Source: Lacisediminihabitans profunda (GTDB lineage: Bacteria > Actinomycetota > Actinomycetes > Actinomycetales > Microbacteriaceae). From it: a stretch of DNA of 64,000 nt. The notes under the pieces are model-generated. The model did no database searches. It saw only the letters and a program-made list of their open reading frames with translations, and was not told the DNA's origin. Positions 1-64,000 of the stretch are shown piece by piece. Positions within the stretch are counted from its first letter, which is position 1; every line of letters begins with the position of its first letter. The stretch spans positions 62,001 to 126,000 of the forward strand of contig NZ_VRMG01000011.1 in the NCBI RefSeq assembly GCF_008040105.1, written 5' to 3'. The translations under genes and the position numbers were made by a program.

Positions 1-359
1 GGCGCACGTCCGACATCGCCTTCCATTCAGCCCACACCGCGCTCGCCCCTGCCGCGCTCGTCGCCGACCTGCAGAAGCTGAACGCGCGAGCCCTCATGTT
101 TCGCTACATGTGGCTCGGCCAGCGCAGCTCGACGATGACGCTCTCGTTCGACGACCATCACACGATCTACGACGCCTGTGTGGCGGGCGACGGCTACAAG
201 GCGGCGAACGCGGTCGCGCACCACCTCGCGACGGTCGGGATCACCCTCCTTGCACGAGTGGACCCCGCGCGCGAACCGGCAGCGATCCGGGAATCCCTTC
301 GGTTCGTCGGCGCCTCCTCGGCAAACGCTGCCGTGCCCTTCGACCACCGGGAGAGCTGA
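1..359 (+). CDS. GntR-family transcriptional regulator, C-terminal part (5' truncated by window edge)
   Basis: The reading frame is open from base 3 to the TGA at 357-359 and has no start in the window, so this is the C-terminal end of a longer gene. The peptide (DIAFHSA near the edge, then DDHHTIYDACVAGDG and AVAHHLATVG) matches the all-helical FCD ligand-binding domain of FadR/GntR repressors; the spaced histidines and the aspartate fit that family's metal/ligand site. The N-terminal winged helix lies outside the window. It ends 2 bases before the LVIVD-repeat gene, whose Shine-Dalgarno sequence overlaps its 3' end, so the two are probably co-transcribed. The ligand is unknown. Confidence 0.75.
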   Translation, partial: RTSDIAFHSAHTALAPAALVADLQKLNARALMFRYMWLGQRSSTMTLSFDDHHTIYDACVAGDGYKAANAVAHHLATVGITLLARVDPAREPAAIRESLRFVGASSANAAVPFDHRES

Positions 360-361
360 AA

Positions 362-1600
362 ATGACCAAGAACAACGACCAATTCAAGCCAGACAGTGCC
401 GCTGGAATCTCGTTCGTCGGCCACTCCGACCAGGGCGGTCGAGGCGACGGGTGTCAGGTGATGGTCACCGGCGGTCACGCCTATGTCAGCCACATCTTCA
501 GCGGCGGGGTGAGCGTCATCGACGTGTCGGATCCCCGCAACCCGAGCACGGTGAACTTCATCCCATCACCGCCGAACACCTGGTCAATCCACCTGCAGAC
601 CCACGGCGACCTCATGCTCGTCATCAACGAGTTCGATTTCTATTCGCAATATCAGAACGAGAGCGACTACTACGGCAGTTCGGTCAACGCGACAGACGGC
701 CGCAGGTTCGTCGCCGGCATCCGGGTTTTCGACATCTCCCATCCCGCTTCGCCGCGAGAGATCGGCTTCATGCCCGTCGACGGCAAGGGCGTCCACCGTA
801 TCTGGTGGGATGGCGGTCGTTATGCCTACGCCTCTGTCATGCCGTGGGGCTTCACCGATCACATCTTCGCCGTGATCGACCTTCAGGACCCCACTCGCCC
901 GGTGGAAGTTGGCCGATGGTGGTTCGAAGGAATGTGGACCGACGGAGGTGAGGTTCCCACCTGGACCAACCGGTGGGCACTCCACCACGCGGTCGTCCAG
1001 AACGATATAGCCTTCTGCGGCTGGCGTGACGGCGGCCTTGTTCTGCTGGATGTCAGCAATCCGGAGGCTCCCTCCATGATCTCGCACCGAAACTGGTCTC
1101 CCCCGTTCGGTGGAGGCACTCACTCAGGCCTTCCACTGCTCGACCGGGGCCTGTGCATCGTGCCGGATGAGGCCATTGCCGACAACTGCGAGGATGGCCT
1201 GAAGCACACTTGGGTGGTCGACGTCTCCGAACCCACCAATCCAGTCACGATCTCGACGCTGCCGACTCCGGCCGAACGTGACTACGCCAACAAGGGCGGC
1301 CACTTCGGGCCCCATAACGTGCACGAAAATCGGGCCGGGTCGTTCCAAAGTTCGGAGCTCATCTTCGCCACCTACCAGAACGCTGGCGTGCGGGTCTTCG
1401 ACATCAGAGACCAGTTCCAGCCCGTCGAGACGGCCCACTATGTGCCGCCAACCCCAACGAACTGGACCGATTACCGGCCGGGCCGACCGCGCGTCATCCA
1501 CACGACGGACGTCTACGTCGAACAGGACGGACTAATGTACGTGACCGACTTTTCGGGAGGCGGTCTCACGATCCTGCAGTACGAAGGGTCCGTCGGGTAG
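362..1600 (+). CDS. LVIVD-repeat beta-propeller-like protein
   Basis: A protein of 412 residues starting at ATG 362, preceded by GGGAGAG at a good distance; upstream in-frame codons only read through the GntR gene. It carries at least five repeats of the LVIVD type (AYVSHIFSGGVSVIDVSDP, GIRVFDISHPASP, IFAVIDLQDPTRP, GLVLLDVSNPEAP, GVRVFDI), which fold as blades of a propeller. No signal peptide is visible, so it is probably cytosolic. Family members have no firm biochemical function. The coupling to a GntR regulator suggests a catabolic or sensing role for a small molecule, which is inference. Several His and Trp residues around 240-330 (WALHHAV, GGHFGPHNVHEN) could form a metal site. Confidence 0.75.
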   Translation: MTKNNDQFKPDSAAGISFVGHSDQGGRGDGCQVMVTGGHAYVSHIFSGGVSVIDVSDPRNPSTVNFIPSPPNTWSIHLQTHGDLMLVINEFDFYSQYQNESDYYGSSVNATDGRRFVAGIRVFDISHPASPREIGFMPVDGKGVHRIWWDGGRYAYASVMPWGFTDHIFAVIDLQDPTRPVEVGRWWFEGMWTDGGEVPTWTNRWALHHAVVQNDIAFCGWRDGGLVLLDVSNPEAPSMISHRNWSPPFGGGTHSGLPLLDRGLCIVPDEAIADNCEDGLKHTWVVDVSEPTNPVTISTLPTPAERDYANKGGHFGPHNVHENRAGSFQSSELIFATYQNAGVRVFDIRDQFQPVETAHYVPPTPTNWTDYRPGRPRVIHTTDVYVEQDGLMYVTDFSGGGLTILQYEGSVG

Positions 1601-1721
1601 ATCGCCACAACGGGACGGTCAGCCGCACGCTGAAGCGCGCGAGGATGCACGCAGCCGCGGGGCGCCCCTACCGTGTCTATTGCTCGTGCATCCCTCCCCG
1701 GGATCTCGACCCAAAACAGTG

Positions 1722-1841
1722 ATGTACTCGCTGGTCCGCGAACTGGCCGTCGACGGGGCTCCCGTCACGGTGATCTGCCAAACTCCCGGGTGCAAAGACG
1801 CGCCAATACCCATCGGCACTGTGTACCAGGGCGCGGTCTGA
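1722..1841 (+). pseudogene. Possible IS3-family transposase OrfB N-terminal relic
   Basis: A 39-codon frame begins ATG and reads MYSLVRELAVDGAPVTVIC before losing similarity and stopping. This resembles the start of IS3-type OrfB (M-x-P-L-V-R-E-L-A-x-D-G-x-P-V-x-V-x-C-R-V-L in many actinobacterial copies). The DDE core is absent and nothing like OrfA or terminal inverted repeats was found nearby, so at most it is a small remnant. The match rests on memory of family members and is short. Its position next to the hicAB module fits an area of past insertion. Confidence 0.45.
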
Positions 1842-2065
1842 CAATGCTGCCGGGTGCCTTTCGTGCGCTACTTGCTCTTCGTCGCCCCGAAAGACCGGAT
1901 GTTTCCCTGACCAGCATGTGCGGCCCTCGTTCGGGCTCACAGGGGCAAAGGTCCTGAGAAGAATCGCCAGCGTACAGAGCGTCCCGCATGGGACGGACCC
2001 AAGGTGCTGCGAAGGATGCGGCGGTCTCAGCGCAGCGGGCGAGAGCGCTGGGACGTGCCCCAGGA

Positions 2066-2085
2066 ATCATGACGGAGTCATGACG
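2066..2085. repeat. 20-bp direct repeat, left copy flanking hicAB
   Basis: The sequence ATCATGACGGAGTCATGACG matches 19 of 20 bases with 2813-2832. Each copy contains two TCATGAC units 11 bp apart. The pair brackets the HicA/HicB genes. Confidence 0.6.
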
Positions 2086-2092
2086 GCGGGTC

Positions 2093-2434
2093 CTACTGGG
2101 AAAGCAGTTCGGCGGCGTATTTGTTGAGGCTCGTGCCGTGCCTGAGCGCATCAGTGACTAACTTACGATGCACTGACGGGTCTACGCGGACCACGACGCG
2201 CCCGGAGAACTTTCGCTCGGACAATGGTTCCGGGAGTTCTTCACCCGACTCGATCATGTCGTCGATGACCGATTTGACGAGGGCCTCGACACCACGGAGC
2301 GCCTCGATTTGCGTCGGTGCCAGCCACGAAAGGGAGGGAAACTCGGTAACCGTCGCAACGAACTCGCCGTCCGGCGAACTCCACTCGACGGCGTAACGGT
2401 AGTGCTCGACGTTTGGCCGCTCAACAGCTGTCAT
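2093..2434 (-). CDS. hicB: HicB-family antitoxin
   Basis: A 113-residue protein. The N-terminal half (YAVEWSSPDGEFVATVTEFPSLSWLAPTQIEALRGVEALV) is the partial RNase H fold of HicB antitoxins, with the typical DGEFVATVxEFP strand. The C-terminal part, RVVVRVDPSVHRKLVTDALRHGTSLNKYAAELL, is a ribbon-helix-helix (CopG/Arc type) DNA-binding domain. It should neutralise HicA and, through the RHH domain, repress the operon. Its start overlaps the hicA stop by 4 bases (ATGA), showing translational coupling with the toxin first, as usual for hicAB. Confidence 0.85.
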   Translation of the reverse strand: MTAVERPNVEHYRYAVEWSSPDGEFVATVTEFPSLSWLAPTQIEALRGVEALVKSVIDDMIESGEELPEPLSERKFSGRVVVRVDPSVHRKLVTDALRHGTSLNKYAAELLSQ

Positions 2435-2688
2435 TTCGCTTCTCCCTTCTTCCTGTCAATGGCTGTCAGCAGTTGTTCGACTTGATAGCGCTTGGCTTTG
2501 CCGCCGTCGCCCTTTTGCAGATTGACTCGGGGGTCACCCTGCCAGCCCATCTTGAAAATGGCGACATGACTCCCGGATCCCTTTCGCGGAGGGCCGAAGT
2601 AGTACTCGGCCAATGCGCATGCATCGTTGAACGAGAGAGAGCCAGGAGACCGACGCGCCTTGTTCTCGATCTTTTCGATTGAAGGCAC
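2431..2688 (-). CDS. hicA: HicA-family toxin (mRNA interferase)
   Basis: An 85-residue protein with the dsRBD-like HicA fold. The signature SGSHVAIFK carries the catalytic histidine (about residue 41), followed by DPRVNLQKGDGGKAKRYQVEQLLTAID. HicA toxins cleave mRNA and tmRNA in the cytoplasm. The start is GTG at 2688: the frame meets a stop two codons upstream, and the N-terminal helix (IEKIENKARRSPGSLSFNDACALAEYYFG) is what actinobacterial homologues show. No Shine-Dalgarno sequence precedes it. An 8-bp inverted repeat lies immediately upstream at 2694-2715 as a likely autoregulatory operator. Confidence 0.82.
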   Translation of the reverse strand: MPSIEKIENKARRSPGSLSFNDACALAEYYFGPPRKGSGSHVAIFKMGWQGDPRVNLQKGDGGKAKRYQVEQLLTAIDRKKGEAK

Positions 2689-2693
2689 ATTTT

Positions 2694-2715
2694 ATGGTGC
2701 CATATTTGGCACCAT
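2694..2715 (-). promoter_or_regulatory. Inverted repeat upstream of hicA, probable HicB operator
   Basis: Perfect 8-bp arms ATGGTGCC and GGCACCAT separated by ATATTT, ending 6 bases before the hicA GTG. Its position over the probable promoter, and the RHH domain of HicB, make an autoregulatory operator the natural reading. A third partial half-site (GGCAC) is at 2684-2688. Confidence 0.65.
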
Positions 2716-2812
2716 TTATCAACTGTATCGACGCAACTGCTGGATCTCGTTGGCGGGCACCGCGGACAATGCATCGGCCCGAAGCCCGGCGACCCGATGT
2801 AGCGCTCGATCC

Positions 2813-2832
2813 ATCATGACGAAGTCATGACG
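2813..2832. repeat. 20-bp direct repeat, right copy flanking hicAB
   Basis: ATCATGACGAAGTCATGACG, one mismatch to 2066-2085, 747 bp away. It lies between the hicA operator and tRNA-Lys. Confidence 0.6.
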
Positions 2833-2888
2833 ATAGGCCCAAACCGGCGGTTGATCGGAAGAGAAGATAAGCCGCTGATCGGCTATTT

Positions 2889-2964
<76 letters not shown>

Positions 2965-3131
2965 GTGCGGCCCGCACGCTAAGGGGCGAGCCGAAGGTCA
3001 ACATTAGCATTGCCTGGGCCGGCCTCGCCAACCGAGGCTCCGGCGTGCCGCCGGAACCGGGTCGGGGCCGTGAAGTCCTCGCGGATCCGTAGAATTGTGA
3101 GCACCCCATCCGGCCCTCTCGAGGAGTATCA

Positions 3132-3608
3132 ATGTCGACATCCGTCAAGCTCGAAGCGGGCGACACCGCCCCGGCCTTCACCCTCACCGACCAGGACGGC
3201 GCGCCCGTCTCCCTCGCGGACTACGCGGGCAAGAAGGTGATCGTCTACTTCTACCCGGCGGCGAGCACGCCGGGCTGCACGACAGAGGCGTGCGACTTTC
3301 GGGACAACATCAACTCGCTCAAGTCGGCCGGCTACCAGGTGCTCGGGGTGTCGAAGGATGAGGCGCCGGCGCTCAAGAAGTTCCAGTCTGAGCAGAGCCT
3401 CAACTTCCCCCTGCTGAGCGACCCGGACCTCGCCGTTCACAACGCCTACGGCGCGTACGGCGAGAAGTCGCTGTATGGCAAGACCGTCACCGGAACGCTG
3501 CGGTCCACCTTTGTCGTGGACGAGACGGGCAATGTGCAGCTCCCCCTGTACAACGTGAAGGCGACCGGCCACGTGGCATCGCTGCGCAAGAAGCTCGGAC
3601 TCGACTAA
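3132..3608 (+). CDS. bcp: Thioredoxin-dependent thiol peroxidase (Bcp/PrxQ)
   Basis: 158 residues, the normal length of atypical 2-Cys peroxiredoxins of the Bcp/PrxQ group. The peroxidatic Cys49 sits in STPGCTTEACDFRD and the resolving Cys54 is five residues on, as in PrxQ. It reduces H2O2 and organic hydroperoxides in the cytoplasm with electrons from thioredoxin. The ATG at 3132 is preceded by GAGGAG (3121-3126). It is transcribed away from the tRNA and converges with the membrane-protein gene behind it. Confidence 0.93.
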   Translation: MSTSVKLEAGDTAPAFTLTDQDGAPVSLADYAGKKVIVYFYPAASTPGCTTEACDFRDNINSLKSAGYQVLGVSKDEAPALKKFQSEQSLNFPLLSDPDLAVHNAYGAYGEKSLYGKTVTGTLRSTFVVDETGNVQLPLYNVKATGHVASLRKKLGLD

Positions 3609-3623
3609 CCCTGTTTAACGCTG

Positions 3624-4040
3624 TTAGGTGCGACGCGTCGCGGCGATCACCGACGGCGTGAAGAGGAGCACGAGCACGAGTACAGCCGGCAGGATGAGCC
3701 ACCAGCCGATGTCGGCGCGGGAGAAGTAGCCGCCCTGGAAGCTGCCGATCGCAATGGCGATCTGCAGCACCTGCCAGACGACGGCGCCTCCGCGGATCCA
3801 GGACCTGCCGAGTAGCGTGTGCACGCCCATCGCACCGAGCCAGACCGCGGCGAGGGCGGTAAGGACGAGGATCGCGACCGCGCTGGTGAGAGAGTCCGCA
3901 CGCGCGGTGAGCAACTCGACCACGAGGTAGACGGTCGCGGCCGCCAGAAGCGCGCACTCGAGCAGGATCACCACGGCAAGCAGTACCAAAAGTGGCGGCC
4001 TGCGCAACATTCTGGGTTCGCTCACAGCTTCATTCCCCAT
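3624..4040 (-). CDS. Conserved four-helix membrane protein
   Basis: 138 residues with four clear hydrophobic segments (about 15-40, 52-75, 84-102 and 112-130) and short charged loops; there is no signal peptide beyond the first helix. No enzymatic motif is visible. Proteins of this size and topology occur in Microbacteriaceae without known function. It converges with bcp (15 bases between stops) and diverges from whiB1, so it is probably monocistronic. Confidence 0.6.
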   Translation of the reverse strand: MGNEAVSEPRMLRRPPLLVLLAVVILLECALLAAATVYLVVELLTARADSLTSAVAILVLTALAAVWLGAMGVHTLLGRSWIRGGAVVWQVLQIAIAIGSFQGGYFSRADIGWWLILPAVLVLVLLFTPSVIAATRRT

Positions 4041-4052
4041 CCGACTATTGAT

Positions 4053-4081
4053 TTGCTACAACCAATATGAGATTCTATGTG
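4053..4081 (+). promoter_or_regulatory. Candidate whiB1 promoter
   Basis: TTGCTA (4053-4058), 17-bp spacer, TATGTG (4076-4081). The match to the sigma-A consensus is moderate. It would give whiB1 a leader of about 125 nt. An inverted repeat TGTGAG-11-CTCACA at 4078-4100 begins inside the -10 box and could be an operator. Confidence 0.3.
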
Positions 4082-4211
4082 AGGTTGATTTGCACTCACA
4101 GGGCCGTGGGGCGCATCCCGAATTCTCATCTCATCCCCTCGAATCTTGGGTCTCAGGACCTTCGCATTGGGCTGTCTTGCCCTGTGTACGCAACAAAAGG
4201 AGCACCCCACG

Positions 4212-4460
4212 ATGGATTGGCGCGACAAAGCCGCTTGTCTCACGGCAGACCCCGAACTCTTCTTCCCGGTGGGAAACACCGGTCCGGCGGTCGACCAAAT
4301 CGACAAGGCCAAGGCGGTCTGCGCACGCTGCAGCGTCACGGAAATGTGCCTCCAGTACGCCCTCGAGACCAGCCAGGACTCCGGCGTCTGGGGCGGCCTG
4401 AGCGAAGACGAGCGTCGCGCGCTCAAGCGCCGCGCCGCCCGCGCCCGCCGCGCCTCCTAG
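4212..4460 (+). CDS. whiB1: WhiB1-type iron-sulfur transcriptional regulator
   Basis: 82 residues starting MDWRDKAAC; the ATG at 4212 follows AAAGGAG, and longer in-frame starts lack a ribosome site. Four cysteines (C9, C37, C40, C46) in the C-x(27)-C-x2-C-x5-C arrangement bind a [4Fe-4S] cluster. The G[VI]WGG turn and the basic tail RRALKRRAARARRAS are the DNA-binding part. Near identity with M. tuberculosis WhiB1 around DPELFFPVGN and QDSGVWGG supports that subclass: an NO-sensitive, often essential partner of the primary sigma factor. As in Mycobacterium, it is next to the pdtaS kinase gene. Confidence 0.92.
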   Translation: MDWRDKAACLTADPELFFPVGNTGPAVDQIDKAKAVCARCSVTEMCLQYALETSQDSGVWGGLSEDERRALKRRAARARRAS

Positions 4461-4529
4461 GACTCACCCGACCGCGCCGCGCTTCCTCGAAGCGTGGCGC
4501 GTTCGCATGCGCCGGCCAACGAACATCGA

Positions 4530-6023
4530 CTAGCTCTTGGTGAGCCAGGCGAGCGGGATCTCGATCGTGACCTCGGTTCCGCTGCCCACCATGGTGTGCC
4601 AGTCGATCGTGCCACCGAGCTCGCCCTGGATGAGGGTGCGCACGATCTGGGTACCGAGGCCCGAGCCGACCTTGCCCTCCGGCAGCCCGGTACCGTCGTC
4701 GCGCACCTGAACGCTCAGCGTCTCGGCGGTGCGCTCCGCGCTGATCTCCACGTTGCCCTCTCGGCCGGCGAGGCCGTGTTCGACGGCATTCGTCACGAGT
4801 TCGGTGAGGGCGAGTGAGAGCGGCGTCGCGTACGCGCTCGGCAGTACCCCGAAGCTCCCGGTGAAGGTGGGGTGAGCCTTGGTGTTGTGAGTGGAGGCGA
4901 CCTCGGCGATGAGCTTGAGCACGCGGTCGAAGACCACGTCGAAGTCCACGTTCTGGTTGAGTCCCTCGCTCAGGGTGTCGTGCACCACGGCGATCGCCGC
5001 GACCCGGCGCATCGCCTGGTTGAGCGACTCGCGGGCCTCGTCCGAGTGCGATCGGCGAGCCTGGATCCTCAGCAGGGAGGCCACCGTCTGCAGGTTGTTC
5101 TTCACCCGGTGATGGATCTCCCGGATGGTCGCATCCTTGGTGATCAGTTCGCGCTCCTGGTGGCGCAGCTCGGTCACATCGCGGCAGAGCACGATCGCCC
5201 CGATGCGCTCGCCCCGATCCCGGATCGGGATTGCGCGCAACGACACCGTGACTCCCCTGGCCTCGATGTCCGTGCGCCACGGCGCGCGCCCGGTAACGAC
5301 GAGCGGCAGCGACTCGTCGACGATGAGGCGGCCCTTGAGCAGCGAGGTGGTCACCTCGGCGAGAGACTCCCCCTCGAGCTCGCCGGCGAAGCCCATGCGG
5401 TTGAACGCCGAGAGACCGTTCGGACTCGCGAAGGTGACTGTGCCGTCCACGTCGAGTCGCAGCAACCCGTCGTTCGCGCGGGGCGCGCCCCGGCGGGGTC
5501 CGGTCGGCGCACCGAGATCCGGAAAGTCGCCGGCACAGATCATCGCGAACAGGTCGTTGGCGCACTCGTTGAAGGTGAGCTCCTGCCGGCTCGGCGTGCG
5601 CGCCTCGCTGAGGTTGGTGTGGCGGCTGATCACGGCGATCGGATGCTTCGTCGTCTCGGTACCCGTCGCCGCGAGCCTGCGCAACACCGGTACCGCGCGC
5701 ACTCGGGTCGGGGTCTCCTCGTACCAGTCCGGGCTCGCCGAGTCCACGATCTGAGCCGATTCGAAGGCGTCGGTCACCTGGCTCTTCCACTCCGGCTTGA
5801 TCTGCTGCCCCACGAAGTCGCGGTAGAACAGAGTCGCCGAGCTGGACGGGCGCGCGTGGGCCACCGCCACGAAGCTGCCCTCATGGGTCGGCACCCACAG
5901 CACGATGTCGGCGAACGCGAGGTCGGCGAGCAGCTGCCAGTCGCCGACGAGCAGGTGAAGCCATTCGACGTCGGCTTCGTCGGAGCGTCCCTGGGCGAGC
6001 ACGAGGTCAGAGAGGGTCGACAC
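4530..6023 (-). CDS. pdtaS: PdtaS-type cytosolic sensor histidine kinase
   Basis: 497 residues: an N-terminal GAF-like domain (1-150, WLHLLVGDWQLLADLAFADIVLW), a PAS domain (185-290, NDGLLRLDVDGTVTFASPNGLSAFNRMG), then a HisKA_2 dimerisation motif EIHHRVKNNLQT with the phospho-acceptor among His304/305, and a HATPase domain (ELVTNAVEHGL, DDGTGLPEG, GSGLGTQIV). No membrane segments. In mycobacteria PdtaS phosphorylates PdtaR, an RNA-binding ANTAR antiterminator, in response to NO, copper or c-di-GMP; no PdtaR gene is in this window. Synteny with whiB1 matches Mycobacterium. Confidence 0.9.
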   Translation of the reverse strand: MSTLSDLVLAQGRSDEADVEWLHLLVGDWQLLADLAFADIVLWVPTHEGSFVAVAHARPSSSATLFYRDFVGQQIKPEWKSQVTDAFESAQIVDSASPDWYEETPTRVRAVPVLRRLAATGTETTKHPIAVISRHTNLSEARTPSRQELTFNECANDLFAMICAGDFPDLGAPTGPRRGAPRANDGLLRLDVDGTVTFASPNGLSAFNRMGFAGELEGESLAEVTTSLLKGRLIVDESLPLVVTGRAPWRTDIEARGVTVSLRAIPIRDRGERIGAIVLCRDVTELRHQERELITKDATIREIHHRVKNNLQTVASLLRIQARRSHSDEARESLNQAMRRVAAIAVVHDTLSEGLNQNVDFDVVFDRVLKLIAEVASTHNTKAHPTFTGSFGVLPSAYATPLSLALTELVTNAVEHGLAGREGNVEISAERTAETLSVQVRDDGTGLPEGKVGSGLGTQIVRTLIQGELGGTIDWHTMVGSGTEVTIEIPLAWLTKS

Positions 6024-6109
6024 GCTGAACAGCCTACGGCCGAATGCCCACGGCTTTGTCGCGGTGTCCGTCCATTGCGCAATCGGCCGCAGTCGGTGAG
6101 GCTGAGCGC

Positions 6110-6574
6110 ATGGAGCCTTCCCCGCCGAGACCCGATCGCGCCCTCATCGTCGTGCTTGCCGTGGTCGCCGTCATCGTGGTCATCGCCCTCGTGGTCGTCT
6201 TCTCGCGCGGAGCGCCGAAACTTCTCGACGCGTCGAGCCCCGAGGGCGTGGTTCAGCGGTACTCGACGGCCGTGATCGACGGCGACGAGAAGAAGGCCGC
6301 CGGATACCTCGTTGCGGCCACCCGAGACGGCTGCGTGAGGTTCGACGCCCCCCTCACCGACAATATCCGGGTGACGCTCGTGTCCACCAGGGTGCGCGCG
6401 GATTCGGCGGATGTCAGGGTCTCCATCGCCCAGTCCTTCGACAACGGCCCGTTCGGCACCTCCGAGTCCCAATTCGAGGACGTCTTCTCGCTGGTGAAGC
6501 AGGGGGGCGACTGGCTCATCGAGACCGCGCCGCCGATCCTCACCGTGTGCAGCCCCGCCGGGACGAACAAGTGA
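6110..6574 (+). CDS. Single-pass membrane protein with extracytoplasmic domain
   Basis: 154 residues from ATG 6110 (GGTGAG upstream); an in-frame ATG at 6044 lacks a ribosome site. One transmembrane helix (about 10-33) is followed by an outside domain with the pattern SPEGVVQRYSTAVIDGDEKKAAGYL, typical of NTF2-like or lipoprotein-type accessory domains that begin with a short helical repeat. Two cysteines in the exported domain could form a disulfide. It overlaps the next gene by four bases (GTGA), so the pair is coupled. Function unknown. Confidence 0.65.
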   Translation: MEPSPPRPDRALIVVLAVVAVIVVIALVVVFSRGAPKLLDASSPEGVVQRYSTAVIDGDEKKAAGYLVAATRDGCVRFDAPLTDNIRVTLVSTRVRADSADVRVSIAQSFDNGPFGTSESQFEDVFSLVKQGGDWLIETAPPILTVCSPAGTNK

Positions 6575-8199
6575 GCGTGCACCAGCCGACGACCTCGGTC
6601 GGCCCGCAGCAGTCGGTGCGCCGAGTCATCGTGTTCGTGCTGCTCTTCGCCATGGTCGCCATCACCGCGAGCGGGGTGAGCGGTCTGCTCGGGAGACTCT
6701 TCGACGCCGCCAACTACCGACTGGCGTCCAACGACGTCGCCGGCCTCGCCCTCTCTCTCGCCTTCAGCCTCGTCGCCGGACCGCTCGCCGCGGTGCTCTG
6801 GTGGCTTCTCTGGCGCCGGATGGCCGTCGCCGCCGAGCGGTCGTCGCTCTCCTGGGGCCTCTACCTGGCCGGCATGTCCACGGTGGCTCTCATCACCTTC
6901 ACGGCGGCTCTGCTCCAGACCCTGAGCGCCCTCGTTCGCGGAAGCTGGCAGCCGTACGGCCTCGGCACCGCGATCGCCTGGGGCGCGGTCTGGGTCTGGC
7001 ATCGCTGGATGTCCGCCCGCGCCACCAAGTCACCGACGAGGCTCGAGGGCGTGGCTCCGGTGCTGGGGGCGTTCTACGGCCTCGCGATCGGGGTCGGCGG
7101 TGCCGTCACGGCCCTCGGCGGGCTCCTCGACGCCGTGGTGGGCGGCTTCGATTCCTCGGTCGAGGTCGGCAACCCGTGGTGGCGACCCGCGCTGCAGGCA
7201 CTCGTCTGGGCGACAGGCGGTGCCGTCGTCTGGTGGTGGCACTGGATGCGGGACGACGCGCGCTCCCGGCGCACCGGACTCGGCCCGGTGGTGCTCGTGA
7301 TCGTCAACGGGTTCGGAGCCGTGGTGCTGACCCTCGGCGGCGTCGCCACCGCCCTCTTCCTGCTCCTACGGGTGGCCTTCGATCGCACGGAACCGGTGGC
7401 CGCCATTCTCGACCGTTTCGGCACCGCCATCGCCGCGGCCTCCGTCGGCGCGCTCGTCTGGGCCTACTATCGGGGACGCGTGGCCGCCGCATCCGAGCCG
7501 ACCCGCACGGCCAGCCGCCTCGTCACGTCGGGCGTCACCCTCGCGGCAGCGGCGTCCGGATTCGGGGTGATCGTCAACTCGATTCTCGCGGCGATCGGCA
7601 CACCCCTCACCGAGTCAGGCGCCCGCAGCCTCCTGCTCGGAGGCATCAGCGCCCTCGTCGTCGGCGCGCCGGTCTGGTGGTTCGTCTGGCGCCCCGCCTC
7701 TCGGGTGAGCGCAGCGGAGAGCGGGTCGACGGGTCGCCGGATCTACCTGGTCGCCGTCTTCGGGGCGAGCGCCGTGGCCGCGCTCATCACCCTCCTGGTG
7801 ATCGGGTTCCGCATCTTCGAGTTCACCCTCGACAGCCTCACCGGGCAGAGCCTCCTCGACCGGGTACGAGCGCCGCTCGGCCTTCTTCTGGCGACCGGGC
7901 TCGCCGCCGGCTACCACTTCACCGTGTGGCGGCTGGACCGCGCGGCCGCGCCGGCGGCGCCACGCGCGGCGCGCACGATCGGCCGGGTGATCCTGGTCGG
8001 CGGGCAGGATGCCGAACCGCTCCGGCAGGTGATCGAAGACGCCACGGGCGCCGCGGTGACGCTCTGGGTGCGGGCCGCCCCCTTCCCGGCGCCCACGGCC
8101 GAACAGGTCATCGCGGCCCTGGCCGGCGTGAGCGGCAGCCGCGTGCTTCTGGTCGCGGGACCGGACGGACGGCTCGAGGTCATCCCCCTCCTGGGCTGA
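6571..8199 (+). CDS. DUF5671-family multi-pass membrane protein
   Basis: 542 residues from GTG 6571, which overlaps the preceding stop. About twelve hydrophobic helices occupy residues 10-455. They appear as repeating units that each end in an aromatic/basic signature (WHRWMSARA, WWWHWMRDD, WAYYRGR, WFVWRPAS, YHFTVWRLD), consistent with tandem DUF5671 domains. The last 85 residues are soluble and include a strand-rich stretch (GRVILVGGQDAEPLRQVIEDATGA). No catalytic motif is recognised. It is probably co-transcribed with the small membrane protein upstream; the role is unknown. Confidence 0.7.
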   Translation: MSVHQPTTSVGPQQSVRRVIVFVLLFAMVAITASGVSGLLGRLFDAANYRLASNDVAGLALSLAFSLVAGPLAAVLWWLLWRRMAVAAERSSLSWGLYLAGMSTVALITFTAALLQTLSALVRGSWQPYGLGTAIAWGAVWVWHRWMSARATKSPTRLEGVAPVLGAFYGLAIGVGGAVTALGGLLDAVVGGFDSSVEVGNPWWRPALQALVWATGGAVVWWWHWMRDDARSRRTGLGPVVLVIVNGFGAVVLTLGGVATALFLLLRVAFDRTEPVAAILDRFGTAIAAASVGALVWAYYRGRVAAASEPTRTASRLVTSGVTLAAAASGFGVIVNSILAAIGTPLTESGARSLLLGGISALVVGAPVWWFVWRPASRVSAAESGSTGRRIYLVAVFGASAVAALITLLVIGFRIFEFTLDSLTGQSLLDRVRAPLGLLLATGLAAGYHFTVWRLDRAAAPAAPRAARTIGRVILVGGQDAEPLRQVIEDATGAAVTLWVRAAPFPAPTAEQVIAALAGVSGSRVLLVAGPDGRLEVIPLLG

Positions 8200-8317
8200 C
8201 CGAGGTCCGGCAGACGGGGCGCGACGCGCAGTGTGGGAGAAATCCTCCCCTCTGTGGGGCGAGCGGGGCAGAATGGGGCACCACGGGCTGTGTCGCGCCC
8301 GCCCCGAGGAGGATGTC

Positions 8318-8806
8318 ATGGCATCGAAGTCCGAGAAGAAATCCAAGTCCGACAAGAAGTCGAAGCCCAAGAAGAGGGACGAGGAAAAGGGCGGCAGGCC
8401 CGAGGCCCCGAGCAGCAAGAAGTCGAAGGCCGCCCTCACGCGGGAGAAAGAGCACGCCAAGATCCAGCGCGCGAAGGACAAGAAACGGGCGAAGAAGCTC
8501 GAGCAGGAGTCGAAGGCGGCTCCCGCGTCTCGCGCAACGGCCAGTTCCGAGAAAAAGGCCAAGCGAGGCAAGAGCGCGAAGAAGACCGTCCCCGTCACGA
8601 AGTCTTCCTCGCGCCCGGCCGTCTCTCGCCGGATGAGCGTCGTGGCGCCGCGCCCGCGCAAGCCGCGCGCGGTGACGACGCCCACCGGGGAGCCGTCGTC
8701 GGGGTGGACGATGATCGCTCTGCGCGCGCGCGCCCGCGAGTCCGGCAAACGAGGCTGGTCGCGGCTGAGGAAGGCCGACCTCCTGAACTGGCTCGGAGTG
8801 CGCTGA
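8318..8806 (+). CDS. Lys-rich protein with Rho_N/HeH-like C-terminal motif
   Basis: 162 residues from ATG 8318, preceded by GAGGAGG (8306-8312); an earlier in-frame ATG lacks a ribosome site. Residues 1-75 are extremely rich in Lys, Ser and Glu and predicted disordered. The C-terminal stretch (IALRARARESGKRGWSRLRKADLLNWL) resembles the SAP/HeH-like helix-extended-loop-helix at the N terminus of Rho terminators (L-x2-x-A-x-x-x-G-x-x-G-x-S-R-x-R-K-x-x-L). A nucleic-acid-binding role is inferred. Codon use is ordinary for the window despite the low-complexity composition. Confidence 0.6.
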   Translation: MASKSEKKSKSDKKSKPKKRDEEKGGRPEAPSSKKSKAALTREKEHAKIQRAKDKKRAKKLEQESKAAPASRATASSEKKAKRGKSAKKTVPVTKSSSRPAVSRRMSVVAPRPRKPRAVTTPTGEPSSGWTMIALRARARESGKRGWSRLRKADLLNWLGVR

Positions 8807-8816
8807 GCGCGCCCCG

Positions 8817-10049
8817 TCAGCCGGCGGCCTGCCCGCGACGGTCGACCCGGCGGCCGAATCGGCGCCTGGCCGGTTCCGGCGTCGGAAGCACGCGCTCGCG
8901 GGTGAGCTGGCGGATGGCGACCCGCGCCGCCGACTTCGGCGCGACATCGCACAGGGTCCTGCCGCTGAGCACCGCCGCATCGAGCGCCGCACGGTCGTAC
9001 GGCACAAGCGCGAGGTCCGAGATCCCGCCGAATCGTTGCAGCGTCTGCCTCACCTGGGACGACGCACCCGGTCCGATCGCGCTCGCACGGATCTTGTTCA
9101 TCACTACCGCGACCCGGTCGGTCTCGATCGTCTCCACCAGGTCGACGTGGGCCCGCAGGAAGCGGGAGAGGCCCACCGGATCGGCCGAGCCGATCGCGAC
9201 CACCTGGTCCGCCTCGCGGAGCGCGGCGATCGTGGCGGCATTTCGGCGAGGGGCGAAGAGGTCGCTGCTGATCTCCTCGTCGTTCTCGAGGCTGGATCCC
9301 GTGTCGACGATGGTGAAGTCCACCCACTCGCGGCAGGCACCGATCGTACCGACCACACGCTCGGCCGACAGCTCGGGCCAGCGGCTGGGACGCCCGATGC
9401 CGGTGAGCACCCAGAAGCTTCCCCGCGGCGAGAGGTAGCGCTGGCCGATCCGCTCGAGTTCACGCTGAGTGAGACTGTCGGCTCCGGCAAGGCGGCACGC
9501 CGCGGCAAAACCGGGCGCCTCGTCAAGAAGGCCGAGGGCCGGCGCGACCGAGCCGCTGTGGGTGTCCACGTCGGCGAGGGCCACCGTGTGTCCCTCGGCG
9601 GCGATCTCCGCGGCGAGGGCGATCGCGAGCGTGGTGCGCCCCGGCGAGCCGGCCGGACCCCAGATCGCGACCACCTGCCCGCGACGTTGGGCGCCGTCGG
9701 CACCCGCGGCCGGCCCAGCACCGAGCATCATCTCCTCGATCTCCGGCCACGCGGCCGACGCCGCCACCACCTCGCGCAGGTCGAGCGTTGCCGCGTTGCG
9801 ACGTTCGTCGTCGCCGGCGGCCATCGCGACGATCCGCACTCCCGCGGCATCCGACTCGGTGAGCAGCCGACGATTGAGGTACCGGGGCGATGCGGCAACG
9901 ATGGCAACCGCGGCGGTCGCGCCGCGCAGCACCGACGCGAGCTCGTCAGCGCTCGAGCAGCGGGCGACCACGTCGTGGCCGTGCCGCATCAGCTCGCCCG
10001 CCAGCCGGTCCTCGAGTTCGATGGGCAGCGCAAGCGCAACGCGCACCAT
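8817..10049 (-). CDS. CpaE-like MinD/ParA-superfamily protein
   Basis: 410 residues. Residues 1-110 form a receiver-like N-terminal region. From 125 there is a ParA/MinD fold: WGPAGSPGRTT at the P-loop (131-140), ALADVDTHSG, FTIVDTGSSLENDEEIS at the switch regions, and VVMNKIRAS as the NKxx-like element. The P-loop has Arg where the Walker lysine is expected and lacks the signature lysine of the deviant motif, so ATP hydrolysis is doubtful. CpaE proteins place Flp/Tad pilus machinery. It starts 3 bases after the CpaB/SAF-domain gene ends, so they form an operon, but cpaF/tadBC are not adjacent. Confidence 0.7.
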   Translation of the reverse strand: MVRVALALPIELEDRLAGELMRHGHDVVARCSSADELASVLRGATAAVAIVAASPRYLNRRLLTESDAAGVRIVAMAAGDDERRNAATLDLREVVAASAAWPEIEEMMLGAGPAAGADGAQRRGQVVAIWGPAGSPGRTTLAIALAAEIAAEGHTVALADVDTHSGSVAPALGLLDEAPGFAAACRLAGADSLTQRELERIGQRYLSPRGSFWVLTGIGRPSRWPELSAERVVGTIGACREWVDFTIVDTGSSLENDEEISSDLFAPRRNAATIAALREADQVVAIGSADPVGLSRFLRAHVDLVETIETDRVAVVMNKIRASAIGPGASSQVRQTLQRFGGISDLALVPYDRAALDAAVLSGRTLCDVAPKSAARVAIRQLTRERVLPTPEPARRRFGRRVDRRGQAAG

Positions 10050-10052
10050 CCG

Positions 10053-10700
10053 TCAGCCCCTCGCCGGAATGCCGACGGGCACGAGGGAGATGGCGTCCTG
10101 GTTGGCGATCGCCTCGAGCACCCGGGCGGTCTTCGACTTGGGCACCAGCAACTCGACCGAGCGCCCACCCCGGTCGGCGACCAGCCCGCTCGGTTCGATC
10201 ACGCGCACCACGGTCGCGGAGGCGACCAGCACGGACGGAGGCCCGAAGGAGTTGCTGTCGGTGGCCGGCGCCGACCACAGGTCCACCACCGAGACCGCGG
10301 CTATCGACCTGGCGAGCTCTCCCCGCACGGTGACCACCACCGAGGCGACCCGAAGCCCGGAGGCCTTGCCCACGGAGGAGACCGGCACGAGCTCCCCCGC
10401 CGCCACCGAGCGCGTGACCACGAACCCGGATCCCGGGATCTCCCCGGCTCCCAGGTACTTGGCGCGCAGATCGCCGAGACGCACGCTCTTCACGCCGAGG
10501 TCGCCGACGACCACTCGGTCCCCCGGCGCGAGGGCCGATCGGGCGGCATAGACCTGCACGCTGCTGTCGGCGGTCGAGACGACGGCGAAGACCCCGGCCA
10601 CAGACCCCAGCACCAGCAGGATGCCGATGGCGAACCGAGGGTCGAACCAGAACGACCGCGGGGTGCGCTCTCGCGGTTGTGAGTTGCTTCTGGCGCGCAT
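10053..10700 (-). CDS. SAF-domain (CpaB/RcpC-like) membrane protein
   Basis: 215 residues from ATG 10700, chosen because GGGAGGTGG lies 5-13 bases upstream; the frame could extend to 10748. A transmembrane helix near residues 20-42 is followed by a SAF domain (VQVYAARSALAPGDRVVVGDLGVKSVRL, AAGELVPVSSVG), the part of CpaB/RcpC proteins thought to bind peptidoglycan or polymer during Flp pilus assembly. It is followed directly by the CpaE-like gene. The remaining Tad machinery is not visible, so the pair may serve a reduced or different system. Confidence 0.65.
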   Translation of the reverse strand: MRARSNSQPRERTPRSFWFDPRFAIGILLVLGSVAGVFAVVSTADSSVQVYAARSALAPGDRVVVGDLGVKSVRLGDLRAKYLGAGEIPGSGFVVTRSVAAGELVPVSSVGKASGLRVASVVVTVRGELARSIAAVSVVDLWSAPATDSNSFGPPSVLVASATVVRVIEPSGLVADRGGRSVELLVPKSKTARVLEAIANQDAISLVPVGIPARG

Positions 10701-10772
10701 CCGCCACCTCCCGGCTCGTGATCGTGCAGTGCGTCGCTCCATCGTCACGGCGTTCTGCGGTGTCCGGGAAAG

Positions 10773-10781
10773 TTATCCACA
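10773..10781 (+). promoter_or_regulatory. Perfect DnaA box
   Basis: TTATCCACA, the consensus 9-mer for DnaA, in the gap between the divergent cpaB-like and HTH genes, 48 to 40 bases before the HTH start codon. Confidence 0.55.
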
Positions 10782-10808
10782 CCGCCGTCGGCCGGGGGGA
10801 CGCGCCCC

Positions 10809-10820
10809 CATAATCGAGGC
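10809..10820 (+). promoter_or_regulatory. -10 box for leaderless transcription of the HTH gene
   Basis: CATAAT (10809-10814) ends exactly six bases before ATG 10821, the spacing that puts the transcription start on the A of the start codon. No usable Shine-Dalgarno sequence separates them. No good -35 box is seen; a DnaA box occupies the upstream region. Confidence 0.55.
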
Positions 10821-11135
10821 ATGAACAGCGTGGATCCCCCGAACGGCAATGGCGGCGGCCTCGCGCGCTTCCTCACTCTCGCCGACACCGCCGAGATCCT
10901 CCACATCTCGGCGAGCCAGGCCTACGCGCTCGTGCGCTCGGGAGAGCTTCCCGCCATCAAGATCGGCGGCCACGGCCACTGGCGCATCGAACGGGCGATA
11001 CTCGAGGCGTTCATCGAGGCGAAGTATGAGGAGGCCAGACGCCTGAGCCTCTGGCATCAGTCCGAGTGGGCGAGCGCGCCGGAGTATTCGTTCGACTCCG
11101 GCGCCAGGGATCACAGCCGCACGAGTTCCACCTGA
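10821..11135 (+). CDS. Excisionase/BldC-type helix-turn-helix protein
   Basis: 104 residues. A MerR-like winged HTH occupies 16-65 (FLTLADTAEILHISASQAYALVRSGELPAIKIGGHGHWRIERAILEAFI), the pattern of excisionase-family DNA-binding domains and of the BldC developmental regulators of actinobacteria. The tail has no recognised domain. It is probably translated from a leaderless mRNA. Its last 25 bases overlap the 3' end of the convergent gene at 11111-11713. Such small proteins bind DNA as head-to-tail oligomers; targets are unknown. Confidence 0.75.
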   Translation: MNSVDPPNGNGGGLARFLTLADTAEILHISASQAYALVRSGELPAIKIGGHGHWRIERAILEAFIEAKYEEARRLSLWHQSEWASAPEYSFDSGARDHSRTSST

Positions 11136-11713
11136 GCGAACGGCACGACCCGCAACTGCCGCACGGCCGACTCCCGCCGCGGGGTTCCCGGATCGTGCAG
11201 GGCGAGGTCGAGGTGGTCCCGGCCCACCCGGTCGATGGTGCCGTGCTGAGCGCCGGCCGCGATGTCGATGTCGACCTCGCGTCGGCGACGGCACAGGTCA
11301 CGGAGCACGAAGCCGAAGCCGAGTCGGCCGGAGAGTGACCTCCCCGACTCGGCGACGGATGCCGCCCCGAGACTGGATACGACCTGGTCGCGGGTGAGCA
11401 GCAGCCCCGCGATCGCCGCCAGGGGCACTATGCATTGCGACCGTCGAGGCGATTCGTCCACGAGGTCGGCTGAGAACCAGTCACGGCCGAAGGTCATCGG
11501 GGCCACCGAGACCACCCGGCCGGCGCCGAGCAGCAGGCGGATCGGTGCTCCCACCCCGGCGGGCCCGTGCTCGCGGATCGCGACGAGGCGGTCTCGGAGG
11601 CTCATCCTGGCGAGGCGCAACCGTTCCTCCTCGGCCCGGAGGTCGATCTCCTCGGCGCTGAGCTCCTGTTCGAGCTGACCCTCCAGGTCGTCGAAGAGGT
11701 TGTCCCAGCGCAT
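11111..11713 (-). CDS. Conserved actinobacterial hypothetical protein
   Basis: 200 residues. The N terminus (MRWDNLFDDLEGQLEQELSAEEIDLRAEEERLRLARMSLRDRLVAI) is a charged helix, probably coiled coil. The remainder is strand-rich with no membrane segment (GAPIRLLLGAGRVVSVAPMTFGRDWFSADLVDE). A conserved family of this architecture occurs beside the HTH gene in related genomes, as far as I recall, but no function is known. It overlaps the HTH gene tail to tail by 25 bases. Confidence 0.65.
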   Translation of the reverse strand: MRWDNLFDDLEGQLEQELSAEEIDLRAEEERLRLARMSLRDRLVAIREHGPAGVGAPIRLLLGAGRVVSVAPMTFGRDWFSADLVDESPRRSQCIVPLAAIAGLLLTRDQVVSSLGAASVAESGRSLSGRLGFGFVLRDLCRRRREVDIDIAAGAQHGTIDRVGRDHLDLALHDPGTPRRESAVRQLRVVPFAQVELVRL

Positions 11714-11787
11714 AGTCGGTAACCGCCTGAGGTGTCGATGACGAACGTTGCTGCGATGCTACGTCACCGGCGCCGCGCCGCCCGGCG

Positions 11788-11796
11788 TTATCCACA
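11788..11796 (+). promoter_or_regulatory. Perfect DnaA box
   Basis: TTATCCACA, 36 bp upstream of a second identical box, in the 244-bp gap before the Rv3235-family gene. Confidence 0.55.
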
Positions 11797-11823
11797 CCGC
11801 CCGAGAGGCCGCGTCCCCTCCGG

Positions 11824-11832
11824 TTATCCACA
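11824..11832 (+). promoter_or_regulatory. Perfect DnaA box
   Basis: TTATCCACA in the same orientation as those at 11788 and 10773. The pair lies between divergent genes, so it could regulate either or titrate DnaA. Confidence 0.55.
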
Positions 11833-11957
11833 CCCCCGCGTTGGGGCGTGGACATCCGAGCGCACCTGCTGCTTTAGTGATCTGCCAAGGGAAGACCCCC
11901 GAATGGGGGGTGAGAGCAACGGTGCCCGCATTCCCTCTCAGGGTTTCGGAGCGAACA

Positions 11958-12418
11958 ATGAGTGATGCGGTCCCGGTCAGCAGCCCCTCCGGCCCCCTGC
12001 ACGAGATCTTGCCGAGCAAGGTCATCCGGTCGCGATTCCAGCCAGACGAGTTCTTCGGCCAACAGCCGGCCTCCCGCACCGAGCTGCCCAATCCGGAACC
12101 GCTGCTGGTCAACCTCACCCGCTGCGTGATCGAGATCCTGTCCGGCGCCCGGGAGCTCGAGCAGATCTCCCGCTGGGTGACCGACGACGTCTACCGTCAC
12201 CTTCTCAAGCGCGTCGTGCTCTCCGCGCGCGCCCGCGACGCCCGCGGGAGGGCGGTGGCGCGGCCCACCTTCACGATCGGCTCCACGACGATCAGCGAGC
12301 CACGAGACGGGGTCGTCGAGGCGGTGGTGATCGTGCACGGCCGGGCGCGCACGCGCGCGGTCGCCATCCGACTCGAGGGCCTCGACAACCGCTGGCGCGC
12401 GGCGGCCATCAACGTCCT

Positions 12419-12422
<4 letters not shown>
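11958..12422 (+). CDS. Rv3235-family protein
   Basis: 154 residues from ATG 11958. The C-terminal two thirds ([41 protein letters not shown], then [49 protein letters not shown]) is the Rv3235 domain, an actinobacterial family always found near secA. It has an all-helical first part and a beta-sheet half that recalls SecA-associated accessory folds. No function is established. It converges on secA with a four-base overlap of the stop codons. The ATG has only a weak ribosome site. Confidence 0.75.
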
Positions 12423-15202
<2,780 letters not shown>

Positions 15203-15417
15203 TGCTCACTCCAGATGCATCAAGTCGGGTCAGGTGCTGGGCCGCAGTCATCGCGACCGCGCGGCGCCTGTGTCGGTGCCGGACCCGAGTTTTCGGTTCG
15301 GTCACGCCGTGCCACTCGCGCGACGCGCGTGACCAATCCGTAATCTTAGCAAGCCTAGCTTGCGCCCAGCCTGACAACCGGGCGCTTCGCGGCATCCGCA
15401 CCCCCCGTTAACGGGCA

Positions 15418-15452
15418 GTCCCGACGGGCGGCTTCTCGCCGCCCGCCGGGAC
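15418..15452 (-). terminator. Strong hairpin downstream of hpf
   Basis: Nested inverted repeat: GTCCCG pairs with CGGGAC and, inside, GGGCGGC with GCCGCCC around the loop TTCTC. It begins 6 bases past the hpf stop. No T-run follows, as is common for actinobacterial terminators. Confidence 0.6.
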
Positions 15453-15457
15453 CGGAC

Positions 15458-16156
15458 TCAGCTGCGCAGTTTGCGGTTGGCCGTTGCGACCTCCTGGAAC
15501 TCCTCGGCGTCCTGGTCGAGGGCGATCACGCCGTAGTCCCAGCCCTTGCGGCGGTAGACCACGCTCGGTCGCCCGGTCTCGGAGTCGATGAAGAGGTAGA
15601 AGTCGTGCCCGACGAGTTCCATGTAATAGAGCGCGTCGTCCACGGTCATCGGCACGGCGGCGAAGACCTTCTTGCGGATGACGACGGGGCTCCACTCCGG
15701 CTCGACCTCGGCCACCTCCTCGGCGCTCTCCACGGTGGGGATCGCCCCGGTGCGCACCTTCTCCATCACCGCCGGGTCGGCCGGGCGGATGTCGGTGACG
15801 CTGAATCCGTTCGCGCTCGCTTCGCGCAGGGAGGTCGGGCGATGCTGGCCCCGATGCACCTTATGCCGGTCCTTGGCGCGGCGAAGTCGCTCCACGAGCT
15901 TGTCGATCGCGAGGTCGAATGCCACGTACTTGTCGGGGCCGGTCGACTCGGCCCGGACGAGGGGGCCCGGTCCGATGAGGGTCAACTCGACGCGATCGTC
16001 GGTGCTGGAACTGAGCTTCTCGTTGTGCCGGCTGACTCTGATCTCGAACGCAAGGGCCTTGTCGGCCAGGTGGGCGATCTTCTCGGCCTTTTCACTTGCA
16101 TACGCCCGGAATCGGTCCGTGATCCCAACGTTGCGGCCGGTGATGGAAATGTCCAT
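15458..16156 (-). CDS. hpf: Long-form ribosome hibernation promoting factor
   Basis: 232 residues from ATG 16156 (GGGGAGAG upstream); the longer frame to 16255 has no ribosome site. The N-terminal domain (1-105) has the HPF/YfiA fold: MDISITGRNVGITDRFRAYASEKAEKI and the Lys/Arg-rich helix KLVERLRRAKDRHKVH. The C-terminal domain (about 175-232, VIRKKVFAAVPMTVDDALYYMELVGHDFYLFIDSETG) mediates 70S dimerisation in long HPFs. It protects idle ribosomes in stationary phase. Confidence 0.92.
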   Translation of the reverse strand: MDISITGRNVGITDRFRAYASEKAEKIAHLADKALAFEIRVSRHNEKLSSSTDDRVELTLIGPGPLVRAESTGPDKYVAFDLAIDKLVERLRRAKDRHKVHRGQHRPTSLREASANGFSVTDIRPADPAVMEKVRTGAIPTVESAEEVAEVEPEWSPVVIRKKVFAAVPMTVDDALYYMELVGHDFYLFIDSETGRPSVVYRRKGWDYGVIALDQDAEEFQEVATANRKLRS

Positions 16157-16274
16157 TGCTCTCCCCGTTCCTATTCGGCGCGATGCCCGGTGGAACCAGG
16201 CGATGTTTCCGCGCCTCTTTCGATCACCGTAGACCTGTTGCACGTGCCGTGTCACTGTTTTGCCCGTGTGTGTC

Positions 16275-16919
16275 CTAGGAATCGGCGGACCTCTTCGGCG
16301 TGTCGGCGAGAGTGGCCGCCGAGACGACCTCGGCGCCCGCCGCGCGCAGGGCTCGAGCCGCCTCGGTGATGGTCGCCCCGGTGGTGAGGACGTCGTCGAT
16401 GAGCACGAAGCGACGCCCGTCGAGAGGCATCGTCGCCCGCATCGATCCGGTCAGGTTGCGCGCGCGGTCCTCCCTGCCCAGGGACTTCTGCTCCGTTCTG
16501 GCGGCCGACGGGGCGAGCACCCTCGCGGCTTGCCCGAATCCGGTCCCGCGCACGAGAACCGCGACCGGGTCGAAGCCCCGCCGGCGGAACGAGCCGCGGC
16601 TGGACGGCACGGCCACGAGCTCCACCCGCCCGTGCACGGCGGTGCTGATCGCCGCGGCGAGGGGTCGGGCGAGCGCCCGCGCCACATCCGTTCTGCCCTG
16701 CTCCTTGAAGGCCAGGATCGCGTGCCGCACGCGCGCCTCGTAGCGCAGCGCCGACGTCACCGTGGTGCCGTCGGCGAGCCGGATGCTGCGCCGCTGCGGC
16801 TCGAGGGCCGCCCGACAACCGAGGCAGAGCCCCCGGTCCTCCGCGCCACACCCCGCGCAGCTCACCGGCGACAAGACCGACCAGGCGTCGAGCGCCGCGT
16901 CGAGGAGAAACCGATTCAT
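16275..16919 (-). CDS. comF: ComF-family phosphoribosyltransferase-like protein
   Basis: 214 residues. An N-terminal zinc-finger-like part (CAGCGAEDRGLCLGC, cysteines at about 21, 24, 32 and 35) precedes a type I PRTase fold with VLIDDVLTTGAT, the PRPP-binding loop. ComF/GntX proteins act in DNA uptake in naturally competent bacteria; in actinobacteria their role is unclear. It sits between hpf and lpqB in the conserved actinobacterial order. Confidence 0.85.
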   Translation of the reverse strand: MNRFLLDAALDAWSVLSPVSCAGCGAEDRGLCLGCRAALEPQRRSIRLADGTTVTSALRYEARVRHAILAFKEQGRTDVARALARPLAAAISTAVHGRVELVAVPSSRGSFRRRGFDPVAVLVRGTGFGQAARVLAPSAARTEQKSLGREDRARNLTGSMRATMPLDGRRFVLIDDVLTTGATITEAARALRAAGAEVVSAATLADTPKRSADS

Positions 16920-16987
16920 CGGCCAAGGATGTCCTCAGGAGGGCGCGCCGCGGCCGGGGAGGCTCGGATCGGTGGACAACCGACCGC

Positions 16988-18685
16988 TCAACGTTGGGTG
17001 GCGATGAAGTCGACCTTGACCCTGGTGTTCTGCCAGCTGCTGCCCTGATACGCCCAGATCGTGGAGTCGCCCGCGAGAACGCGCAACCCCGTCTGGCCGT
17101 TACCGCCCACGATGGCGCTCGCCGTGGCGGACGGCAGACTGTCGAGCGACTGGCGCTGACCCCCGATCGTGAACGCCTCGATGCTCGACCCCTCACCGGT
17201 CGACACGAGAGTCGCGACCGTCAACTGGTCCACCCACGTCGCATCGACGGCCACACCATCACCAAGGGGCAGGTCGACGATGGGCGCCTTGAGGCTCAGG
17301 GGCGCCTGCTTGTCCGGGTCGCGCAGGATCGCCGAGACGATGAGCCGCGGTCCGGTGGGAGTCGAGAGCAGGATCACCACACGGGCGCCGTCTCGCGACA
17401 CCTCGAGGGACTGGACCTGCGAGTCGCCAGGAAGGGCCGCCATGACCGGGTGCGCGACGCCGGCAGGATCGAAGGCCGTGATCGCGTTGGGCTGGTTCGA
17501 CGGCACCGACCAGACATAGCCGTTTTCGTCGAGCGATGGCGCCACGAGATCGTCGCGCGCATCGAGCGGCGCGGTCTGGGCCACGCCCTTGCGCAGCAGC
17601 GACACCCCTCCGGCGCCGAGCACGGCGATCGAGGCGCCGTCGGAGGACAGCGTCGCCGCGCGCGCCTTGAGGCCGACGACCGCCCGGCTCAGGCTGAGAG
17701 CGGCGACCTTTCCGTTGGCGTAGAACCCGAACTCGCCCTTGCGCAGCACAAGTGCCTGCGCGTCAACCTTGGTGTCGGCCTGCGGGCCACTCGGGCCGAG
17801 GTCGTCGATCTGCAGGGGTGTCCCCTCCACCGAGATCCGTACGCTCGAGATGTTGCCAACCGAGCGCAGGCTCTCGGTGAGCTGCACCTTCATGAGCTGG
17901 CGCTCGCGCGGGCTGGCGGCCAGGGCCTCCTTGGAGAGGTCGATGGTGGCGACCCCGTCCTCCGGGGTCACGATGCTGCCGGCATCGCTGAGCTGGGTGC
18001 CCTCCGGAAAGCGCGAGAACGCCGCCCCCTTGAGCCAGGTGGGAGGGCCGGCGAGCAAGGAGGTGGCGACGCCAGTCGCGGCCGTCCCGCGGGGGAACCA
18101 GCGCAGATCCGGCACGAGGTGCTCGTTGTTCGAGTCGAGGAAGTACAGCGTCTGCTGGGTGAAGATGCGCTGGAAAGTCTGGTCGGAGAGCACGATTCCG
18201 GCCGGCGCGGCATTGATGCGCCACTGGCCGTCCTCCTTCACGAAGCCGAACTGCAGCGTCGACGGCTGGGAGGACTCGGTGTACGCGCCGAGGGCATCGA
18301 CCGTGGCGATCGTGGCGAACGAGTACTGGATGGTGCTGTCGTTCACTGTCGAGAGCCGCGGCTGCCCGCTGCGCACCTGCACGCTCGCGCGCGGGTCCCA
18401 CTTCTCCTTGAAGCCCGAGGCGAGGAACTTCTTCGCCACGGCGTAGCCGCCGGTCGCCGAGGTGAACGCGGCGACGAATCCCTTGAGGATGCTCTCCTTG
18501 CTGGCGCCGAGCTCCGGTCCCTCCGGGTTGAAGTCGAAGTTGGCGCCGCCGGACCCTGCGCTGAGCGAGAGCCCCTGGTTCACCGGCCCCTCGCCGGGGA
18601 TGCCGACGCAGCCGCTGGCCCCGGCGACGACGACGATGGCGATCGCGAGCGCGAGCACGCGGCGCACGACGGGGCGCTCAGGCAT
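16988..18685 (-). CDS. lpqB: Lipoprotein LpqB, accessory to MtrAB
   Basis: 565 residues from ATG 18685, which overlaps the end of mtrB by eight bases. A signal peptide with lipobox ASGC places the modified cysteine at residue 26. A GerMN domain (about 200-330) and a C-terminal beta-propeller region with several RVVxLLS-like strands follow. LpqB binds the extracellular part of MtrB and tunes the MtrAB pathway, linking cell-wall metabolism and division. It has the normal family length. Confidence 0.9.
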   Translation of the reverse strand: MPERPVVRRVLALAIAIVVVAGASGCVGIPGEGPVNQGLSLSAGSGGANFDFNPEGPELGASKESILKGFVAAFTSATGGYAVAKKFLASGFKEKWDPRASVQVRSGQPRLSTVNDSTIQYSFATIATVDALGAYTESSQPSTLQFGFVKEDGQWRINAAPAGIVLSDQTFQRIFTQQTLYFLDSNNEHLVPDLRWFPRGTAATGVATSLLAGPPTWLKGAAFSRFPEGTQLSDAGSIVTPEDGVATIDLSKEALAASPRERQLMKVQLTESLRSVGNISSVRISVEGTPLQIDDLGPSGPQADTKVDAQALVLRKGEFGFYANGKVAALSLSRAVVGLKARAATLSSDGASIAVLGAGGVSLLRKGVAQTAPLDARDDLVAPSLDENGYVWSVPSNQPNAITAFDPAGVAHPVMAALPGDSQVQSLEVSRDGARVVILLSTPTGPRLIVSAILRDPDKQAPLSLKAPIVDLPLGDGVAVDATWVDQLTVATLVSTGEGSSIEAFTIGGQRQSLDSLPSATASAIVGGNGQTGLRVLAGDSTIWAYQGSSWQNTRVKVDFIATQR

Positions 18686-20276
18686 CCTCGCCCCCGAGGT
18701 GGATCGAGTCGTCCGGCGGCAGGTCGAGCGGCGACGACACGATCGGCTTGCCGCGTTCGCGGGGCAGGGTGAGCCGAAAACAGGTGCCGACCCCGAATTC
18801 GGACCAGACCTCCAGCCGGCCGTCATGCAGCGCGGCGTCTTCGAGCGAGATCGCGAGCCCGAGTCCCGTGCCGCCGATGGTGCGCTGCCGGGACGGATCG
18901 GCCCGCCAGAACCGGTCGAAGACTCGCGACACCTCCGACGGCTTCATCCCGATCCCGTAGTCCCGCACGGCGAGCGCGATGGCGCTGGCGTTGCTGTCCA
19001 CCATGACGACGATGGGCCGCCCCTCACCGTGCTCGATCGCATTGCCGAGGAGGTTGCGCAAGACACGGCGGATGCGCCGGGCATCCACCTCCGCCTCGAA
19101 GTAGCCGCCGGGGGCCACGACCCGCAGGGCCGATCCGCGCTCGTCGGCGAGTGGCCGCATCGTGTCCACCGCGTCCTCCACGAGGCGCACGAGGTTGGTC
19201 GGCTCGAGTTCGAGCTCGACGGCGCCCGCGTCGTAACGACTCACCTCGAGAAGGTCGGCGAGAAGCACCTCGAAGCGCTGCACCTGGGTGCGCAAGAGTT
19301 CCGCCGTGCGCGCGGTCGAAGGCTCGAAGGAATCGCGCTGGTCGTAGAGCACGTCGCCGGCGAGCCGGATCGTCGTGAGCGGGGTGCGCAGTTCATGCGA
19401 CACGTCGGAGACGAAGCGCTGCTGCAGCCTGGACAGCTCGGCGAGCTTGGTGATCTGCTCTTGCAGGCTGTCGGCCATGCCATTGAAGGAGCGCGCGAGG
19501 GTGGCGATCACGTCGTCCCCCTTCTCCGGAATGCGCTGCTCCAGCTGCCCGGCGGCCAGCTTCTCACTGGTTTCTGCGGCCACCCTGATCGGCCCGACCA
19601 CGAGTCGAACGACGATGTAGGTGACCGCCCCGATGAGCAGGATGAGGGCGAGCCCTCCGAGCAGGAGGGTCTGCTTCACGAAGTTGAGAGTCACGGCAAC
19701 CTGCGAGAGGTCGTAGACGAGGTAGAGCTCGTAGCTGCCGGCGGACGGCACCGTCACGTTCGACCCCACGACGAGACCCGGCGACCCGTCGGTGAGCGTC
19801 ACCGACTGGAATTGCACGTGCTGGGGGTCGGCGACGACCCTCTTGCGCAGGGCCTCCGTCACGACATCCGGAAAGTTCGTGGAGCTCGCCGGCTGCATGA
19901 TCGCGGAGGTGGTCTGCCCCGGAGTGCGCAGGATCGCGAACGCCGTGCCGCCCTGGGTGGTCGTGGAGGGCAGGATCTTGTCCCGAACGGTTCCCGGGAG
20001 GCTGTCCAGTTCCACCGTCGGGCCCTGGTCGCCGGCGGGCTCGGCCGCGTCGAAGATGCCCTGGGCGAGGTTGTGGGCGCTGCGCGCCTCATCCTGCACC
20101 TGGTTGCTTCGCGACGCGAAGAGATTGTTGCCGATGCTCACGACGATCGAGGAACCGATGATGAGCACGGCGAGTCCGGAGAGCACCACGGTGATGGTGA
20201 CGGTGCGGAACTGCAGCGACGTGCGCCAGAACCGCACGAGCCGACCGAGATACGACCGCCAGTCGAGGATCTTCAT
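18678..20276 (-). CDS. mtrB: MtrB sensor histidine kinase
   Basis: 532 residues: transmembrane helices near 28-48 and 202-224 enclose an extracellular domain, then a HAMP linker, a HisKA segment with His294 in FVSDVSHELRTPL, and a HATPase domain (NLLGNAIEHGEG, DYGIGM, GGTGLGLAI). MtrB phosphorylates MtrA in response to cell-envelope and division state. The gene lies 15 bases after mtrA and overlaps lpqB, so all three form one operon. Confidence 0.95.
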   Translation of the reverse strand: MKILDWRSYLGRLVRFWRTSLQFRTVTITVVLSGLAVLIIGSSIVVSIGNNLFASRSNQVQDEARSAHNLAQGIFDAAEPAGDQGPTVELDSLPGTVRDKILPSTTTQGGTAFAILRTPGQTTSAIMQPASSTNFPDVVTEALRKRVVADPQHVQFQSVTLTDGSPGLVVGSNVTVPSAGSYELYLVYDLSQVAVTLNFVKQTLLLGGLALILLIGAVTYIVVRLVVGPIRVAAETSEKLAAGQLEQRIPEKGDDVIATLARSFNGMADSLQEQITKLAELSRLQQRFVSDVSHELRTPLTTIRLAGDVLYDQRDSFEPSTARTAELLRTQVQRFEVLLADLLEVSRYDAGAVELELEPTNLVRLVEDAVDTMRPLADERGSALRVVAPGGYFEAEVDARRIRRVLRNLLGNAIEHGEGRPIVVMVDSNASAIALAVRDYGIGMKPSEVSRVFDRFWRADPSRQRTIGGTGLGLAISLEDAALHDGRLEVWSEFGVGTCFRLTLPRERGKPIVSSPLDLPPDDSIHLGGEDA

Positions 20277-20291
20277 GGGGAACCGGAGGAG

Positions 20292-20972
20292 TTAGGTGCT
20301 GGCACCCGCGCGATAGCCGACACCGCGAACGGTCATCACGATCCGCGGGTTGTCCGGATCGTCTTCGACCTTCGCGCGCAGCCGCTGCACGTGCACATTC
20401 ACGAGGCGAGTGTCCGCCTTGTAGTGGTAGCCCCACACCTGTTCGAGAAGCATCTCGCGCGTGAACACCTGCTGGGGCTTGAGGGCCAGCGCCAGCAGCA
20501 GCTCGAACTCGAGCGGGGTGAGGTTGATCTTGCTGTCTCCGCGCCGCACCTCGTGGCCGGCCACGTCCAGTCGCAGGTCGCCCACCTGGAGCACGTCGGC
20601 GCTGCCGGTCGGCGTCGGGCGGAGGCGGGTGCGGATGCGCGCGACCAGCTCCTTGGGGTTGAAGGGCTTGACGACGTAGTCGTCCGCCCCGCTCTCCAGG
20701 CCGCGCACGACATCCGACGACTCGGACTTGGCGGTGAGCATGATGATGGGCACGCCGGACTCGGTGCGGATCTCCGCGCACACCTCGATGCCGTCCTTGC
20801 CGGGGAGCATGAGGTCGAGAAGGACGAGGTCGGGCTTGGCCGCGCGGAAGGCCTCGAGAGCGAGGGAGCCGTCGGCACAGAAGATCGGCTCAAAGCCCTC
20901 CGAACGGAGAACGATGCCGATCATCTCTGCGAGCGCGGTGTCATCGTCCACCACAAGAATTCGTGCGGTCAT
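20292..20972 (-). CDS. mtrA: MtrA response regulator (OmpR type)
   Basis: 226 residues from ATG 20972 (starting TARILVVDDD); the frame runs further upstream but homologues start here. The receiver domain has acidic pocket DD (9-11), phospho-acceptor Asp53 in LVLLDLMLPG, Thr80 and Lys102. The winged-helix domain ends VQRLRAKVEDDPDNPRIVMTVRGVGYR. MtrA regulates cell-wall hydrolases, dnaA and osmotic genes in actinobacteria and is essential in several. It is first in the mtrA-mtrB-lpqB operon. Confidence 0.96.
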   Translation of the reverse strand: MTARILVVDDDTALAEMIGIVLRSEGFEPIFCADGSLALEAFRAAKPDLVLLDLMLPGKDGIEVCAEIRTESGVPIIMLTAKSESSDVVRGLESGADDYVVKPFNPKELVARIRTRLRPTPTGSADVLQVGDLRLDVAGHEVRRGDSKINLTPLEFELLLALALKPQQVFTREMLLEQVWGYHYKADTRLVNVHVQRLRAKVEDDPDNPRIVMTVRGVGYRAGAST

Positions 20973-21101
20973 CGTCCCGTCTTTGGTTCGGAGCCCCCGG
21001 TGATTTCGGGATTCGTGAGGCTTTCGCATAAGAGTAGTCGAGTGTGAAAGCATAATTGCCGAGGGTGTGAAGAGCACGAGAGCCGACCGAGGGGAACGCG
21101 A

Positions 21102-22328
21102 GTGACCGACGACACGCAGTGGCAGTCGCCCGGAGGTCGTCCAAGCGGCGCCAGTGGCGCGGGAACGCCCGGAATCCCGCCGATTCCGCCCGTGCCCGCA
21201 CCCGCCTCCGGCTACTACACCCCGCCCGGGCAGGGGTCGGGACCGCAGCCGGCGCAGGGGCAGCCCGGCTGGACACCGCCGCCGAAGCCCGGGCTGATCC
21301 CGCTTCGACCGCTCGACCTCGGCACCATTCTCGGCGCGTCGTTCCGCGTGTTGCGGCGCAATCCGCGCCCCACTTTTGGGGCGGCACTGTTGCTGCAGGG
21401 GTCGGCGTACCTCCTCCTCTACGCCGTCATCGGCCTCGTCACGTTCCTGTCGTTCTCCCGGATCAACTCGAGCACGAGCGCCGACAACGCCACGATCGCG
21501 GCCGGTTCGGTCGCGACGATCGTGCTCGCGAGTCTCGTGCCCGTGCTGCTGTCGGCGATCGTCGGCGCGCTGGTGCAGGGAATCATCGTGCTCGAGATCT
21601 CCCGCGCCACGCTCGGCGAGAAGCAGACCTTCCGCGAGCTGTACCGCCGGGCGCGGGGCCGCATCGGCGCCCTGGTGGGCTGGACCCTCATGGTGGGCGC
21701 GGTGCTGCTCATCGCCTTCGGCGTGCTCGCTGGCCTCGTCGCCCTCGTCGTGACGACCCTCGGCATCGCCGGAATCGTGATCGGGGTGCTGCTCGGCGTC
21801 TTCGGTGGGCTCGGCTTCATGGTGGTCGCCGCCTGGATCACCACCAAACTCAGCCTCGTGCCGAGCGTGCTCATGATCGAACGTCTCAGCATCCGGCAGG
21901 CGGTGGCGCGCTCCTGGAATCTAACTCGCGGCTCCTTCTGGCGCGTGTTCGGCATCCAGCTGCTGGTGAGCGTGATCATCAGCGTGATCTCGCAGGTCGT
22001 CTCCGCTCCGCTCAGCTTCATCGCGCCGATCGTGATCGGCCTCCTCGACCCGAACGGCCAGCAGGGCGCGGTCACCACCGTCGTCACGGTCGGGCTGCTC
22101 GTGGTGACGGTGATCGTGACCGTCGTCTTCCTCGCGATCAGCACCGTGGTGCAGACCGCGACGACCGCGCTCCTCTACGTCGACCTCCGGATGCGCCGGG
22201 AGGGGCTGGACCTGGAGCTCGCGCGCTTCGTGGAGGCCAGGCAGTCCGGCGCCGCCGGTGTCGCCGATCCGTACCTGCCGAGGGAGGCCGGCGTGCTCGT
22301 ACCGACGGACGATTCGCCCTGGGCATGA
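21102..22328 (+). CDS. Multi-pass membrane protein with disordered N terminus
   Basis: 408 residues from GTG 21102 (GGGGAA upstream). Residues 1-70 are Pro/Gly/Gln-rich and probably disordered in the cytoplasm. Then a conserved block LIPLRPLDLGTILGASFRVLRRNPRPTFG leads into five to seven transmembrane helices. It matches the glycerophosphoryl-diester-phosphodiesterase membrane-domain group (DUF7847-like) that accompanies MoxR operons. Its TGA overlaps the ATG of the next gene, marking the start of a five-gene coupled operon. Confidence 0.7.
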   Translation: MTDDTQWQSPGGRPSGASGAGTPGIPPIPPVPAPASGYYTPPGQGSGPQPAQGQPGWTPPPKPGLIPLRPLDLGTILGASFRVLRRNPRPTFGAALLLQGSAYLLLYAVIGLVTFLSFSRINSSTSADNATIAAGSVATIVLASLVPVLLSAIVGALVQGIIVLEISRATLGEKQTFRELYRRARGRIGALVGWTLMVGAVLLIAFGVLAGLVALVVTTLGIAGIVIGVLLGVFGGLGFMVVAAWITTKLSLVPSVLMIERLSIRQAVARSWNLTRGSFWRVFGIQLLVSVIISVISQVVSAPLSFIAPIVIGLLDPNGQQGAVTTVVTVGLLVVTVIVTVVFLAISTVVQTATTALLYVDLRMRREGLDLELARFVEARQSGAAGVADPYLPREAGVLVPTDDSPWA

Positions 22329-22972
22329 ACCTCCCGTTCGACGTTCCGGTCGATCCGGATGCCGCCCAGGCCCAGCAATGGATCATCGCCGAACTCGCCA
22401 AGGCCCAGTACCGCCCGGCGCAACCCACCTGGTTCGACCGGCTGTCCGCCGCCTTCTGGGACTGGCTGAAGTCGCTCACCGCCGGGATCGGCGGGCCCTT
22501 CCAGGGACCCATCCTCGCGATCGCGGCCCTGGTGGTTCTCGCCGTCGTGGTGGTCGCGTTCCTCATCTTCGGGGTGCCGCGGCTGGGGCGACGCAGCACC
22601 GTCACCGGCGCGCTCTTCGGCGTGGGCGACGAGCGCGACGCCGCGGCGATGCGGCGCGCGGCGAATGACGCGGCGGCACGGGAGGACTGGGCTCTCGCGA
22701 TCGAGGAGATGTTCCGATCCATCGCGCGGGGTCTCGCCGAGCGCACCATCCTCACGACCTCGCCGGGCACCACCGCCCGGGAGTTCTCCGCCCGCGCGGG
22801 GGCCCTCTTCCCCTCCCTCGCCGCGGCGCTCGCCTCGACGGCCGCCGTGTTCGACGAGGTGCGTTACCTCGACGGCCCAGGCACGGAGGCGGCCTACCGC
22901 CGCGCCGCCGAGCTCGAGGCCGAACTGCGGTCCGTCCGGTCCCCCCTGGCACCCGCGGGCGGCGGCGGATGA
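22325..22972 (+). CDS. DUF4129 domain protein
   Basis: 215 residues from ATG 22325. The N-terminal soluble part (AAQAQQWIIAELAKAQYRPAQPTWFDRL) precedes one transmembrane helix (about 58-82). The DUF4129 region follows (REDWALAIEEMFRSIARGLAERTILTTSPGTTAREFSARAG). DUF4129 occurs in transglutaminase-like and MoxR-linked proteins. It overlaps both neighbours by four bases, so it is translated in step with DUF4350 and the membrane protein upstream. Confidence 0.8.
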   Translation: MNLPFDVPVDPDAAQAQQWIIAELAKAQYRPAQPTWFDRLSAAFWDWLKSLTAGIGGPFQGPILAIAALVVLAVVVVAFLIFGVPRLGRRSTVTGALFGVGDERDAAAMRRAANDAAAREDWALAIEEMFRSIARGLAERTILTTSPGTTAREFSARAGALFPSLAAALASTAAVFDEVRYLDGPGTEAAYRRAAELEAELRSVRSPLAPAGGGG

Positions 22973-24162
22973 CCGCGACACCGTCGACTGCCACATCCAC
23001 GACACCGACGATTCGCCGGGCCACCCGGCGGTCGCTGTTCTGGATCCTGGCCGCAACCTTCCTCGTTCTGGTCGCGATCATCGGGATCGCCCTCACCGGG
23101 TCGGCCCTCTCCCGCGGCACCGAGTTCTCGGCCACCAATCCCGGGCCGATCGGCAGCATGGCGGTCGCCGAGGTGCTTCGGCAGCAGGGGGTGGACGTGC
23201 GGGTGGCCGGCTCGTTCGGCTCGGCGAAGTCCGCCCTCGTCGCCCGGCCGGGCTCCACGCTGTTCCTCTACGACTCCGGAGACTTCCTCGACGACACGCG
23301 ACTGACCGAGATCGCCGGCCTGGCTCGGGATGTCGTGGTCCTCACCCCCGGGTTCGCCCAGTTGCGGGCGGTGGCCCCGCAGGTGGCCCAGGCCGGGACG
23401 GTGAAGCGGAAGGTGTTGCGCAGCGACTGCGCGCTTGCCGCGGTGGCGAAGGCGGAGTCGGTGACCGGGGCGGGCCGCGGCTACCGGGTGACCGGCACGG
23501 GCACGGTGGCCACACGCTGCCTGGGCAGCGGGTCGCGGGTCTTTTCGCTCATCCGTCTCGAGCGCGGCGCCCACACGATCACCGTGCTCGGCACGACGGA
23601 CGCCCTGAGGAACGAGCATGTCGCCGAACGCGGCAACGCGGCGCTCGTGCTCAACCTGCTCGGCGCCAACCCGCGGCTCGTCTGGTACCTGCCGACGATC
23701 GACGACAGCGCGGCTGCCGACGCCCCGAGCATCGCCGAGCTCACCCCGGTCTGGGTCAGCTCCGTGATGGCACTGCTCGTGATCGTGGCGATCGCCGCGG
23801 CGTTCTGGCGGGGTCGCCGGATGGGTCCGCTCGTGATCGAGAACCTGCCAGTCACCGTGCGCGCGAGCGAGACGATGGAGGGGCGGGCCCGGCTCTACCA
23901 GCGCGGCGGGGCGCGACTGCGCGCCCTCGACTCGCTGCGGGTCGGCACCATCGCCCGCGTTGCCGCCCAGTGCGGCCTGCCGCGGCTCGCGACCGTGGAC
24001 GACGTGATCGCCGCCGCATCCGCCGTCACGGGTTCCGACCCGAGGCAGCTGCGCTCGCTGCTGCTCGACGACACCCCGCGCACCGACCGCGAACTCGTGC
24101 GACTGTCCGACCGGCTCCTCGAACTCGAGCGCTCGGTCGCCCGCTCCATCCGCCCCGCCTGA
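22969..24162 (+). CDS. DUF4350 domain membrane protein
   Basis: 397 residues. A transmembrane helix near 24-46 is followed by the DUF4350 region (FSATNPGPIGSMAVAEVLRQQGVDVRV, FLYDSGDFLDD), a Rossmann-like GATase fold. A second helix is at about 262-282 (VWVSSVMALLVIVAIAAAFW). The C-terminal cytoplasmic part has the conserved RASETMEGRARLYQRGGAR motif. DUF4350 proteins accompany MoxR ATPases and DUF58 proteins throughout actinobacteria; they are thought to form a membrane complex, function unproven. Confidence 0.8.
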   Translation: MTATPSTATSTTPTIRRATRRSLFWILAATFLVLVAIIGIALTGSALSRGTEFSATNPGPIGSMAVAEVLRQQGVDVRVAGSFGSAKSALVARPGSTLFLYDSGDFLDDTRLTEIAGLARDVVVLTPGFAQLRAVAPQVAQAGTVKRKVLRSDCALAAVAKAESVTGAGRGYRVTGTGTVATRCLGSGSRVFSLIRLERGAHTITVLGTTDALRNEHVAERGNAALVLNLLGANPRLVWYLPTIDDSAAADAPSIAELTPVWVSSVMALLVIVAIAAAFWRGRRMGPLVIENLPVTVRASETMEGRARLYQRGGARLRALDSLRVGTIARVAAQCGLPRLATVDDVIAAASAVTGSDPRQLRSLLLDDTPRTDRELVRLSDRLLELERSVARSIRPA

Positions 24163-24183
24163 CCGACCATGGAGAATGAACGC

Positions 24184-25194
<1,011 letters not shown>

Positions 25195-25196
25195 CC

Positions 25197-26513
25197 ATGG
25201 CGGTCTCCGGTCGGTTCGTGCTGCTCGTCGCGCTCGGCGTCGTGCCGATCGTGCTGCTCGACGACCCGGTCTGGCTGCTCGGCTGGCTCGCCGTCGTCGC
25301 GCTCGTGGGCGCCGGAGACCTCATCCTCGCCGGCTCTCCCCGGAGCCTCGTGCTCCACCGCGACCTGCCGGAGCGGGTGCGGCTCGGCGAGAGTGTGCCC
25401 TCGACCCTGTACCTGGCCAACGCGGGCCGGCGGCGGGTGCACGGGATCGTTCGCGACGGCTGGCAGCCGTCGGCCGGGGCGAGCCCCGGCCGCGCTCGCC
25501 TCGACCTGCCGCCCGGCGAGCGCCGGGCGATCGTCACCACGCTCACCCCGTTCCGCCGCGGCGAGCGCCGGGCCGCGCAGGTGACGGTGCGGTCGTTCGG
25601 ACCGCTCGGCCTGCTGGCCCGCCAGGCCACTCTGGAGCTCGCCGGCGCCATCCGGGTGCTCCCGCCCTTCAACTCGCGCAAGCACCTGCCCTCGAGGCTC
25701 GCCCAGCTGAGGGAACTCGATGGCAAGACGAGCGTGATGATCAGAGGACAGGGCACCGAGTTCGACAGCCTGCGCGAATACGTGCGCGGGGACGATGTGC
25801 GATCGATCGACTGGCGGGCCACCGCGCGGCGCACCGACCCGTCGACCGGCGCGGGGCCTCAACTGGTCGTGCGCACCTGGCGCCCCGAGCGCGACCGGCG
25901 GGTGGTGATCGTGATCGACAGCGGCCGCACCTCCGCCGCGCGCATCGCCAACGAGCCGCGCATCGACACGGCATTCGAGTCGTCGCTGCTGCTCGGCGCC
26001 CTCGCGACGCGGGCCGGCGACCGTGTCGATCTCGTGGTCTACGATCGCCGGGTGCGTGGACGGGTGCAGGGAGCCACTGGCGCCGAACTGCTCTCCCGCA
26101 TGGTCAACGTGATGGCGCCGATCGACCCCCAGCTCATCGAGATGGACTGGTCGGCGGTGCCCGGGCTCGTCGCGTCGATCACGAGCCATCGTGCGCTCGT
26201 CGTGATCATGACCTCTATCGAGGCGGCAGGGGCATCCCAGGGGCTGCTGGCCGTGCTCCCTCAGCTCACCCGCAAGCACATGGTCGTGGTCTCGTCGGTG
26301 GTCGATCCGACGATCGCCGAGGCGACCCGCGAGCGGTCGAACCGGGACGAGGTCTACCGCGCGGCCGCGGCGGAGCGCTCTGCGCTCGACTCGAGCAGGA
26401 TCGCGGCCGCGATCCGGCAGCTGGGGGCGGATGTCGTGACCGCAACCCCGGCGGAACTACCGCCGGCCCTCGCCGACCGCTACATCGCGCTCAAGGCCGC
26501 CGGGCGCCTGTAG
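25197..26513 (+). CDS. DUF58 domain protein
   Basis: 438 residues from ATG 25197. Two transmembrane helices occupy the first 45 residues. The DUF58 signature GTEFDSLREYVRGDDVRSIDWRATAR is at about 185-210, followed by a VWA-like fold (RVVIVIDSGRTS, a DxG rather than full DxSxS MIDAS). DUF58 proteins are the usual MoxR partners, probably clients or adaptors of the ATPase. It ends the operon and is followed by the repeat cluster. Confidence 0.88.
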   Translation: MAVSGRFVLLVALGVVPIVLLDDPVWLLGWLAVVALVGAGDLILAGSPRSLVLHRDLPERVRLGESVPSTLYLANAGRRRVHGIVRDGWQPSAGASPGRARLDLPPGERRAIVTTLTPFRRGERRAAQVTVRSFGPLGLLARQATLELAGAIRVLPPFNSRKHLPSRLAQLRELDGKTSVMIRGQGTEFDSLREYVRGDDVRSIDWRATARRTDPSTGAGPQLVVRTWRPERDRRVVIVIDSGRTSAARIANEPRIDTAFESSLLLGALATRAGDRVDLVVYDRRVRGRVQGATGAELLSRMVNVMAPIDPQLIEMDWSAVPGLVASITSHRALVVIMTSIEAAGASQGLLAVLPQLTRKHMVVVSSVVDPTIAEATRERSNRDEVYRAAAAERSALDSSRIAAAIRQLGADVVTATPAELPPALADRYIALKAAGRL

Positions 26514-26541
26514 GCTCCCCCGCGCCCCGCCCTTGTCATCC

Positions 26542-26784
26542 GGGAGACTCCAGTTGTGCAGGACAAGTTGTGCAGGCGGCGTCCTGCACAACGGGAGTCT
26601 GCTGCAGCCTGCCGCCCGGGAGACTCCAGTTGTGCAGGACGGGTCGTTCAGGACAGGTCGTTCAGGAACGGATGTTCAACCCAAGGATGTGCAGGACAGC
26701 ACAGCTTCCAGGGAACCGGAGGGGTTGTGCAGGACGGCCAGTGCAGGACGCGTCCTGCAGAACGCGTCCTGCACAACTGGAGTC
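26542..26784. repeat. Cluster of direct and inverted GTGCAGGAC repeats
   Basis: GGGAGACTCCAGTTGTGCAG plus GAC occurs identically at 26542-26564 and 26618-26640. Its inverse, GTCCTGCACAACTGGAGTC, is at 26766-26784 and, with one mismatch, at 26581-26599. Further GTGCAGGAC cores lie near 26689, 26728 and 26741, and a palindrome GTGCAGGACGCGTCCTGCA spans 26741-26759. Units are irregularly spaced and mixed in orientation, so this is a REP/BIME-like cluster rather than a CRISPR array. Confidence 0.75.
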
Positions 26785-26816
26785 TGCAGGAGTAGTGCCG
26801 TCCCTCTGCCGCGGAT

Positions 26817-26853
26817 GGGAGGCCCGTCGCCCGGGAAAGACGACGGGCCCCCC
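26817..26853. terminator. Hairpin between convergent DUF58 and katA transcripts
   Basis: Thirteen-base arms with one mismatch (core GGCCCGTCG / CGACGGGCC) around an 11-base loop, 5 bases beyond the katA stop. It is likely the katA terminator and may act in both directions. No T-run follows. Confidence 0.6.
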
Positions 26854-26858
26854 ACGAG

Positions 26859-28331
26859 CTACTCGGCGACGCCGATGTACTCCGCGGACGCTCCCGAGAG
26901 CGCGGCCCGCAGCGCGGTCCCGAGCTGCGCGTCGACGTTCGTCCAGTACTGGATCGCGCGCTCCCGGATCTCCGCCGACGTCACGCCGCCGACGGCTCCC
27001 GTGATGGTGTCGAGGAATCGGCCCTTCGCCGCGTCATCGAACACGTCACGGTAGAGCGTGCCGGCCTGCCCGAAGTCGCTGTCCTCGGAGTGCAGGGTGG
27101 CGGCGGAGCGCACGAGGTCCCCGTCACTCTCCCAGCTTCCCTCGGCAGCGGCCGCGGCATCCGCCACCGCACCGCCGAACGAGTTCGGCGCGTAGACGGG
27201 AGACGAGGCGGGCTTGAAGCCGTGACGCCCCGCGCCGTCCTGGGTGTAGCTGTTCACCGGCGCGATCGGCGCGTTGACCGGGATCTCGTTGTAGTTGGTG
27301 CCGACCCGGTAGCGCTGGGCGTCCGGGTAGGAGAACACGCGTGCCAGAAGCATCTTGTCCGGGCTCACCGCGATGCCGGGCACCGTGTTCGCCGGGGAGA
27401 ATGCCGCCTGCTCGATCTGCGCGAAGAAGTTCTCCGGATTGCGGTCGAGTGTGTGGGTGCCCACCTTGATGAGCGGGTAGTCCGCCTTCGGCCACACCTT
27501 CGTGAGGTCGAAGGGGTTGAACCGGTAGGTCTTCGCGTCCTCGTACGGCATCACCTGCACGTGGACATCCCACGACGGGAAGTCGCCGGACTCGATCGCG
27601 TTGTGCAGGTCGCGGCGGTAGTGGTCCGCGTCGGCTCCGGCGATGAGCTCGGCCTCCGCGCCGCCGATCTCGACGTTGCCCTGGTTGGAGGTGAAGTGGT
27701 ACTTCACCCAGAAGCGCTCGCCCTCGGCATTGATCCACTGGTAGGTGTGCGAGCCGAAGCCGGGCATTTCGCGCCAGGAGCGCGGCAGGCCGCGGTCGCC
27801 CATGAGGTAGGTGACCTGGTGGGCGGATTCCGGAGACAGCGTCCAGAAGTCCCACTGCATGTTTGGGTCGCGCAGTCCGGAACCCGGGAGGCGCTTCTGC
27901 GAATGGATGAAGTCGGGGAACTTGATGCCGTCGCGGATGAAGAACACCGGCGTGTTGTTTCCGACGATGTCGTAGTTGCCCTCGGTGGTGTAGAACTTCA
28001 CCGAGAAGCCGCGCACGTCGCGCCAGGTGTCCGGGCTGCCCTGCTCGCCGGCGACGCTCGAGAAGCGCTGCAGCGTCTCGGTGGTGGTCCCCGGCTGGAA
28101 GACGGCGGCGCGGGTGAAGCGCGACACGTCCTCGGTCACCACGAAGGTGCCGAACGCCCCGCCGCCCTTGGCGTGCACGATCCGCTCCGGGATGCGTTCG
28201 CGGTTGAACTGCGCCAGCTTCTCGACGAGATACCGGTCGTGCAGCACCGCGGCGCCGTCGGCCCCGACGGTGAGCGAATGCTCGTCGCTCGCTACCGGGG
28301 TTCCGGTCTGGGATGTGGTGGGTTCCGTCAC
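26859..28331 (-). CDS. katA: Monofunctional haem catalase
   Basis: 490 residues, the size of clade 3 small-subunit catalases. Catalytic His53 in [12 protein letters not shown], the distal pocket asparagine in [13 protein letters not shown] (121-134), and the haem-ligand Tyr335 in [14 protein letters not shown] are present. It dismutates H2O2 in the cytoplasm. It lies 10 bases after the fur-family gene in the same direction, the classical regulator-catalase operon. Confidence 0.95.
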
Positions 28332-28341
28332 GATGTCTCCT

Positions 28342-28773
28342 TCATTTCTTGCGGTCGTTGGTTTGCTGGCAGGAGGCGCAGAGGCCCCAGAAAGTCACTT
28401 CGGCGGTGGTGATGATGTACCCGCTCGCGTCGTTCGGTGCGAGGCACGGCGCCGATCCGTGCACGCAGTCGACGTCGGCGACCGCCCCACAACCGGTGCA
28501 GACGATGTGGTGGTGATTGTCGCCGATGCGCCGCTCATACAGCGCCGGGGATCGTGCGGGCTCGATGCGGCGCACGAGCCCGGCCGCCGTGAGGTCGGCC
28601 AGCACGTTGTGCACCGACTGCACGGACATGTCGGGGCGCTCGGAGCGCACCGCGTGGCAGAGCGTCTCGGCGTCGGAGTGGGGCAACCGATCGAGCGCCG
28701 CGAGAACCGCGAGCCGACCGGGGGTGACCCGAAGCCCCTGCCCATGGAGCTGAGATTCGATGGGCGTGGTCAC
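28342..28773 (-). CDS. furA: Fur-family regulator, CatR/FurA-like
   Basis: 143 residues from GTG 28773. The N-terminal winged helix ([58 protein letters not shown]) and the [16 protein letters not shown] dimerisation/zinc site are clear, with a second CxxC (CASC) near the C terminus. Position just before katA indicates a peroxide-sensing repressor of catalase, as for CatR or mycobacterial FurA. A haem- or iron-dependent mode cannot be told from sequence. Confidence 0.88.
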
Positions 28774-28789
28774 CGCTCCACTCTGCCAG

Positions 28790-28812
28790 TTATCGTGAAC
28801 TATTCATAATTA
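28790..28812 (-). promoter_or_regulatory. AT-rich promoter/operator region of fur-katA
   Basis: An isolated AT-rich block (TTATCGTGAACTATTCATAA) starts 17 bases upstream of the fur start codon. It includes TGAA/TTCA half-sites and, on the minus strand, the -10-like TATGAA and GATAAC. It resembles AT-rich operators of peroxide-responsive Fur proteins, but symmetry is incomplete. Confidence 0.4.
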
Positions 28813-28820
28813 GGCGAGGG

Positions 28821-30125
28821 TCAGGCGGACGCGGGTTCCGTCTCCGTGGGGAGCGTACGCATCCCGAGCAGCGGCGAGAACACCACGAAGGAGGTGCCGG
28901 CGATCGAGCCGGCGAACGCGATCCAGAGTGTGGGGACGATGCCGATCCATCCGCCCAGGGCGCCGCCCACGAGACTCGCGATCGGCATCACGCCCCAGAC
29001 GACGCAGCGGATCGATGCGTTCATGCGCCCGAGCAGCCGCGGCGGGCAGAGCCGCTGGCGCAGCGTCACCTGCGTGATGTTGTAGACCAGCACGAGGAAG
29101 GACTGGAGGAACTGCGCGACGATGAGCACGGGCAGCGCCGCGCTGGGAACCACGGCCGCCAACGGGAGGGCGCCGATCAGCAGCGCGCTCGCGATCGCGG
29201 ACAGCGGGATGACCGTGCCCTCGCCGACGAGCCGGGCGAGGTGCGGCGTGGCCAACGCCCCGAGCAGGCCACCGACAGCACCCACCGACAGAATGAGTCC
29301 GAGCGCGCCGGGGCCGAGTCCGAGGGTGCGCAGCAGTAGCAGCGGGAAGAGCACGAAGGCGAGGGCGGAGAAGAAGTTGAATGCCGCGGTGCTGCCGACG
29401 ATCCGACGGATCAGCGGCTGGCCTGCCACGAACCGGACCCCCTCCGCGATCTCGCGGCCCAGCCCCAGGCGATCGGCCGGATCCGCGCGCACCTCGTTGT
29501 CGCGGATCCGGGCGAGCGCGGCCGCCGAGATGAAGAACGAGATCGCGTCCGCGAGCAGGAGCAGCGGCGCCGAAATCACCGTGAGCAGGGCGCCGGCGAG
29601 ACCCGGCCCGCCGATCCGCGCCACTTCGAAGCTCGCCTCGAGCTTCGAGTTGGCGTCGGCGACCTGTCTCGACTCGACCAGGATGGGGATGTAGCTCTGG
29701 TACGAGACGTCGAAGAAGACCGTGGCCGTGCCGACCACCGCGCCCACGATCACGAGCTGCCAGATCTGCAGCACTCCCAGCCACCACATCAGCGGGATCG
29801 CGGCGAGCGCGACCGCCCGCACCAGGTCGGCGACGATCATCACGCGGCGCTTGAGCATCCTGTCCACCCACGCCCCGGCCGGCAGCCCGACGAGGAGGAA
29901 GGCCGCGGTGTCTGCCGCGTTCAGGACGCCCAGTTGCCAGGCCTCGGCGTGCAGCACGAGCACGGCGAGCACGGGAATGGCGAGTTGGCTGAACTGAGAG
30001 CCGAACTGGCTGATGGTCTCCGCGCCCCACAGCCAGCGGAATCCCGGGTGCCTGAACACCGACGCCGGCCTCGACGCGGCGTCCGCGTTGGCGCTCACGC
30101 TAGCCGGCCACGATCTGCCGGGCAC
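28821..30125 (-). CDS. MFS transporter, EntS/MFS_3-like
   Basis: 434 residues if GTG 30125 is used; GTG 30098 is an alternative directly after the spoIIM stop. Twelve hydrophobic helices, with GVLNAADTAAFLLVGLPAGAWVDRMLKRRVMIVADLVRA as the conserved loop 2-3 motif of the MFS_3 group (enterobactin and macrolide exporters). The substrate is unknown. It is tail-to-head with spoIIM and ends 47 bases before the fur start region, so it could be a stress-linked efflux pump. The start is uncertain. Confidence 0.8.
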   Translation of the reverse strand: MPGRSWPASVSANADAASRPASVFRHPGFRWLWGAETISQFGSQFSQLAIPVLAVLVLHAEAWQLGVLNAADTAAFLLVGLPAGAWVDRMLKRRVMIVADLVRAVALAAIPLMWWLGVLQIWQLVIVGAVVGTATVFFDVSYQSYIPILVESRQVADANSKLEASFEVARIGGPGLAGALLTVISAPLLLLADAISFFISAAALARIRDNEVRADPADRLGLGREIAEGVRFVAGQPLIRRIVGSTAAFNFFSALAFVLFPLLLLRTLGLGPGALGLILSVGAVGGLLGALATPHLARLVGEGTVIPLSAIASALLIGALPLAAVVPSAALPVLIVAQFLQSFLVLVYNITQVTLRQRLCPPRLLGRMNASIRCVVWGVMPIASLVGGALGGWIGIVPTLWIAFAGSIAGTSFVVFSPLLGMRTLPTETEPASA

Positions 30126-31095
30126 CCGCCTCGAACTCGCCCAGGTCTCCCGTCTCGCCCGCCCGGTGCGCGCGCCGCCCGACCACCCACTGGTAGAAGA
30201 GGAACGCGCCGAGGGCGACCGAACCGATCCCGATCTTGATCACCCACGGCCAGTCCTGACGCGTGACGAACCCCTCGATGATCCCGGAGACGAGGAGGGA
30301 GAGGATGAGGCCGATCACGACCGTGAACAGGGCCCGGCCCTCCTCCGCCAGCGCCCTGGCCCGCGTGCGGGCGCCCGGCGCGATCCACGCCCAGAAGATG
30401 GCCATCCCCGCTGCTCCCGCGGTGAAGATCGAGTAGAGCTCGAGCTGGCCGTGCGGGGCGATGTAGAGGAAGAAGATGTCGAGCCGGTCGTGCGAGGCCA
30501 TGAGCGCGCCGGACAGCCCGATGTTCTGGGCGTTCATGAACAGCAGGTACGGCGCGTAGACACCGGTGATGCCGAACGCTATGCACTGCGCGGCCAGCCA
30601 GGCGTTGTTGGTCCAGACCTGGCCGGTGAAGGACGACGGCGAGTGGTTGGAGTAGTAGTTGACGAAGTCCTGCTCCACGAACTGCTTGCGGAACTCCGCC
30701 GTGCCGAAGTGCGCGATCACCCCGGGCGTGTTGAGCGCCCACAGGGCGTAGAGCGTGGCGACGAGCGCGGTACCGAACGCGATGGCGAGGCAGAGCCAGC
30801 GGATGCGGTAGAGCGCCGCGGGCAGCTGGGCGGTGAAGAACTGGGGTACCTGGCTCACCACGTTGCGACCGGCACCGGTGAAGCGCAGGCGAGCGCGCGA
30901 GAGCCCCACGGAGAGCCGGTCGCCCTGGATCGTCTGGCCGGCCGTGGTCTTGATCGCGGAGAGTTGGCTCGATCCGGCCTGGTAGCGCTCGATCAGCCGG
31001 TCGGCCTCCGCACCGCTGAAGCGACGCTTCTTGCCGAGCCGGGCAAGCTCGTCCCACTCATCGCTGTGCGCGGCGGAATAGGCGTCGAGATCCAT
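30100..31095 (-). CDS. SpoIIM-family (stage II sporulation protein M) membrane protein
   Basis: 331 residues from ATG 31095. A cytoplasmic N terminus with DEWDELARLGKKRRFSGAEADRLIERYQ precedes five to six transmembrane helices with HGQLELYSIFTAGAAGM, the conserved SpoIIM core (HGxxE). In non-sporulating actinobacteria SpoIIM proteins accompany MoxR/DUF58/RDD genes. The start codon faces that of the RDD gene across a 17-base gap with no Shine-Dalgarno sequence. Confidence 0.85.
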   Translation of the reverse strand: MDLDAYSAAHSDEWDELARLGKKRRFSGAEADRLIERYQAGSSQLSAIKTTAGQTIQGDRLSVGLSRARLRFTGAGRNVVSQVPQFFTAQLPAALYRIRWLCLAIAFGTALVATLYALWALNTPGVIAHFGTAEFRKQFVEQDFVNYYSNHSPSSFTGQVWTNNAWLAAQCIAFGITGVYAPYLLFMNAQNIGLSGALMASHDRLDIFFLYIAPHGQLELYSIFTAGAAGMAIFWAWIAPGARTRARALAEEGRALFTVVIGLILSLLVSGIIEGFVTRQDWPWVIKIGIGSVALGAFLFYQWVVGRRAHRAGETGDLGEFEAGARQIVAG

Positions 31096-31112
31096 CTGCT
31101 TAAATACTAGAC
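31096..31112. promoter_or_regulatory. Putative shared bidirectional leaderless promoter
   Basis: The whole gap between the divergent spoIIM and RDD start codons is 17 bases: TGCTTAAATACTAGAC-like AT-rich DNA. It has TAGTAT on the minus strand and TTAAAT/AATACT on the plus strand. The first bases of the two ATG codons are 18 bp apart. Neither gene has room for a ribosome site, so one A/T-rich hexamer may act as -10 element in both directions. Confidence 0.45.
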
Positions 31113-31982
31113 ATGGCATTCGAGCCCCGCTCCGCTTTTGTGTCGTCGGCGGTTCCGACGACGGCGGACGACGATGCCGAGCTCATGACCGGCGAGGCCG
31201 TCGCGCTCGATCTGCGTCCGACCAGTTTCGTGCTGAGGGCCGCCGGAGCGCTCATCGACTTCGTCGTGTATCTGGGCACCTGGCTGCTCATCATCCTCGC
31301 CCTCTCCTCGCCCCTGTTCGGCAGAATGCTCGATGACGCGAGCGGGGCCGCGGCCGCCGTCGCCGCCCTCGTCTTCTGCCTCATCGTGCTGCCGACGGCG
31401 GTGGAGACGGTGACCCAGGGCAAGTCCCTCGGCCGACTCGCGATCGGGGCCCGGATCGTGCGAGACGACGGAGGCTCGATCGCGTTCCGGCATGCCTTCA
31501 TCCGGGCGCTCACGGGCGTGCTCGAGATCTTCTTCACCCTCGGCGGGGTCGCCGCTATGGTGGCCATGCTCAACGGCCGGTCGAAGCGGCTCGGGGACCT
31601 TCTCGCCGGCACCTACAGCCAGAACGAACGGGTCTCCGGACCCACCCCGGCGGTTTTCGGCATGCCGACGGAGCTTCTCGACTGGTCGAAGACCGCGGAT
31701 GTGGCGCGGCTGCCAGACGGACTGGCGCGGCGGATCGCGCAGTTCCTCGGCCAGGCCGCCCGACTGTCGCCCGAGGCGCGGGCCAGGCTGGCCCGCGACC
31801 TCGCCAACGAGGCATCGGCCTTCGTGTCACCGCTGCCGCCCGTGCATCCCGAGCTGTTCCTCGCCGGAGTCTCCGTGATCCGTCGCGAGCGGGAGTCCCG
31901 CGCCCTTGAGCTCGAACGCGAGCGCCTCGAGCATCTCGCTCCGGTTCTTCGCGCGCTCCCGCACGACTTCCCCGACCGCTGA
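31113..31982 (+). CDS. RDD-family membrane protein
   Basis: 289 residues from ATG 31113. The RDD domain (residues 25-165) has DLRPTSFVLRAAGALIDFVVY, with R-x-x-G-A-x-I-D in helix 1, and QGKSLGRLAIGARIVRDDGG. Two to three helices in it are followed by a 115-residue helical cytoplasmic tail. RDD proteins commonly pair with SpoIIM and MoxR genes. A downstream ATG at 31185 is possible but would cut conserved residues little. Function unknown. Confidence 0.85.
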   Translation: MAFEPRSAFVSSAVPTTADDDAELMTGEAVALDLRPTSFVLRAAGALIDFVVYLGTWLLIILALSSPLFGRMLDDASGAAAAVAALVFCLIVLPTAVETVTQGKSLGRLAIGARIVRDDGGSIAFRHAFIRALTGVLEIFFTLGGVAAMVAMLNGRSKRLGDLLAGTYSQNERVSGPTPAVFGMPTELLDWSKTADVARLPDGLARRIAQFLGQAARLSPEARARLARDLANEASAFVSPLPPVHPELFLAGVSVIRRERESRALELERERLEHLAPVLRALPHDFPDR

Positions 31983-32028
31983 GAGCGCGTCGCCCCGCGT
32001 CGCCCCCGCCCGCGCGCCCCGCCCGCCC

Positions 32029-32060
32029 GCACGCCCCGCCCGCCGCACGCCCCGCCCGCC
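32029..32060. repeat. Two tandem copies of a 16-bp C-rich unit
   Basis: GCACGCCCCGCCCGCC occurs at 32029-32044 and again at 32045-32060; a partial third unit follows. Confidence 0.75.
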
Positions 32061-32078
32061 GCATCCGCCCCACAGCTT

Positions 32079-32160
32079 CCGAAATCCATGCATTTCTTGC
32101 CCGGCCCCGGTGTGTCTGCGACGACACGCCGAGTCGCGCCGAGAAATGCATGGATTTCGG
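32079..32160. repeat. 82-bp palindromic element, copy 1
   Basis: Perfect 19-bp terminal inverted repeats: CCGAAATCCATGCATTTCT (32079-32097) and its reverse complement (32142-32160). Inside are 11-base internal segments, then an 8-bp stem (GGTGTGTC / GACACGCC, one G-T pair) around loop TGCGAC. A second copy is at 38666-38747, 81 of 82 bases identical. Each arm holds a near-palindromic 16-mer GAAAT-S-CATG-S-ATTTC. Confidence 0.85.
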
Positions 32161-32286
32161 AAAGGGAAAGGGAAAGGGAAAGGGAAAGGGAAAGGGAAGG
32201 GGAAGGGGAAAGAGAAGGGGAAGGGGAAGGGGAAGGGGAAAGAGAAGGGGAAGGGGAAGGGGAAAGGGAAAGGGAAAGGGAGGAGG
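32159..32286 (+). repeat. 128-nt homopurine GGGAAA/GGGGAA tract
   Basis: Uninterrupted purines, built from GGGAAA hexamers at the ends and GGGGAA and AAAGAGAA units in the middle. It starts at the right border of the palindrome. Mirror symmetry would allow triplex (H-DNA) formation. Confidence 0.85.
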
Positions 32287-32303
32287 CCGCCGGGCAGGGC
32301 CGC

Positions 32304-33779
32304 TCAGCGCCAGTAGGGGTCGCTGAGCAGACGGGTGCCCCAGTGGCGCCGGATCGTGGCCAACTCCTCCGGCACGACGGTGGCAACCCGGCTCTTCGAC
32401 TCGAAGTGGAAGAGCTCAGCATGAGGAGTCCAGACGATGCTCCGGCCGGTGGAGCGCACCTTGAGCGAGAGGTCCACGTCGTTGTAGTTGCCGGCGTAGA
32501 GCGGGGAGAACCCGCCCACCTCCCAGAAGGTGTCCGCGGAGATCATGGCGCACGCCGCGGTGACGCCCGAGACCTCCCGGTCGACGCCGAGGGAGCCCAG
32601 CGCATCGTCCCGCCCGGATTCCCAGCCGAACGCGATGTGACCCGCCCAGCTGTCACGATAAAGATGCCCGCCGTGCTGAACGGTTCCGTCCTCGAAGTAG
32701 AGCATGGTGCCCACCAGACCGATGCCCGGCTGCTGGGCGAGGCCGAGCATCACCTCGATCCAGTCGGCGCTGATGAGCTCCACATCATCGTTGACCAGAA
32801 CGAGATAGTCCCCGCGGGCGTGAACCGCACCGCGGTTCATCTTGCCCGAGAAGTTGAAAGGGCCCGACCAGCGCACCAAGCGAAGTCGTTCCCCGGCAAC
32901 CTCGACGAGACTGTCGATCACGGCCTGGGGTGTCTCGTCGTCGGCGACGACGACTATCTCGATCGGGGCATACGTCGTGCGCTCGAGCATGCCTCGTACG
33001 GCATCAACGACGAGCACGCTCTCGGCGCCTCGAATCGTGGCTCGTCCGCCGCGGGTGGGGATGACGATCGACACGAGCGGGGCGCCATCGATCGGATAGC
33101 GCAGCCTGAGCGCCGACCCGGCAAGCGACACCTCGGCGGTGACGCCGCGCGCGGCAACCGCGTCCGCCGACGCACTCCGGTGGGCCTCGGTCAGACTGCC
33201 GATCGCGCTAACGGAGCGGCTGAGCACCTCGGGGATCGCGAGCACTCGCCTCTCGTCCGCCCCCAACCGCAGTGCGATGTCGTAGGGATGCGCGCCGTCA
33301 AGGCCGGGGCGGAAGCCGCCGACCGACCGCAGCCGGTCGGACCGGAAGCCGCGCACGCCGCCGAGGTAGTCCTGCGAGAGCAGCCGGATCGGCGAGGGTG
33401 CCGGCCGACGACGCACCTCGCCGTCCGCGAGCTGCGTGTCGCCGTAGAACAGGTCGATGTCGAACCGGCCGACGGTTCGCCCGAGCGTCGCGTTCGCCTC
33501 ACGCGTGAGCTCGTTGCCGGCATCGAGCCACACTATCCAGTCGCTCGGCGTCTGGGCCAGAAGCGTGTTCAGCAGGCCCGAGCCGTCCCCGTCCGGTGCC
33601 GCGATCAGGCGCGTCGGCGAATCCGGAAGGCTCAACTGGTCGAGCATACCGGCGTCGACGATGCCCACGACCTCCTCGAATTGCGACGACTGCCCAAGCG
33701 CCGAGCGCAGCGCATTCCGCACGGAGGAGATCGGATGCCCGGCTCCGAAGACCCACAGGGTGCGGCTGGCACCGCTCAT
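32304..33779 (-). CDS. Family 2 glycosyltransferase with two GT-A-like halves
   Basis: 491 residues. Residues 1-230 look like a divergent GT-A domain (WIVWLDAGNELTREA, DIDLFYGDTQLADGE). Residues 240-491 are a clear GT2 domain: PLVSIVIPTRGG, VVVADDE, KMNRGAVHARGDYLVLVNDDVELIS (the DxD equivalent is NDD), and GGFSPLYAGNYNDVDLSLKVRSTGRSIVWTPHAELFHFESKSR. It resembles O-antigen rhamnosyltransferases. It overlaps the short coiled-coil gene upstream by four bases and is likely part of a surface glycan pathway. Confidence 0.8.
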   Translation of the reverse strand: MSGASRTLWVFGAGHPISSVRNALRSALGQSSQFEEVVGIVDAGMLDQLSLPDSPTRLIAAPDGDGSGLLNTLLAQTPSDWIVWLDAGNELTREANATLGRTVGRFDIDLFYGDTQLADGEVRRRPAPSPIRLLSQDYLGGVRGFRSDRLRSVGGFRPGLDGAHPYDIALRLGADERRVLAIPEVLSRSVSAIGSLTEAHRSASADAVAARGVTAEVSLAGSALRLRYPIDGAPLVSIVIPTRGGRATIRGAESVLVVDAVRGMLERTTYAPIEIVVVADDETPQAVIDSLVEVAGERLRLVRWSGPFNFSGKMNRGAVHARGDYLVLVNDDVELISADWIEVMLGLAQQPGIGLVGTMLYFEDGTVQHGGHLYRDSWAGHIAFGWESGRDDALGSLGVDREVSGVTAACAMISADTFWEVGGFSPLYAGNYNDVDLSLKVRSTGRSIVWTPHAELFHFESKSRVATVVPEELATIRRHWGTRLLSDPYWR

Positions 33780-34063
33780 CGGCGGCGAAGCCGTCGTCCG
33801 GCCCGCTGGAGCACCCGTACCGGAATGGTCACCACGCGACCGACGCGCCAGGGCAGGGAGCGCCGAAGCTCGAGCAGTTGCTGCTCGGCGCTGAGCTGTT
33901 CCGTGGGCGTGAGCTCCCGAGTGGCGGCGACCTGGGCGAGTCGGGCCTCGAGGCCCTTCACTCGATCGATGAGCTCGAGCTGCTGCTCCGGCGAGAGCGA
34001 ACGGGTCGGCGCCGTCGCCTCATCCTCACGCCCGGCCCATGGCGCGCTCCCCACATCGGTCAC
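33776..34063 (-). CDS. Small protein with coiled coil and basic amphipathic tail
   Basis: 95 residues from GTG 34063. Residues 25-70 form a charged helix (LSPEQQLELIDRVKGLEARLAQVAATRELTPTEQLSAEQQLLELRRSL), followed by PWRVGRVVTIPVRVLQRAGRRLRRR, a motif that often forms the C terminus of glycosyltransferases. Coupled to the GT2 gene by an ATGA overlap, it may be a membrane-anchoring partner of that enzyme. No known domain. Confidence 0.55.
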   Translation of the reverse strand: MTDVGSAPWAGREDEATAPTRSLSPEQQLELIDRVKGLEARLAQVAATRELTPTEQLSAEQQLLELRRSLPWRVGRVVTIPVRVLQRAGRRLRRR

Positions 34064-34149
34064 GACAACCCGCTTCTTCCTTCGTTCACTCTCCGCCCTA
34101 CTGTAACGCCCCGGTTCGGAGGCGCATCGCGGGCCGTCGATAATGGGGT

Positions 34150-35097
34150 GTGACCGAAACCCCTCCGACCGGCGCGACCAGGGTCATCGCCGTCGTTCCC
34201 ACCTTTCGGCCAGACGAGGCGCTTCTCGACGGCTTGCGGGCGCTCGCGCCGCAGGTCGATTCGATCATCGTCGTCGACGACGGCAGTCCCGCCGAGTCGC
34301 GCGCCCTGCTCGAGAGAGTGGAGGACGCCGGATTCGAAGTGCAGCGCAGCGCGCGCAATGCCGGCATCGCCGCGGCGATCAACGCCGGAATCAGGACCGC
34401 GCTCGAACGCGGAGCCCACTTCGTGCTCACCATCGACCAGGACACGGTGCTACCGGCCCACTACGTCTCCGATTGCCTCACGGCGTTCCGCATCGCGAGT
34501 CCGGCCACCCGTCTCGGTATCGTCTGCACCGACCGGGTCAACGGCCAACCCTCCATTCCGGAGCACTACACGAAAGAGGGCCTCGGCCTCGTTCGCGAGG
34601 CGATCCAGTCCGGATTCCTCATCAGCGCCGAGTGTCTGGCCGAGTGCGGCCTGTTCGACGAGAGACTCTTCATCGATTGCGTGGACACCGAGTACTGCCT
34701 CCGGATCGCACGTCACGGCTACCGCATCGCCGTCGCGCCCGGCACCGACATCACCCATTCGCTCGGCGAACAGGCTCCCCTCCGACCGTTCGGCTTCCCG
34801 GTGCGAAACCCGGACACCGGCGAGATCGAGACCTACGAATATCACGGTCCGACCCGGCGATACTTCATCACCCGCAACAACGTGGACCTGTTCCTCCGCT
34901 ACGCGAGGGTTCGGCCTCGCTGGGTCGTCTCGGCGGTCAAGCGCGAGATCGTTCCCACCTTGACGACGATCGTCTCCGGCCCGCGGCGCGGAAGACAACT
35001 GCTGGCCACCGTGGTCGGGGCCACGCACGGGCTCGTGCGCCGGCGCGGGCCGCTCACTCCGACCCTGCGGCGCGTGCTCTCGGGGTCTCGCCCCTAA
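34150..35097 (+). CDS. RfbF-like rhamnosyltransferase (GT2)
   Basis: 315 residues from GTG 34150. A GT2 fold of the RfbF-like class: VVPTFRPDEALLDGLRAL, IIVVDDGSP, NAGIAAAINAGIRTALERGAHFVLTIDQDTVLP (DQD motif) and DERLFIDCVDTEYCLRIARHGYRI. Such enzymes transfer rhamnose or related sugars onto lipid-linked glycans. It is convergent with the next gene (four-base overlap of stops). A GATAAT just upstream of the start suggests leaderless expression. Confidence 0.85.
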   Translation: MTETPPTGATRVIAVVPTFRPDEALLDGLRALAPQVDSIIVVDDGSPAESRALLERVEDAGFEVQRSARNAGIAAAINAGIRTALERGAHFVLTIDQDTVLPAHYVSDCLTAFRIASPATRLGIVCTDRVNGQPSIPEHYTKEGLGLVREAIQSGFLISAECLAECGLFDERLFIDCVDTEYCLRIARHGYRIAVAPGTDITHSLGEQAPLRPFGFPVRNPDTGEIETYEYHGPTRRYFITRNNVDLFLRYARVRPRWVVSAVKREIVPTLTTIVSGPRRGRQLLATVVGATHGLVRRRGPLTPTLRRVLSGSRP

Positions 35098-36119
35098 CCG
35101 CCGCCGCGGGCATCCCGCGTCTTCTCGTGCTCGAGGGAGTGCGCCCCGATGGCGCGATGATCGTCGAGCCTCACGCTCAGGGCGCGCCGATAGTTGCCCC
35201 ACTTGGCCAGGTGATAGAACGGATTGACCACGAGCCAACGCAGCTTGGCGCCGAGCGGATAGCGGTCGTCGCGCACAATGCGCACCGAATCCCGCAGGAT
35301 GTCGTAGCCGGCCCTGAGCACCTGCTTGCCCGTGCCATACCTGGCCGCGTTCTCATCGAGACGACGCAGCGCGAGGGTCTCGTCGAAGACCCGCTTGCCG
35401 AACTCGCGCAGGGTGAGGTCGTTGGAATGCTCGACACTCCCCCCTGGCGCATAGGCCTTGCGGTATCCCGCAGCGATCAGGTCCCGGCCGAAGGCCATGT
35501 CCTCCGAGTAGCGGAGGTCCTGGTACGGGATGACGTCGAGCAGGAAGTCGCGCCTCGTCGCCGAGTTGACGTCGGAGTAGAACGCGAGAAGGTCCATCTC
35601 CTGGGCCGTCGGCTCCGTCTCACCCCGCTGATAGACGGTCGGGGCCGAATCCGGGCCGAACCTGGCGAACACCGCGTCGATCTCGTACTTCTGCAGGGGG
35701 AAACAGTCGGCGCGGGGAATCTGCTTGCCGAGCACGGCCACGGCATCCAGGCCGTCCGCGCGGAGGGGGTCGGTCAGCTCTCGCAACCAGCCGGTCGTGA
35801 GCGGAACCGCATCCTGGGTGAGAAAGACCAGGTTCCTTCCCCACGCGAGCCGGGCGGCGAGGTTGCGGGTCTTGCCGTGGCCGAACTCGGAATTGGGGAT
35901 GACGTGCAGCCGCACTCCCGCGTGCGAGCCCACGATCTCGAGCGTGCGATCCGTTGAGCCCGAGTCGATGACGAGAACCTCGACGGTGCCATCGAAGTCC
36001 TGAGCGTCGATCATCCGCAGGATCCGGTCGAGATACTTCTCGCCATTGAGGGTCGGGATGATCACGGTCACGTCAACGGACGTGGTCTCCCGCGAATCGT
36101 CTCCGGTCGACTGGGTCAC
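35094..36119 (-). CDS. Family 2 glycosyltransferase, rhamnosyltransferase-like
   Basis: 341 residues. GT2 signatures VTVIIPTLNGEKYLDRILRMI, VLVIDSGSTDRTLEI, NSEFGHGKTRNLAARLAWGRNLVFLTQDAVP (QDA as the metal-site region) and YSEDMAFGRDLIAAGYRKAYAPGGSVEHSNDLT. The FGHGKTRN block is typical of rhamnosyltransferases of the RfbN type. The start follows the WsaF-like gene by one base, so it is co-transcribed with it and the WecE-like transaminase gene. Confidence 0.85.
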   Translation of the reverse strand: MTQSTGDDSRETTSVDVTVIIPTLNGEKYLDRILRMIDAQDFDGTVEVLVIDSGSTDRTLEIVGSHAGVRLHVIPNSEFGHGKTRNLAARLAWGRNLVFLTQDAVPLTTGWLRELTDPLRADGLDAVAVLGKQIPRADCFPLQKYEIDAVFARFGPDSAPTVYQRGETEPTAQEMDLLAFYSDVNSATRRDFLLDVIPYQDLRYSEDMAFGRDLIAAGYRKAYAPGGSVEHSNDLTLREFGKRVFDETLALRRLDENAARYGTGKQVLRAGYDILRDSVRIVRDDRYPLGAKLRWLVVNPFYHLAKWGNYRRALSVRLDDHRAIGAHSLEHEKTRDARGGG

Positions 36120-37361
36120 CTAGAGCGCCGTTCGCATGGCCTTTTCGAAGACCGCGATGAACGTCTCCGCCGGGTCTGACCAGCCGGCCGAATCGACGGA
36201 GTGGGCGATCGCGGCGCCGTGTTCGACGGCATCCGGCCGATCGACGATCGCAATGAGGCGTTCGGCTATCGCCTTCGGCGACATCGGCACGTACTCGATG
36301 TACGGGCTGTCGAAGACGCCGCGCGTGTTCGGGGCGTCGTTCACGACAGGAACGACCCCGCTCGCCATGACCTCCATCGGCAGCAGCGACATGTTGGTGA
36401 GGGAGAGCACGAGGCCGGCGGCGGACCGGTTGTAGATGGTGTCGAGCCTGGCGATGTCGACCGCTCCGTGGTTGACGTGCGGGAAAGGCACGTCATAGCC
36501 GGACATGTCCCAGCCGATGAGGTTGATGGTGATGTCCGGCCGGAGACGGTTGAGTTCGCGCAGCGCGAGAAGGCCGAATTCGGTCGCGCGCCGGGGAGTC
36601 GGCGGCCGGGCATAGAACACCACCTCGTTGCGCCGCTCGGTGTTCGAGTAGGTGTACCGGCTCGTGTCGACGGCGAAGTCGTATGCGTCGCACGACATCC
36701 CGTACTCGCTGCGGAGCTTCTCGCCGAGCCACTGGCCGGCGGCGATGCCGTGGAATCCGAGCCGGTACGAGTTCTCGGCCAGGACGTAGTCGCTGCCTTC
36801 GGCGAAGAAATACGGTTCGAAGTCCTGCGCGAAGTAGAAGCGCTTGGCCTCCCCCTCGTAGCGGTACGCGGCGTAGGTGGCCTCCCAGTCCGACGCGAAG
36901 ATCGCGTCGAAGCCAGGAGCGAAACCCTCGGCCGGGTCGTACAGCCTCATGTCGCCGACGAGATCGGGATAGCCGGTCATCCCGTGCATCATGGCCCGGA
37001 TCTCGTCGACATTGACCACCGGATACTTGCCGGGAGAGTAGAGGTAAACGGTCAGCTCGTGTCCGGCCTTCTCGAGAAAACTCATGAACCGGAAGGCGTT
37101 CTGATGCCCACCGCTGGTGCGGCTCGGGGGGCTGATCACCCACGCGATGCGGTATTTGCCGTCGCGACCCTCCATCGGAACCGCGTTGAAGGCGCGCGGT
37201 TTGGTCCAGTCCACGGCGATGACGTCCTCCGTGTAGACGGTGGAGAGGGGAGTCACGACGAACGGGCTGAAGCGGTTCGACAGGTACTTCGCGCTCCGCC
37301 AGGCGGTCGATCGAATGCCCTCTGTCTTCAGAATCGAGAAGGCCTTGCCCACTGCACTCAT
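36120..37361 (-). CDS. WsaF-like glycosyltransferase
   Basis: 413 residues from ATG 37361; a longer TTG start at 37385 is possible. N-terminal RIAWVISPPSRTSGGHQNAFRFMSFLEKAGHEL and C-terminal VFYARPPTPRRATEFGLLALRELNRLRPDITINLIGWD followed by GLVLSLTNMSLLPMEVMASGVVPVVNDAPNT correspond to the two Rossmann domains of WsaF-type GT-B rhamnosyltransferases. The enzyme would extend a surface glycan. It forms an operon with GT2 and the WecE-like gene. Confidence 0.8.
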   Translation of the reverse strand: MSAVGKAFSILKTEGIRSTAWRSAKYLSNRFSPFVVTPLSTVYTEDVIAVDWTKPRAFNAVPMEGRDGKYRIAWVISPPSRTSGGHQNAFRFMSFLEKAGHELTVYLYSPGKYPVVNVDEIRAMMHGMTGYPDLVGDMRLYDPAEGFAPGFDAIFASDWEATYAAYRYEGEAKRFYFAQDFEPYFFAEGSDYVLAENSYRLGFHGIAAGQWLGEKLRSEYGMSCDAYDFAVDTSRYTYSNTERRNEVVFYARPPTPRRATEFGLLALRELNRLRPDITINLIGWDMSGYDVPFPHVNHGAVDIARLDTIYNRSAAGLVLSLTNMSLLPMEVMASGVVPVVNDAPNTRGVFDSPYIEYVPMSPKAIAERLIAIVDRPDAVEHGAAIAHSVDSAGWSDPAETFIAVFEKAMRTAL

Positions 37362-37402
37362 GCCAGAACGTCCGCTTCGGTGCAATCACTCACAGATCGA
37401 CC

Positions 37403-38560
37403 TTACAGAAGTTGGAAGGCCCTCACCGCGTCGATGACCCGACTCACCTGATCCTCCGACATCCCTGGCCAGAGCGGAAGGCGCACGATTCGCCGGGAGA
37501 AGTCCTCGCTGACGTCGAGCGAACCGAGGGTGCGACCGTAGCGGAGGCCCGCCGGACTCGAGTCGAGCGGCACGTAGTGGAAGCTCGCGATCACCCCGGC
37601 GAGCCGCAAACTCGCGATGAGATCGGTCTGGGATGCCCAGGTCGGCATGACCAGGTAGAAGAGGTGCGCGGCGTGGATGCCGAGGGGCGGGCTCATCAGT
37701 CTCGCGCCCAGCGCATCCGCCCACTCGTCCAATTCGAGGGCGTACCGATCCCAGACGCTCACTCGTTGGTGCTGGATCTCGCCGATTTCGCTGAGCTGGG
37801 CATCGAGCACGGCGGCGCTGATCTCGCTCATCAGATAGCTCGACCCCCAGTCCACCCAGCGATACTTGTCGACTTGGCCCCGAAGGTACTGGGACCGATT
37901 GGTGCCCTTCTCCCGCATGATCTCGGCCCGTTCCACGAGCGCGGGATCGTTGATGAGCAAGGCCCCGCCCTCCCCGCAGTGCACGTTCTTGGTGTCGTGG
38001 AAGCTCTGCGCCGCAAGCACACCGACACTGCCGAGGGTGTGCGCGCCCGCCCGAACGCCCAAGCCGTGTGCGTTGTCCTCGATTATCGGCAGCCCGTGCT
38101 CCCTGGCGATGGACAACATCGACTCGATGTCGACCGGCACCCCGCCGTAGTGCATCACCGAGATCGCCCGGGTCCTCGGCCCGACGGCCTCACTCGCCTG
38201 ATTGGCGTCGATGTTGCCGGTGGACGGATCGATGTCCACGAAGACGCAGGTGGCTCCCGTGCGTGCCACCGCGTCGGCCGCGGACGGAAAGGTGAAACTC
38301 GGAAGGATCACCTCGTCGCCCCGCCCGATCCCGAGCAGCGAACTGGCCATCTCGAGGGAGTGTGTCCCGGACGGGGTGAGCAACACGTGCCCGGCGGTGG
38401 TGAGCGTGACGATCTTTTCGCTGGCGCGACGCGTGAACGGGCCGTCGCCGTGTGAGTGGTCGGAGGCGAGCACCCGGGCGACGTTGGCGAGTTCGTCCTC
38501 GCTGCGATACGGACGCGAGAACGGCACGATGTCGGACGCGACCGCAACCCCGTCACCCAT
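37403..38560 (-). CDS. wecE: WecE/RffA-type dTDP-4-amino-4,6-dideoxygalactose transaminase
   Basis: 385 residues from ATG 38560 (GGGGGTGG upstream). A DegT/DnrJ/EryC1 fold with PLP-lysine Lys191 in QSFHDTKNVHCGEGGALL and the WecE hallmarks SHGDGPFTRRASE, REKGTNRSQYLRGQVDKYRWVDWGSSYLMSE and FHYVPLDSSPAG, close to E. coli WecE. It would convert dTDP-4-keto-6-deoxyglucose to dTDP-Fuc4N. The matching glycosyltransferases lie directly downstream. The dTDP-sugar precursors are made elsewhere. Confidence 0.88.
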   Translation of the reverse strand: MGDGVAVASDIVPFSRPYRSEDELANVARVLASDHSHGDGPFTRRASEKIVTLTTAGHVLLTPSGTHSLEMASSLLGIGRGDEVILPSFTFPSAADAVARTGATCVFVDIDPSTGNIDANQASEAVGPRTRAISVMHYGGVPVDIESMLSIAREHGLPIIEDNAHGLGVRAGAHTLGSVGVLAAQSFHDTKNVHCGEGGALLINDPALVERAEIMREKGTNRSQYLRGQVDKYRWVDWGSSYLMSEISAAVLDAQLSEIGEIQHQRVSVWDRYALELDEWADALGARLMSPPLGIHAAHLFYLVMPTWASQTDLIASLRLAGVIASFHYVPLDSSPAGLRYGRTLGSLDVSEDFSRRIVRLPLWPGMSEDQVSRVIDAVRAFQLL

Positions 38561-38647
38561 GACCACCCCCGCGACCAGCACCCATTGCTGAACTTCGCTC
38601 AGTCTAGGTTCGACCCGCCGGTCCGGGATGTCGCGGCGCGCCCCAGT

Positions 38648-38782
38648 CTCGGCGCCCCACCGCATCCGAAATCCATGCATTTCTTGCCCGGCCCCGGCGT
38701 GTCTGCGACGACACGCCGAGTCGCGCCGAGAAATGCATGGATTTCGGAAGGGGAAGGAGGGGAAGGAGGCGGCGGCGCCGAG
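38648..38782. repeat. Outer inverted repeat enclosing palindrome copy 2
   Basis: CTCGGCGCC at 38648-38656 pairs perfectly with GGCGCCGAG at 38774-38782, enclosing the 82-bp element and its purine tail. On the ahcY (minus) transcript this gives a large extended stem 17 bases after the stop. Confidence 0.6.
38666..38747. repeat. 82-bp palindromic element, copy 2
   Basis: Identical to copy 1 at 32079-32160 except for one base; here the inner stem GGCGTGTC / GACACGCC is a perfect 8-bp match. Same orientation, and again followed on the right by purines (38746-38769). It lies between ahcY (stop at 38799) and the wecE start. Confidence 0.85.
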
Positions 38783-38798
38783 GGCGGGCCGGCGTCGA

Positions 38799-40262
<1,464 letters not shown>

Positions 40263-40274
40263 GCTCCCAGATTA
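40263..40274 (-). promoter_or_regulatory. -10 box and leaderless start of ahcY
   Basis: On the minus strand TAATCT (40274 to 40269) is followed by six bases and the ATG. A GGGAG sits too close to the start to serve as a ribosome site. Confidence 0.5.
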
Positions 40275-40339
40275 CGCGATCGGGCGATCCCGGCCTGTGC
40301 GGCGCCCCCGACCCGCGCCGCTCCCGCGACCCACGCCGG

Positions 40340-41773
40340 CTACTCGCGGATGAGCGCGAGCACGGCATCCCGCACCCGTGCCATCTCCTCGGGGGTCGCC
40401 GCCTCCACGTTGAGGCGCAGCAGCGGCTCGGTGTTGGACGGACGCACGTTGAACCACCAGAACGGCTCGTCGGCGGACACGATCCCCGTCACGGTGAGGC
40501 CGTCGAGCTCGTCGAACTCGGCGATGCCGTTGTACGCGTCCACGATGCGGCTGTAGGCAGACGGCACGTCCGTGACGGTGGAGTTGACCTCGCCGCTCGC
40601 GGAGTACGGGGTGTACTGCTTCGACAGCGCGGAGAGCGGCCCATCGTGCGACCCGAACTCGGCCAGGATGTGCATCGCGGCGAGCATGCCGTTGTCCGCT
40701 CCCCAGAAGTCGCGGAAGTAGTAGTGCGCGGAGTGCTCCCCGCCGAAGATCGCGCCGGTCTTGGCCATCTCATCCTTGATCAGCGAGTGGCCGACCCTCG
40801 TGCGCACCGGGATCGCGCCGGCGGCTTCGATGGTCTCCTCGACGATCCGCGAGGTGATGAGGTTGTGGATCACGAAGATGTCGCCGTCGGGCTGCAGGGC
40901 GCGCACCCGGGTGATCTCGCGCAGCGCGACGATGGCGGCCACCGCGGAGGGCGTGACGGCGTTGCCCTTCTCGTCCACGACGAAGCAGCGGTCGGCGTCC
41001 CCGTCGAAGGCGAGCCCGAGGTCGGCGCCGTGCTCGATGACGGCCTTCTGCAGGTCCACGATGTTCGCCGGCTCGAGGGGGTTGGCCTCGTGGTTGGGGA
41101 AGGAGCCGTCGAGTTCGAAGTAGAGCGGGATGATCTCGATCGGCAGTTTCGCGAGCCCCGCGGCCTCGCCGAGCACAGCGGGAACGGTGAGTCCGCCCAT
41201 GCCGTTTCCTGCGTCGACCACGATGCGGATGGGCCGGATGCCGGACAGGTCGACGAGGGACCGCAGGTAGGCGGCGTAGTCGGCCAGCACGTCGACCGTG
41301 CGGAAGGTGCCGGTCTCGGCGACCTCGCCGACGCCGGTGGACAGGTACTCCTGCGCGCGGTCGCGGATCGAGCGGAGCCCGGTGTCGAAGCTGATGCCCC
41401 TGGCGCCGGCCCGGGAGAGCTTGATGCCGTTGTAGGTGGCCGGGTTGTGGCTCGCCGTGAACATCGCGGCCGGGGCGTCGAAGTGTCCGGAGGCGAAGTA
41501 GGACTCGTCGGTGGAGCAGAGGCCGATCGAGAGCACGTGGGCGCCTCGGGCCTGAGCTCCGCGCGCGAAGGCGGCGGCGAACTCCGGCGACGAATCGCGC
41601 ATGTCGTGGCCGACCACGACATCCGTTCCCGCCGCCTCCACCTCGTCGGCGAAGGCGGCACCGAGCGCCTGGACCACCTCTTCCGTCAACTGGGAGCCGA
41701 CGAGGCCCCGCACGTCGTAGGCCTTGATGAATGGTGTGAGATCGATAGCGCCCGAAGAGCTGGCAGAGTTCAT
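40340..41773 (-). CDS. manB: Phosphomannomutase/phosphoglucomutase
   Basis: 477 residues from ATG 41773. The phosphoserine loop TASHNPATYNG, metal-binding DGDADRC, sugar-binding GEHSAHYYF and phosphate-binding RPSNTEP are all intact, as in bacterial PMM/PGM. It interconverts mannose-6-P and mannose-1-P, feeding GDP-mannose. It lies 10 bases after the DUF3499 gene in the same direction, an arrangement matching Rv3257c-Rv3258c of M. tuberculosis. Confidence 0.95.
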   Translation of the reverse strand: MNSASSSGAIDLTPFIKAYDVRGLVGSQLTEEVVQALGAAFADEVEAAGTDVVVGHDMRDSSPEFAAAFARGAQARGAHVLSIGLCSTDESYFASGHFDAPAAMFTASHNPATYNGIKLSRAGARGISFDTGLRSIRDRAQEYLSTGVGEVAETGTFRTVDVLADYAAYLRSLVDLSGIRPIRIVVDAGNGMGGLTVPAVLGEAAGLAKLPIEIIPLYFELDGSFPNHEANPLEPANIVDLQKAVIEHGADLGLAFDGDADRCFVVDEKGNAVTPSAVAAIVALREITRVRALQPDGDIFVIHNLITSRIVEETIEAAGAIPVRTRVGHSLIKDEMAKTGAIFGGEHSAHYYFRDFWGADNGMLAAMHILAEFGSHDGPLSALSKQYTPYSASGEVNSTVTDVPSAYSRIVDAYNGIAEFDELDGLTVTGIVSADEPFWWFNVRPSNTEPLLRLNVEAATPEEMARVRDAVLALIRE

Positions 41774-41783
41774 GCCGACAACG

Positions 41784-42008
41784 CTACAGGGCGGAATGCT
41801 CCGTGCGACCGAGCGAGACGTGCCGCACGACCTGCCAGCCCTGGGGCACGGACAGCCGCTCGGCATGTCTCGAGCAGAGGTCGTAGCTGTGCGGCTCGGC
41901 CTGGCGACTGAGCGGGCCGAGTACCGCCATCGAATCGGCGTAGACATAGGTGAGAGTGGAGACGGCGTCGTTGGTGCACGCGACTTTGCTACAGGGTCTG
42001 CCATCCAT
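41784..42008 (-). CDS. DUF3499 protein
   Basis: 74 residues from ATG 42008 (GTGGAG upstream). Cysteines in GRPCSKVACTNDAVSTLTYVYADSMAVLGPL and YDLCSRHAERLSVPQGWQVVRH form the conserved metal-ligand pattern (C-x4-C...C-x2-H) of this actinobacterial family. Always found beside phosphomannomutase; the function is unknown. A longer frame to 42062 exists but lacks a ribosome site. Confidence 0.85.
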   Translation of the reverse strand: MDGRPCSKVACTNDAVSTLTYVYADSMAVLGPLSRQAEPHSYDLCSRHAERLSVPQGWQVVRHVSLGRTEHSAL

Positions 42009-42085
42009 TTGGCTCCACTCTAACCACGCGCCGGCCGTCTCGGCGCGAGCCTCGCCGCGCACATCGGGCGGTCCGCTGCGGCGGA

Positions 42086-42097
42086 TAGAATCGAGGG
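42086..42097 (+). promoter_or_regulatory. -10 box and leaderless start of the metallopeptidase-like gene
   Basis: TAGAAT (42086-42091), six bases, ATG at 42098. The intervening CGAGGG ends against the ATG, too close for a ribosome site. Confidence 0.55.
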
Positions 42098-42535
42098 ATG
42101 GCTCGCCCCCGAAGTGCAGGCGCCTCGGCGAGACCGGGCTGGCGCGATCGCCACGGCCGGGGGATGCGTTCGGCCGTCACCGGGCCGCAGCTGCCGCTGC
42201 TGCACTCCCGCGCCGACCTCTTCGACATGACGGTCGCGTCGACCGCGGAATACCTCAAGGACATCTGGCCGGACGAGCTTGCCAATGTGAGCTTCGAGGT
42301 GGCCGGCCTGCCAAGCGCGGTCGGGGACAGCGGCGGAATCGACCGGTGGCACGTCATCGCCCCGGAGCGCCGCGTGATCCTCTACCGGCTTCCGATCGAG
42401 CGCCTCGCGCACCTGCACCACCACGACGACCTTCATCGCCGCATGCTCATCGAGAGTTGCGTGTTCCGAGCGGTGGCCGAACTGCTCGGCAAGGACCCCT
42501 GGGATCTGGCTCCCGAGCGTTTCCGGCACCTGTAA
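42098..42535 (+). CDS. Metallopeptidase-family protein (Rv3259-like) with altered active site
   Basis: 145 residues. PQLPLLHSRADLFDMTVASTAEYLKDIWPDELANVSFEVAGLP and ERRVILYRLPIERLAHL match the Rv3259-type family annotated as metallopeptidases. In that family a HExxH-like helix is expected where this protein has DLHRRMLIESCVFRAVAELLG; no HExxH is visible, so it may be inactive or a different function. It diverges from DUF3499 exactly as in Mycobacterium. Confidence 0.7.
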   Translation: MARPRSAGASARPGWRDRHGRGMRSAVTGPQLPLLHSRADLFDMTVASTAEYLKDIWPDELANVSFEVAGLPSAVGDSGGIDRWHVIAPERRVILYRLPIERLAHLHHHDDLHRRMLIESCVFRAVAELLGKDPWDLAPERFRHL

Positions 42536-42559
42536 CGGCCGCCGCTCCGCCGACGGGAA

Positions 42560-44068
42560 CTACGGGAAGATGCGGATCGGAAGCGACGCGGGCGCCGAGC
42601 TGCTCACCGAGTATGCGCTGAGTTGCGCGTCTCCGGTGTAGCTGACCGCGAGCGACAGGGTCGAGAATCCGCTGATCGTGTAGGCGGAGGAGGCCACGAC
42701 CGGGTAGGTGACGGTCTGGCCGGCCGGGATCGTCACCGTCGCATCCGGCTGCCCCTTCGTGGCGATCTTCACGGTCGCCGACGCCCGGGCCGAGTTGGCC
42801 AGGTGCAGCAGGGGCGACGGCCCGGGAGCCACCTCCACCAACGCCTTGCGGTCGAGCGGTTCGGCAGCCGCGAGCCAGGCGAAGTCGCTCTGGCCGGTGG
42901 AACCGACCGTGGACACCCTGGCACCCGCCACGAGGGGGATGTCGGAGCTGACCGAGATGGTGTAACTGCCGTCGGCGAGGGTGTCGAGGGGGACGTCGGT
43001 GACCACTCCGGCCGGAACATCCACCGCCACCGACTTGATCTCCGCGGTGCCGTTCTCCGGCACCACGCTGACGCGTGCCTTCGCGGCCTTGTCACCGGGC
43101 ACGAACAGTCGGATCACCGACCCGAGGTCGGCGAAGCCCGGCTCCCCCTGGCGGCCGACGACCGCATCCGAGTTGGCGACGACCATGCCGGGGATCACCG
43201 AAGTGCTGCTTGGGCCGGATGCCGCGCCCACGATGTCGACGCCGCCCGGTTCCAGGGTGCGCACCGTCGACTGCTGCAGGTTGGCGACGACCTGTCCGCC
43301 ACGGCTCTGCACGCGCACGACGGGAGACACGGTGTTGGGTGCGAAGCCGGCCAGCGAGAACACCCGCTGGCTGCTGGCGGGGACGACGATTCCGTCGGTG
43401 CCGGCCGCACTGACGACCCCGGTCTCCGAGTAGATGGTGAGGGTGACCGTGGCGGGGACCGCGCTCGGGTTGCTGAGGGTGAGGAGGGTGGTGCGGCCGG
43501 TGTCGGTCGCGCCGCCGACGAGCCAGCTGTCGCTCGTGGCCTCGGTGCACTCGGCGGCGGCGAAGCCCACGAGGTCCTCGGAACTCACGGCCTGGGACTG
43601 AGCGCCGGCGAGGAGGGGCCGCGCGGCGGACGAACCGGCCGGCAGCGTGAGCAGCTGCGGGGCGACCCCCGTCGTGTTCTCCGTGGCGCTGAGCGGTGCG
43701 GATTGGGCCCGTCCCGCCGACTGGGCGAAGCGCACGGTCGGTCTGCCCACGGAGCTGGCCGTGGCGGCGCCGGCGCCCGTCTCGTCGCCGAGGCGCAGCA
43801 GCGGTCCGGCGCAGACGCGCTCCTGGGCCGTGGCCACGGGGGTGACGAGCACCGACGGCGGGCTCACGGTGTGCCTCGGGATCGGAAGCAGGGCGGCGGC
43901 GGCCAGCGCCAGTGCCGCGACGCCCACGCCGACGGTCCCAGCGACGATTCGCGCACCGACGAGCACGGCGCCGCGCGCGCGGCCCGGGGTCTTTGAAGAC
44001 GGCAGAGGTTCCGGCAGCGGCTCGGGAGCGACCTCGAGTTCGGGTTCCGGTTCCAGGTCGTCAGTCAT
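42560..44068 (-). CDS. DUF5719 membrane-anchored exported protein
   Basis: 502 residues. An acidic Pro/Glu-rich cytoplasmic start (1-30), one transmembrane helix (about 33-62), then a 430-residue extracytoplasmic region of beta-sandwich strands (TLLTLSNPSAVPATVTLTIYSETG, VPASSQRVFSLAGFAPNTVSPVVRVQSRGG) characteristic of DUF5719. Its start overlaps the glycosyltransferase gene upstream by eight bases. Together with that enzyme it is conserved next to whiB2 in actinobacteria; a role in envelope glycan assembly is inferred. Confidence 0.85.
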   Translation of the reverse strand: MTDDLEPEPELEVAPEPLPEPLPSSKTPGRARGAVLVGARIVAGTVGVGVAALALAAAALLPIPRHTVSPPSVLVTPVATAQERVCAGPLLRLGDETGAGAATASSVGRPTVRFAQSAGRAQSAPLSATENTTGVAPQLLTLPAGSSAARPLLAGAQSQAVSSEDLVGFAAAECTEATSDSWLVGGATDTGRTTLLTLSNPSAVPATVTLTIYSETGVVSAAGTDGIVVPASSQRVFSLAGFAPNTVSPVVRVQSRGGQVVANLQQSTVRTLEPGGVDIVGAASGPSSTSVIPGMVVANSDAVVGRQGEPGFADLGSVIRLFVPGDKAAKARVSVVPENGTAEIKSVAVDVPAGVVTDVPLDTLADGSYTISVSSDIPLVAGARVSTVGSTGQSDFAWLAAAEPLDRKALVEVAPGPSPLLHLANSARASATVKIATKGQPDATVTIPAGQTVTYPVVASSAYTISGFSTLSLAVSYTGDAQLSAYSVSSSAPASLPIRIFP

Positions 44069-46931
44069 GATCCTCCTCGTCGAAGGTTCCGGCCGGCTCG
44101 CCCAGCACCGACCCGCTCACGTTCTGCCGGCGTCGGCGGCGCGCCGTCGGAATCCCGAGGAGCAGGGTGAGTCCGAAGACGATGCCCTGGCCGACGAGGA
44201 TCCCCGCGCCGAGCTGGGTGCTGGTGTTGCCCGGCCGCTGCGGAGCCGCGCCGTCCGGCAGCGCATAGCGCCAGAGCAGCCCGTTGGCCGTGTTGCCGAC
44301 GGGGGCGAAGAGCGAGTTGCCGTCGAGTGCCTCGGCAGTACGCTGGTGCACCGCCTGCTGGTTGTCCTCGGGCGGGGTGAGGAGCACGAAGCCGATCGAC
44401 AGTTCGCCCAGGCTCGATGCGGCGTCGAATCCGCTTCGCGACGCGAGATTGCCCGAGAGCGTCGCGACGCGCTTCTGGTCGGCGGAGAGCCCGGTCGATG
44501 TGGAGGCGAGCGTCGACTGGTCGTCGAGAGTGGTGCCAGAGCCGCGTTCGACGACGGCCGACAGGGCGCCTCCGGCGAGCGGCGTCAGCACGAGGGTGCC
44601 GACGTCCGGACGGCCGTTCGCCTGGGCGGTGACCACGGCCGGCAGGATTCGGGAGCCGGGCTGCACGGTGGCCGTCGGCGCGAAGAGGGAACCGAGCAGC
44701 GGCACCACGAGCAGGGTCGAGGCCACCCCGGCGAGAACCCCGAGCGGAACCGAGACCCGGCCGAGCGAGTCGAGGCCGATGACGACGCTTCCGATGAGTC
44801 CGAGCCAGTAGAGGCTGAGCGCCGCTCCCGGCCAGATCACGACCGCTGCCCCGCCGGCCGTCGCCACGGAGAGGTGCGATCCGATCACCGCGGTGACGAA
44901 ACCGAGGAGCGCCAGGATCATCGACGGGGCGGCCCGCCGGGACCCGGGCACGAACAGGGCGAGCAGCGCAAGGGCGCCGATCGGTGCGAGCAGCACCGCC
45001 ACGAGCACGACCGGGGCCGTGCCCGGCAGGGAGAGCGAGTGGAGAACCGAACTCCAGCCGTGCAGGCCCGTTCCCGGCGAGGCGAGGGCGAGACGCAGGC
45101 CGGAGGTCTCCGCCCCGCCGGCAGGAACGCCAGGGTCGGCGAGAAGAGCGAGCGGGTTGCCGCGGGCGAACTGCTGCACCACAAGGGGGAGGAACAGGGC
45201 GGCCGCCGGCAGCGGAATCCAGATCAGCCGGTGCAGGCTCTTCGGGCGGGAGAGCAGGAGCGCGAGCCAGCAGACCAGCAGCGCGGGCGCCACCGATGGC
45301 GCGGATGCCGCAGCCACGGCGAGCAGAAGCGCCGAGCCGGCCGACGCCGACCACGATCTCGACGCGGAGAGGCCGGCGAGCAGCAGCCAGGGCAGAACGA
45401 CATGCACGATGGATGCGCCGAGGTGCCCGGCCGCGAGCGACCCGAGCAATGGAGGCGCGAGGGCGTACACGGCGGCGGCGAGGGCCGGCAGCCCCACCCG
45501 CGTGGTGAGACGACGAGCGAGGAACCAGGCGCCGAGGGAGGCGAGGGGAAGCGCGAGCAGGTAGACGCCGAGGATGCCGAGGGACGGCTGCCAGAACGTG
45601 ATCGAGCCCAGCACGGCGAGCACGTAGGCGAACGGGTCGGAGGCGCCGAGGAATCCCACCCCGATCTCGCGCCAGCCGTAGCCCACGTGCGACCAGAGCT
45701 GGCCGACGGTATCGCTCAGGGGAAGCAGGGTGCCGCCGACAAGGGAGGAGGCGCCGAGCACCGGACCGCTGAACACGATTCCGACGACGGCGGCCAGCAC
45801 GACGACCCAGAGGCCGCCATGGGCGACGAACTCGGCGCGCGGTGCACCTTGCACCGCCACCACGGTGGAGGAGGCCGCCTCTTCCCTCGCTTGCGCGCGC
45901 CGCTCGCGCACCACGCGGCCGGGGACCCGCAGCGAGGCGATCGCCGCCCAGCCGAGGGTGCGACTGCGGGCGAGGTTGCGCCTGGCCCGGCCAACCCCTG
46001 TCGTTCCGAACGCCACGGCGAAGGCGGCGGCGAACTCCCCGCCGACGAGTCCCGGTCGTTTGGCGAGTACCTGCCCGATCGCGCGCAGCACGGCGAGCGG
46101 CACGAGTGACAGCCAGTGGAACACGAGCGAGGCGGCCGGTGCGTAGACGAGTCGGCGATGTAACTGGGCCGTCCGAGCGATTCGGGCCCGCCGCATCTCG
46201 GACACCGACGCGCGGGAGAAGGTCTCCGGGCCGCCGGCGCTCGCGACCTTTGCTCCCGGCACGACGACCACGCGGTAGCCGGCGAGGCGCGCCCGCACCG
46301 AGAAGTCGAGAGCGGCATCGATGCTCGGCAGTCCCGGGTCGAATCCGCCGAGCGCGGTCCACAACGAGCGCCGAACGAGCATTCCGCCGGCCGCGACGCC
46401 GAGAACGTCGTCCTGCACGTCGTGCTGGGCCTGATCCAGTTCACCCTCGACGAGGGCGAAGGAGGCGCCGAACCGCGTCATGGTCTCGCCGAACTCGGCG
46501 ATCACATCCGGCTGTTCCCAGCGCATGAGCTTGGGGGCCGCGATGGCCACCGAGGGGGCGATCTCGACGGCCCCGAGCAGTTGGGCGAGCGCGTTCGGCT
46601 CCGGGGCGTTGTCATGGGCGAGCAGCCACAGCCATTCGTCGTCCGTCGCGCCACCCGGAGGCGCGCCGGGCGCGGGCGGAGCGAATGCGGCGGGCGCAGC
46701 AACGTGAAGGGCGCGGGCGACGGCCGAGCCGAAGGTCGTCTTCGATCCGACCGAGACGAGCTGGGTGGGCCCGAACTCGGCGAGGAGCTCGGCGGAGTCG
46801 TCCGTCGAGCCGGCGTCGACACCGATCACGTCGTCGGGCAGACGGGACTGCCGAGCGATCCCCGCGATGGTTCGTTCGAGGTACGCCGCCCCCGAGTGGA
46901 CAACGAGTATCGCTGTGACTCTCGCTTGCAT
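44061..46931 (-). CDS. Large GT2 glycosyltransferase fused to a polytopic membrane domain
   Basis: 956 residues. An N-terminal GT2 domain (1-280: VTAILVVHSGAAYLERTIAGIARQSRLPDDVIGVDAGSTDDS, LWLLAHDNAPEP, GGFDPGLPSIDAALDFSVRARLAGYRVVVVPGA) is followed by about 12-14 transmembrane helices (300-800), an extracellular loop and a final helix with an RRRRR anchor. Similar fusions sit upstream of DUF5719 and beside whiB2 in many actinobacteria. It probably transfers a sugar to or across the membrane; the acceptor is unknown. TAGTCT lies seven bases before the ATG, suggesting leaderless translation. Confidence 0.85.
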   Translation of the reverse strand: MQARVTAILVVHSGAAYLERTIAGIARQSRLPDDVIGVDAGSTDDSAELLAEFGPTQLVSVGSKTTFGSAVARALHVAAPAAFAPPAPGAPPGGATDDEWLWLLAHDNAPEPNALAQLLGAVEIAPSVAIAAPKLMRWEQPDVIAEFGETMTRFGASFALVEGELDQAQHDVQDDVLGVAAGGMLVRRSLWTALGGFDPGLPSIDAALDFSVRARLAGYRVVVVPGAKVASAGGPETFSRASVSEMRRARIARTAQLHRRLVYAPAASLVFHWLSLVPLAVLRAIGQVLAKRPGLVGGEFAAAFAVAFGTTGVGRARRNLARSRTLGWAAIASLRVPGRVVRERRAQAREEAASSTVVAVQGAPRAEFVAHGGLWVVVLAAVVGIVFSGPVLGASSLVGGTLLPLSDTVGQLWSHVGYGWREIGVGFLGASDPFAYVLAVLGSITFWQPSLGILGVYLLALPLASLGAWFLARRLTTRVGLPALAAAVYALAPPLLGSLAAGHLGASIVHVVLPWLLLAGLSASRSWSASAGSALLLAVAAASAPSVAPALLVCWLALLLSRPKSLHRLIWIPLPAAALFLPLVVQQFARGNPLALLADPGVPAGGAETSGLRLALASPGTGLHGWSSVLHSLSLPGTAPVVLVAVLLAPIGALALLALFVPGSRRAAPSMILALLGFVTAVIGSHLSVATAGGAAVVIWPGAALSLYWLGLIGSVVIGLDSLGRVSVPLGVLAGVASTLLVVPLLGSLFAPTATVQPGSRILPAVVTAQANGRPDVGTLVLTPLAGGALSAVVERGSGTTLDDQSTLASTSTGLSADQKRVATLSGNLASRSGFDAASSLGELSIGFVLLTPPEDNQQAVHQRTAEALDGNSLFAPVGNTANGLLWRYALPDGAAPQRPGNTSTQLGAGILVGQGIVFGLTLLLGIPTARRRRRQNVSGSVLGEPAGTFDEEDHD

Positions 46932-46944
46932 CTAATCGAGACTA
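46932..46944 (-). promoter_or_regulatory. -10 box and leaderless start of the GT2-membrane fusion gene
   Basis: Minus strand: TAGTCT (46944 to 46939), seven bases, ATG at 46931. No ribosome site. Confidence 0.45.
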
Positions 46945-47036
46945 AGCGGGTTGGGCGTGGATCGGGAGGCCGACACGCACGGGGCGCGGTGAATCATCCG
47001 AGTCACACCGGCCCCACCTGATGCGAGCGGGGATGG

Positions 47037-47354
47037 TTACGCGCGCTTGCGGAGTTTGCGACGCTCGCGCTCCGAGAGTCCGCCCCAGATTCCGAAACGC
47101 TCGTCATTCTGGAGCGCGTACTCCAGGCACTGGGCCTTCACCTCGCAGGATGAGCAGATCTTCTTCGCGTCGCGCGTCGATCCGCCCTTTTCCGGAAAGA
47201 AGGCCTCCGGATCGGTCTGCGCACAGAGTGAATCCGTCTGCCAGGAAAGCGGATTCTCGTCGTCGAGTTTCCCACGCACGCCGGGAACTCCCAGTCGAAC
47301 GGGGTCGACGAACCAGTCCTCAGGTACACCTCGGCGCTGTTCGTCGATCGCCAT
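47037..47354 (-). CDS. whiB2: WhiB2/WhmD-type iron-sulfur regulator
   Basis: 105 residues from ATG 47354 with GGGGAG 12-7 bases upstream. Cluster cysteines C44, C67, C70 and C76, the GIWGG turn, and the C-terminal ERERRKLRKRA DNA-binding helix are present. The long N-terminal extension (37 residues before WQTDSLC) and the neighbouring glycan genes fit WhiB2/WhmD/WhiB of Streptomyces, required for septation and cell division. Confidence 0.93.
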   Translation of the reverse strand: MAIDEQRRGVPEDWFVDPVRLGVPGVRGKLDDENPLSWQTDSLCAQTDPEAFFPEKGGSTRDAKKICSSCEVKAQCLEYALQNDERFGIWGGLSERERRKLRKRA

Positions 47355-47405
47355 AACATATCTCCCCTCGATAATGCGCTCGGCATGCGCATCACGTTAG
47401 AAGTA

Positions 47406-47434
47406 ATTACACCCGTGTAGTTCCGTCCCGTCAA
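47406..47434 (-). promoter_or_regulatory. Near-consensus sigma-A promoter of whiB2
   Basis: Minus strand: TTGACG (47434-47429), 17-bp spacer, TGTAAT (47411-47406). Each hexamer matches the consensus in five of six positions. It predicts a start near 47399 and a 45-nt leader containing the GGGGAG ribosome site. Confidence 0.75.
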
Positions 47435-47534
47435 GTCGCAAATGGTAAAGCCTCAATTCGCTGTCGAGGGTTCGCGACGCGCCGCGGCCCTCAAATGGGG
47501 GGCACGATATATCGGGCCGCCCGGGAATAGCCTC

Positions 47535-48500
47535 TCAGCGGCCGTAGGCCCGGCGTGCGGCCCACGCGCTCGACACCATTTCGGTGAGTGAATGCCGCAT
47601 TTTCCAGTCCAGATCCCGAGCTGCGAGGTCCCCGGCGGCCACGATCCTGGCGGGATCCCCCGGGCGTCGCGGGCCGATCTCCGGAACGAAATCGATGCCG
47701 GTGACCTGCGCCACCGTCGCCATTATCTCGCCGACCGAGACGCCGTCGCCGCTGCCGAGGTTGTAGGCGGGCTCGAGCGGTTCGCCGGCATCCAGGCGGC
47801 GCGCGGCGGCGACGTGCGAGACAGCGAGATCTGCCACGTGGATGTAGTCCCGCACGTTGGTGCCGTCGGGTGTCGGATAGTCGTTGCCGTTGATGCGCGG
47901 CGTGCGTCCGGCCACGAGGGCGTCGAACACGAGCGGGAAGAGGTTGTGCGGACTCGTGTCGGAGATGCTCTCATCCCCGGAGCCCACGACGTTGAAGTAC
48001 CTCAGCGACGTGTGCCGCAGCCCCTCGGCCACGGCCTGATCGCGCAACAGCCACTCGCCGATGAGCTTGGACTCGCCGTACGGCGACTGGGGGTTCTTCG
48101 CGGTGTCCTCGGTGACGGTGTCGACGTCCGGCGTGCCGTACACGGCCGCGCTCGACGAGAACACGATGCGGTCCACCTTGCGGTCGCTCATGGCGGCGAG
48201 CAGGATCGCGGTTCCCGTGACGTTCTGTTCATAGGTGTGCAGCGGGCGCTGCACGGAGACACCCGCGTATTTGAAGCCGGCGACGTGGATCACGCCGGTC
48301 ACCTCGTGCTCGTCGATCGTGTCGACGATGCGGGCGCCATCCAGAATCGATGCCTGCACGAACGGGGCTCCCCGCGGCACGAAGCTCTTGTGTCCGGTGG
48401 AGAGGTCGTCGAGCACCACCGCTCGAAGGCCGGCATCGAGTAGCGATCGAACAACGTGTGCACCGATATAGCCGGCGCCGCCGGTCACAAGCCAAGTCAT
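47535..48500 (-). CDS. galE: UDP-glucose 4-epimerase
   Basis: 321 residues, an extended SDR. GGAGYIG (7-13) binds NAD; VFSSSAAVYG and YGESK supply the Ser and Tyr-Lys catalytic residues; RYFNVVGSGDES and NDYPTPDGTNVRDYIHVADLA are GalE signatures. It interconverts UDP-glucose and UDP-galactose for glycan synthesis. The gene seems leaderless. Confidence 0.93.
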   Translation of the reverse strand: MTWLVTGGAGYIGAHVVRSLLDAGLRAVVLDDLSTGHKSFVPRGAPFVQASILDGARIVDTIDEHEVTGVIHVAGFKYAGVSVQRPLHTYEQNVTGTAILLAAMSDRKVDRIVFSSSAAVYGTPDVDTVTEDTAKNPQSPYGESKLIGEWLLRDQAVAEGLRHTSLRYFNVVGSGDESISDTSPHNLFPLVFDALVAGRTPRINGNDYPTPDGTNVRDYIHVADLAVSHVAAARRLDAGEPLEPAYNLGSGDGVSVGEIMATVAQVTGIDFVPEIGPRRPGDPARIVAAGDLAARDLDWKMRHSLTEMVSSAWAARRAYGR

Positions 48501-48513
48501 GACCTACAGGCTA
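48501..48513 (-). promoter_or_regulatory. -10 box and leaderless start of galE
   Basis: Minus strand: TAGCCT (48513 to 48508), seven bases, ATG at 48500. No ribosome site between them. Confidence 0.45.
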
Positions 48514-48540
48514 GTACCGGGCGCCGACCGGCCGGCGTGC

Positions 48541-48654
48541 TCAGTACCGCGGACGCGTGGGCTGGCGCCGATAGCCGTCGTGGTGGATGGCGAAGAGGGA
48601 TCCGGCGATCGCCCAGACGGCGAGGCCCGTGATGATGAGTGCGAAAGTGATCAT
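48541..48654 (-). CDS. 37-residue single-helix membrane microprotein
   Basis: A short open frame, ATG 48654 to TGA 48541, encodes a hydrophobic helix (ITFALIITGLAVWAIAGSLF, residues 2-21) followed by a basic tail ending RRQPTRPRY. The helix-plus-charged-tail design, the match to small proteins I recall from other Microbacteriaceae, and a -10 box TAGATT seven bases upstream all argue it is translated. It diverges from the glxA-like gene and its start codon lies inside one of that regulator's putative half-sites. Function unknown. Confidence 0.65.
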   Translation of the reverse strand: MITFALIITGLAVWAIAGSLFAIHHDGYRRQPTRPRY

Positions 48655-48667
48655 GGCAGTAAATCTA
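48655..48667 (-). promoter_or_regulatory. -10 box and leaderless start of the microprotein
   Basis: Minus strand: TAGATT (48667 to 48662), seven bases, ATG. No ribosome site. Confidence 0.45.
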
Positions 48668-48680
48668 GGAGTTGCAACTA

Positions 48681-48705
48681 ACTGCCACGAGTGGCAGTAT
48701 TGCCA
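48681..48705. promoter_or_regulatory. Palindromic operator upstream of the GlxA-type regulator
   Basis: ACTGCCACGAGTGGCAGT (48681-48698) is a perfect palindrome with 8-bp arms and a 2-bp centre. A further half-site ATTGCCA follows at 48699-48705 and another, TGGCAGT, lies at 48654-48660 on the microprotein start. The location between divergent genes suggests autoregulation by the AraC-type protein. Confidence 0.6.
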
Positions 48706-48737
48706 TCAATCGTACATATCCAGCCAAAGGTGTGACC

Positions 48738-49691
48738 ATGCTCAAGAAGGTCGTTCTGCTCGCACTTCCCGGGGTCGCCCCGTTCGAGTTCGGCGTGGTC
48801 TGCGAGGTGTTCGGCATCGACCGCGTTGACAGCGGCGGGCCGGCGTTCGACTTCACCATCGCGACCGCCGCCCCCGGCCCGGTGCGCACCAGCCTCGGCT
48901 TCGACATGATCATCGAACACGACCTGGCCGCGGCAGCCGATGCCGACCTCATCGCGGTCCCCGCCCACTCTCTCGACACGATCGACGAGGCGTACCTCGA
49001 GGTGATCCGGGCCGCCGAGGCGCGCGGCGCGTGGGTGTTGAGCGTCTGCAGCGGGGCCTTCGCGCTCGCGCAGGCCGGCATCCTCGACGGGCGCCGAAGC
49101 ACCACCCACTGGATGCACACCGACCGGCTCGCGGCCGCCTTCCCCGCGACGTCGGTCGACCCCGACGTGCTCTTCGTGGAAGACCGCAAGGTGGTCACGA
49201 GCGCCGGCACCGCCGCGGGCATCGACGCCGCCCTGCACATCGTGCGCAAGGAGCTCGGAGCCTCGGTGGCGAACGTGATCGCGCGGCGGATGGTGGTGCC
49301 GCCGCAGCGGGACGGCGGGCAGTCCCAGTACATCGACTTTCCGATCACCGAGCGCTGCGCCGACTCCTTCGCCGAGGTGGCGGAGTGGATGCTGAAGAAC
49401 CTCGCCGAGGACCTCACCATCGACCAGCTGGCCCGCAAGGCCCTCATGTCTCCGCGCACCTTCGCGCGGCGCTTCCGTGCCGACATGGGAACCACGCCGG
49501 CGGCGTGGCTCAACAAGCAGCGCATCATCCGTGCCCAGAACCTGCTCGAGACCACCGACCAGAGCCTCGAGTCGATCGCCGCGGACACCGGCTTCGGCAC
49601 GGCGGCGGTCATGCGCCACCACTTCGTCAAGGTGCTGCAGACCACACCGACCGCCTACCGGCGCACCTTCGGCGAGCGCCTCGCCGGCTGA
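48738..49691 (+). CDS. GlxA-family AraC-type transcriptional regulator
   Basis: 317 residues from ATG 48738, following AAAGG. The N-terminal DJ-1/PfpI-like domain (1-180, VVLLALPGVAPFEFGVVCEVFGID, VLSVCSGAFALAQAGILDG with the nucleophile-elbow cysteine) precedes two AraC HTH motifs (LTIDQLARKALMSPRTFARRF, LESIAADTGFGTAAVMRHHF). Such regulators sense small molecules and govern amine, arginine or osmolyte catabolism. The conserved cysteine may have a sensory role. It sits behind a palindromic operator. Confidence 0.88.
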   Translation: MLKKVVLLALPGVAPFEFGVVCEVFGIDRVDSGGPAFDFTIATAAPGPVRTSLGFDMIIEHDLAAAADADLIAVPAHSLDTIDEAYLEVIRAAEARGAWVLSVCSGAFALAQAGILDGRRSTTHWMHTDRLAAAFPATSVDPDVLFVEDRKVVTSAGTAAGIDAALHIVRKELGASVANVIARRMVVPPQRDGGQSQYIDFPITERCADSFAEVAEWMLKNLAEDLTIDQLARKALMSPRTFARRFRADMGTTPAAWLNKQRIIRAQNLLETTDQSLESIAADTGFGTAAVMRHHFVKVLQTTPTAYRRTFGERLAG

Positions 49692-49840
49692 GTCGCCCGC
49701 TCCCAGCCCACGGAACGCGCCAACGATGGGGCCGGCAAGCGACGCCCGCGAAGGGAACGCGGAGCCCATCTGAGCTCGCCCGATCGGACTCGGCCGTGAC
49801 CAACGTATGGCAGGATGCATGGGTGCGCGAAGGAGAGTCA

Positions 49841-50566
49841 GTGAAGCGAAGCGTGGTGCTGCCGGTCTATAACGAAGAGGGCTCGGTGGCTCGAACGATC
49901 GCTGCGGTCGCCTCCGAGGTGGCCGAATGGCCCGATTGCGAGATCCTGGTCTGCGACAACGCCAGTACCGACGACACCGTCGCCGTTGTTCGCGATCTCG
50001 CCGAGGCCGACCCGCGAATCAGGGTTCTGACCGCCGAGTCCAACGGGCTGTATGCCTGGAACGTCGGCCGGGGGATCAACTCCGCCCAGGGCGACAGAAT
50101 CTTTGTACTCGACGGGGACGGGCAGTATCCACCGTCGGTCTTCCACGATCTCGACAGGGAGCTCGCCGGTGGGGCGGGCCTCGTCCTTGGACACCGCACT
50201 GTGCGGGTAGGCGGCGCTGTGCGCGTGATCGCGTCGTACACCTACTTGACGCTGTGCCGCCTGTACCTGGGATTCGACCTCAGGGACATCAACGCCGGGG
50301 CTCGTGGGCTCTCCCACGAGTTCGCGTCGCACGTGCAGATCCGTCACCTCGGGTCGATGGTCAACCCGGAACTGTACGCGACCGCGGTGAGCCTCGGCTT
50401 CGCGGTGCAGGAGGTGTCCGTGGGTCACGAGCACCGCGTCGCCGGAGAGACGAGCCACGTCTTCGGCCGTCCGCTTGCGCTCATCCGCCAGGCGACCGAG
50501 TACTTCTCTTTCCTCAGGAAGAGCTACTCCCCGCTCGGACGACCGAGGCTCACGCGTCGCCGATAG
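49841..50566 (+). CDS. Family 2 glycosyltransferase, polyprenyl-phosphate type
   Basis: 241 residues from GTG 49841 with AGGAG five bases upstream. A single GT2 domain: SVVLPVYNEEGSVARTIAAVASEV, ILVCDNASTDDTV, RIFVLDGDGQYPPSVFHDLDREL (DGDGQYPP as the catalytic metal site), then INAGARGLS. No membrane helices beyond the core, so it resembles DPM1-like polyprenyl-phosphate sugar transferases. It faces the large membrane protein gene and probably supplies a lipid-linked sugar to it. Confidence 0.85.
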   Translation: MKRSVVLPVYNEEGSVARTIAAVASEVAEWPDCEILVCDNASTDDTVAVVRDLAEADPRIRVLTAESNGLYAWNVGRGINSAQGDRIFVLDGDGQYPPSVFHDLDRELAGGAGLVLGHRTVRVGGAVRVIASYTYLTLCRLYLGFDLRDINAGARGLSHEFASHVQIRHLGSMVNPELYATAVSLGFAVQEVSVGHEHRVAGETSHVFGRPLALIRQATEYFSFLRKSYSPLGRPRLTRRR

Positions 50567-50593
50567 AACCTCGGTCGGTGGGCAGGCCCGGGG

Positions 50594-52429
50594 TTACGGG
50601 CGGGAGAGCTTCCAGATCGTCATCGAGAATTCCTTGTTCTTAGAAGGATGCACGGCGGCCTTCACGAAGTCCCCCGGGAAGCTGATGCCGCAGTCTTGGA
50701 GTGCTGAGACGGTCTGCTTCACGACCTGGCTTCCTGCCTTCGCGTTCCCCGGCTGAAGCACGAAGAGCTTCGTCGGCGCCTTGTGGTCAGCGCACGCGGC
50801 GGTGATCGAGCGGAACGATACCGGCCAGAACGTCTCGACCCACGGACTGGCGAACGGGCTGTTGTTGAACGTCAGGATGCCGCCCGGCGACGAGATCGCT
50901 ATCGTCGGGGTGCTTCCCGCCTTCAACGACCGCGCCTGCGAGCTGATCCAGTCGGCCCATTCCGCCTCCTGCGCCGTCAGGAGCATCCCCTGCAGGTGGG
51001 TCGCGTTCGTCGGCGACTGCTGCAGCGCATAGGGCGCGGTGCGGTACGGATGGTTGACCACATCACCGCGAACCGCGATCGCCGACAGGAGCAGTAGGCA
51101 AACCAGGATCACCGGGGGCATCGTCGACAGCCCCGAGTGGCCCCTGAGCGCCAGCCGCTGGCCCAGGAACACCAGCAGGAATGCCAGCGCAACCGCCCAG
51201 ATCGTGGATGAATAGAGCAACTGTCCGATGATGCCGTTGTTGGTGCCGACGGCGCCGGCGAACGGAGTCGCGATCACGACGATGCAGCCGAAGATCACGA
51301 CCCATTTCGCCTGGGAGGTGAGTTCGCCCCCGCCACGAGAAACACCGAGCCACAGTGTCACGAGTATCAGCGCCGCGCTCCCCGTGAACAGGGTGAAGTA
51401 GCCGAGGTCCGCGAACGGCACGTTGGTGACCGGCCAGACGAACAGCGAAATGACGGTCAGCACTCCGAATATCCCCGCCGTTGCGGCCACCAGGCCCGCG
51501 GCCTGGCGGCTCACTCGGGCAGAAAGCAGCCCAAGCAGAAGCGAGACGAGCACGACGAAGAAGGTAATCGACAGGAGGATCGTGCGAACGGAGCCCGCGA
51601 ACGAGAGTCCATAGGTCTTGAGAAGTTCGCCCACCGGATGGTCGTAGGCACTCCTCGCCGAGTCATCGAAGATCAGGGAGAGAAGGTTCTTGGCGTAGTC
51701 GAAGAACGGGAATCCCGACACAAGCAGCAAGAGCAGTCCCACAACGACTCCGACGGCCAGGGTGAGCACCCGCCGCGAAAACACGAGGGTCGGCCTCGAA
51801 ATGAAGAGCGCCGCGATGACGAGGGCACCGAAGACGATCCCCGTGGTGATCTTGACCGCGACCAACAGCACGACGATCGCGCCGAGGCCAACCCAAATCG
51901 AAAGGACGATGCGCGGGCCGACAACGGGCTTGGCCGTGATTCGCGAAACCACGAGAAGCACGATCAGGCCTGCGCCCACCTGGGTGAGCCAGGAAGAAAT
52001 CTCGTTATAGCCGAGGTAGCGGGGCGGATACGCCCAGGCCACGAACGTACCGATCTGGCTCACCGCGAGGATGAGCAGCCAGTTGGTCAGGCGCAGAGTC
52101 CAGCCGAGCGCGCTCGCCGTGCGATGAGCGACGACGAGAAGGAATGCCGAGACCAGGAAGTACCCGACCAGGCGAATGACACGGAAGGCGATGACGCTCT
52201 GCCCTGTCGCGACGAAGAGCGGATGCAACACGTGCTGGAAGCCCCACGCCTCGCCGACGGCGATCCGATTGCTCGAGATGAGGCTGTAGACCCACGCCTC
52301 ATCCGTCCAGTCGAATCCTCGCGGGATTGCCCAGGCAAGCACGCCGTAGACGACGGCCACAAGCACGAGTGACGCGATCAGCCAGACGATCGAGAGGCGC
52401 GTGAACAAGCGGGTGTTGGGCTCCTGCAT
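50594..52429 (-). CDS. Polytopic membrane protein, GT-C-like
   Basis: 611 residues with about 12 transmembrane helices. The first extracytoplasmic loop carries FDWTDEAWVYSL, with an acidic DE pair typical of GT-C (lipid-phosphate-sugar dependent) transferases. A C-terminal soluble domain of about 130 residues (WADWISSQARSLKAGSTPTIAISSPGG, KLFVLQPGNAKAG) follows. It may use the lipid-linked sugar made by the adjacent GT2. Specificity is unknown. Confidence 0.65.
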   Translation of the reverse strand: MQEPNTRLFTRLSIVWLIASLVLVAVVYGVLAWAIPRGFDWTDEAWVYSLISSNRIAVGEAWGFQHVLHPLFVATGQSVIAFRVIRLVGYFLVSAFLLVVAHRTASALGWTLRLTNWLLILAVSQIGTFVAWAYPPRYLGYNEISSWLTQVGAGLIVLLVVSRITAKPVVGPRIVLSIWVGLGAIVVLLVAVKITTGIVFGALVIAALFISRPTLVFSRRVLTLAVGVVVGLLLLLVSGFPFFDYAKNLLSLIFDDSARSAYDHPVGELLKTYGLSFAGSVRTILLSITFFVVLVSLLLGLLSARVSRQAAGLVAATAGIFGVLTVISLFVWPVTNVPFADLGYFTLFTGSAALILVTLWLGVSRGGGELTSQAKWVVIFGCIVVIATPFAGAVGTNNGIIGQLLYSSTIWAVALAFLLVFLGQRLALRGHSGLSTMPPVILVCLLLLSAIAVRGDVVNHPYRTAPYALQQSPTNATHLQGMLLTAQEAEWADWISSQARSLKAGSTPTIAISSPGGILTFNNSPFASPWVETFWPVSFRSITAACADHKAPTKLFVLQPGNAKAGSQVVKQTVSALQDCGISFPGDFVKAAVHPSKNKEFSMTIWKLSRP

Positions 52430-52578
52430 GGGAGATCAGGTCCTTTAGTCGGCGTTTCGCGGCCGCCCTATACTGGACCGTCGAGACTCATTCTCAGATC
52501 AGTGAAGTCACGACGCCGCTCGGAATCGATGCTAATCGATCACCTGACACGAGGCGCACAAGGGAACCGGTACATCAA

Positions 52579-53367
52579 GTGAATCCAGAAGACGTGCCCG
52601 TCTTTATTCTCGCGGGGGGCCTCGGGACTCGCTTCCGGGAGCAGACCCACTCGGTGCCGAAGCCGATGATCAACATCGACGGCAAGCCGATCATCTGGCA
52701 CATCATGAGCAAGTACGCCTCGCATGGCTTCCGCAAATTCGTTGTCTGCGCCGGATACAAGGCAGAAGTCATCAAGGACTACTTCCTCAACTACCAGGAG
52801 ATCAACTCCGACTTCACCGTCGACATGCGCGACAAGTCGGTGACCTTCCATTCGAAACAGGTGGAGGACTGGAGCGTCACCGTCGCGTTCACCGGCGCGG
52901 AGACGATGACTGGGTACCGCATCCACAACGCCACTGAACGCTTTCTTGGCGACGCTCCGGCCTTCGCGCTGACCTACGGTGACGGCCTGACCGACGTGGA
53001 CCTCGCCGAGGAACTCAAATTCCACGAGGCGCACGGCAAGACCGGAACCGTCCTCGGCATCCACCCTCCTGCCCGGTTCGGCGAGATCCTGGCCAGCGAA
53101 GGCCTGGTCAGCACGTTTGCCGAGAAGAAGCCCCTCGCCGCCAGCTGGATCTCCGGTGGATTCTTCTTCTTCAATCGCGACTTCCGTTCCTATCTGCGCG
53201 ATGAGGAAGACCTGGTTCTCGAGGAGTCGCCCCTGCGCAGTCTCGTGGACGACAAAAAACTCATGCTCTTCGAGCACGAAGGCTTCTGGGCCTGCATGGA
53301 CACGCAGCGCGACCACGACCTGCTGGACAATCTCGCGCGCTCGGGCGATGCCCCGTGGCTGCGCTGA
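52579..53367 (+). CDS. rfbF: Sugar-1-phosphate cytidylyltransferase (RfbF-like)
   Basis: 262 residues from GTG 52579. The nucleotidyltransferase motif LAGGLGTRFREQTHSVPKPMINIDGKPIIWHIM and the RfbF-type features YKAEVIKDYF, VAFTGAETMTGYRIHN, LTYGDGLTDVDL and GFFFFNRDFRSYL identify it. Typical RfbF makes CDP-glucose for CDP-3,6-dideoxyhexoses. It starts a five-gene operon in which no CDP-glucose 4,6-dehydratase is recognised. Confidence 0.85.
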   Translation: MNPEDVPVFILAGGLGTRFREQTHSVPKPMINIDGKPIIWHIMSKYASHGFRKFVVCAGYKAEVIKDYFLNYQEINSDFTVDMRDKSVTFHSKQVEDWSVTVAFTGAETMTGYRIHNATERFLGDAPAFALTYGDGLTDVDLAEELKFHEAHGKTGTVLGIHPPARFGEILASEGLVSTFAEKKPLAASWISGGFFFFNRDFRSYLRDEEDLVLEESPLRSLVDDKKLMLFEHEGFWACMDTQRDHDLLDNLARSGDAPWLR

Positions 53368-53393
53368 CCCACCCCAAAACCGAGAGAGCAAAC

Positions 53394-54476
53394 ATGACAC
53401 ACACCTCGATGGCGTCTGACCTGCAGGACATCCATTCGCGATTCACCGCCAAGGACAAGCTCGACGGCAGCCACGTTCTGATCACGGGAGCGGGTGGCTT
53501 TCTCGGCTACTACCTCGTGCACTACCTGGTGGACTATGCGGACCGACTCGGGCTGAGGAGCGTCATCGCCGTCGATCCCGCCGCCGCCAACGACACGCAC
53601 TGGCTCGCGGCGCTGGCTCGGGAGTCCGAGAGCCTGACCGTGGTCGCCGCGAGTGTCAACGACCTCGATCTCGGATCGGTGGTGCCCGACGGTGAGCCGC
53701 TCTTCATCGTGCACGCGGCCTCCATCGCCTCGCCCACGTTCTATCGCCAGTTCCCGATCGAGACGATCGACGCCAATATCTGGGGACTCCGACGGATGCT
53801 GGATGCGAGTCGCGAGATGAATCTCAAGGGATTCCTCTTCTTCTCGAGCAGCGAAATCTACGGCGACCCGGTGCCCGAAGCCATCCCGACCAACGAGGAG
53901 TACCTGGGCAACGTCTCGTGCACCGGGCCGAGGGCCTGCTACGACGAGTCCAAGCGCTTCGGCGAGACCATCGCCTGGGTCTACGCGCAGCAATTCGGCA
54001 TGCCGATCACCATCGCCCGGCCGTTCAACAACTACGGCCCCGGCATGAGCCCGGCCGACAAGAGGCTCCCGGCGGACCTGGCCAGCCGCGTGCTTGCCGG
54101 GGACGACATCGAGATCTTCTCGTCGGGCGCGCCGACGCGCACCTTCTGCTACGTCTCGGATGCGGTGGTCGGTTACCTGCAGTGCCTCACCTACGGCAAA
54201 TACGACTACTTCAACATCGGCAACGACACCCCGGAACTCTCGGTTCTCGAATTCGCGGAGATCTTCCGCAGCGCAGCCGCAGACGTGCTCGGGTATACCG
54301 GCGCCGTGGTGATGGCGTCGAACGATGACCCGGAGTACCTGACCCATAATCCTCAGCGACGCTGCCCGGACCTGACGAAGGCCAAGTCCCTGCTCGGCTA
54401 CACGACCACGGTCGATGTGGAGAGCGGCGTGCGACGCTACCTCGAGTACCTGAAGGAAACGGCGGTCTTCGCGTGA
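53394..54476 (+). CDS. NAD-dependent sugar epimerase/dehydratase (extended SDR)
   Basis: 360 residues from ATG 53394 (GAGAG upstream). GAGGFLGYYLV binds NAD; FFSSSEIYG and YDESKRFGE supply Ser, Tyr and Lys; ARPFNNYGPGM and NPQRRCPDLTKAKSLLGY resemble UDP-glucuronate decarboxylase-like SDRs. Its exact substrate is not set. Position behind RfbF makes a CDP-sugar or a uronic acid-derived sugar plausible. It overlaps the dehydrogenase gene by four bases. Confidence 0.8.
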   Translation: MTHTSMASDLQDIHSRFTAKDKLDGSHVLITGAGGFLGYYLVHYLVDYADRLGLRSVIAVDPAAANDTHWLAALARESESLTVVAASVNDLDLGSVVPDGEPLFIVHAASIASPTFYRQFPIETIDANIWGLRRMLDASREMNLKGFLFFSSSEIYGDPVPEAIPTNEEYLGNVSCTGPRACYDESKRFGETIAWVYAQQFGMPITIARPFNNYGPGMSPADKRLPADLASRVLAGDDIEIFSSGAPTRTFCYVSDAVVGYLQCLTYGKYDYFNIGNDTPELSVLEFAEIFRSAAADVLGYTGAVVMASNDDPEYLTHNPQRRCPDLTKAKSLLGYTTTVDVESGVRRYLEYLKETAVFA

Positions 54477-55801
54477 AGGTCGCCATCATCGGCACCGGCT
54501 ACGTCGGGCTGGTCACCGGGGTCGGTCTGGCCAGCGTCGGACACTCGGTCACCTGCCTGGACATGCGGGAGAGCGTCGTCGAATCGCTGACCGCCGGCAT
54601 CCCGCCCATCTTCGAGCAGGGCCTGGAGGAACTCCTGGCCCAGCTGCTCGAATCCGGTTCGATCTCGTTCTCGCTGCCCGACGTCGACCGGCTCGCCGAG
54701 GCCGACATCATCATGATTGCGGTGGGAACACCGTCCAGGGACGGCGACATCGACCTCAGCCAGATTCGGAGCGCTGCCGAGCTGGCCGGCCGCGCCGTGG
54801 CGGCCGCGGATCATCCCATCGCCGTGGTCGTGAAGAGCACGGTGGTGCCCGGCACGACCAAGGGGCTGGTTCTCGACACCATCGCCGCCTCGGGGGCCGA
54901 TCGAGAATCGTTCGGAATCGGGATGAACCCCGAGTTCCTGAGGGAGGGCAGCGCGCTCGTCGACTTCAACAGTCCCGACCGCATCGTCATCGGCTTCGAG
55001 GACGATCTCGCCCGCGACCGACTGCGCGAACTGTACGCCGATTTTTCCTGCCCGAAGCTCGAGGTGAACACTCAGACCGCGGAACTCACGAAGTACGCGA
55101 ACAACCTGTACCTCGCGCTCCAGATTTCCGCGGCGAACGAGATCGCCAACGTCGCGGCGCGAGTCGGCGGAATCGATCCGCTCGACGTCGTCGAGGGCGT
55201 GCTCAGCGACCATCGCTGGAGCGGCGGCGATGGCGTCGCCGGCGCGCATCCGATCGCCAAGTACCTGATTCCCGGTCCCGGCTTCGGCGGCAGCTGCTTC
55301 CCCAAGGATGTGGAGGCTTTCCGCGAGTTCGGATTGACGCTCGAGCTCCCGATGCAGATGTCCTCTGCCATCCTCGAGGTGAACGGCGCCCAGCCCGGAT
55401 TCAGTCTGGACTCGATGACCGAGGGTTTGCCGCCCCTCGACGGGAAGCGTGTGCTCGTGCTCGGCCTCTCCTTCAAGCCCCAGACCGACGACGTGCGGGA
55501 GACACCCGCCCTCGGCATGATCCGGGCGCTCAGGGCAGCCGGGGCCACCACCCTGGCCCACGATCCACTCGCCATGGACGCCTACGCGAGAATCGATGGC
55601 GGCGAAGTCGAGTTCGTGGTCGATTGGCGGGCAACGGTTGCCACGGTCGACGCGGTGCTCGTGGTGACCCCGTGGGCCGACTACCGCGGGATCGGCGACC
55701 TGCTCTCGGGCGACCAGGTGCTGCTCGATCCGCGGCGATCCGTCGACCCGGCTGGCCTGGCTGCCGGCGTCGTCTACCGATCCATCGGGGTGAAGAAGTG
55801 A
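54473..55801 (+). CDS. UDP-glucose/GDP-mannose dehydrogenase family protein
   Basis: 442 residues from GTG 54473, overlapping the upstream stop. GTGYVGLVTGVGLA (NAD), KSTVVPGTTK, NPEFLREGSALVDFNSPDRIVIG, the catalytic cysteine in PGFGGSCFPKDVEAF (about residue 268) and FKPQTDDVRETPAL are present. These enzymes oxidise a sugar nucleotide to a uronic acid. It differs from the second copy at 62991 and lies inside the nucleotide-sugar operon. Confidence 0.9.
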   Translation: MKVAIIGTGYVGLVTGVGLASVGHSVTCLDMRESVVESLTAGIPPIFEQGLEELLAQLLESGSISFSLPDVDRLAEADIIMIAVGTPSRDGDIDLSQIRSAAELAGRAVAAADHPIAVVVKSTVVPGTTKGLVLDTIAASGADRESFGIGMNPEFLREGSALVDFNSPDRIVIGFEDDLARDRLRELYADFSCPKLEVNTQTAELTKYANNLYLALQISAANEIANVAARVGGIDPLDVVEGVLSDHRWSGGDGVAGAHPIAKYLIPGPGFGGSCFPKDVEAFREFGLTLELPMQMSSAILEVNGAQPGFSLDSMTEGLPPLDGKRVLVLGLSFKPQTDDVRETPALGMIRALRAAGATTLAHDPLAMDAYARIDGGEVEFVVDWRATVATVDAVLVVTPWADYRGIGDLLSGDQVLLDPRRSVDPAGLAAGVVYRSIGVKK

Positions 55802-56349
55802 CCGTCGTCGAGAAGACACCGATCGAGGGTTGCTTCACGCTTGATTTTCCTCGGATGGAAGACGAGCGGGGATGGTTCCAGCGCGGGTTCAGCTCGGCGG
55901 AGCTCGAGGCGGCCGGCGTGTCGTTCGAGATGAGCCAGGCGAACGTCGCGTTCACCCGACTCGCCGGAACGACGCGCGGGATGCATTACCAGCGCGCGCC
56001 GCACGGCGAACAGAAGCTCCTGAGGTGCGTCGCGGGGGCCGTCTTCGACGTCGTCGTCGACCTGCGGGAAGACAGCCCGACGTACCTGAGCTGGTTCGGG
56101 GTTGAGCTGAGCGAGGAGAACGGCCTGGCGATCCTGGTGCCCCGCGGGTGCGCCCATGGCTACATGGCGGTTCGGGACAACTCCCAGGTGGTCTACTTCG
56201 CCGACCAGAACTATGAGCCGTCGGCCGAGGGTGTGCTGGCCGCCGCGAACGTGCACGTGGGGGTGGCCTGGCCGATCCCGATCGCGCACCAGAGCGCCAA
56301 GGATGCCGCGGTGGACCCCGCCGAACTTCCGTCCCCCTCGGGATACTGA
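55798..56349 (+). CDS. dTDP-4-dehydrorhamnose 3,5-epimerase-like cupin
   Basis: 183 residues from GTG 55798, overlapping the preceding stop by four bases. RmlC fold: DERGWFQRGFSSAELEAAG, RGMHYQRAPHGEQKLLRCVAGAVFDVVVDLRED with the catalytic His in RGMHYQ, and ILVPRGCAHGYMAVRDNSQVVYF. The substrate may be a 4-keto sugar of CDP or UDP type rather than dTDP. Whether it is an epimerase or a ketoisomerase is open. Confidence 0.85.
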   Translation: MTVVEKTPIEGCFTLDFPRMEDERGWFQRGFSSAELEAAGVSFEMSQANVAFTRLAGTTRGMHYQRAPHGEQKLLRCVAGAVFDVVVDLREDSPTYLSWFGVELSEENGLAILVPRGCAHGYMAVRDNSQVVYFADQNYEPSAEGVLAAANVHVGVAWPIPIAHQSAKDAAVDPAELPSPSGY

Positions 56350-56353
56350 CTCC

Positions 56354-57268
56354 GTGCGCATTCTCTTGACGGGGGCCTCATCCTTCACGGGGTCCGTCCT
56401 CGCGAACGGCCTGGTGGCGGCCGGCCACGAGGTACACGCGGCACTGCGCGGCCCGGATGGCGGGTACGACGGAGTCCGGGGAAACCGGGTCGCCTCGCTC
56501 TCCACGAAGGTCACGGCCCACTTCGGGGTGTCCCACGCGACGGGGAGCCTCGCGAGACTGATCGCCGAGGTGCGACCTCACGCGCTCCTCGTGCACGCGC
56601 ATCCGATGGACGGCTTCAAGAATGCCGACTACCCGTTGCTCGCGGCGGTCGGGGAGATGTCCGATCGGATTCCGGAGCAGATGGATGCGCTTGTGGACGG
56701 CGGCGGCACGCACGTGGTGTACTCCGGCAGCTACTACGAACCGTCGTCCGGCCTCGGAACGTTCCGGCACGCGGCGGTGTCGCCGTACGGTCTCTCCAAG
56801 GCGATGGTCTACGAACTCTTCCGGCTCCATGCCGAGCAGCGCGGGCTGGGAATGCGCAAGTTCGTGATTCCGAACCCGTTCGGCCCGGGTGAGGACGGCC
56901 GGTTCGGCAACTACCTGGCACGGGTCTGGGCGGAGGGCGACGTGCCCGTCATCCAGACTCCGAACTACGTTCGCGACAACATCCCCGTGCAGGAATTGGT
57001 CGCGCGCTACGTTCGATACGTCGCCCACCTCGACGTCGCGCCGCCGGAACTCCGGCCGAGCGGCTACATCGAAACGCAGGGCGAGTTCGCCCGTCGAATG
57101 GCTCGCGAGATCGGCGCCAGGCTCGGGCGCCGGCTCGACGTCGACCAGCGCGAAGACGCGCCGCATCCCGAACCGCTGGTCATCGCGAACGACGGAAGTC
57201 GCTCGGCCGAGTTCGGCGAACTCGAGTCCGCGTACTGGGACGCCTATGCCGAGGGCTTCTTCTCCTGA
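56354..57268 (+). CDS. NAD(P)-dependent SDR sugar epimerase/reductase
   Basis: 304 residues from GTG 56354. RILLTGASSFTGSVLANGLVAAGHEV at the N terminus binds NAD(P); SGSYYEPSSG and YGLSKAMVYELFR carry Ser and Tyr-Lys; KFVIPNPFGPGEDGRFGNYL is a substrate loop. A reductase or epimerase in the last step of a deoxysugar pathway is the likely role. It ends the rfbF operon and converges on manA. Confidence 0.8.
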   Translation: MRILLTGASSFTGSVLANGLVAAGHEVHAALRGPDGGYDGVRGNRVASLSTKVTAHFGVSHATGSLARLIAEVRPHALLVHAHPMDGFKNADYPLLAAVGEMSDRIPEQMDALVDGGGTHVVYSGSYYEPSSGLGTFRHAAVSPYGLSKAMVYELFRLHAEQRGLGMRKFVIPNPFGPGEDGRFGNYLARVWAEGDVPVIQTPNYVRDNIPVQELVARYVRYVAHLDVAPPELRPSGYIETQGEFARRMAREIGARLGRRLDVDQREDAPHPEPLVIANDGSRSAEFGELESAYWDAYAEGFFS

Positions 57269-57290
57269 CCGACCGTCGGGAGGGGCGGCC

Positions 57291-58469
57291 CTACGACCCC
57301 GTGGTGGCCAGGAACACCGTTCCACCGCCGGAGAGGTGCAGCGAGCCCTCGTCGGGCGTCACGTAGGCCGCGGAGCCGCGCGCGAGGGCACTCGACGAGG
57401 AGGCTCCGGTGATGGTCACCGCACCCGAGGTGCAGAGGGCGATCGCCGGGCCGGTGATGGCGACCGTCGCATCCGCGTCCACCCGGTAGAGCACGAAGTC
57501 CGGCACTCGAGGCCGGAACACCGAGACGCCGGGCGCGGGGGTCTCGGCCGTGAGATACGGCACGGGTACCGGGGTGAAGTCGAGCACGCCGAGCAACTCG
57601 GGCACGTCGATGTGCTTGGGCGTGAGCCCCCCGCGCAGCACGTTGTCCGAGGCGGCCATCAGTTCGACGCCGAGCCCGCCGAGGTAGGCGTGGATGTTTC
57701 CGGCCGGCAGGTAGAGCGCCTCCCCCGGGGTGAGCGTCACGTGGTTGAGCAGCAGGGAGATCACGATGCCGGGGTCGCCCGGGTACTCGGCGGCGAGCGC
57801 GCGCGCCACCGCGAGCTCGGGCACGGTGTCGGCGAGTGTGCTGACGAGGGCGACCAGGGTGGGCACGCCCGGTCCCCGGGTGATGAGCCATTCGAAGGTC
57901 TCGCGCAGCCCGGTCGACAGGGAGTCGAGCAGGTCCTCGATCGGCTGCGGCTGCGGGTCCTCGAGCGCGTCCGCCGCGGCGAGAAGGCCGGTGACGAGCT
58001 CCCGCACCTCCTTCAGCGGGCGGAATCCGCAGAGCGCGTCGAAGGTGGGGCTGAGCGCGAAGATCAATTCCGGCTTCGGATGCGCGTCCTTGTAGTTGCG
58101 GTGCGGGGCGTCGAGCGGCACCCCGAGCGCGTTCTCGCGCGCGAATCCGGCGGCCGCCTGCGACGGGGTGGGATGCGCCTGCAGCGACAGCGGGGACGCC
58201 GCGGCCAGGATCTTGAGCAGGAACGGCAGCCGGCCGGATGCCGCGAAGGGTCCGAGCGCGGTCTGCGGGTCGGCCGCGATCCAGGCCGCGAGATCGGTCG
58301 CGCCGCCGGTCTGCGTCGGGTCGAGGATCACGCTCGGCGAGCCGGGATGCGCGCCCAGCCACAGTTCGGCCTCCGGTTCGCCGGACGGCTCCCGTCCGAG
58401 AAGCTCGGCGATCGCCGTGGTCGACCCCCAGGCGTACGGTCGGGGCGTATTGGTGATGCCTACAAACAT
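57291..58469 (-). CDS. manA: Mannose-6-phosphate isomerase, class I
   Basis: 392 residues. Zinc ligands Gln and His in SLQAHPTPSQA, Glu in HPKPELIFAL and His in LPAGNIHAYL, plus YAWGSTTAI and LRGGLTPKHID are conserved. It interconverts fructose-6-P and mannose-6-P, upstream of phosphomannomutase at 40340. A GAAGGA precedes the ATG by 11 bases. Confidence 0.93.
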   Translation of the reverse strand: MFVGITNTPRPYAWGSTTAIAELLGREPSGEPEAELWLGAHPGSPSVILDPTQTGGATDLAAWIAADPQTALGPFAASGRLPFLLKILAAASPLSLQAHPTPSQAAAGFARENALGVPLDAPHRNYKDAHPKPELIFALSPTFDALCGFRPLKEVRELVTGLLAAADALEDPQPQPIEDLLDSLSTGLRETFEWLITRGPGVPTLVALVSTLADTVPELAVARALAAEYPGDPGIVISLLLNHVTLTPGEALYLPAGNIHAYLGGLGVELMAASDNVLRGGLTPKHIDVPELLGVLDFTPVPVPYLTAETPAPGVSVFRPRVPDFVLYRVDADATVAITGPAIALCTSGAVTITGASSSSALARGSAAYVTPDEGSLHLSGGGTVFLATTGS

Positions 58470-58605
58470 CGGCGGTGTCCTTCAAGTCTCGGTTAGACAA
58501 AAGTACCAACCGCTTGGAGAACATGCAGCCACCCCGAATAGCCTCGAGGCGGGTCACGCACCACGACACCTCGACTCCCCCACACCCCAACGCACTGGAG
58601 CCTTC

Positions 58606-59829
58606 ATGACGTCTCTCCTCGAAACCAGCCAGCTGCCCGACGAGGCACTCCCGTTCCAGACTCTGCCGAGTGACTTCTACGGCTTCGAGAACGGCCTCAC
58701 CGACCGCGAGAAGCAACTGATCATGGAGCTGCGCACCTACCTCGAGGCCGAGGTGCGTCCCATCGTCAACGACCTGTGGGCGAAGGCGGAGTTCTTCCCG
58801 CGCAGCGTTGTGACCAGGCTCGCCGAGCTCGGCCTGTTCGGCCAGCCCTGGGAGGAGACCCGCCAATTCGAGAACTCGGCGGTGTTCCGCGGCTGGGTCG
58901 CCCTCGAGCTTGCTCGCGTCGACGCGAGCCTCGCCACCCTCGTCGGAATGCAGAACGGGCTCGTGATGGGCTCGATCGCCGTCGCCGGCTCCCCGGAGCA
59001 GCGCGCGGAGTGGCTGCCGCGGTTCGCCTCGGGCGAGCTGCTCGGGGCGTTCGCGCTCACCGAGCCGCTCTCCGGTTCGGATGCCGCCCAGGGCCTGCGC
59101 ACCGTCGCCCGGCGCGACGGCGACACCTGGGTGATCAACGGCGCCAAGCGCTGGATCGGCAACGGCTCGATCAGCGACGTCACGATCGTGTGGGCCAAGG
59201 ATGCCGACGACGGCCAGGTGAAGGGCTTCATCGTTCCGACCTCCACCCCCGGCTATGTCGGCACCCGCATCGAGAACAAGCAGGCTCTGCGCATCGTGCA
59301 GAACGCGGACATCACCCTCGACAACGTGGTGGTGCCGGAGGCGAACCGCCTGCAGGGCTCCCGGTCGTTCCGCGAGACCGCCGCCGTGCTGCGCCTCACC
59401 CGCGCCGAGGTCGCCTGGGCGGCCGTGGGCAACTCCGTCGGCGCCTACGAGGCGGCGGTGCAGTACGCCGGCGAGCGCACCCAGTTCGGCAAGCCGATCA
59501 GCAGCCACCAGCTCATCCAGGAGTTGCTCGCCAAGAGCCTCGGCAACATCACCTCGTCGATCGGCCTCGTCACCCGGGTCTCCCAGATGCTCGACGAGGG
59601 CACGCAGGGCGACGAGCACTCCGCCCTGGCCAAGGAGTTCACCACGAGCCGGATGCGGGAGACCGTGGCCTGGTGCCGCGAACTCTTCGGCGGCAACGGC
59701 ATCGTTCTCGACTACGACGTGATCCGCTACTTCGCGGATGCCGAGGCCATCTACTCCTACGAGGGCACCCGCGAGATGAACACCCTCATCGTCGGCCGCG
59801 CCATCACCGGTCGCGCCGCGTTCGTCTAG
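58606..59829 (+). CDS. Acyl-CoA dehydrogenase, glutaryl-CoA dehydrogenase-like
   Basis: 407 residues from ATG 58606 with GGAG five bases upstream. LGAFALTEPLSGSDAAQG and WVINGAKRWIGNGSISDVTIVWAK form the FAD-binding core; the C-terminal YSYEGTREMNTLIVGRAITG carries the catalytic glutamate in the glutaryl-CoA/isovaleryl class position. It is a flavoenzyme of acyl-CoA catabolism in the cytosol. Substrate specificity is not determined. Confidence 0.88.
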   Translation: MTSLLETSQLPDEALPFQTLPSDFYGFENGLTDREKQLIMELRTYLEAEVRPIVNDLWAKAEFFPRSVVTRLAELGLFGQPWEETRQFENSAVFRGWVALELARVDASLATLVGMQNGLVMGSIAVAGSPEQRAEWLPRFASGELLGAFALTEPLSGSDAAQGLRTVARRDGDTWVINGAKRWIGNGSISDVTIVWAKDADDGQVKGFIVPTSTPGYVGTRIENKQALRIVQNADITLDNVVVPEANRLQGSRSFRETAAVLRLTRAEVAWAAVGNSVGAYEAAVQYAGERTQFGKPISSHQLIQELLAKSLGNITSSIGLVTRVSQMLDEGTQGDEHSALAKEFTTSRMRETVAWCRELFGGNGIVLDYDVIRYFADAEAIYSYEGTREMNTLIVGRAITGRAAFV

Positions 59830-59875
59830 GTCCCGGTCGGCCGCCGAGGCCCCGGTCATCGGCACGCGGCGGTCG

Positions 59876-59887
59876 TACCATGGAGGC
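59876..59887 (+). promoter_or_regulatory. -10 box and leaderless start of the lipoprotein gene
   Basis: TACCAT (59876-59881) followed by six bases and GTG 59888; the intervening GGAGG is too close to the start codon to act as a ribosome site. Confidence 0.45.
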
Positions 59888-60322
59888 GTGAGGAAGCGAA
59901 TCGGATTCGCCTTTGCGGTGCTCGCGAGCGTCGCCCTCGCGGCATGCGCGCCGGTCGCCGGCGGCGGGCCCGCCGAGAGTCCAACGCCGAGCGGCGCCCC
60001 GTCCTCGCTCACCCCGCGGCCGCTCGACACCGGCCAGCTGCCACTCAATAGCCAGGACCCGGATGCCGCGACCGTCGACGGCTACAGCGCCCGGCAGGTC
60101 TGGGACCTCTGCGTCGCGACGCTGCGCCAGGCCTACCCGGGGCAGGGTCTCGATGAGAGGTTCGAGGCGTCCGCGATCACCGTCCTGGACTCCGCGACCG
60201 CGCCACACAACGCCAGGCTCCAGGTGACCGTGAAGCGGTCGAGCGAATCCCCTCCCCTGCGCTGCTTCGTGGCCGGCGCGGCGTCATCCCCCGCCGTGGT
60301 GGGCACCTCCAACTCCGGCTGA
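59888..60322 (+). CDS. Small lipoprotein
   Basis: 144 residues from GTG 59888. A basic start (MRKR), hydrophobic stretch and lipobox LAAC place the lipidated cysteine at about residue 20. A Pro/Ser-rich linker then leads to a soluble domain (YSARQVWDLCVATLRQAYPGQGLDERFEASAITVLDSATAPHNARLQVTVKRSS) with two cysteines that may pair. No known domain. Confidence 0.7.
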   Translation: MRKRIGFAFAVLASVALAACAPVAGGGPAESPTPSGAPSSLTPRPLDTGQLPLNSQDPDAATVDGYSARQVWDLCVATLRQAYPGQGLDERFEASAITVLDSATAPHNARLQVTVKRSSESPPLRCFVAGAASSPAVVGTSNSG

Positions 60323-60357
60323 CCGTCCGCCTCCGCTCCTCTTCAGCGGCGAGCGCC

Positions 60358-60370
60358 TAACCTGTTCCCT
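60358..60370 (+). promoter_or_regulatory. -10 box and leaderless start of the first O-antigen-ligase-like gene
   Basis: TAACCT (60358-60363), seven bases, ATG 60371. No ribosome site is visible. Confidence 0.45.
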
Positions 60371-61684
60371 ATGGAACAACTCGATAGTCGCGGATTCCGT
60401 CTCGGGTTCGCCGGCTTCGTGCTGTTCACCGGGCTCGCCGGTGACTTCTGGCGCAACTCCCTCTCCTGGTACGGCTACGGGGCGATCGTCGCGGTGATCG
60501 TGGCGATCTCGATCGTGCTCCTCGTGCGCAACCGAGCCAGACTCCGCCTCAGCGGTCTGCCGTACACGCTGCTCGCCTTCCTGCTGGTCACCACGGTCTC
60601 CATCGCCTGGTCGTTCTACCCGCTGTACAGCGCCCTCGGCGCGACCGTGCAGCTCGTGACCACGGCCGCCGCCGTCTCGATCGTGATCACCCTCAGCTGG
60701 ACGCAGCTGCTCACGGTTCTGGGCTGGGTCTTCCGCGCCGTCCTCGGTCTCTCGTTCCTGTTCGAGTTCGTCGTGTCGGCGTTCATCCGGCACCCGATCT
60801 ACCCCATCTGGATCGCCCCGGAGGCGCACCCGGCGGCGCTGCTCTACTGGTCTCGCAACCTGCTCTTCGTGAGCGGCAAGATCCAGGGCATCCTCGGCAA
60901 CTCGAGCCTGCTCGGCATGGCGGCCCTGCTCGGTCTCATCGTGTTCGCGATCCAGCTCGCCTCGCGCCGGGTGGGGCGCGGTTGGGGCTGGTTCTGGATC
61001 GGTGTGGCCGTGCTCACGATCGGCCTCACCCGATCCGCCACCATCTTCGTGGGAGTTCTCGTCGTGGCCGTCGTCGCCGTGGCGGCGCTCGTGGTTCGCC
61101 GGGCCAGGTCCCGCCGGCTCGCCTATGCGGGCGTGGGCGTCGGCGTGCTGGTGCTCGCGGCGGTGGGCTTCCTGCTGCGCAACCCGATCCTCGGTGTGCT
61201 CGGCAAGAGCGACACCCTCACCGGCCGGCAGGGCATCTGGGACAAGGTGATCGGACTGGCCACCGAACGACCAGCCTTCGGCTGGGGCTGGTTGAGCTAC
61301 TGGATTCCGTGGATTGCCCCCTTCAAGGGACTCATCAGGCGCGGCGGGGTCGCCGTCGCTCACGCGCACAACGCCTGGCTCGACGTGTGGCTGCAGGTGG
61401 GCATCGTAGGCCTCGTCGTGTTCGCCGCCCTCGTGCTCGCCACCCTGCTGCGCTCGTGGATCATGGCCACCGACGGCATCATCACCAAGCCGGGCGAACC
61501 GGGCCGGCTCACCTGGGTGGCTCTGCTGCCGATCCTCATGCTCGCGGCGCAGCTCGTGCAGAGCGTTGCCGAGAGCCGAATTCTGCTCGAGGGCGGCTGG
61601 ATGCTGCTGGTGATCTGGGCGGTCAAGACCAAGCTGACCCCGCTGGCCGCCGAGCCGTCGATCGCGGAACGCGAGACGACATGA
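60371..61684 (+). CDS. O-antigen ligase/polymerase-like membrane protein (first of two)
   Basis: 437 residues with 10-12 transmembrane helices. The large extracytoplasmic loop between late helices has LTGRQGIWDKVIGLATERPAFGWGW and AHAHNAWLDVWLQVGIVG, the (T/S)GRxxIW...GxGxG...HNxxLxxxxxxG signature of Wzy_C/WaaL family proteins. They join glycans to a lipid or peptide, or polymerise repeats. It overlaps the second ligase gene by four bases. Confidence 0.85.
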   Translation: MEQLDSRGFRLGFAGFVLFTGLAGDFWRNSLSWYGYGAIVAVIVAISIVLLVRNRARLRLSGLPYTLLAFLLVTTVSIAWSFYPLYSALGATVQLVTTAAAVSIVITLSWTQLLTVLGWVFRAVLGLSFLFEFVVSAFIRHPIYPIWIAPEAHPAALLYWSRNLLFVSGKIQGILGNSSLLGMAALLGLIVFAIQLASRRVGRGWGWFWIGVAVLTIGLTRSATIFVGVLVVAVVAVAALVVRRARSRRLAYAGVGVGVLVLAAVGFLLRNPILGVLGKSDTLTGRQGIWDKVIGLATERPAFGWGWLSYWIPWIAPFKGLIRRGGVAVAHAHNAWLDVWLQVGIVGLVVFAALVLATLLRSWIMATDGIITKPGEPGRLTWVALLPILMLAAQLVQSVAESRILLEGGWMLLVIWAVKTKLTPLAAEPSIAERETT

Positions 61685-62988
61685 CGCAGGTTCCCCCACC
61701 ACACCAGATTCTCGCCGCCGGCAAGAACTTCTTCGGCTCGCCGCGGTTCGCGGCCGCGCTCACCCTCACGATCATCGGCAGCGAGCTCGGCGCCCTCTTC
61801 CTGCAGCAGCTCATCGGCTGGGCCGGGTTGCTCGGCATCCTCGCCGTGCAGGTGCTGTTCGCATCGCTGTCGATCCTGGCCAGACGGGAGGGAATCGAGT
61901 GGCACGGCATCCTGCCCATCTCCCTTCTCGTGTTTGTGGGCTGGGCGGCCCTCTCGGTGTTCTGGAGCGAGTACCAGTGGGCCACCTTAGGCAGCGTCGT
62001 CTACCTCGGCGCCACGACGATGCTCGGCATCTATGTCGCGCTCAATCGCGACACGATCCAGATCGCGCGGGCGTTCGGTGACGTTCTGCGCGTCGCCCTC
62101 GTGCTCTCGTTCGCTCTCGAAATCTTCTCGGGTGTGCTCATCGACGCGCCGATCCGCTTTCTGGGCATCCAGGGCAACCTCGCCGAATTCGGGCCCATCC
62201 AGGGCATCTTCGGCACCCGCAACCAGCTCGGCGTGATCGCCCTCATAGCGATCGTCACCTTTGGCACCGAGTTGCGCACCCAGTCCGTGCGGCGGGGGGT
62301 ATCGATCGGTTCGCTCGTGCTCGCCGGACTCCTCCTGCTGCTCACCCGCTCCCCGATCGCATTCGGCAGTTTCATCATCGTGCTGGTCGCGGCCCTCGCA
62401 CTCTTCGGCCTGCGCCGGGTGCCCGCCGAGAGCAAACGGTTCTGGCAGATCGGCCTGCTCGCCGCGACCATCACCGTTGCCGCCGTCGCCTGGGCGGCCC
62501 GCACGCCCATCATCAACGCGCTCAGCGCGAGCAACGAGCTCAACAAGAGGCTGGCGCTCTGGCGGCCGATGCGCACCCTCATCCCGGCGCACGAGCTCGA
62601 GGGCTGGGGCTGGGTGGGCCACTGGCGGCACGACGTCCCACCCTTCCAGATCTTCCCCAACTACTTCGACCGCACACCCACCTCGGGCCTGAATGCCTAC
62701 CTCGACGTGTGGTTCCAGCTCGGCCTGATCGGCCTGTTCGCCTTCGTCGGCCTCGTCGGCCTCACCTTCATCCGCTCCTGGCTGCTCGCCTCCCGCCAGC
62801 GCAGCTTCGTCTACGCCTGGCCAGCCCTCGTGCTCGTGGCGCTTCTCACCACCGCCCTCGCCGAGAGCTCCCTGCTCGTGGAGTTCGGCTGGCTCACCTT
62901 CGTGGTCTGTTGCGTGAAGGCCGCGCGGGAACTCAGCTGGCGCAAGGCCTTTGCCGCGACCGGGCCGCCCCGGCCCGTCGAAGAGTAG
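61681..62988 (+). CDS. O-antigen ligase/polymerase-like membrane protein (second of two)
   Basis: 435 residues from ATG 61681, overlapping the preceding TGA. About 11 helices; loop motifs NELNKRLALWRPMRTLIPAHELEGWGW and TSGLNAYLDVWFQLGLIG parallel those of its neighbour, but the acidic and His residues differ (no HN; LNAYLD instead). The pair is related, so one may be a polymerase and the other a ligase, or they may form a complex. The cluster fits polysaccharide assembly. Confidence 0.85.
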   Translation: MTQVPPPHQILAAGKNFFGSPRFAAALTLTIIGSELGALFLQQLIGWAGLLGILAVQVLFASLSILARREGIEWHGILPISLLVFVGWAALSVFWSEYQWATLGSVVYLGATTMLGIYVALNRDTIQIARAFGDVLRVALVLSFALEIFSGVLIDAPIRFLGIQGNLAEFGPIQGIFGTRNQLGVIALIAIVTFGTELRTQSVRRGVSIGSLVLAGLLLLLTRSPIAFGSFIIVLVAALALFGLRRVPAESKRFWQIGLLAATITVAAVAWAARTPIINALSASNELNKRLALWRPMRTLIPAHELEGWGWVGHWRHDVPPFQIFPNYFDRTPTSGLNAYLDVWFQLGLIGLFAFVGLVGLTFIRSWLLASRQRSFVYAWPALVLVALLTTALAESSLLVEFGWLTFVVCCVKAARELSWRKAFAATGPPRPVEE

Positions 62989-62990
62989 CC

Positions 62991-64000
62991 CTACGGACGA
63001 CCCAGCCCGAGGTAGGTCCAGCCCGCCGCACGCCAGGCTGCGGCGTCGAGCTTGTTTCGTCCGTCGATGATGGTCCGATTGCGCACCAGGCCCGCAGCCC
63101 ACACGGGGTCGATGCCGGCGAACTCCGGCCACTCGGTGACGAGCACCACGGCATCCGCATCCCTCAGCGTTTCCGCGATATCGGCGGAGTAGGAGATTTG
63201 AGGGTGCCGTGCCCGTGAGTTCTCGATGGCCTGCGGATCCGTCGCGATGACGTTCGCCCCGAGCCCACGCAACTTCACGGCGACGTCGAGGGCCGGTGAG
63301 TCGCGCACGTCGTCGGAATGCGGCTTGAAGGCGAGGCCGAGCACCGCGACCTTCTTCTCGTTCACCACCGAACCGAGGGCGTCGACGGTGAGATCGACGA
63401 CTCTCTGGCGCCGCCTCAGGTTGATCTGGTCCACCTCCTTCAGGAACGCGACGGACTCGCCCCGGCCAAGCTCCTCCGCGCGCGCGGTGAAGGCGCGGAT
63501 GTCCTTGGGGAGGCATCCGCCACCGAACCCCACCCCCGCGTTCAGAAAGCGACGGCCGATGCGGCTGTCGTAGCCGATGGCGTCGGCGAGCTGGGTGACG
63601 TCGGCCCCGGTGACTTCGGCGATCTCGGCCATGGCGTTGATGAACGAGATCTTGGTGGCGAGAAAGGCGTTGGCCGCGACCTTGACGAGTTCGGCGGTCG
63701 CATAGTCGGTGACGACGACCGGAGTGCCCGCAGCGATCGCGGTGGCGTACACCTCGTTCAACGCGACGACCGCGGTGTCGTCTCCGGAGGCCACGCCGTA
63801 GACCAGGCGGTCCGGCGACATGGTGTCGAGCACCGCGAATCCTTCGCGCAGGAACTCGGGGTTCCAGGCGAGCACCGCTCCGGTTCCGGATGCCTCGAGC
63901 ACGCCGGCGAGGCGGGTCGCGGACCCGACCGGCACGGTGCTCTTACCCACCACGATGTCTCCGGGAGCGAGGTGGGGCAGGAGGGCGTCAATGGCGGAGT
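62991..64000 (-). CDS. UDP-glucose 6-dehydrogenase, 5' part cut by window edge
   Basis: The C-terminal 336 residues are in the window; the frame is still open at base 64000. GKSTVPVGSA, NPEFLREGFAVLDTMSPDRLVYG, catalytic cysteine in VGFGGGCLPKDIRAF, FKPHSDDVRDSPAL and VLVTEWPEF are typical of UDP-glucose dehydrogenase. It is a separate, moderately different paralogue of the gene at 54473. It converges on the second ligase gene, 2 bases between stops. Confidence 0.92.
   Translation of the reverse strand, partial: SAIDALLPHLAPGDIVVGKSTVPVGSATRLAGVLEASGTGAVLAWNPEFLREGFAVLDTMSPDRLVYGVASGDDTAVVALNEVYATAIAAGTPVVVTDYATAELVKVAANAFLATKISFINAMAEIAEVTGADVTQLADAIGYDSRIGRRFLNAGVGFGGGCLPKDIRAFTARAEELGRGESVAFLKEVDQINLRRRQRVVDLTVDALGSVVNEKKVAVLGLAFKPHSDDVRDSPALDVAVKLRGLGANVIATDPQAIENSRARHPQISYSADIAETLRDADAVVLVTEWPEFAGIDPVWAAGLVRNRTIIDGRNKLDAAAWRAAGWTYLGLGRP

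Follow-up and report, generated by a model that had tools for sequence, protein, structure and literature searches.

The palindromes described here are probably one part of a REPIN-like system, whose partner gene encodes a nuclease of the Vsr/EDxHD type instead of a tyrosine transposase. The partnership of the palindromes with the nuclease gene is well supported: the gene is enclosed by two palindromes, relatives of these are dispersed in the genome, each full-length paralog has one type of end, the ends are conserved around a variable interior, and the ends of a sister family keep a helical phase. From these observations we infer that the element is cleaved, copied and moved. The same arrangement of gene and palindromes recurs across many actinobacteria and hints at small mobile DNA of an undescribed kind. 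The stretch analysed (hereafter the window, 64,000 nucleotides, G000:C12:62001-126000) belongs to the draft genome of Lacisediminihabitans profunda (G000, 171 contigs).

The window carries two copies of the palindrome. The original prediction described them as 82-bp copies at 32079-32160 and 38666-38747, and we found both again with this placement and length, each with a perfect 19-bp terminal inverted repeat and with a single base difference between them (T at 32111, C at 38698). The natural unit, from TTCC to GGAA, extends slightly beyond this, to 85-86 bp. Copy 1 (86 bp, 32077..32162, no strand assigned) runs from TTCC to GGAA. Its left end, TTCCGAAATCCATGCA (32077..32092, + strand), is common to the 45 copies of the genome and to the palindromes enclosing the nuclease gene, and its right end (32147..32162, - strand) is the left end inverted. 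Two inner boxes lie between the ends, one reverse (32108..32116, - strand, CGGTGTGTC, consensus CGGCGTGTC) and one forward (32123..32131, + strand, GACACGCCG). Copy 2 (86 bp, ATCC...GGAA, 38664..38749, no strand assigned) has its reverse box at 38695..38703 (- strand) and its forward box at 38710..38718 (+ strand). A 17-mer of the end had eight matches in the window at up to three mismatches, against 0.01 expected from dinucleotide shuffles; these eight are four exact sites, each matched again in reverse with three mismatches. The pair was also considered as a composite transposon with 6.5 kb of genes, which we rejected because the downstream neighbour of copy 2 is placed identically, as judged by eye, in four relatives free of the element (L164, L165, L166 and L173).

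When TTCCGAAATCCATGCA was compared with the whole of G000, we obtained 90 half sites with at most one mismatch in 16, none with exactly two, and only control-level numbers at three. The 90 half sites pair, at 69 or 70 bp, into 45 inverted doublets, each 85 or 86 bp long and together spread over 14 contigs (family 1). Identity to the majority base averages 99.1% in the ends and 59.7% in the interior (33 copies of 86 bp). The length is fixed at 85-86 bp. Family 1 thus preserves its ends and its length, and its middle can vary freely. No target-site duplication was visible by eye in 64 flanks.

The interior contains two 9-bp boxes, GACACGCCG, each of which occupies one of two registers to within about a base: offset 25 when forward and offset 31 when reverse, counted from the box's own end of the element. 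The copies of G000 comprise 17 forward-forward, 9 reverse-reverse and 19 mixed cases, and the 19 paired copies of the related genomes G004 and G010 comprise 11, 7 and 1, respectively. Because the boxes of the mixed class are direct repeats, they are unable to pair with each other, and a requirement for RNA or hairpin formation in the interior is therefore disfavoured; the outer ends do pair. The inner stem reported earlier is present in the window copies and does not extend to the family, since base pairing is not conserved inside the element (direct boxes in 19 of 45 own and one of 19 related copies). Nor do we see in the change from a G-C to a G-T pair, once taken as a hint of selection on folding, any such sign. 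The two box registers had suggested a dimer site of 15 bp spaced at 21 bp, which was not borne out, its second half-site being unconserved. WhiA is at most a speculative candidate for binding the boxes.

Comparison of the genes neighbouring box loci yielded one odd protein, with an AbiEi_4-like head and a DUF559/MTES_1575 nuclease tail. In G000 an intact gene of this type lies between two family 1 palindromes (G000:C106:361194-362093, L087/L270). The stretch from palindrome to palindrome in the units read is about 0.9-1.3 kb and is filled by one open reading frame of about 290 amino acids. Among the matches listed, box elements stand on both sides of the gene at seven loci (L197, L198, L200, L201, L207, L213 and L217), and L203 has weaker ones on both sides (boxes with 2 and 3 mismatches). 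DUF559 domains with any head occur in 107 of 150 Microbacteriaceae genomes.

The enclosure of the gene was evaluated with a blind flank test that is independent of the boxes and requires the gene to be flanked on both sides by palindromes whose arms match. Its strict and relaxed versions replaced an earlier look for flanking repeats at 34 nuclease genes, in which chance repeats of at least 12 bp occurred in 16 and 15 of 200 control windows. Under the relaxed rule, matched flanks were found for 12 of the 20 genes taken regardless of their flanks, for 10 of the 14 genes from element-bearing genomes, and for one of the four genes picked for a nearby box element. Random placements gave 10 matches in 1500 (own unit left out), and controls 30 kb away on the same contigs gave none in 20 stretches and none in 1210 placements. 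The strict rule retained 7/20, 6/14 and 0/4 genes in these three sets, against 3 of 4000 control placements, all three of them at the own unit; within the window, 3000 placements gave none. The box-picked genes fail the strict rule and mostly the relaxed one because their arms are imperfect. Even under the relaxed rule, 8 of the 20 and 4 of the 14 genes had no matched pair. Outside the window's family, four of 35 loci passed the strict rule (L243, L250, L258 and L261, with approximate gene limits), and the other 31 had no matched pair under it. Many flanking palindromes lack the GACACGCCG interior; hence, enclosure of the gene extends beyond the box class.

The N-terminal part of the protein is an AbiEi-like winged helix, and its C-terminal part is a DUF559/MTES_1575 (Vsr-like) nuclease domain. 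Both DUF559 and MTES_1575 are matched by all 24 aligned members, and AbiEi_4 by 15. The own protein exceeds the cut-off of DUF559, stays under that of MTES_1575 and narrowly misses that of AbiEi_4. E181, D208 and D241 are among the invariant positions, and E218 and D220 are conserved in at least 90% of the members; the own protein keeps all five, and E181, D208, E218 and D220 are its putative catalytic residues. By profile, the nuclease part matches 3hrl, which is endonuclease-like (1.2e-13), and 3r3p, deposited as a "mobile intron protein" (5.7e-6). We take PDB 3r3p to be I-Bth0305I. The MTES_1575 domain is named as a Vsr-type nuclease in PMC3710099, and a Caulobacter DUF559 protein is described as Vsr-like and tied to a DNA damage response in PMC12907096. 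Of the four matches in a plasmid collection that cover at least 80% of the protein, two bear the name AbiEi. One of the plasmid-collection records, from Actinomyces oris (L286), has a 40-bp direct repeat pair around its copy of the gene, and three from Tsukamurella have no repeat pair or a weak one. Relatives of the nuclease were also seen on two faecal phage-collection contigs (MT837367.1 and MT839994.1; H13 and H14), with 99% and 83% query cover.

Four profile matches were found in G000, of which three are full-length. Each of the three lies between matched palindromes, and the ends differ from paralog to paralog: TTCCGAAATCCATGCA (family 1), CGTTTCTCCGGAGG (family 2) and TTGCAGGAGTTGTG (family 3). 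The truncated fourth (L269, G000:C117:794225-794668, profile positions 1-146) had no matched flanking palindromes. The ends of paralog 2, searched in G000 as a prediction, gave 101 half sites and none in the control. Those of paralog 3 gave 72 against 37 in the control, an excess of twofold only; many of these half sites are paired and clustered in arrays. G000 therefore holds two more dispersed families beside family 1. The one such prediction tried in another family of the phylum also held: the ends enclosing the gene of G237 gave 40 half sites against 3 in the control, many of them paired 26 bp apart and spread across many contigs.

The sister families show how the two ends of an element are placed relative to each other. 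In family 2 (spacings drawn from 100 of the 101 half sites), 39 of 40 end-to-end spacings were 66-67, 75-78, 87-88 or 98 bp, and the remaining one was 130 bp. The best period was 10.8 bp, and none of 20000 random sets was as regular; the regularity holds with only eight hand-picked, unlinked off-mode spacings. The ends are thus spaced in helical steps, as if they had to lie on one face of the duplex, and this suggests that a protein bridges them in double-stranded DNA. The 18 family 3 elements that we read measured 79-80 or 89-91 bp. Eight more family 3 pairs have the opposite arrangement at 110-173 bp, two of them adjoining the gene itself, and we take these as gaps between elements. Some family 3 copies form arrays (L302-L306, on G000:C85, C96, C161, C139 and C150) of about three near-identical copies some 180-270 bp apart. 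One locus is a mosaic of two families, with a family 3 palindrome (half sites at 461633 and 461710) between two family 1 palindromes (L104, G000:C150:461502-461898).

Similarity of proteins and similarity of ends were not significantly correlated in a Mantel test (178 of 2000 permutations as high; L204 and L200, whose core was not found, left out). The 13 of 369 protein pairs with at least 42% identity had a mean end score of 8.2 vs 5.7, with few loci contributing. Mapped on the protein tree, the box type, a loose label, required 8 changes vs about 12.5 in shuffles, of which 2/500 and 6/500 were as low for the two labels used (L204, L223 and L229 left out).

The distribution of family 1 ends within the genus is patchy, with several copies in three of 13 species. 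At up to two mismatches, there were 45/45 forward/reverse matches in G000, 12/10 in G004, 9/9 in G010, and 0-3 matches in all in the other ten species; one of these, L108 in G011, qualifies as a real element on its arms and boxes. When 84,980 species genomes, perhaps without records of the window's own genome, were scanned for exact copies of both arms, the only hits were two Microbacteriaceae metagenome-assembled genomes, RYN_99 and BP_157, whose sites are in the same places as in G004 and G010. The boxes are more widespread. The arrangement GACACGCCG-N18-CGGCGTGTC (at most one mismatch) was found in 32 of 150 Microbacteriaceae genomes and 23 of 85 genera, against one genome for the backwards control. 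At the loci read, these boxes are inside other, mostly matching terminal repeats, which differ between genera and even within one genome. At L177-L188 (G028) and L217 (G105), tandem copies of the end unit, e.g., CGCGGATCCGGA, follow one another every 19-21 bp or so outward from the element.

Comparison of related genomes gave indications of turnover. The site of the own gene unit, palindrome-gene-palindrome in G000, is a single collapsed palindrome in G004, and a second orthologous site has a collapsed palindrome in G004 and an intact one in G000. At both sites the collapsed palindromes have some arm sequence left and have lost the interior. Around common elements, alignments of G004 with G010 at five loci reach 93-96%, hence some elements have been inherited for long. 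Among the 990 pairs of G000 copies, the six most similar each lie within 7 kb and share an orientation; the window pair, 6.6 kb apart, ranks second. Ends with a mismatch are found in 12 of 45 copies in G000 vs 11 of 19 related copies (Fisher 0.024), as if the upkeep of the ends were weaker in G004 and G010 than in G000. Movement of the element was not observed among the relatives compared, which offered no clean empty site with a defined boundary. The one case of presence and absence between close relatives (L128 vs L118) involves 198 bp, which exceeds the element length, and its direction can be read either way.

These data can be combined in a more specific scheme, to which we give about as much credence as doubt. 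In such a class of bacterial mobile DNA no transposase would take part: a Vsr/EDxHD-type nuclease carrying an AbiEi-like winged helix would bind both ends on one face, cut between them and, by break repair, maintain as well as disperse tens of copies, with each paralog serving its own family, across Actinomycetota. The winged helix would bind as a dimer and keep the inverted ends together on the same face of the duplex. The predicted nuclease would then cut the unconserved middle, and repair would re-make or copy the element, so that the middle drifts or is exchanged between copies; the ends would be kept because they are the binding sites. A nearby copy or a collapsed remnant may be occasional by-products. 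For the placing of copies at new sites, templated break repair is our guess. The element would then either be a non-autonomous selfish repeat itself or serve as the target of one, the two window copies being a recent local duplicate.

The resemblance to REPIN-RAYT systems lies in the short dispersed intergenic palindromes, in the dedicated gene beside or between copies, and in the several families per genome, each with its own gene (three in G000). Two marks of such systems were found here: dispersed inverted pairs (45) and one paralog per repeat family (3/3). Pseudomonas fluorescens SBW25 has three repeat groups, each beside its own RAYT, according to PMC3116915. However, judging by the enclosed gene only, the partner in our units is a nuclease with an AbiEi winged helix and a Vsr-like domain and not a Y1 HUH tyrosine transposase; the GTAG/CGTC tag is absent from the ends of families 1, 2 and 3; and the ends of the sister family are spaced in helical turns. 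According to PMC3116915 and PMC3733652, REP-like repeats with a named partner have a Y1 tyrosine transposase, and for other REP families no partner is known. If our reading is true, a second, unrelated enzyme class would be tied one-to-one to dispersed palindromes, a nameless protein family would gain a function, and part of the intergenic repeat DNA would be explained. How a nuclease without strand-transfer chemistry spreads short DNA would then become testable, and some genes annotated as "AbiEi antitoxin" may be something else. No earlier report of the link between nuclease and palindrome was present among the matches listed, drawn from open-licence papers only, which is weak evidence of novelty; for the box sequence, the matches listed held no title on bacterial repeats.

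An alternative that we consider unlikely, albeit the most serious of those examined, is homing: the palindrome would be the cleavage and landing site, the nuclease gene would home into solitary palindromes by break repair, and the palindromes would spread otherwise. The sequence relation of the nuclease domain to 3r3p, and through it presumably to I-Bth0305I, suits this idea, and so does the locus where G004 has one collapsed palindrome in place of the gene unit. EDxHD/Vsr-like homing endonucleases can also have long targets, as I-Bth0305I dimerises on one of nearly 60 bp (PMC3943268). Yet, homing leaves unexplained why at least two of the own paralogs have some 40 or more dispersed copies, and why the most similar copies are close together and share an orientation. 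Unlike those endonucleases, the protein has a fused AbiEi-like winged helix, and two whole dispersed palindromes enclose its gene. No intron or intein was seen around the gene.

It is less probable still that the protein is an AbiEi-type winged-helix regulator and the palindromes its immobile regulatory or chromosome-organising sites. The AbiEi_4-like N-terminus, found in 15 of 24 members and shared with the AbiEi antitoxins of type IV toxin-antitoxin systems, would fit such an operator, the fixed length and the helical phasing of the sister family would suit a bridging protein, and the sites common to G004 and G010 in stretches of 93-96% identity include some that were long kept. However, the patchy occurrence in three of 13 species is against it, and it makes both the conserved nuclease domain and the second, downstream palindrome superfluous. 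The gene context, obtained with a simple gene finder, also speaks against it: 21 of the 45 G000 copies are between convergent genes, 20 between co-directional genes and only four between divergent ones, where promoters would be. The long gaps of the window have the opposite bias (9/19 divergent, 2/19 convergent). This shunning of divergent gaps is not general, since seven of the 19 copies in related species are in divergent gaps and there is no preference for gene 3' ends. The units also differ from AbiEi antitoxins in that a nuclease domain is fused to the winged helix and a single gene fills the stretch between the palindromes; the AbiEii nucleotidyltransferase toxin gene that would follow AbiEi was not met there in the units read. 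Aldo/keto reductases, a common family, were considered as a recurrent neighbour (seven loci) and rejected, their members being diverse.

That a Y1 or DDE transposase moves the palindromes, as it would an ordinary REP or MITE, with the nuclease gene as a passenger, seems very unlikely. Dispersed palindromes with conserved ends are typical of such elements (PMC3733652, PMC3116915), and in this respect the earlier suggestion of a REP-type or MITE-like unit was right in kind: there are 45 dispersed intergenic copies, and a gene enclosed by two. The element is no known REP, however. A passenger does not account for one nuclease paralog per end type, with three types in G000, nor for the enclosure of the same gene family in many genera and outside the window's family, and the ends were seen without the GTAG/CGTC tag. 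CGTC-tagged REPs, reported without a dedicated transposase in PMC3733652, are similarly dispersed palindromes without a known Y1 partner, but they have other end sequences and hosts, and here a partner gene was found.

We give even less weight to a structured RNA, which the original prediction had offered, or a bidirectional transcription terminator. In favour are the palindromic form and, with the simple gene finder, the position of 41 of the 45 G000 copies next to one gene 3' end or more. But positions 28000-43000 of the window gave no Rfam match, the unpairable boxes of 19 copies make a structured RNA improbable, the one-turn helical steps kept in the sister family across an unconserved interior suit duplex DNA, and the ends are absent from most species of the genus. 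Finally, the similarity and closeness of the window pair would have fitted a mere local duplication, the reading held in reserve in case only two copies existed anywhere, which is already refuted by 45 copies over 14 contigs.

Purine-rich DNA beside the elements is a separate feature. Homopurine DNA is indeed present to the right of each window copy, as first noted: 126 nt at copy 1 (32161..32286, + strand) and 22 nt at copy 2 (38748..38769, + strand), the first two bases being in each case the last two of the element. In G000, the 40 nt to the right were at least 80% purine in 19 of 45 copies, the 40 nt to the left at least 80% pyrimidine in 17, and both held for 10, against a baseline of 0.3% and 0.0% of the 40-mers of the window. 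Related species have such tails in 2 of 19 copies on each side. Many tails are tandem repeats whose unit varies from copy to copy. Contrary to what had been proposed, the tail is not part of the unit, since its repeat unit and length vary, it occurs on either side and it is rare in related species; it is a flank feature of G000, perhaps produced by slippage beside the ends. The purine tract at 32161-32286 of the window is of the (GGGAAA)n/(GGGGAA)n type and lies between convergent genes.
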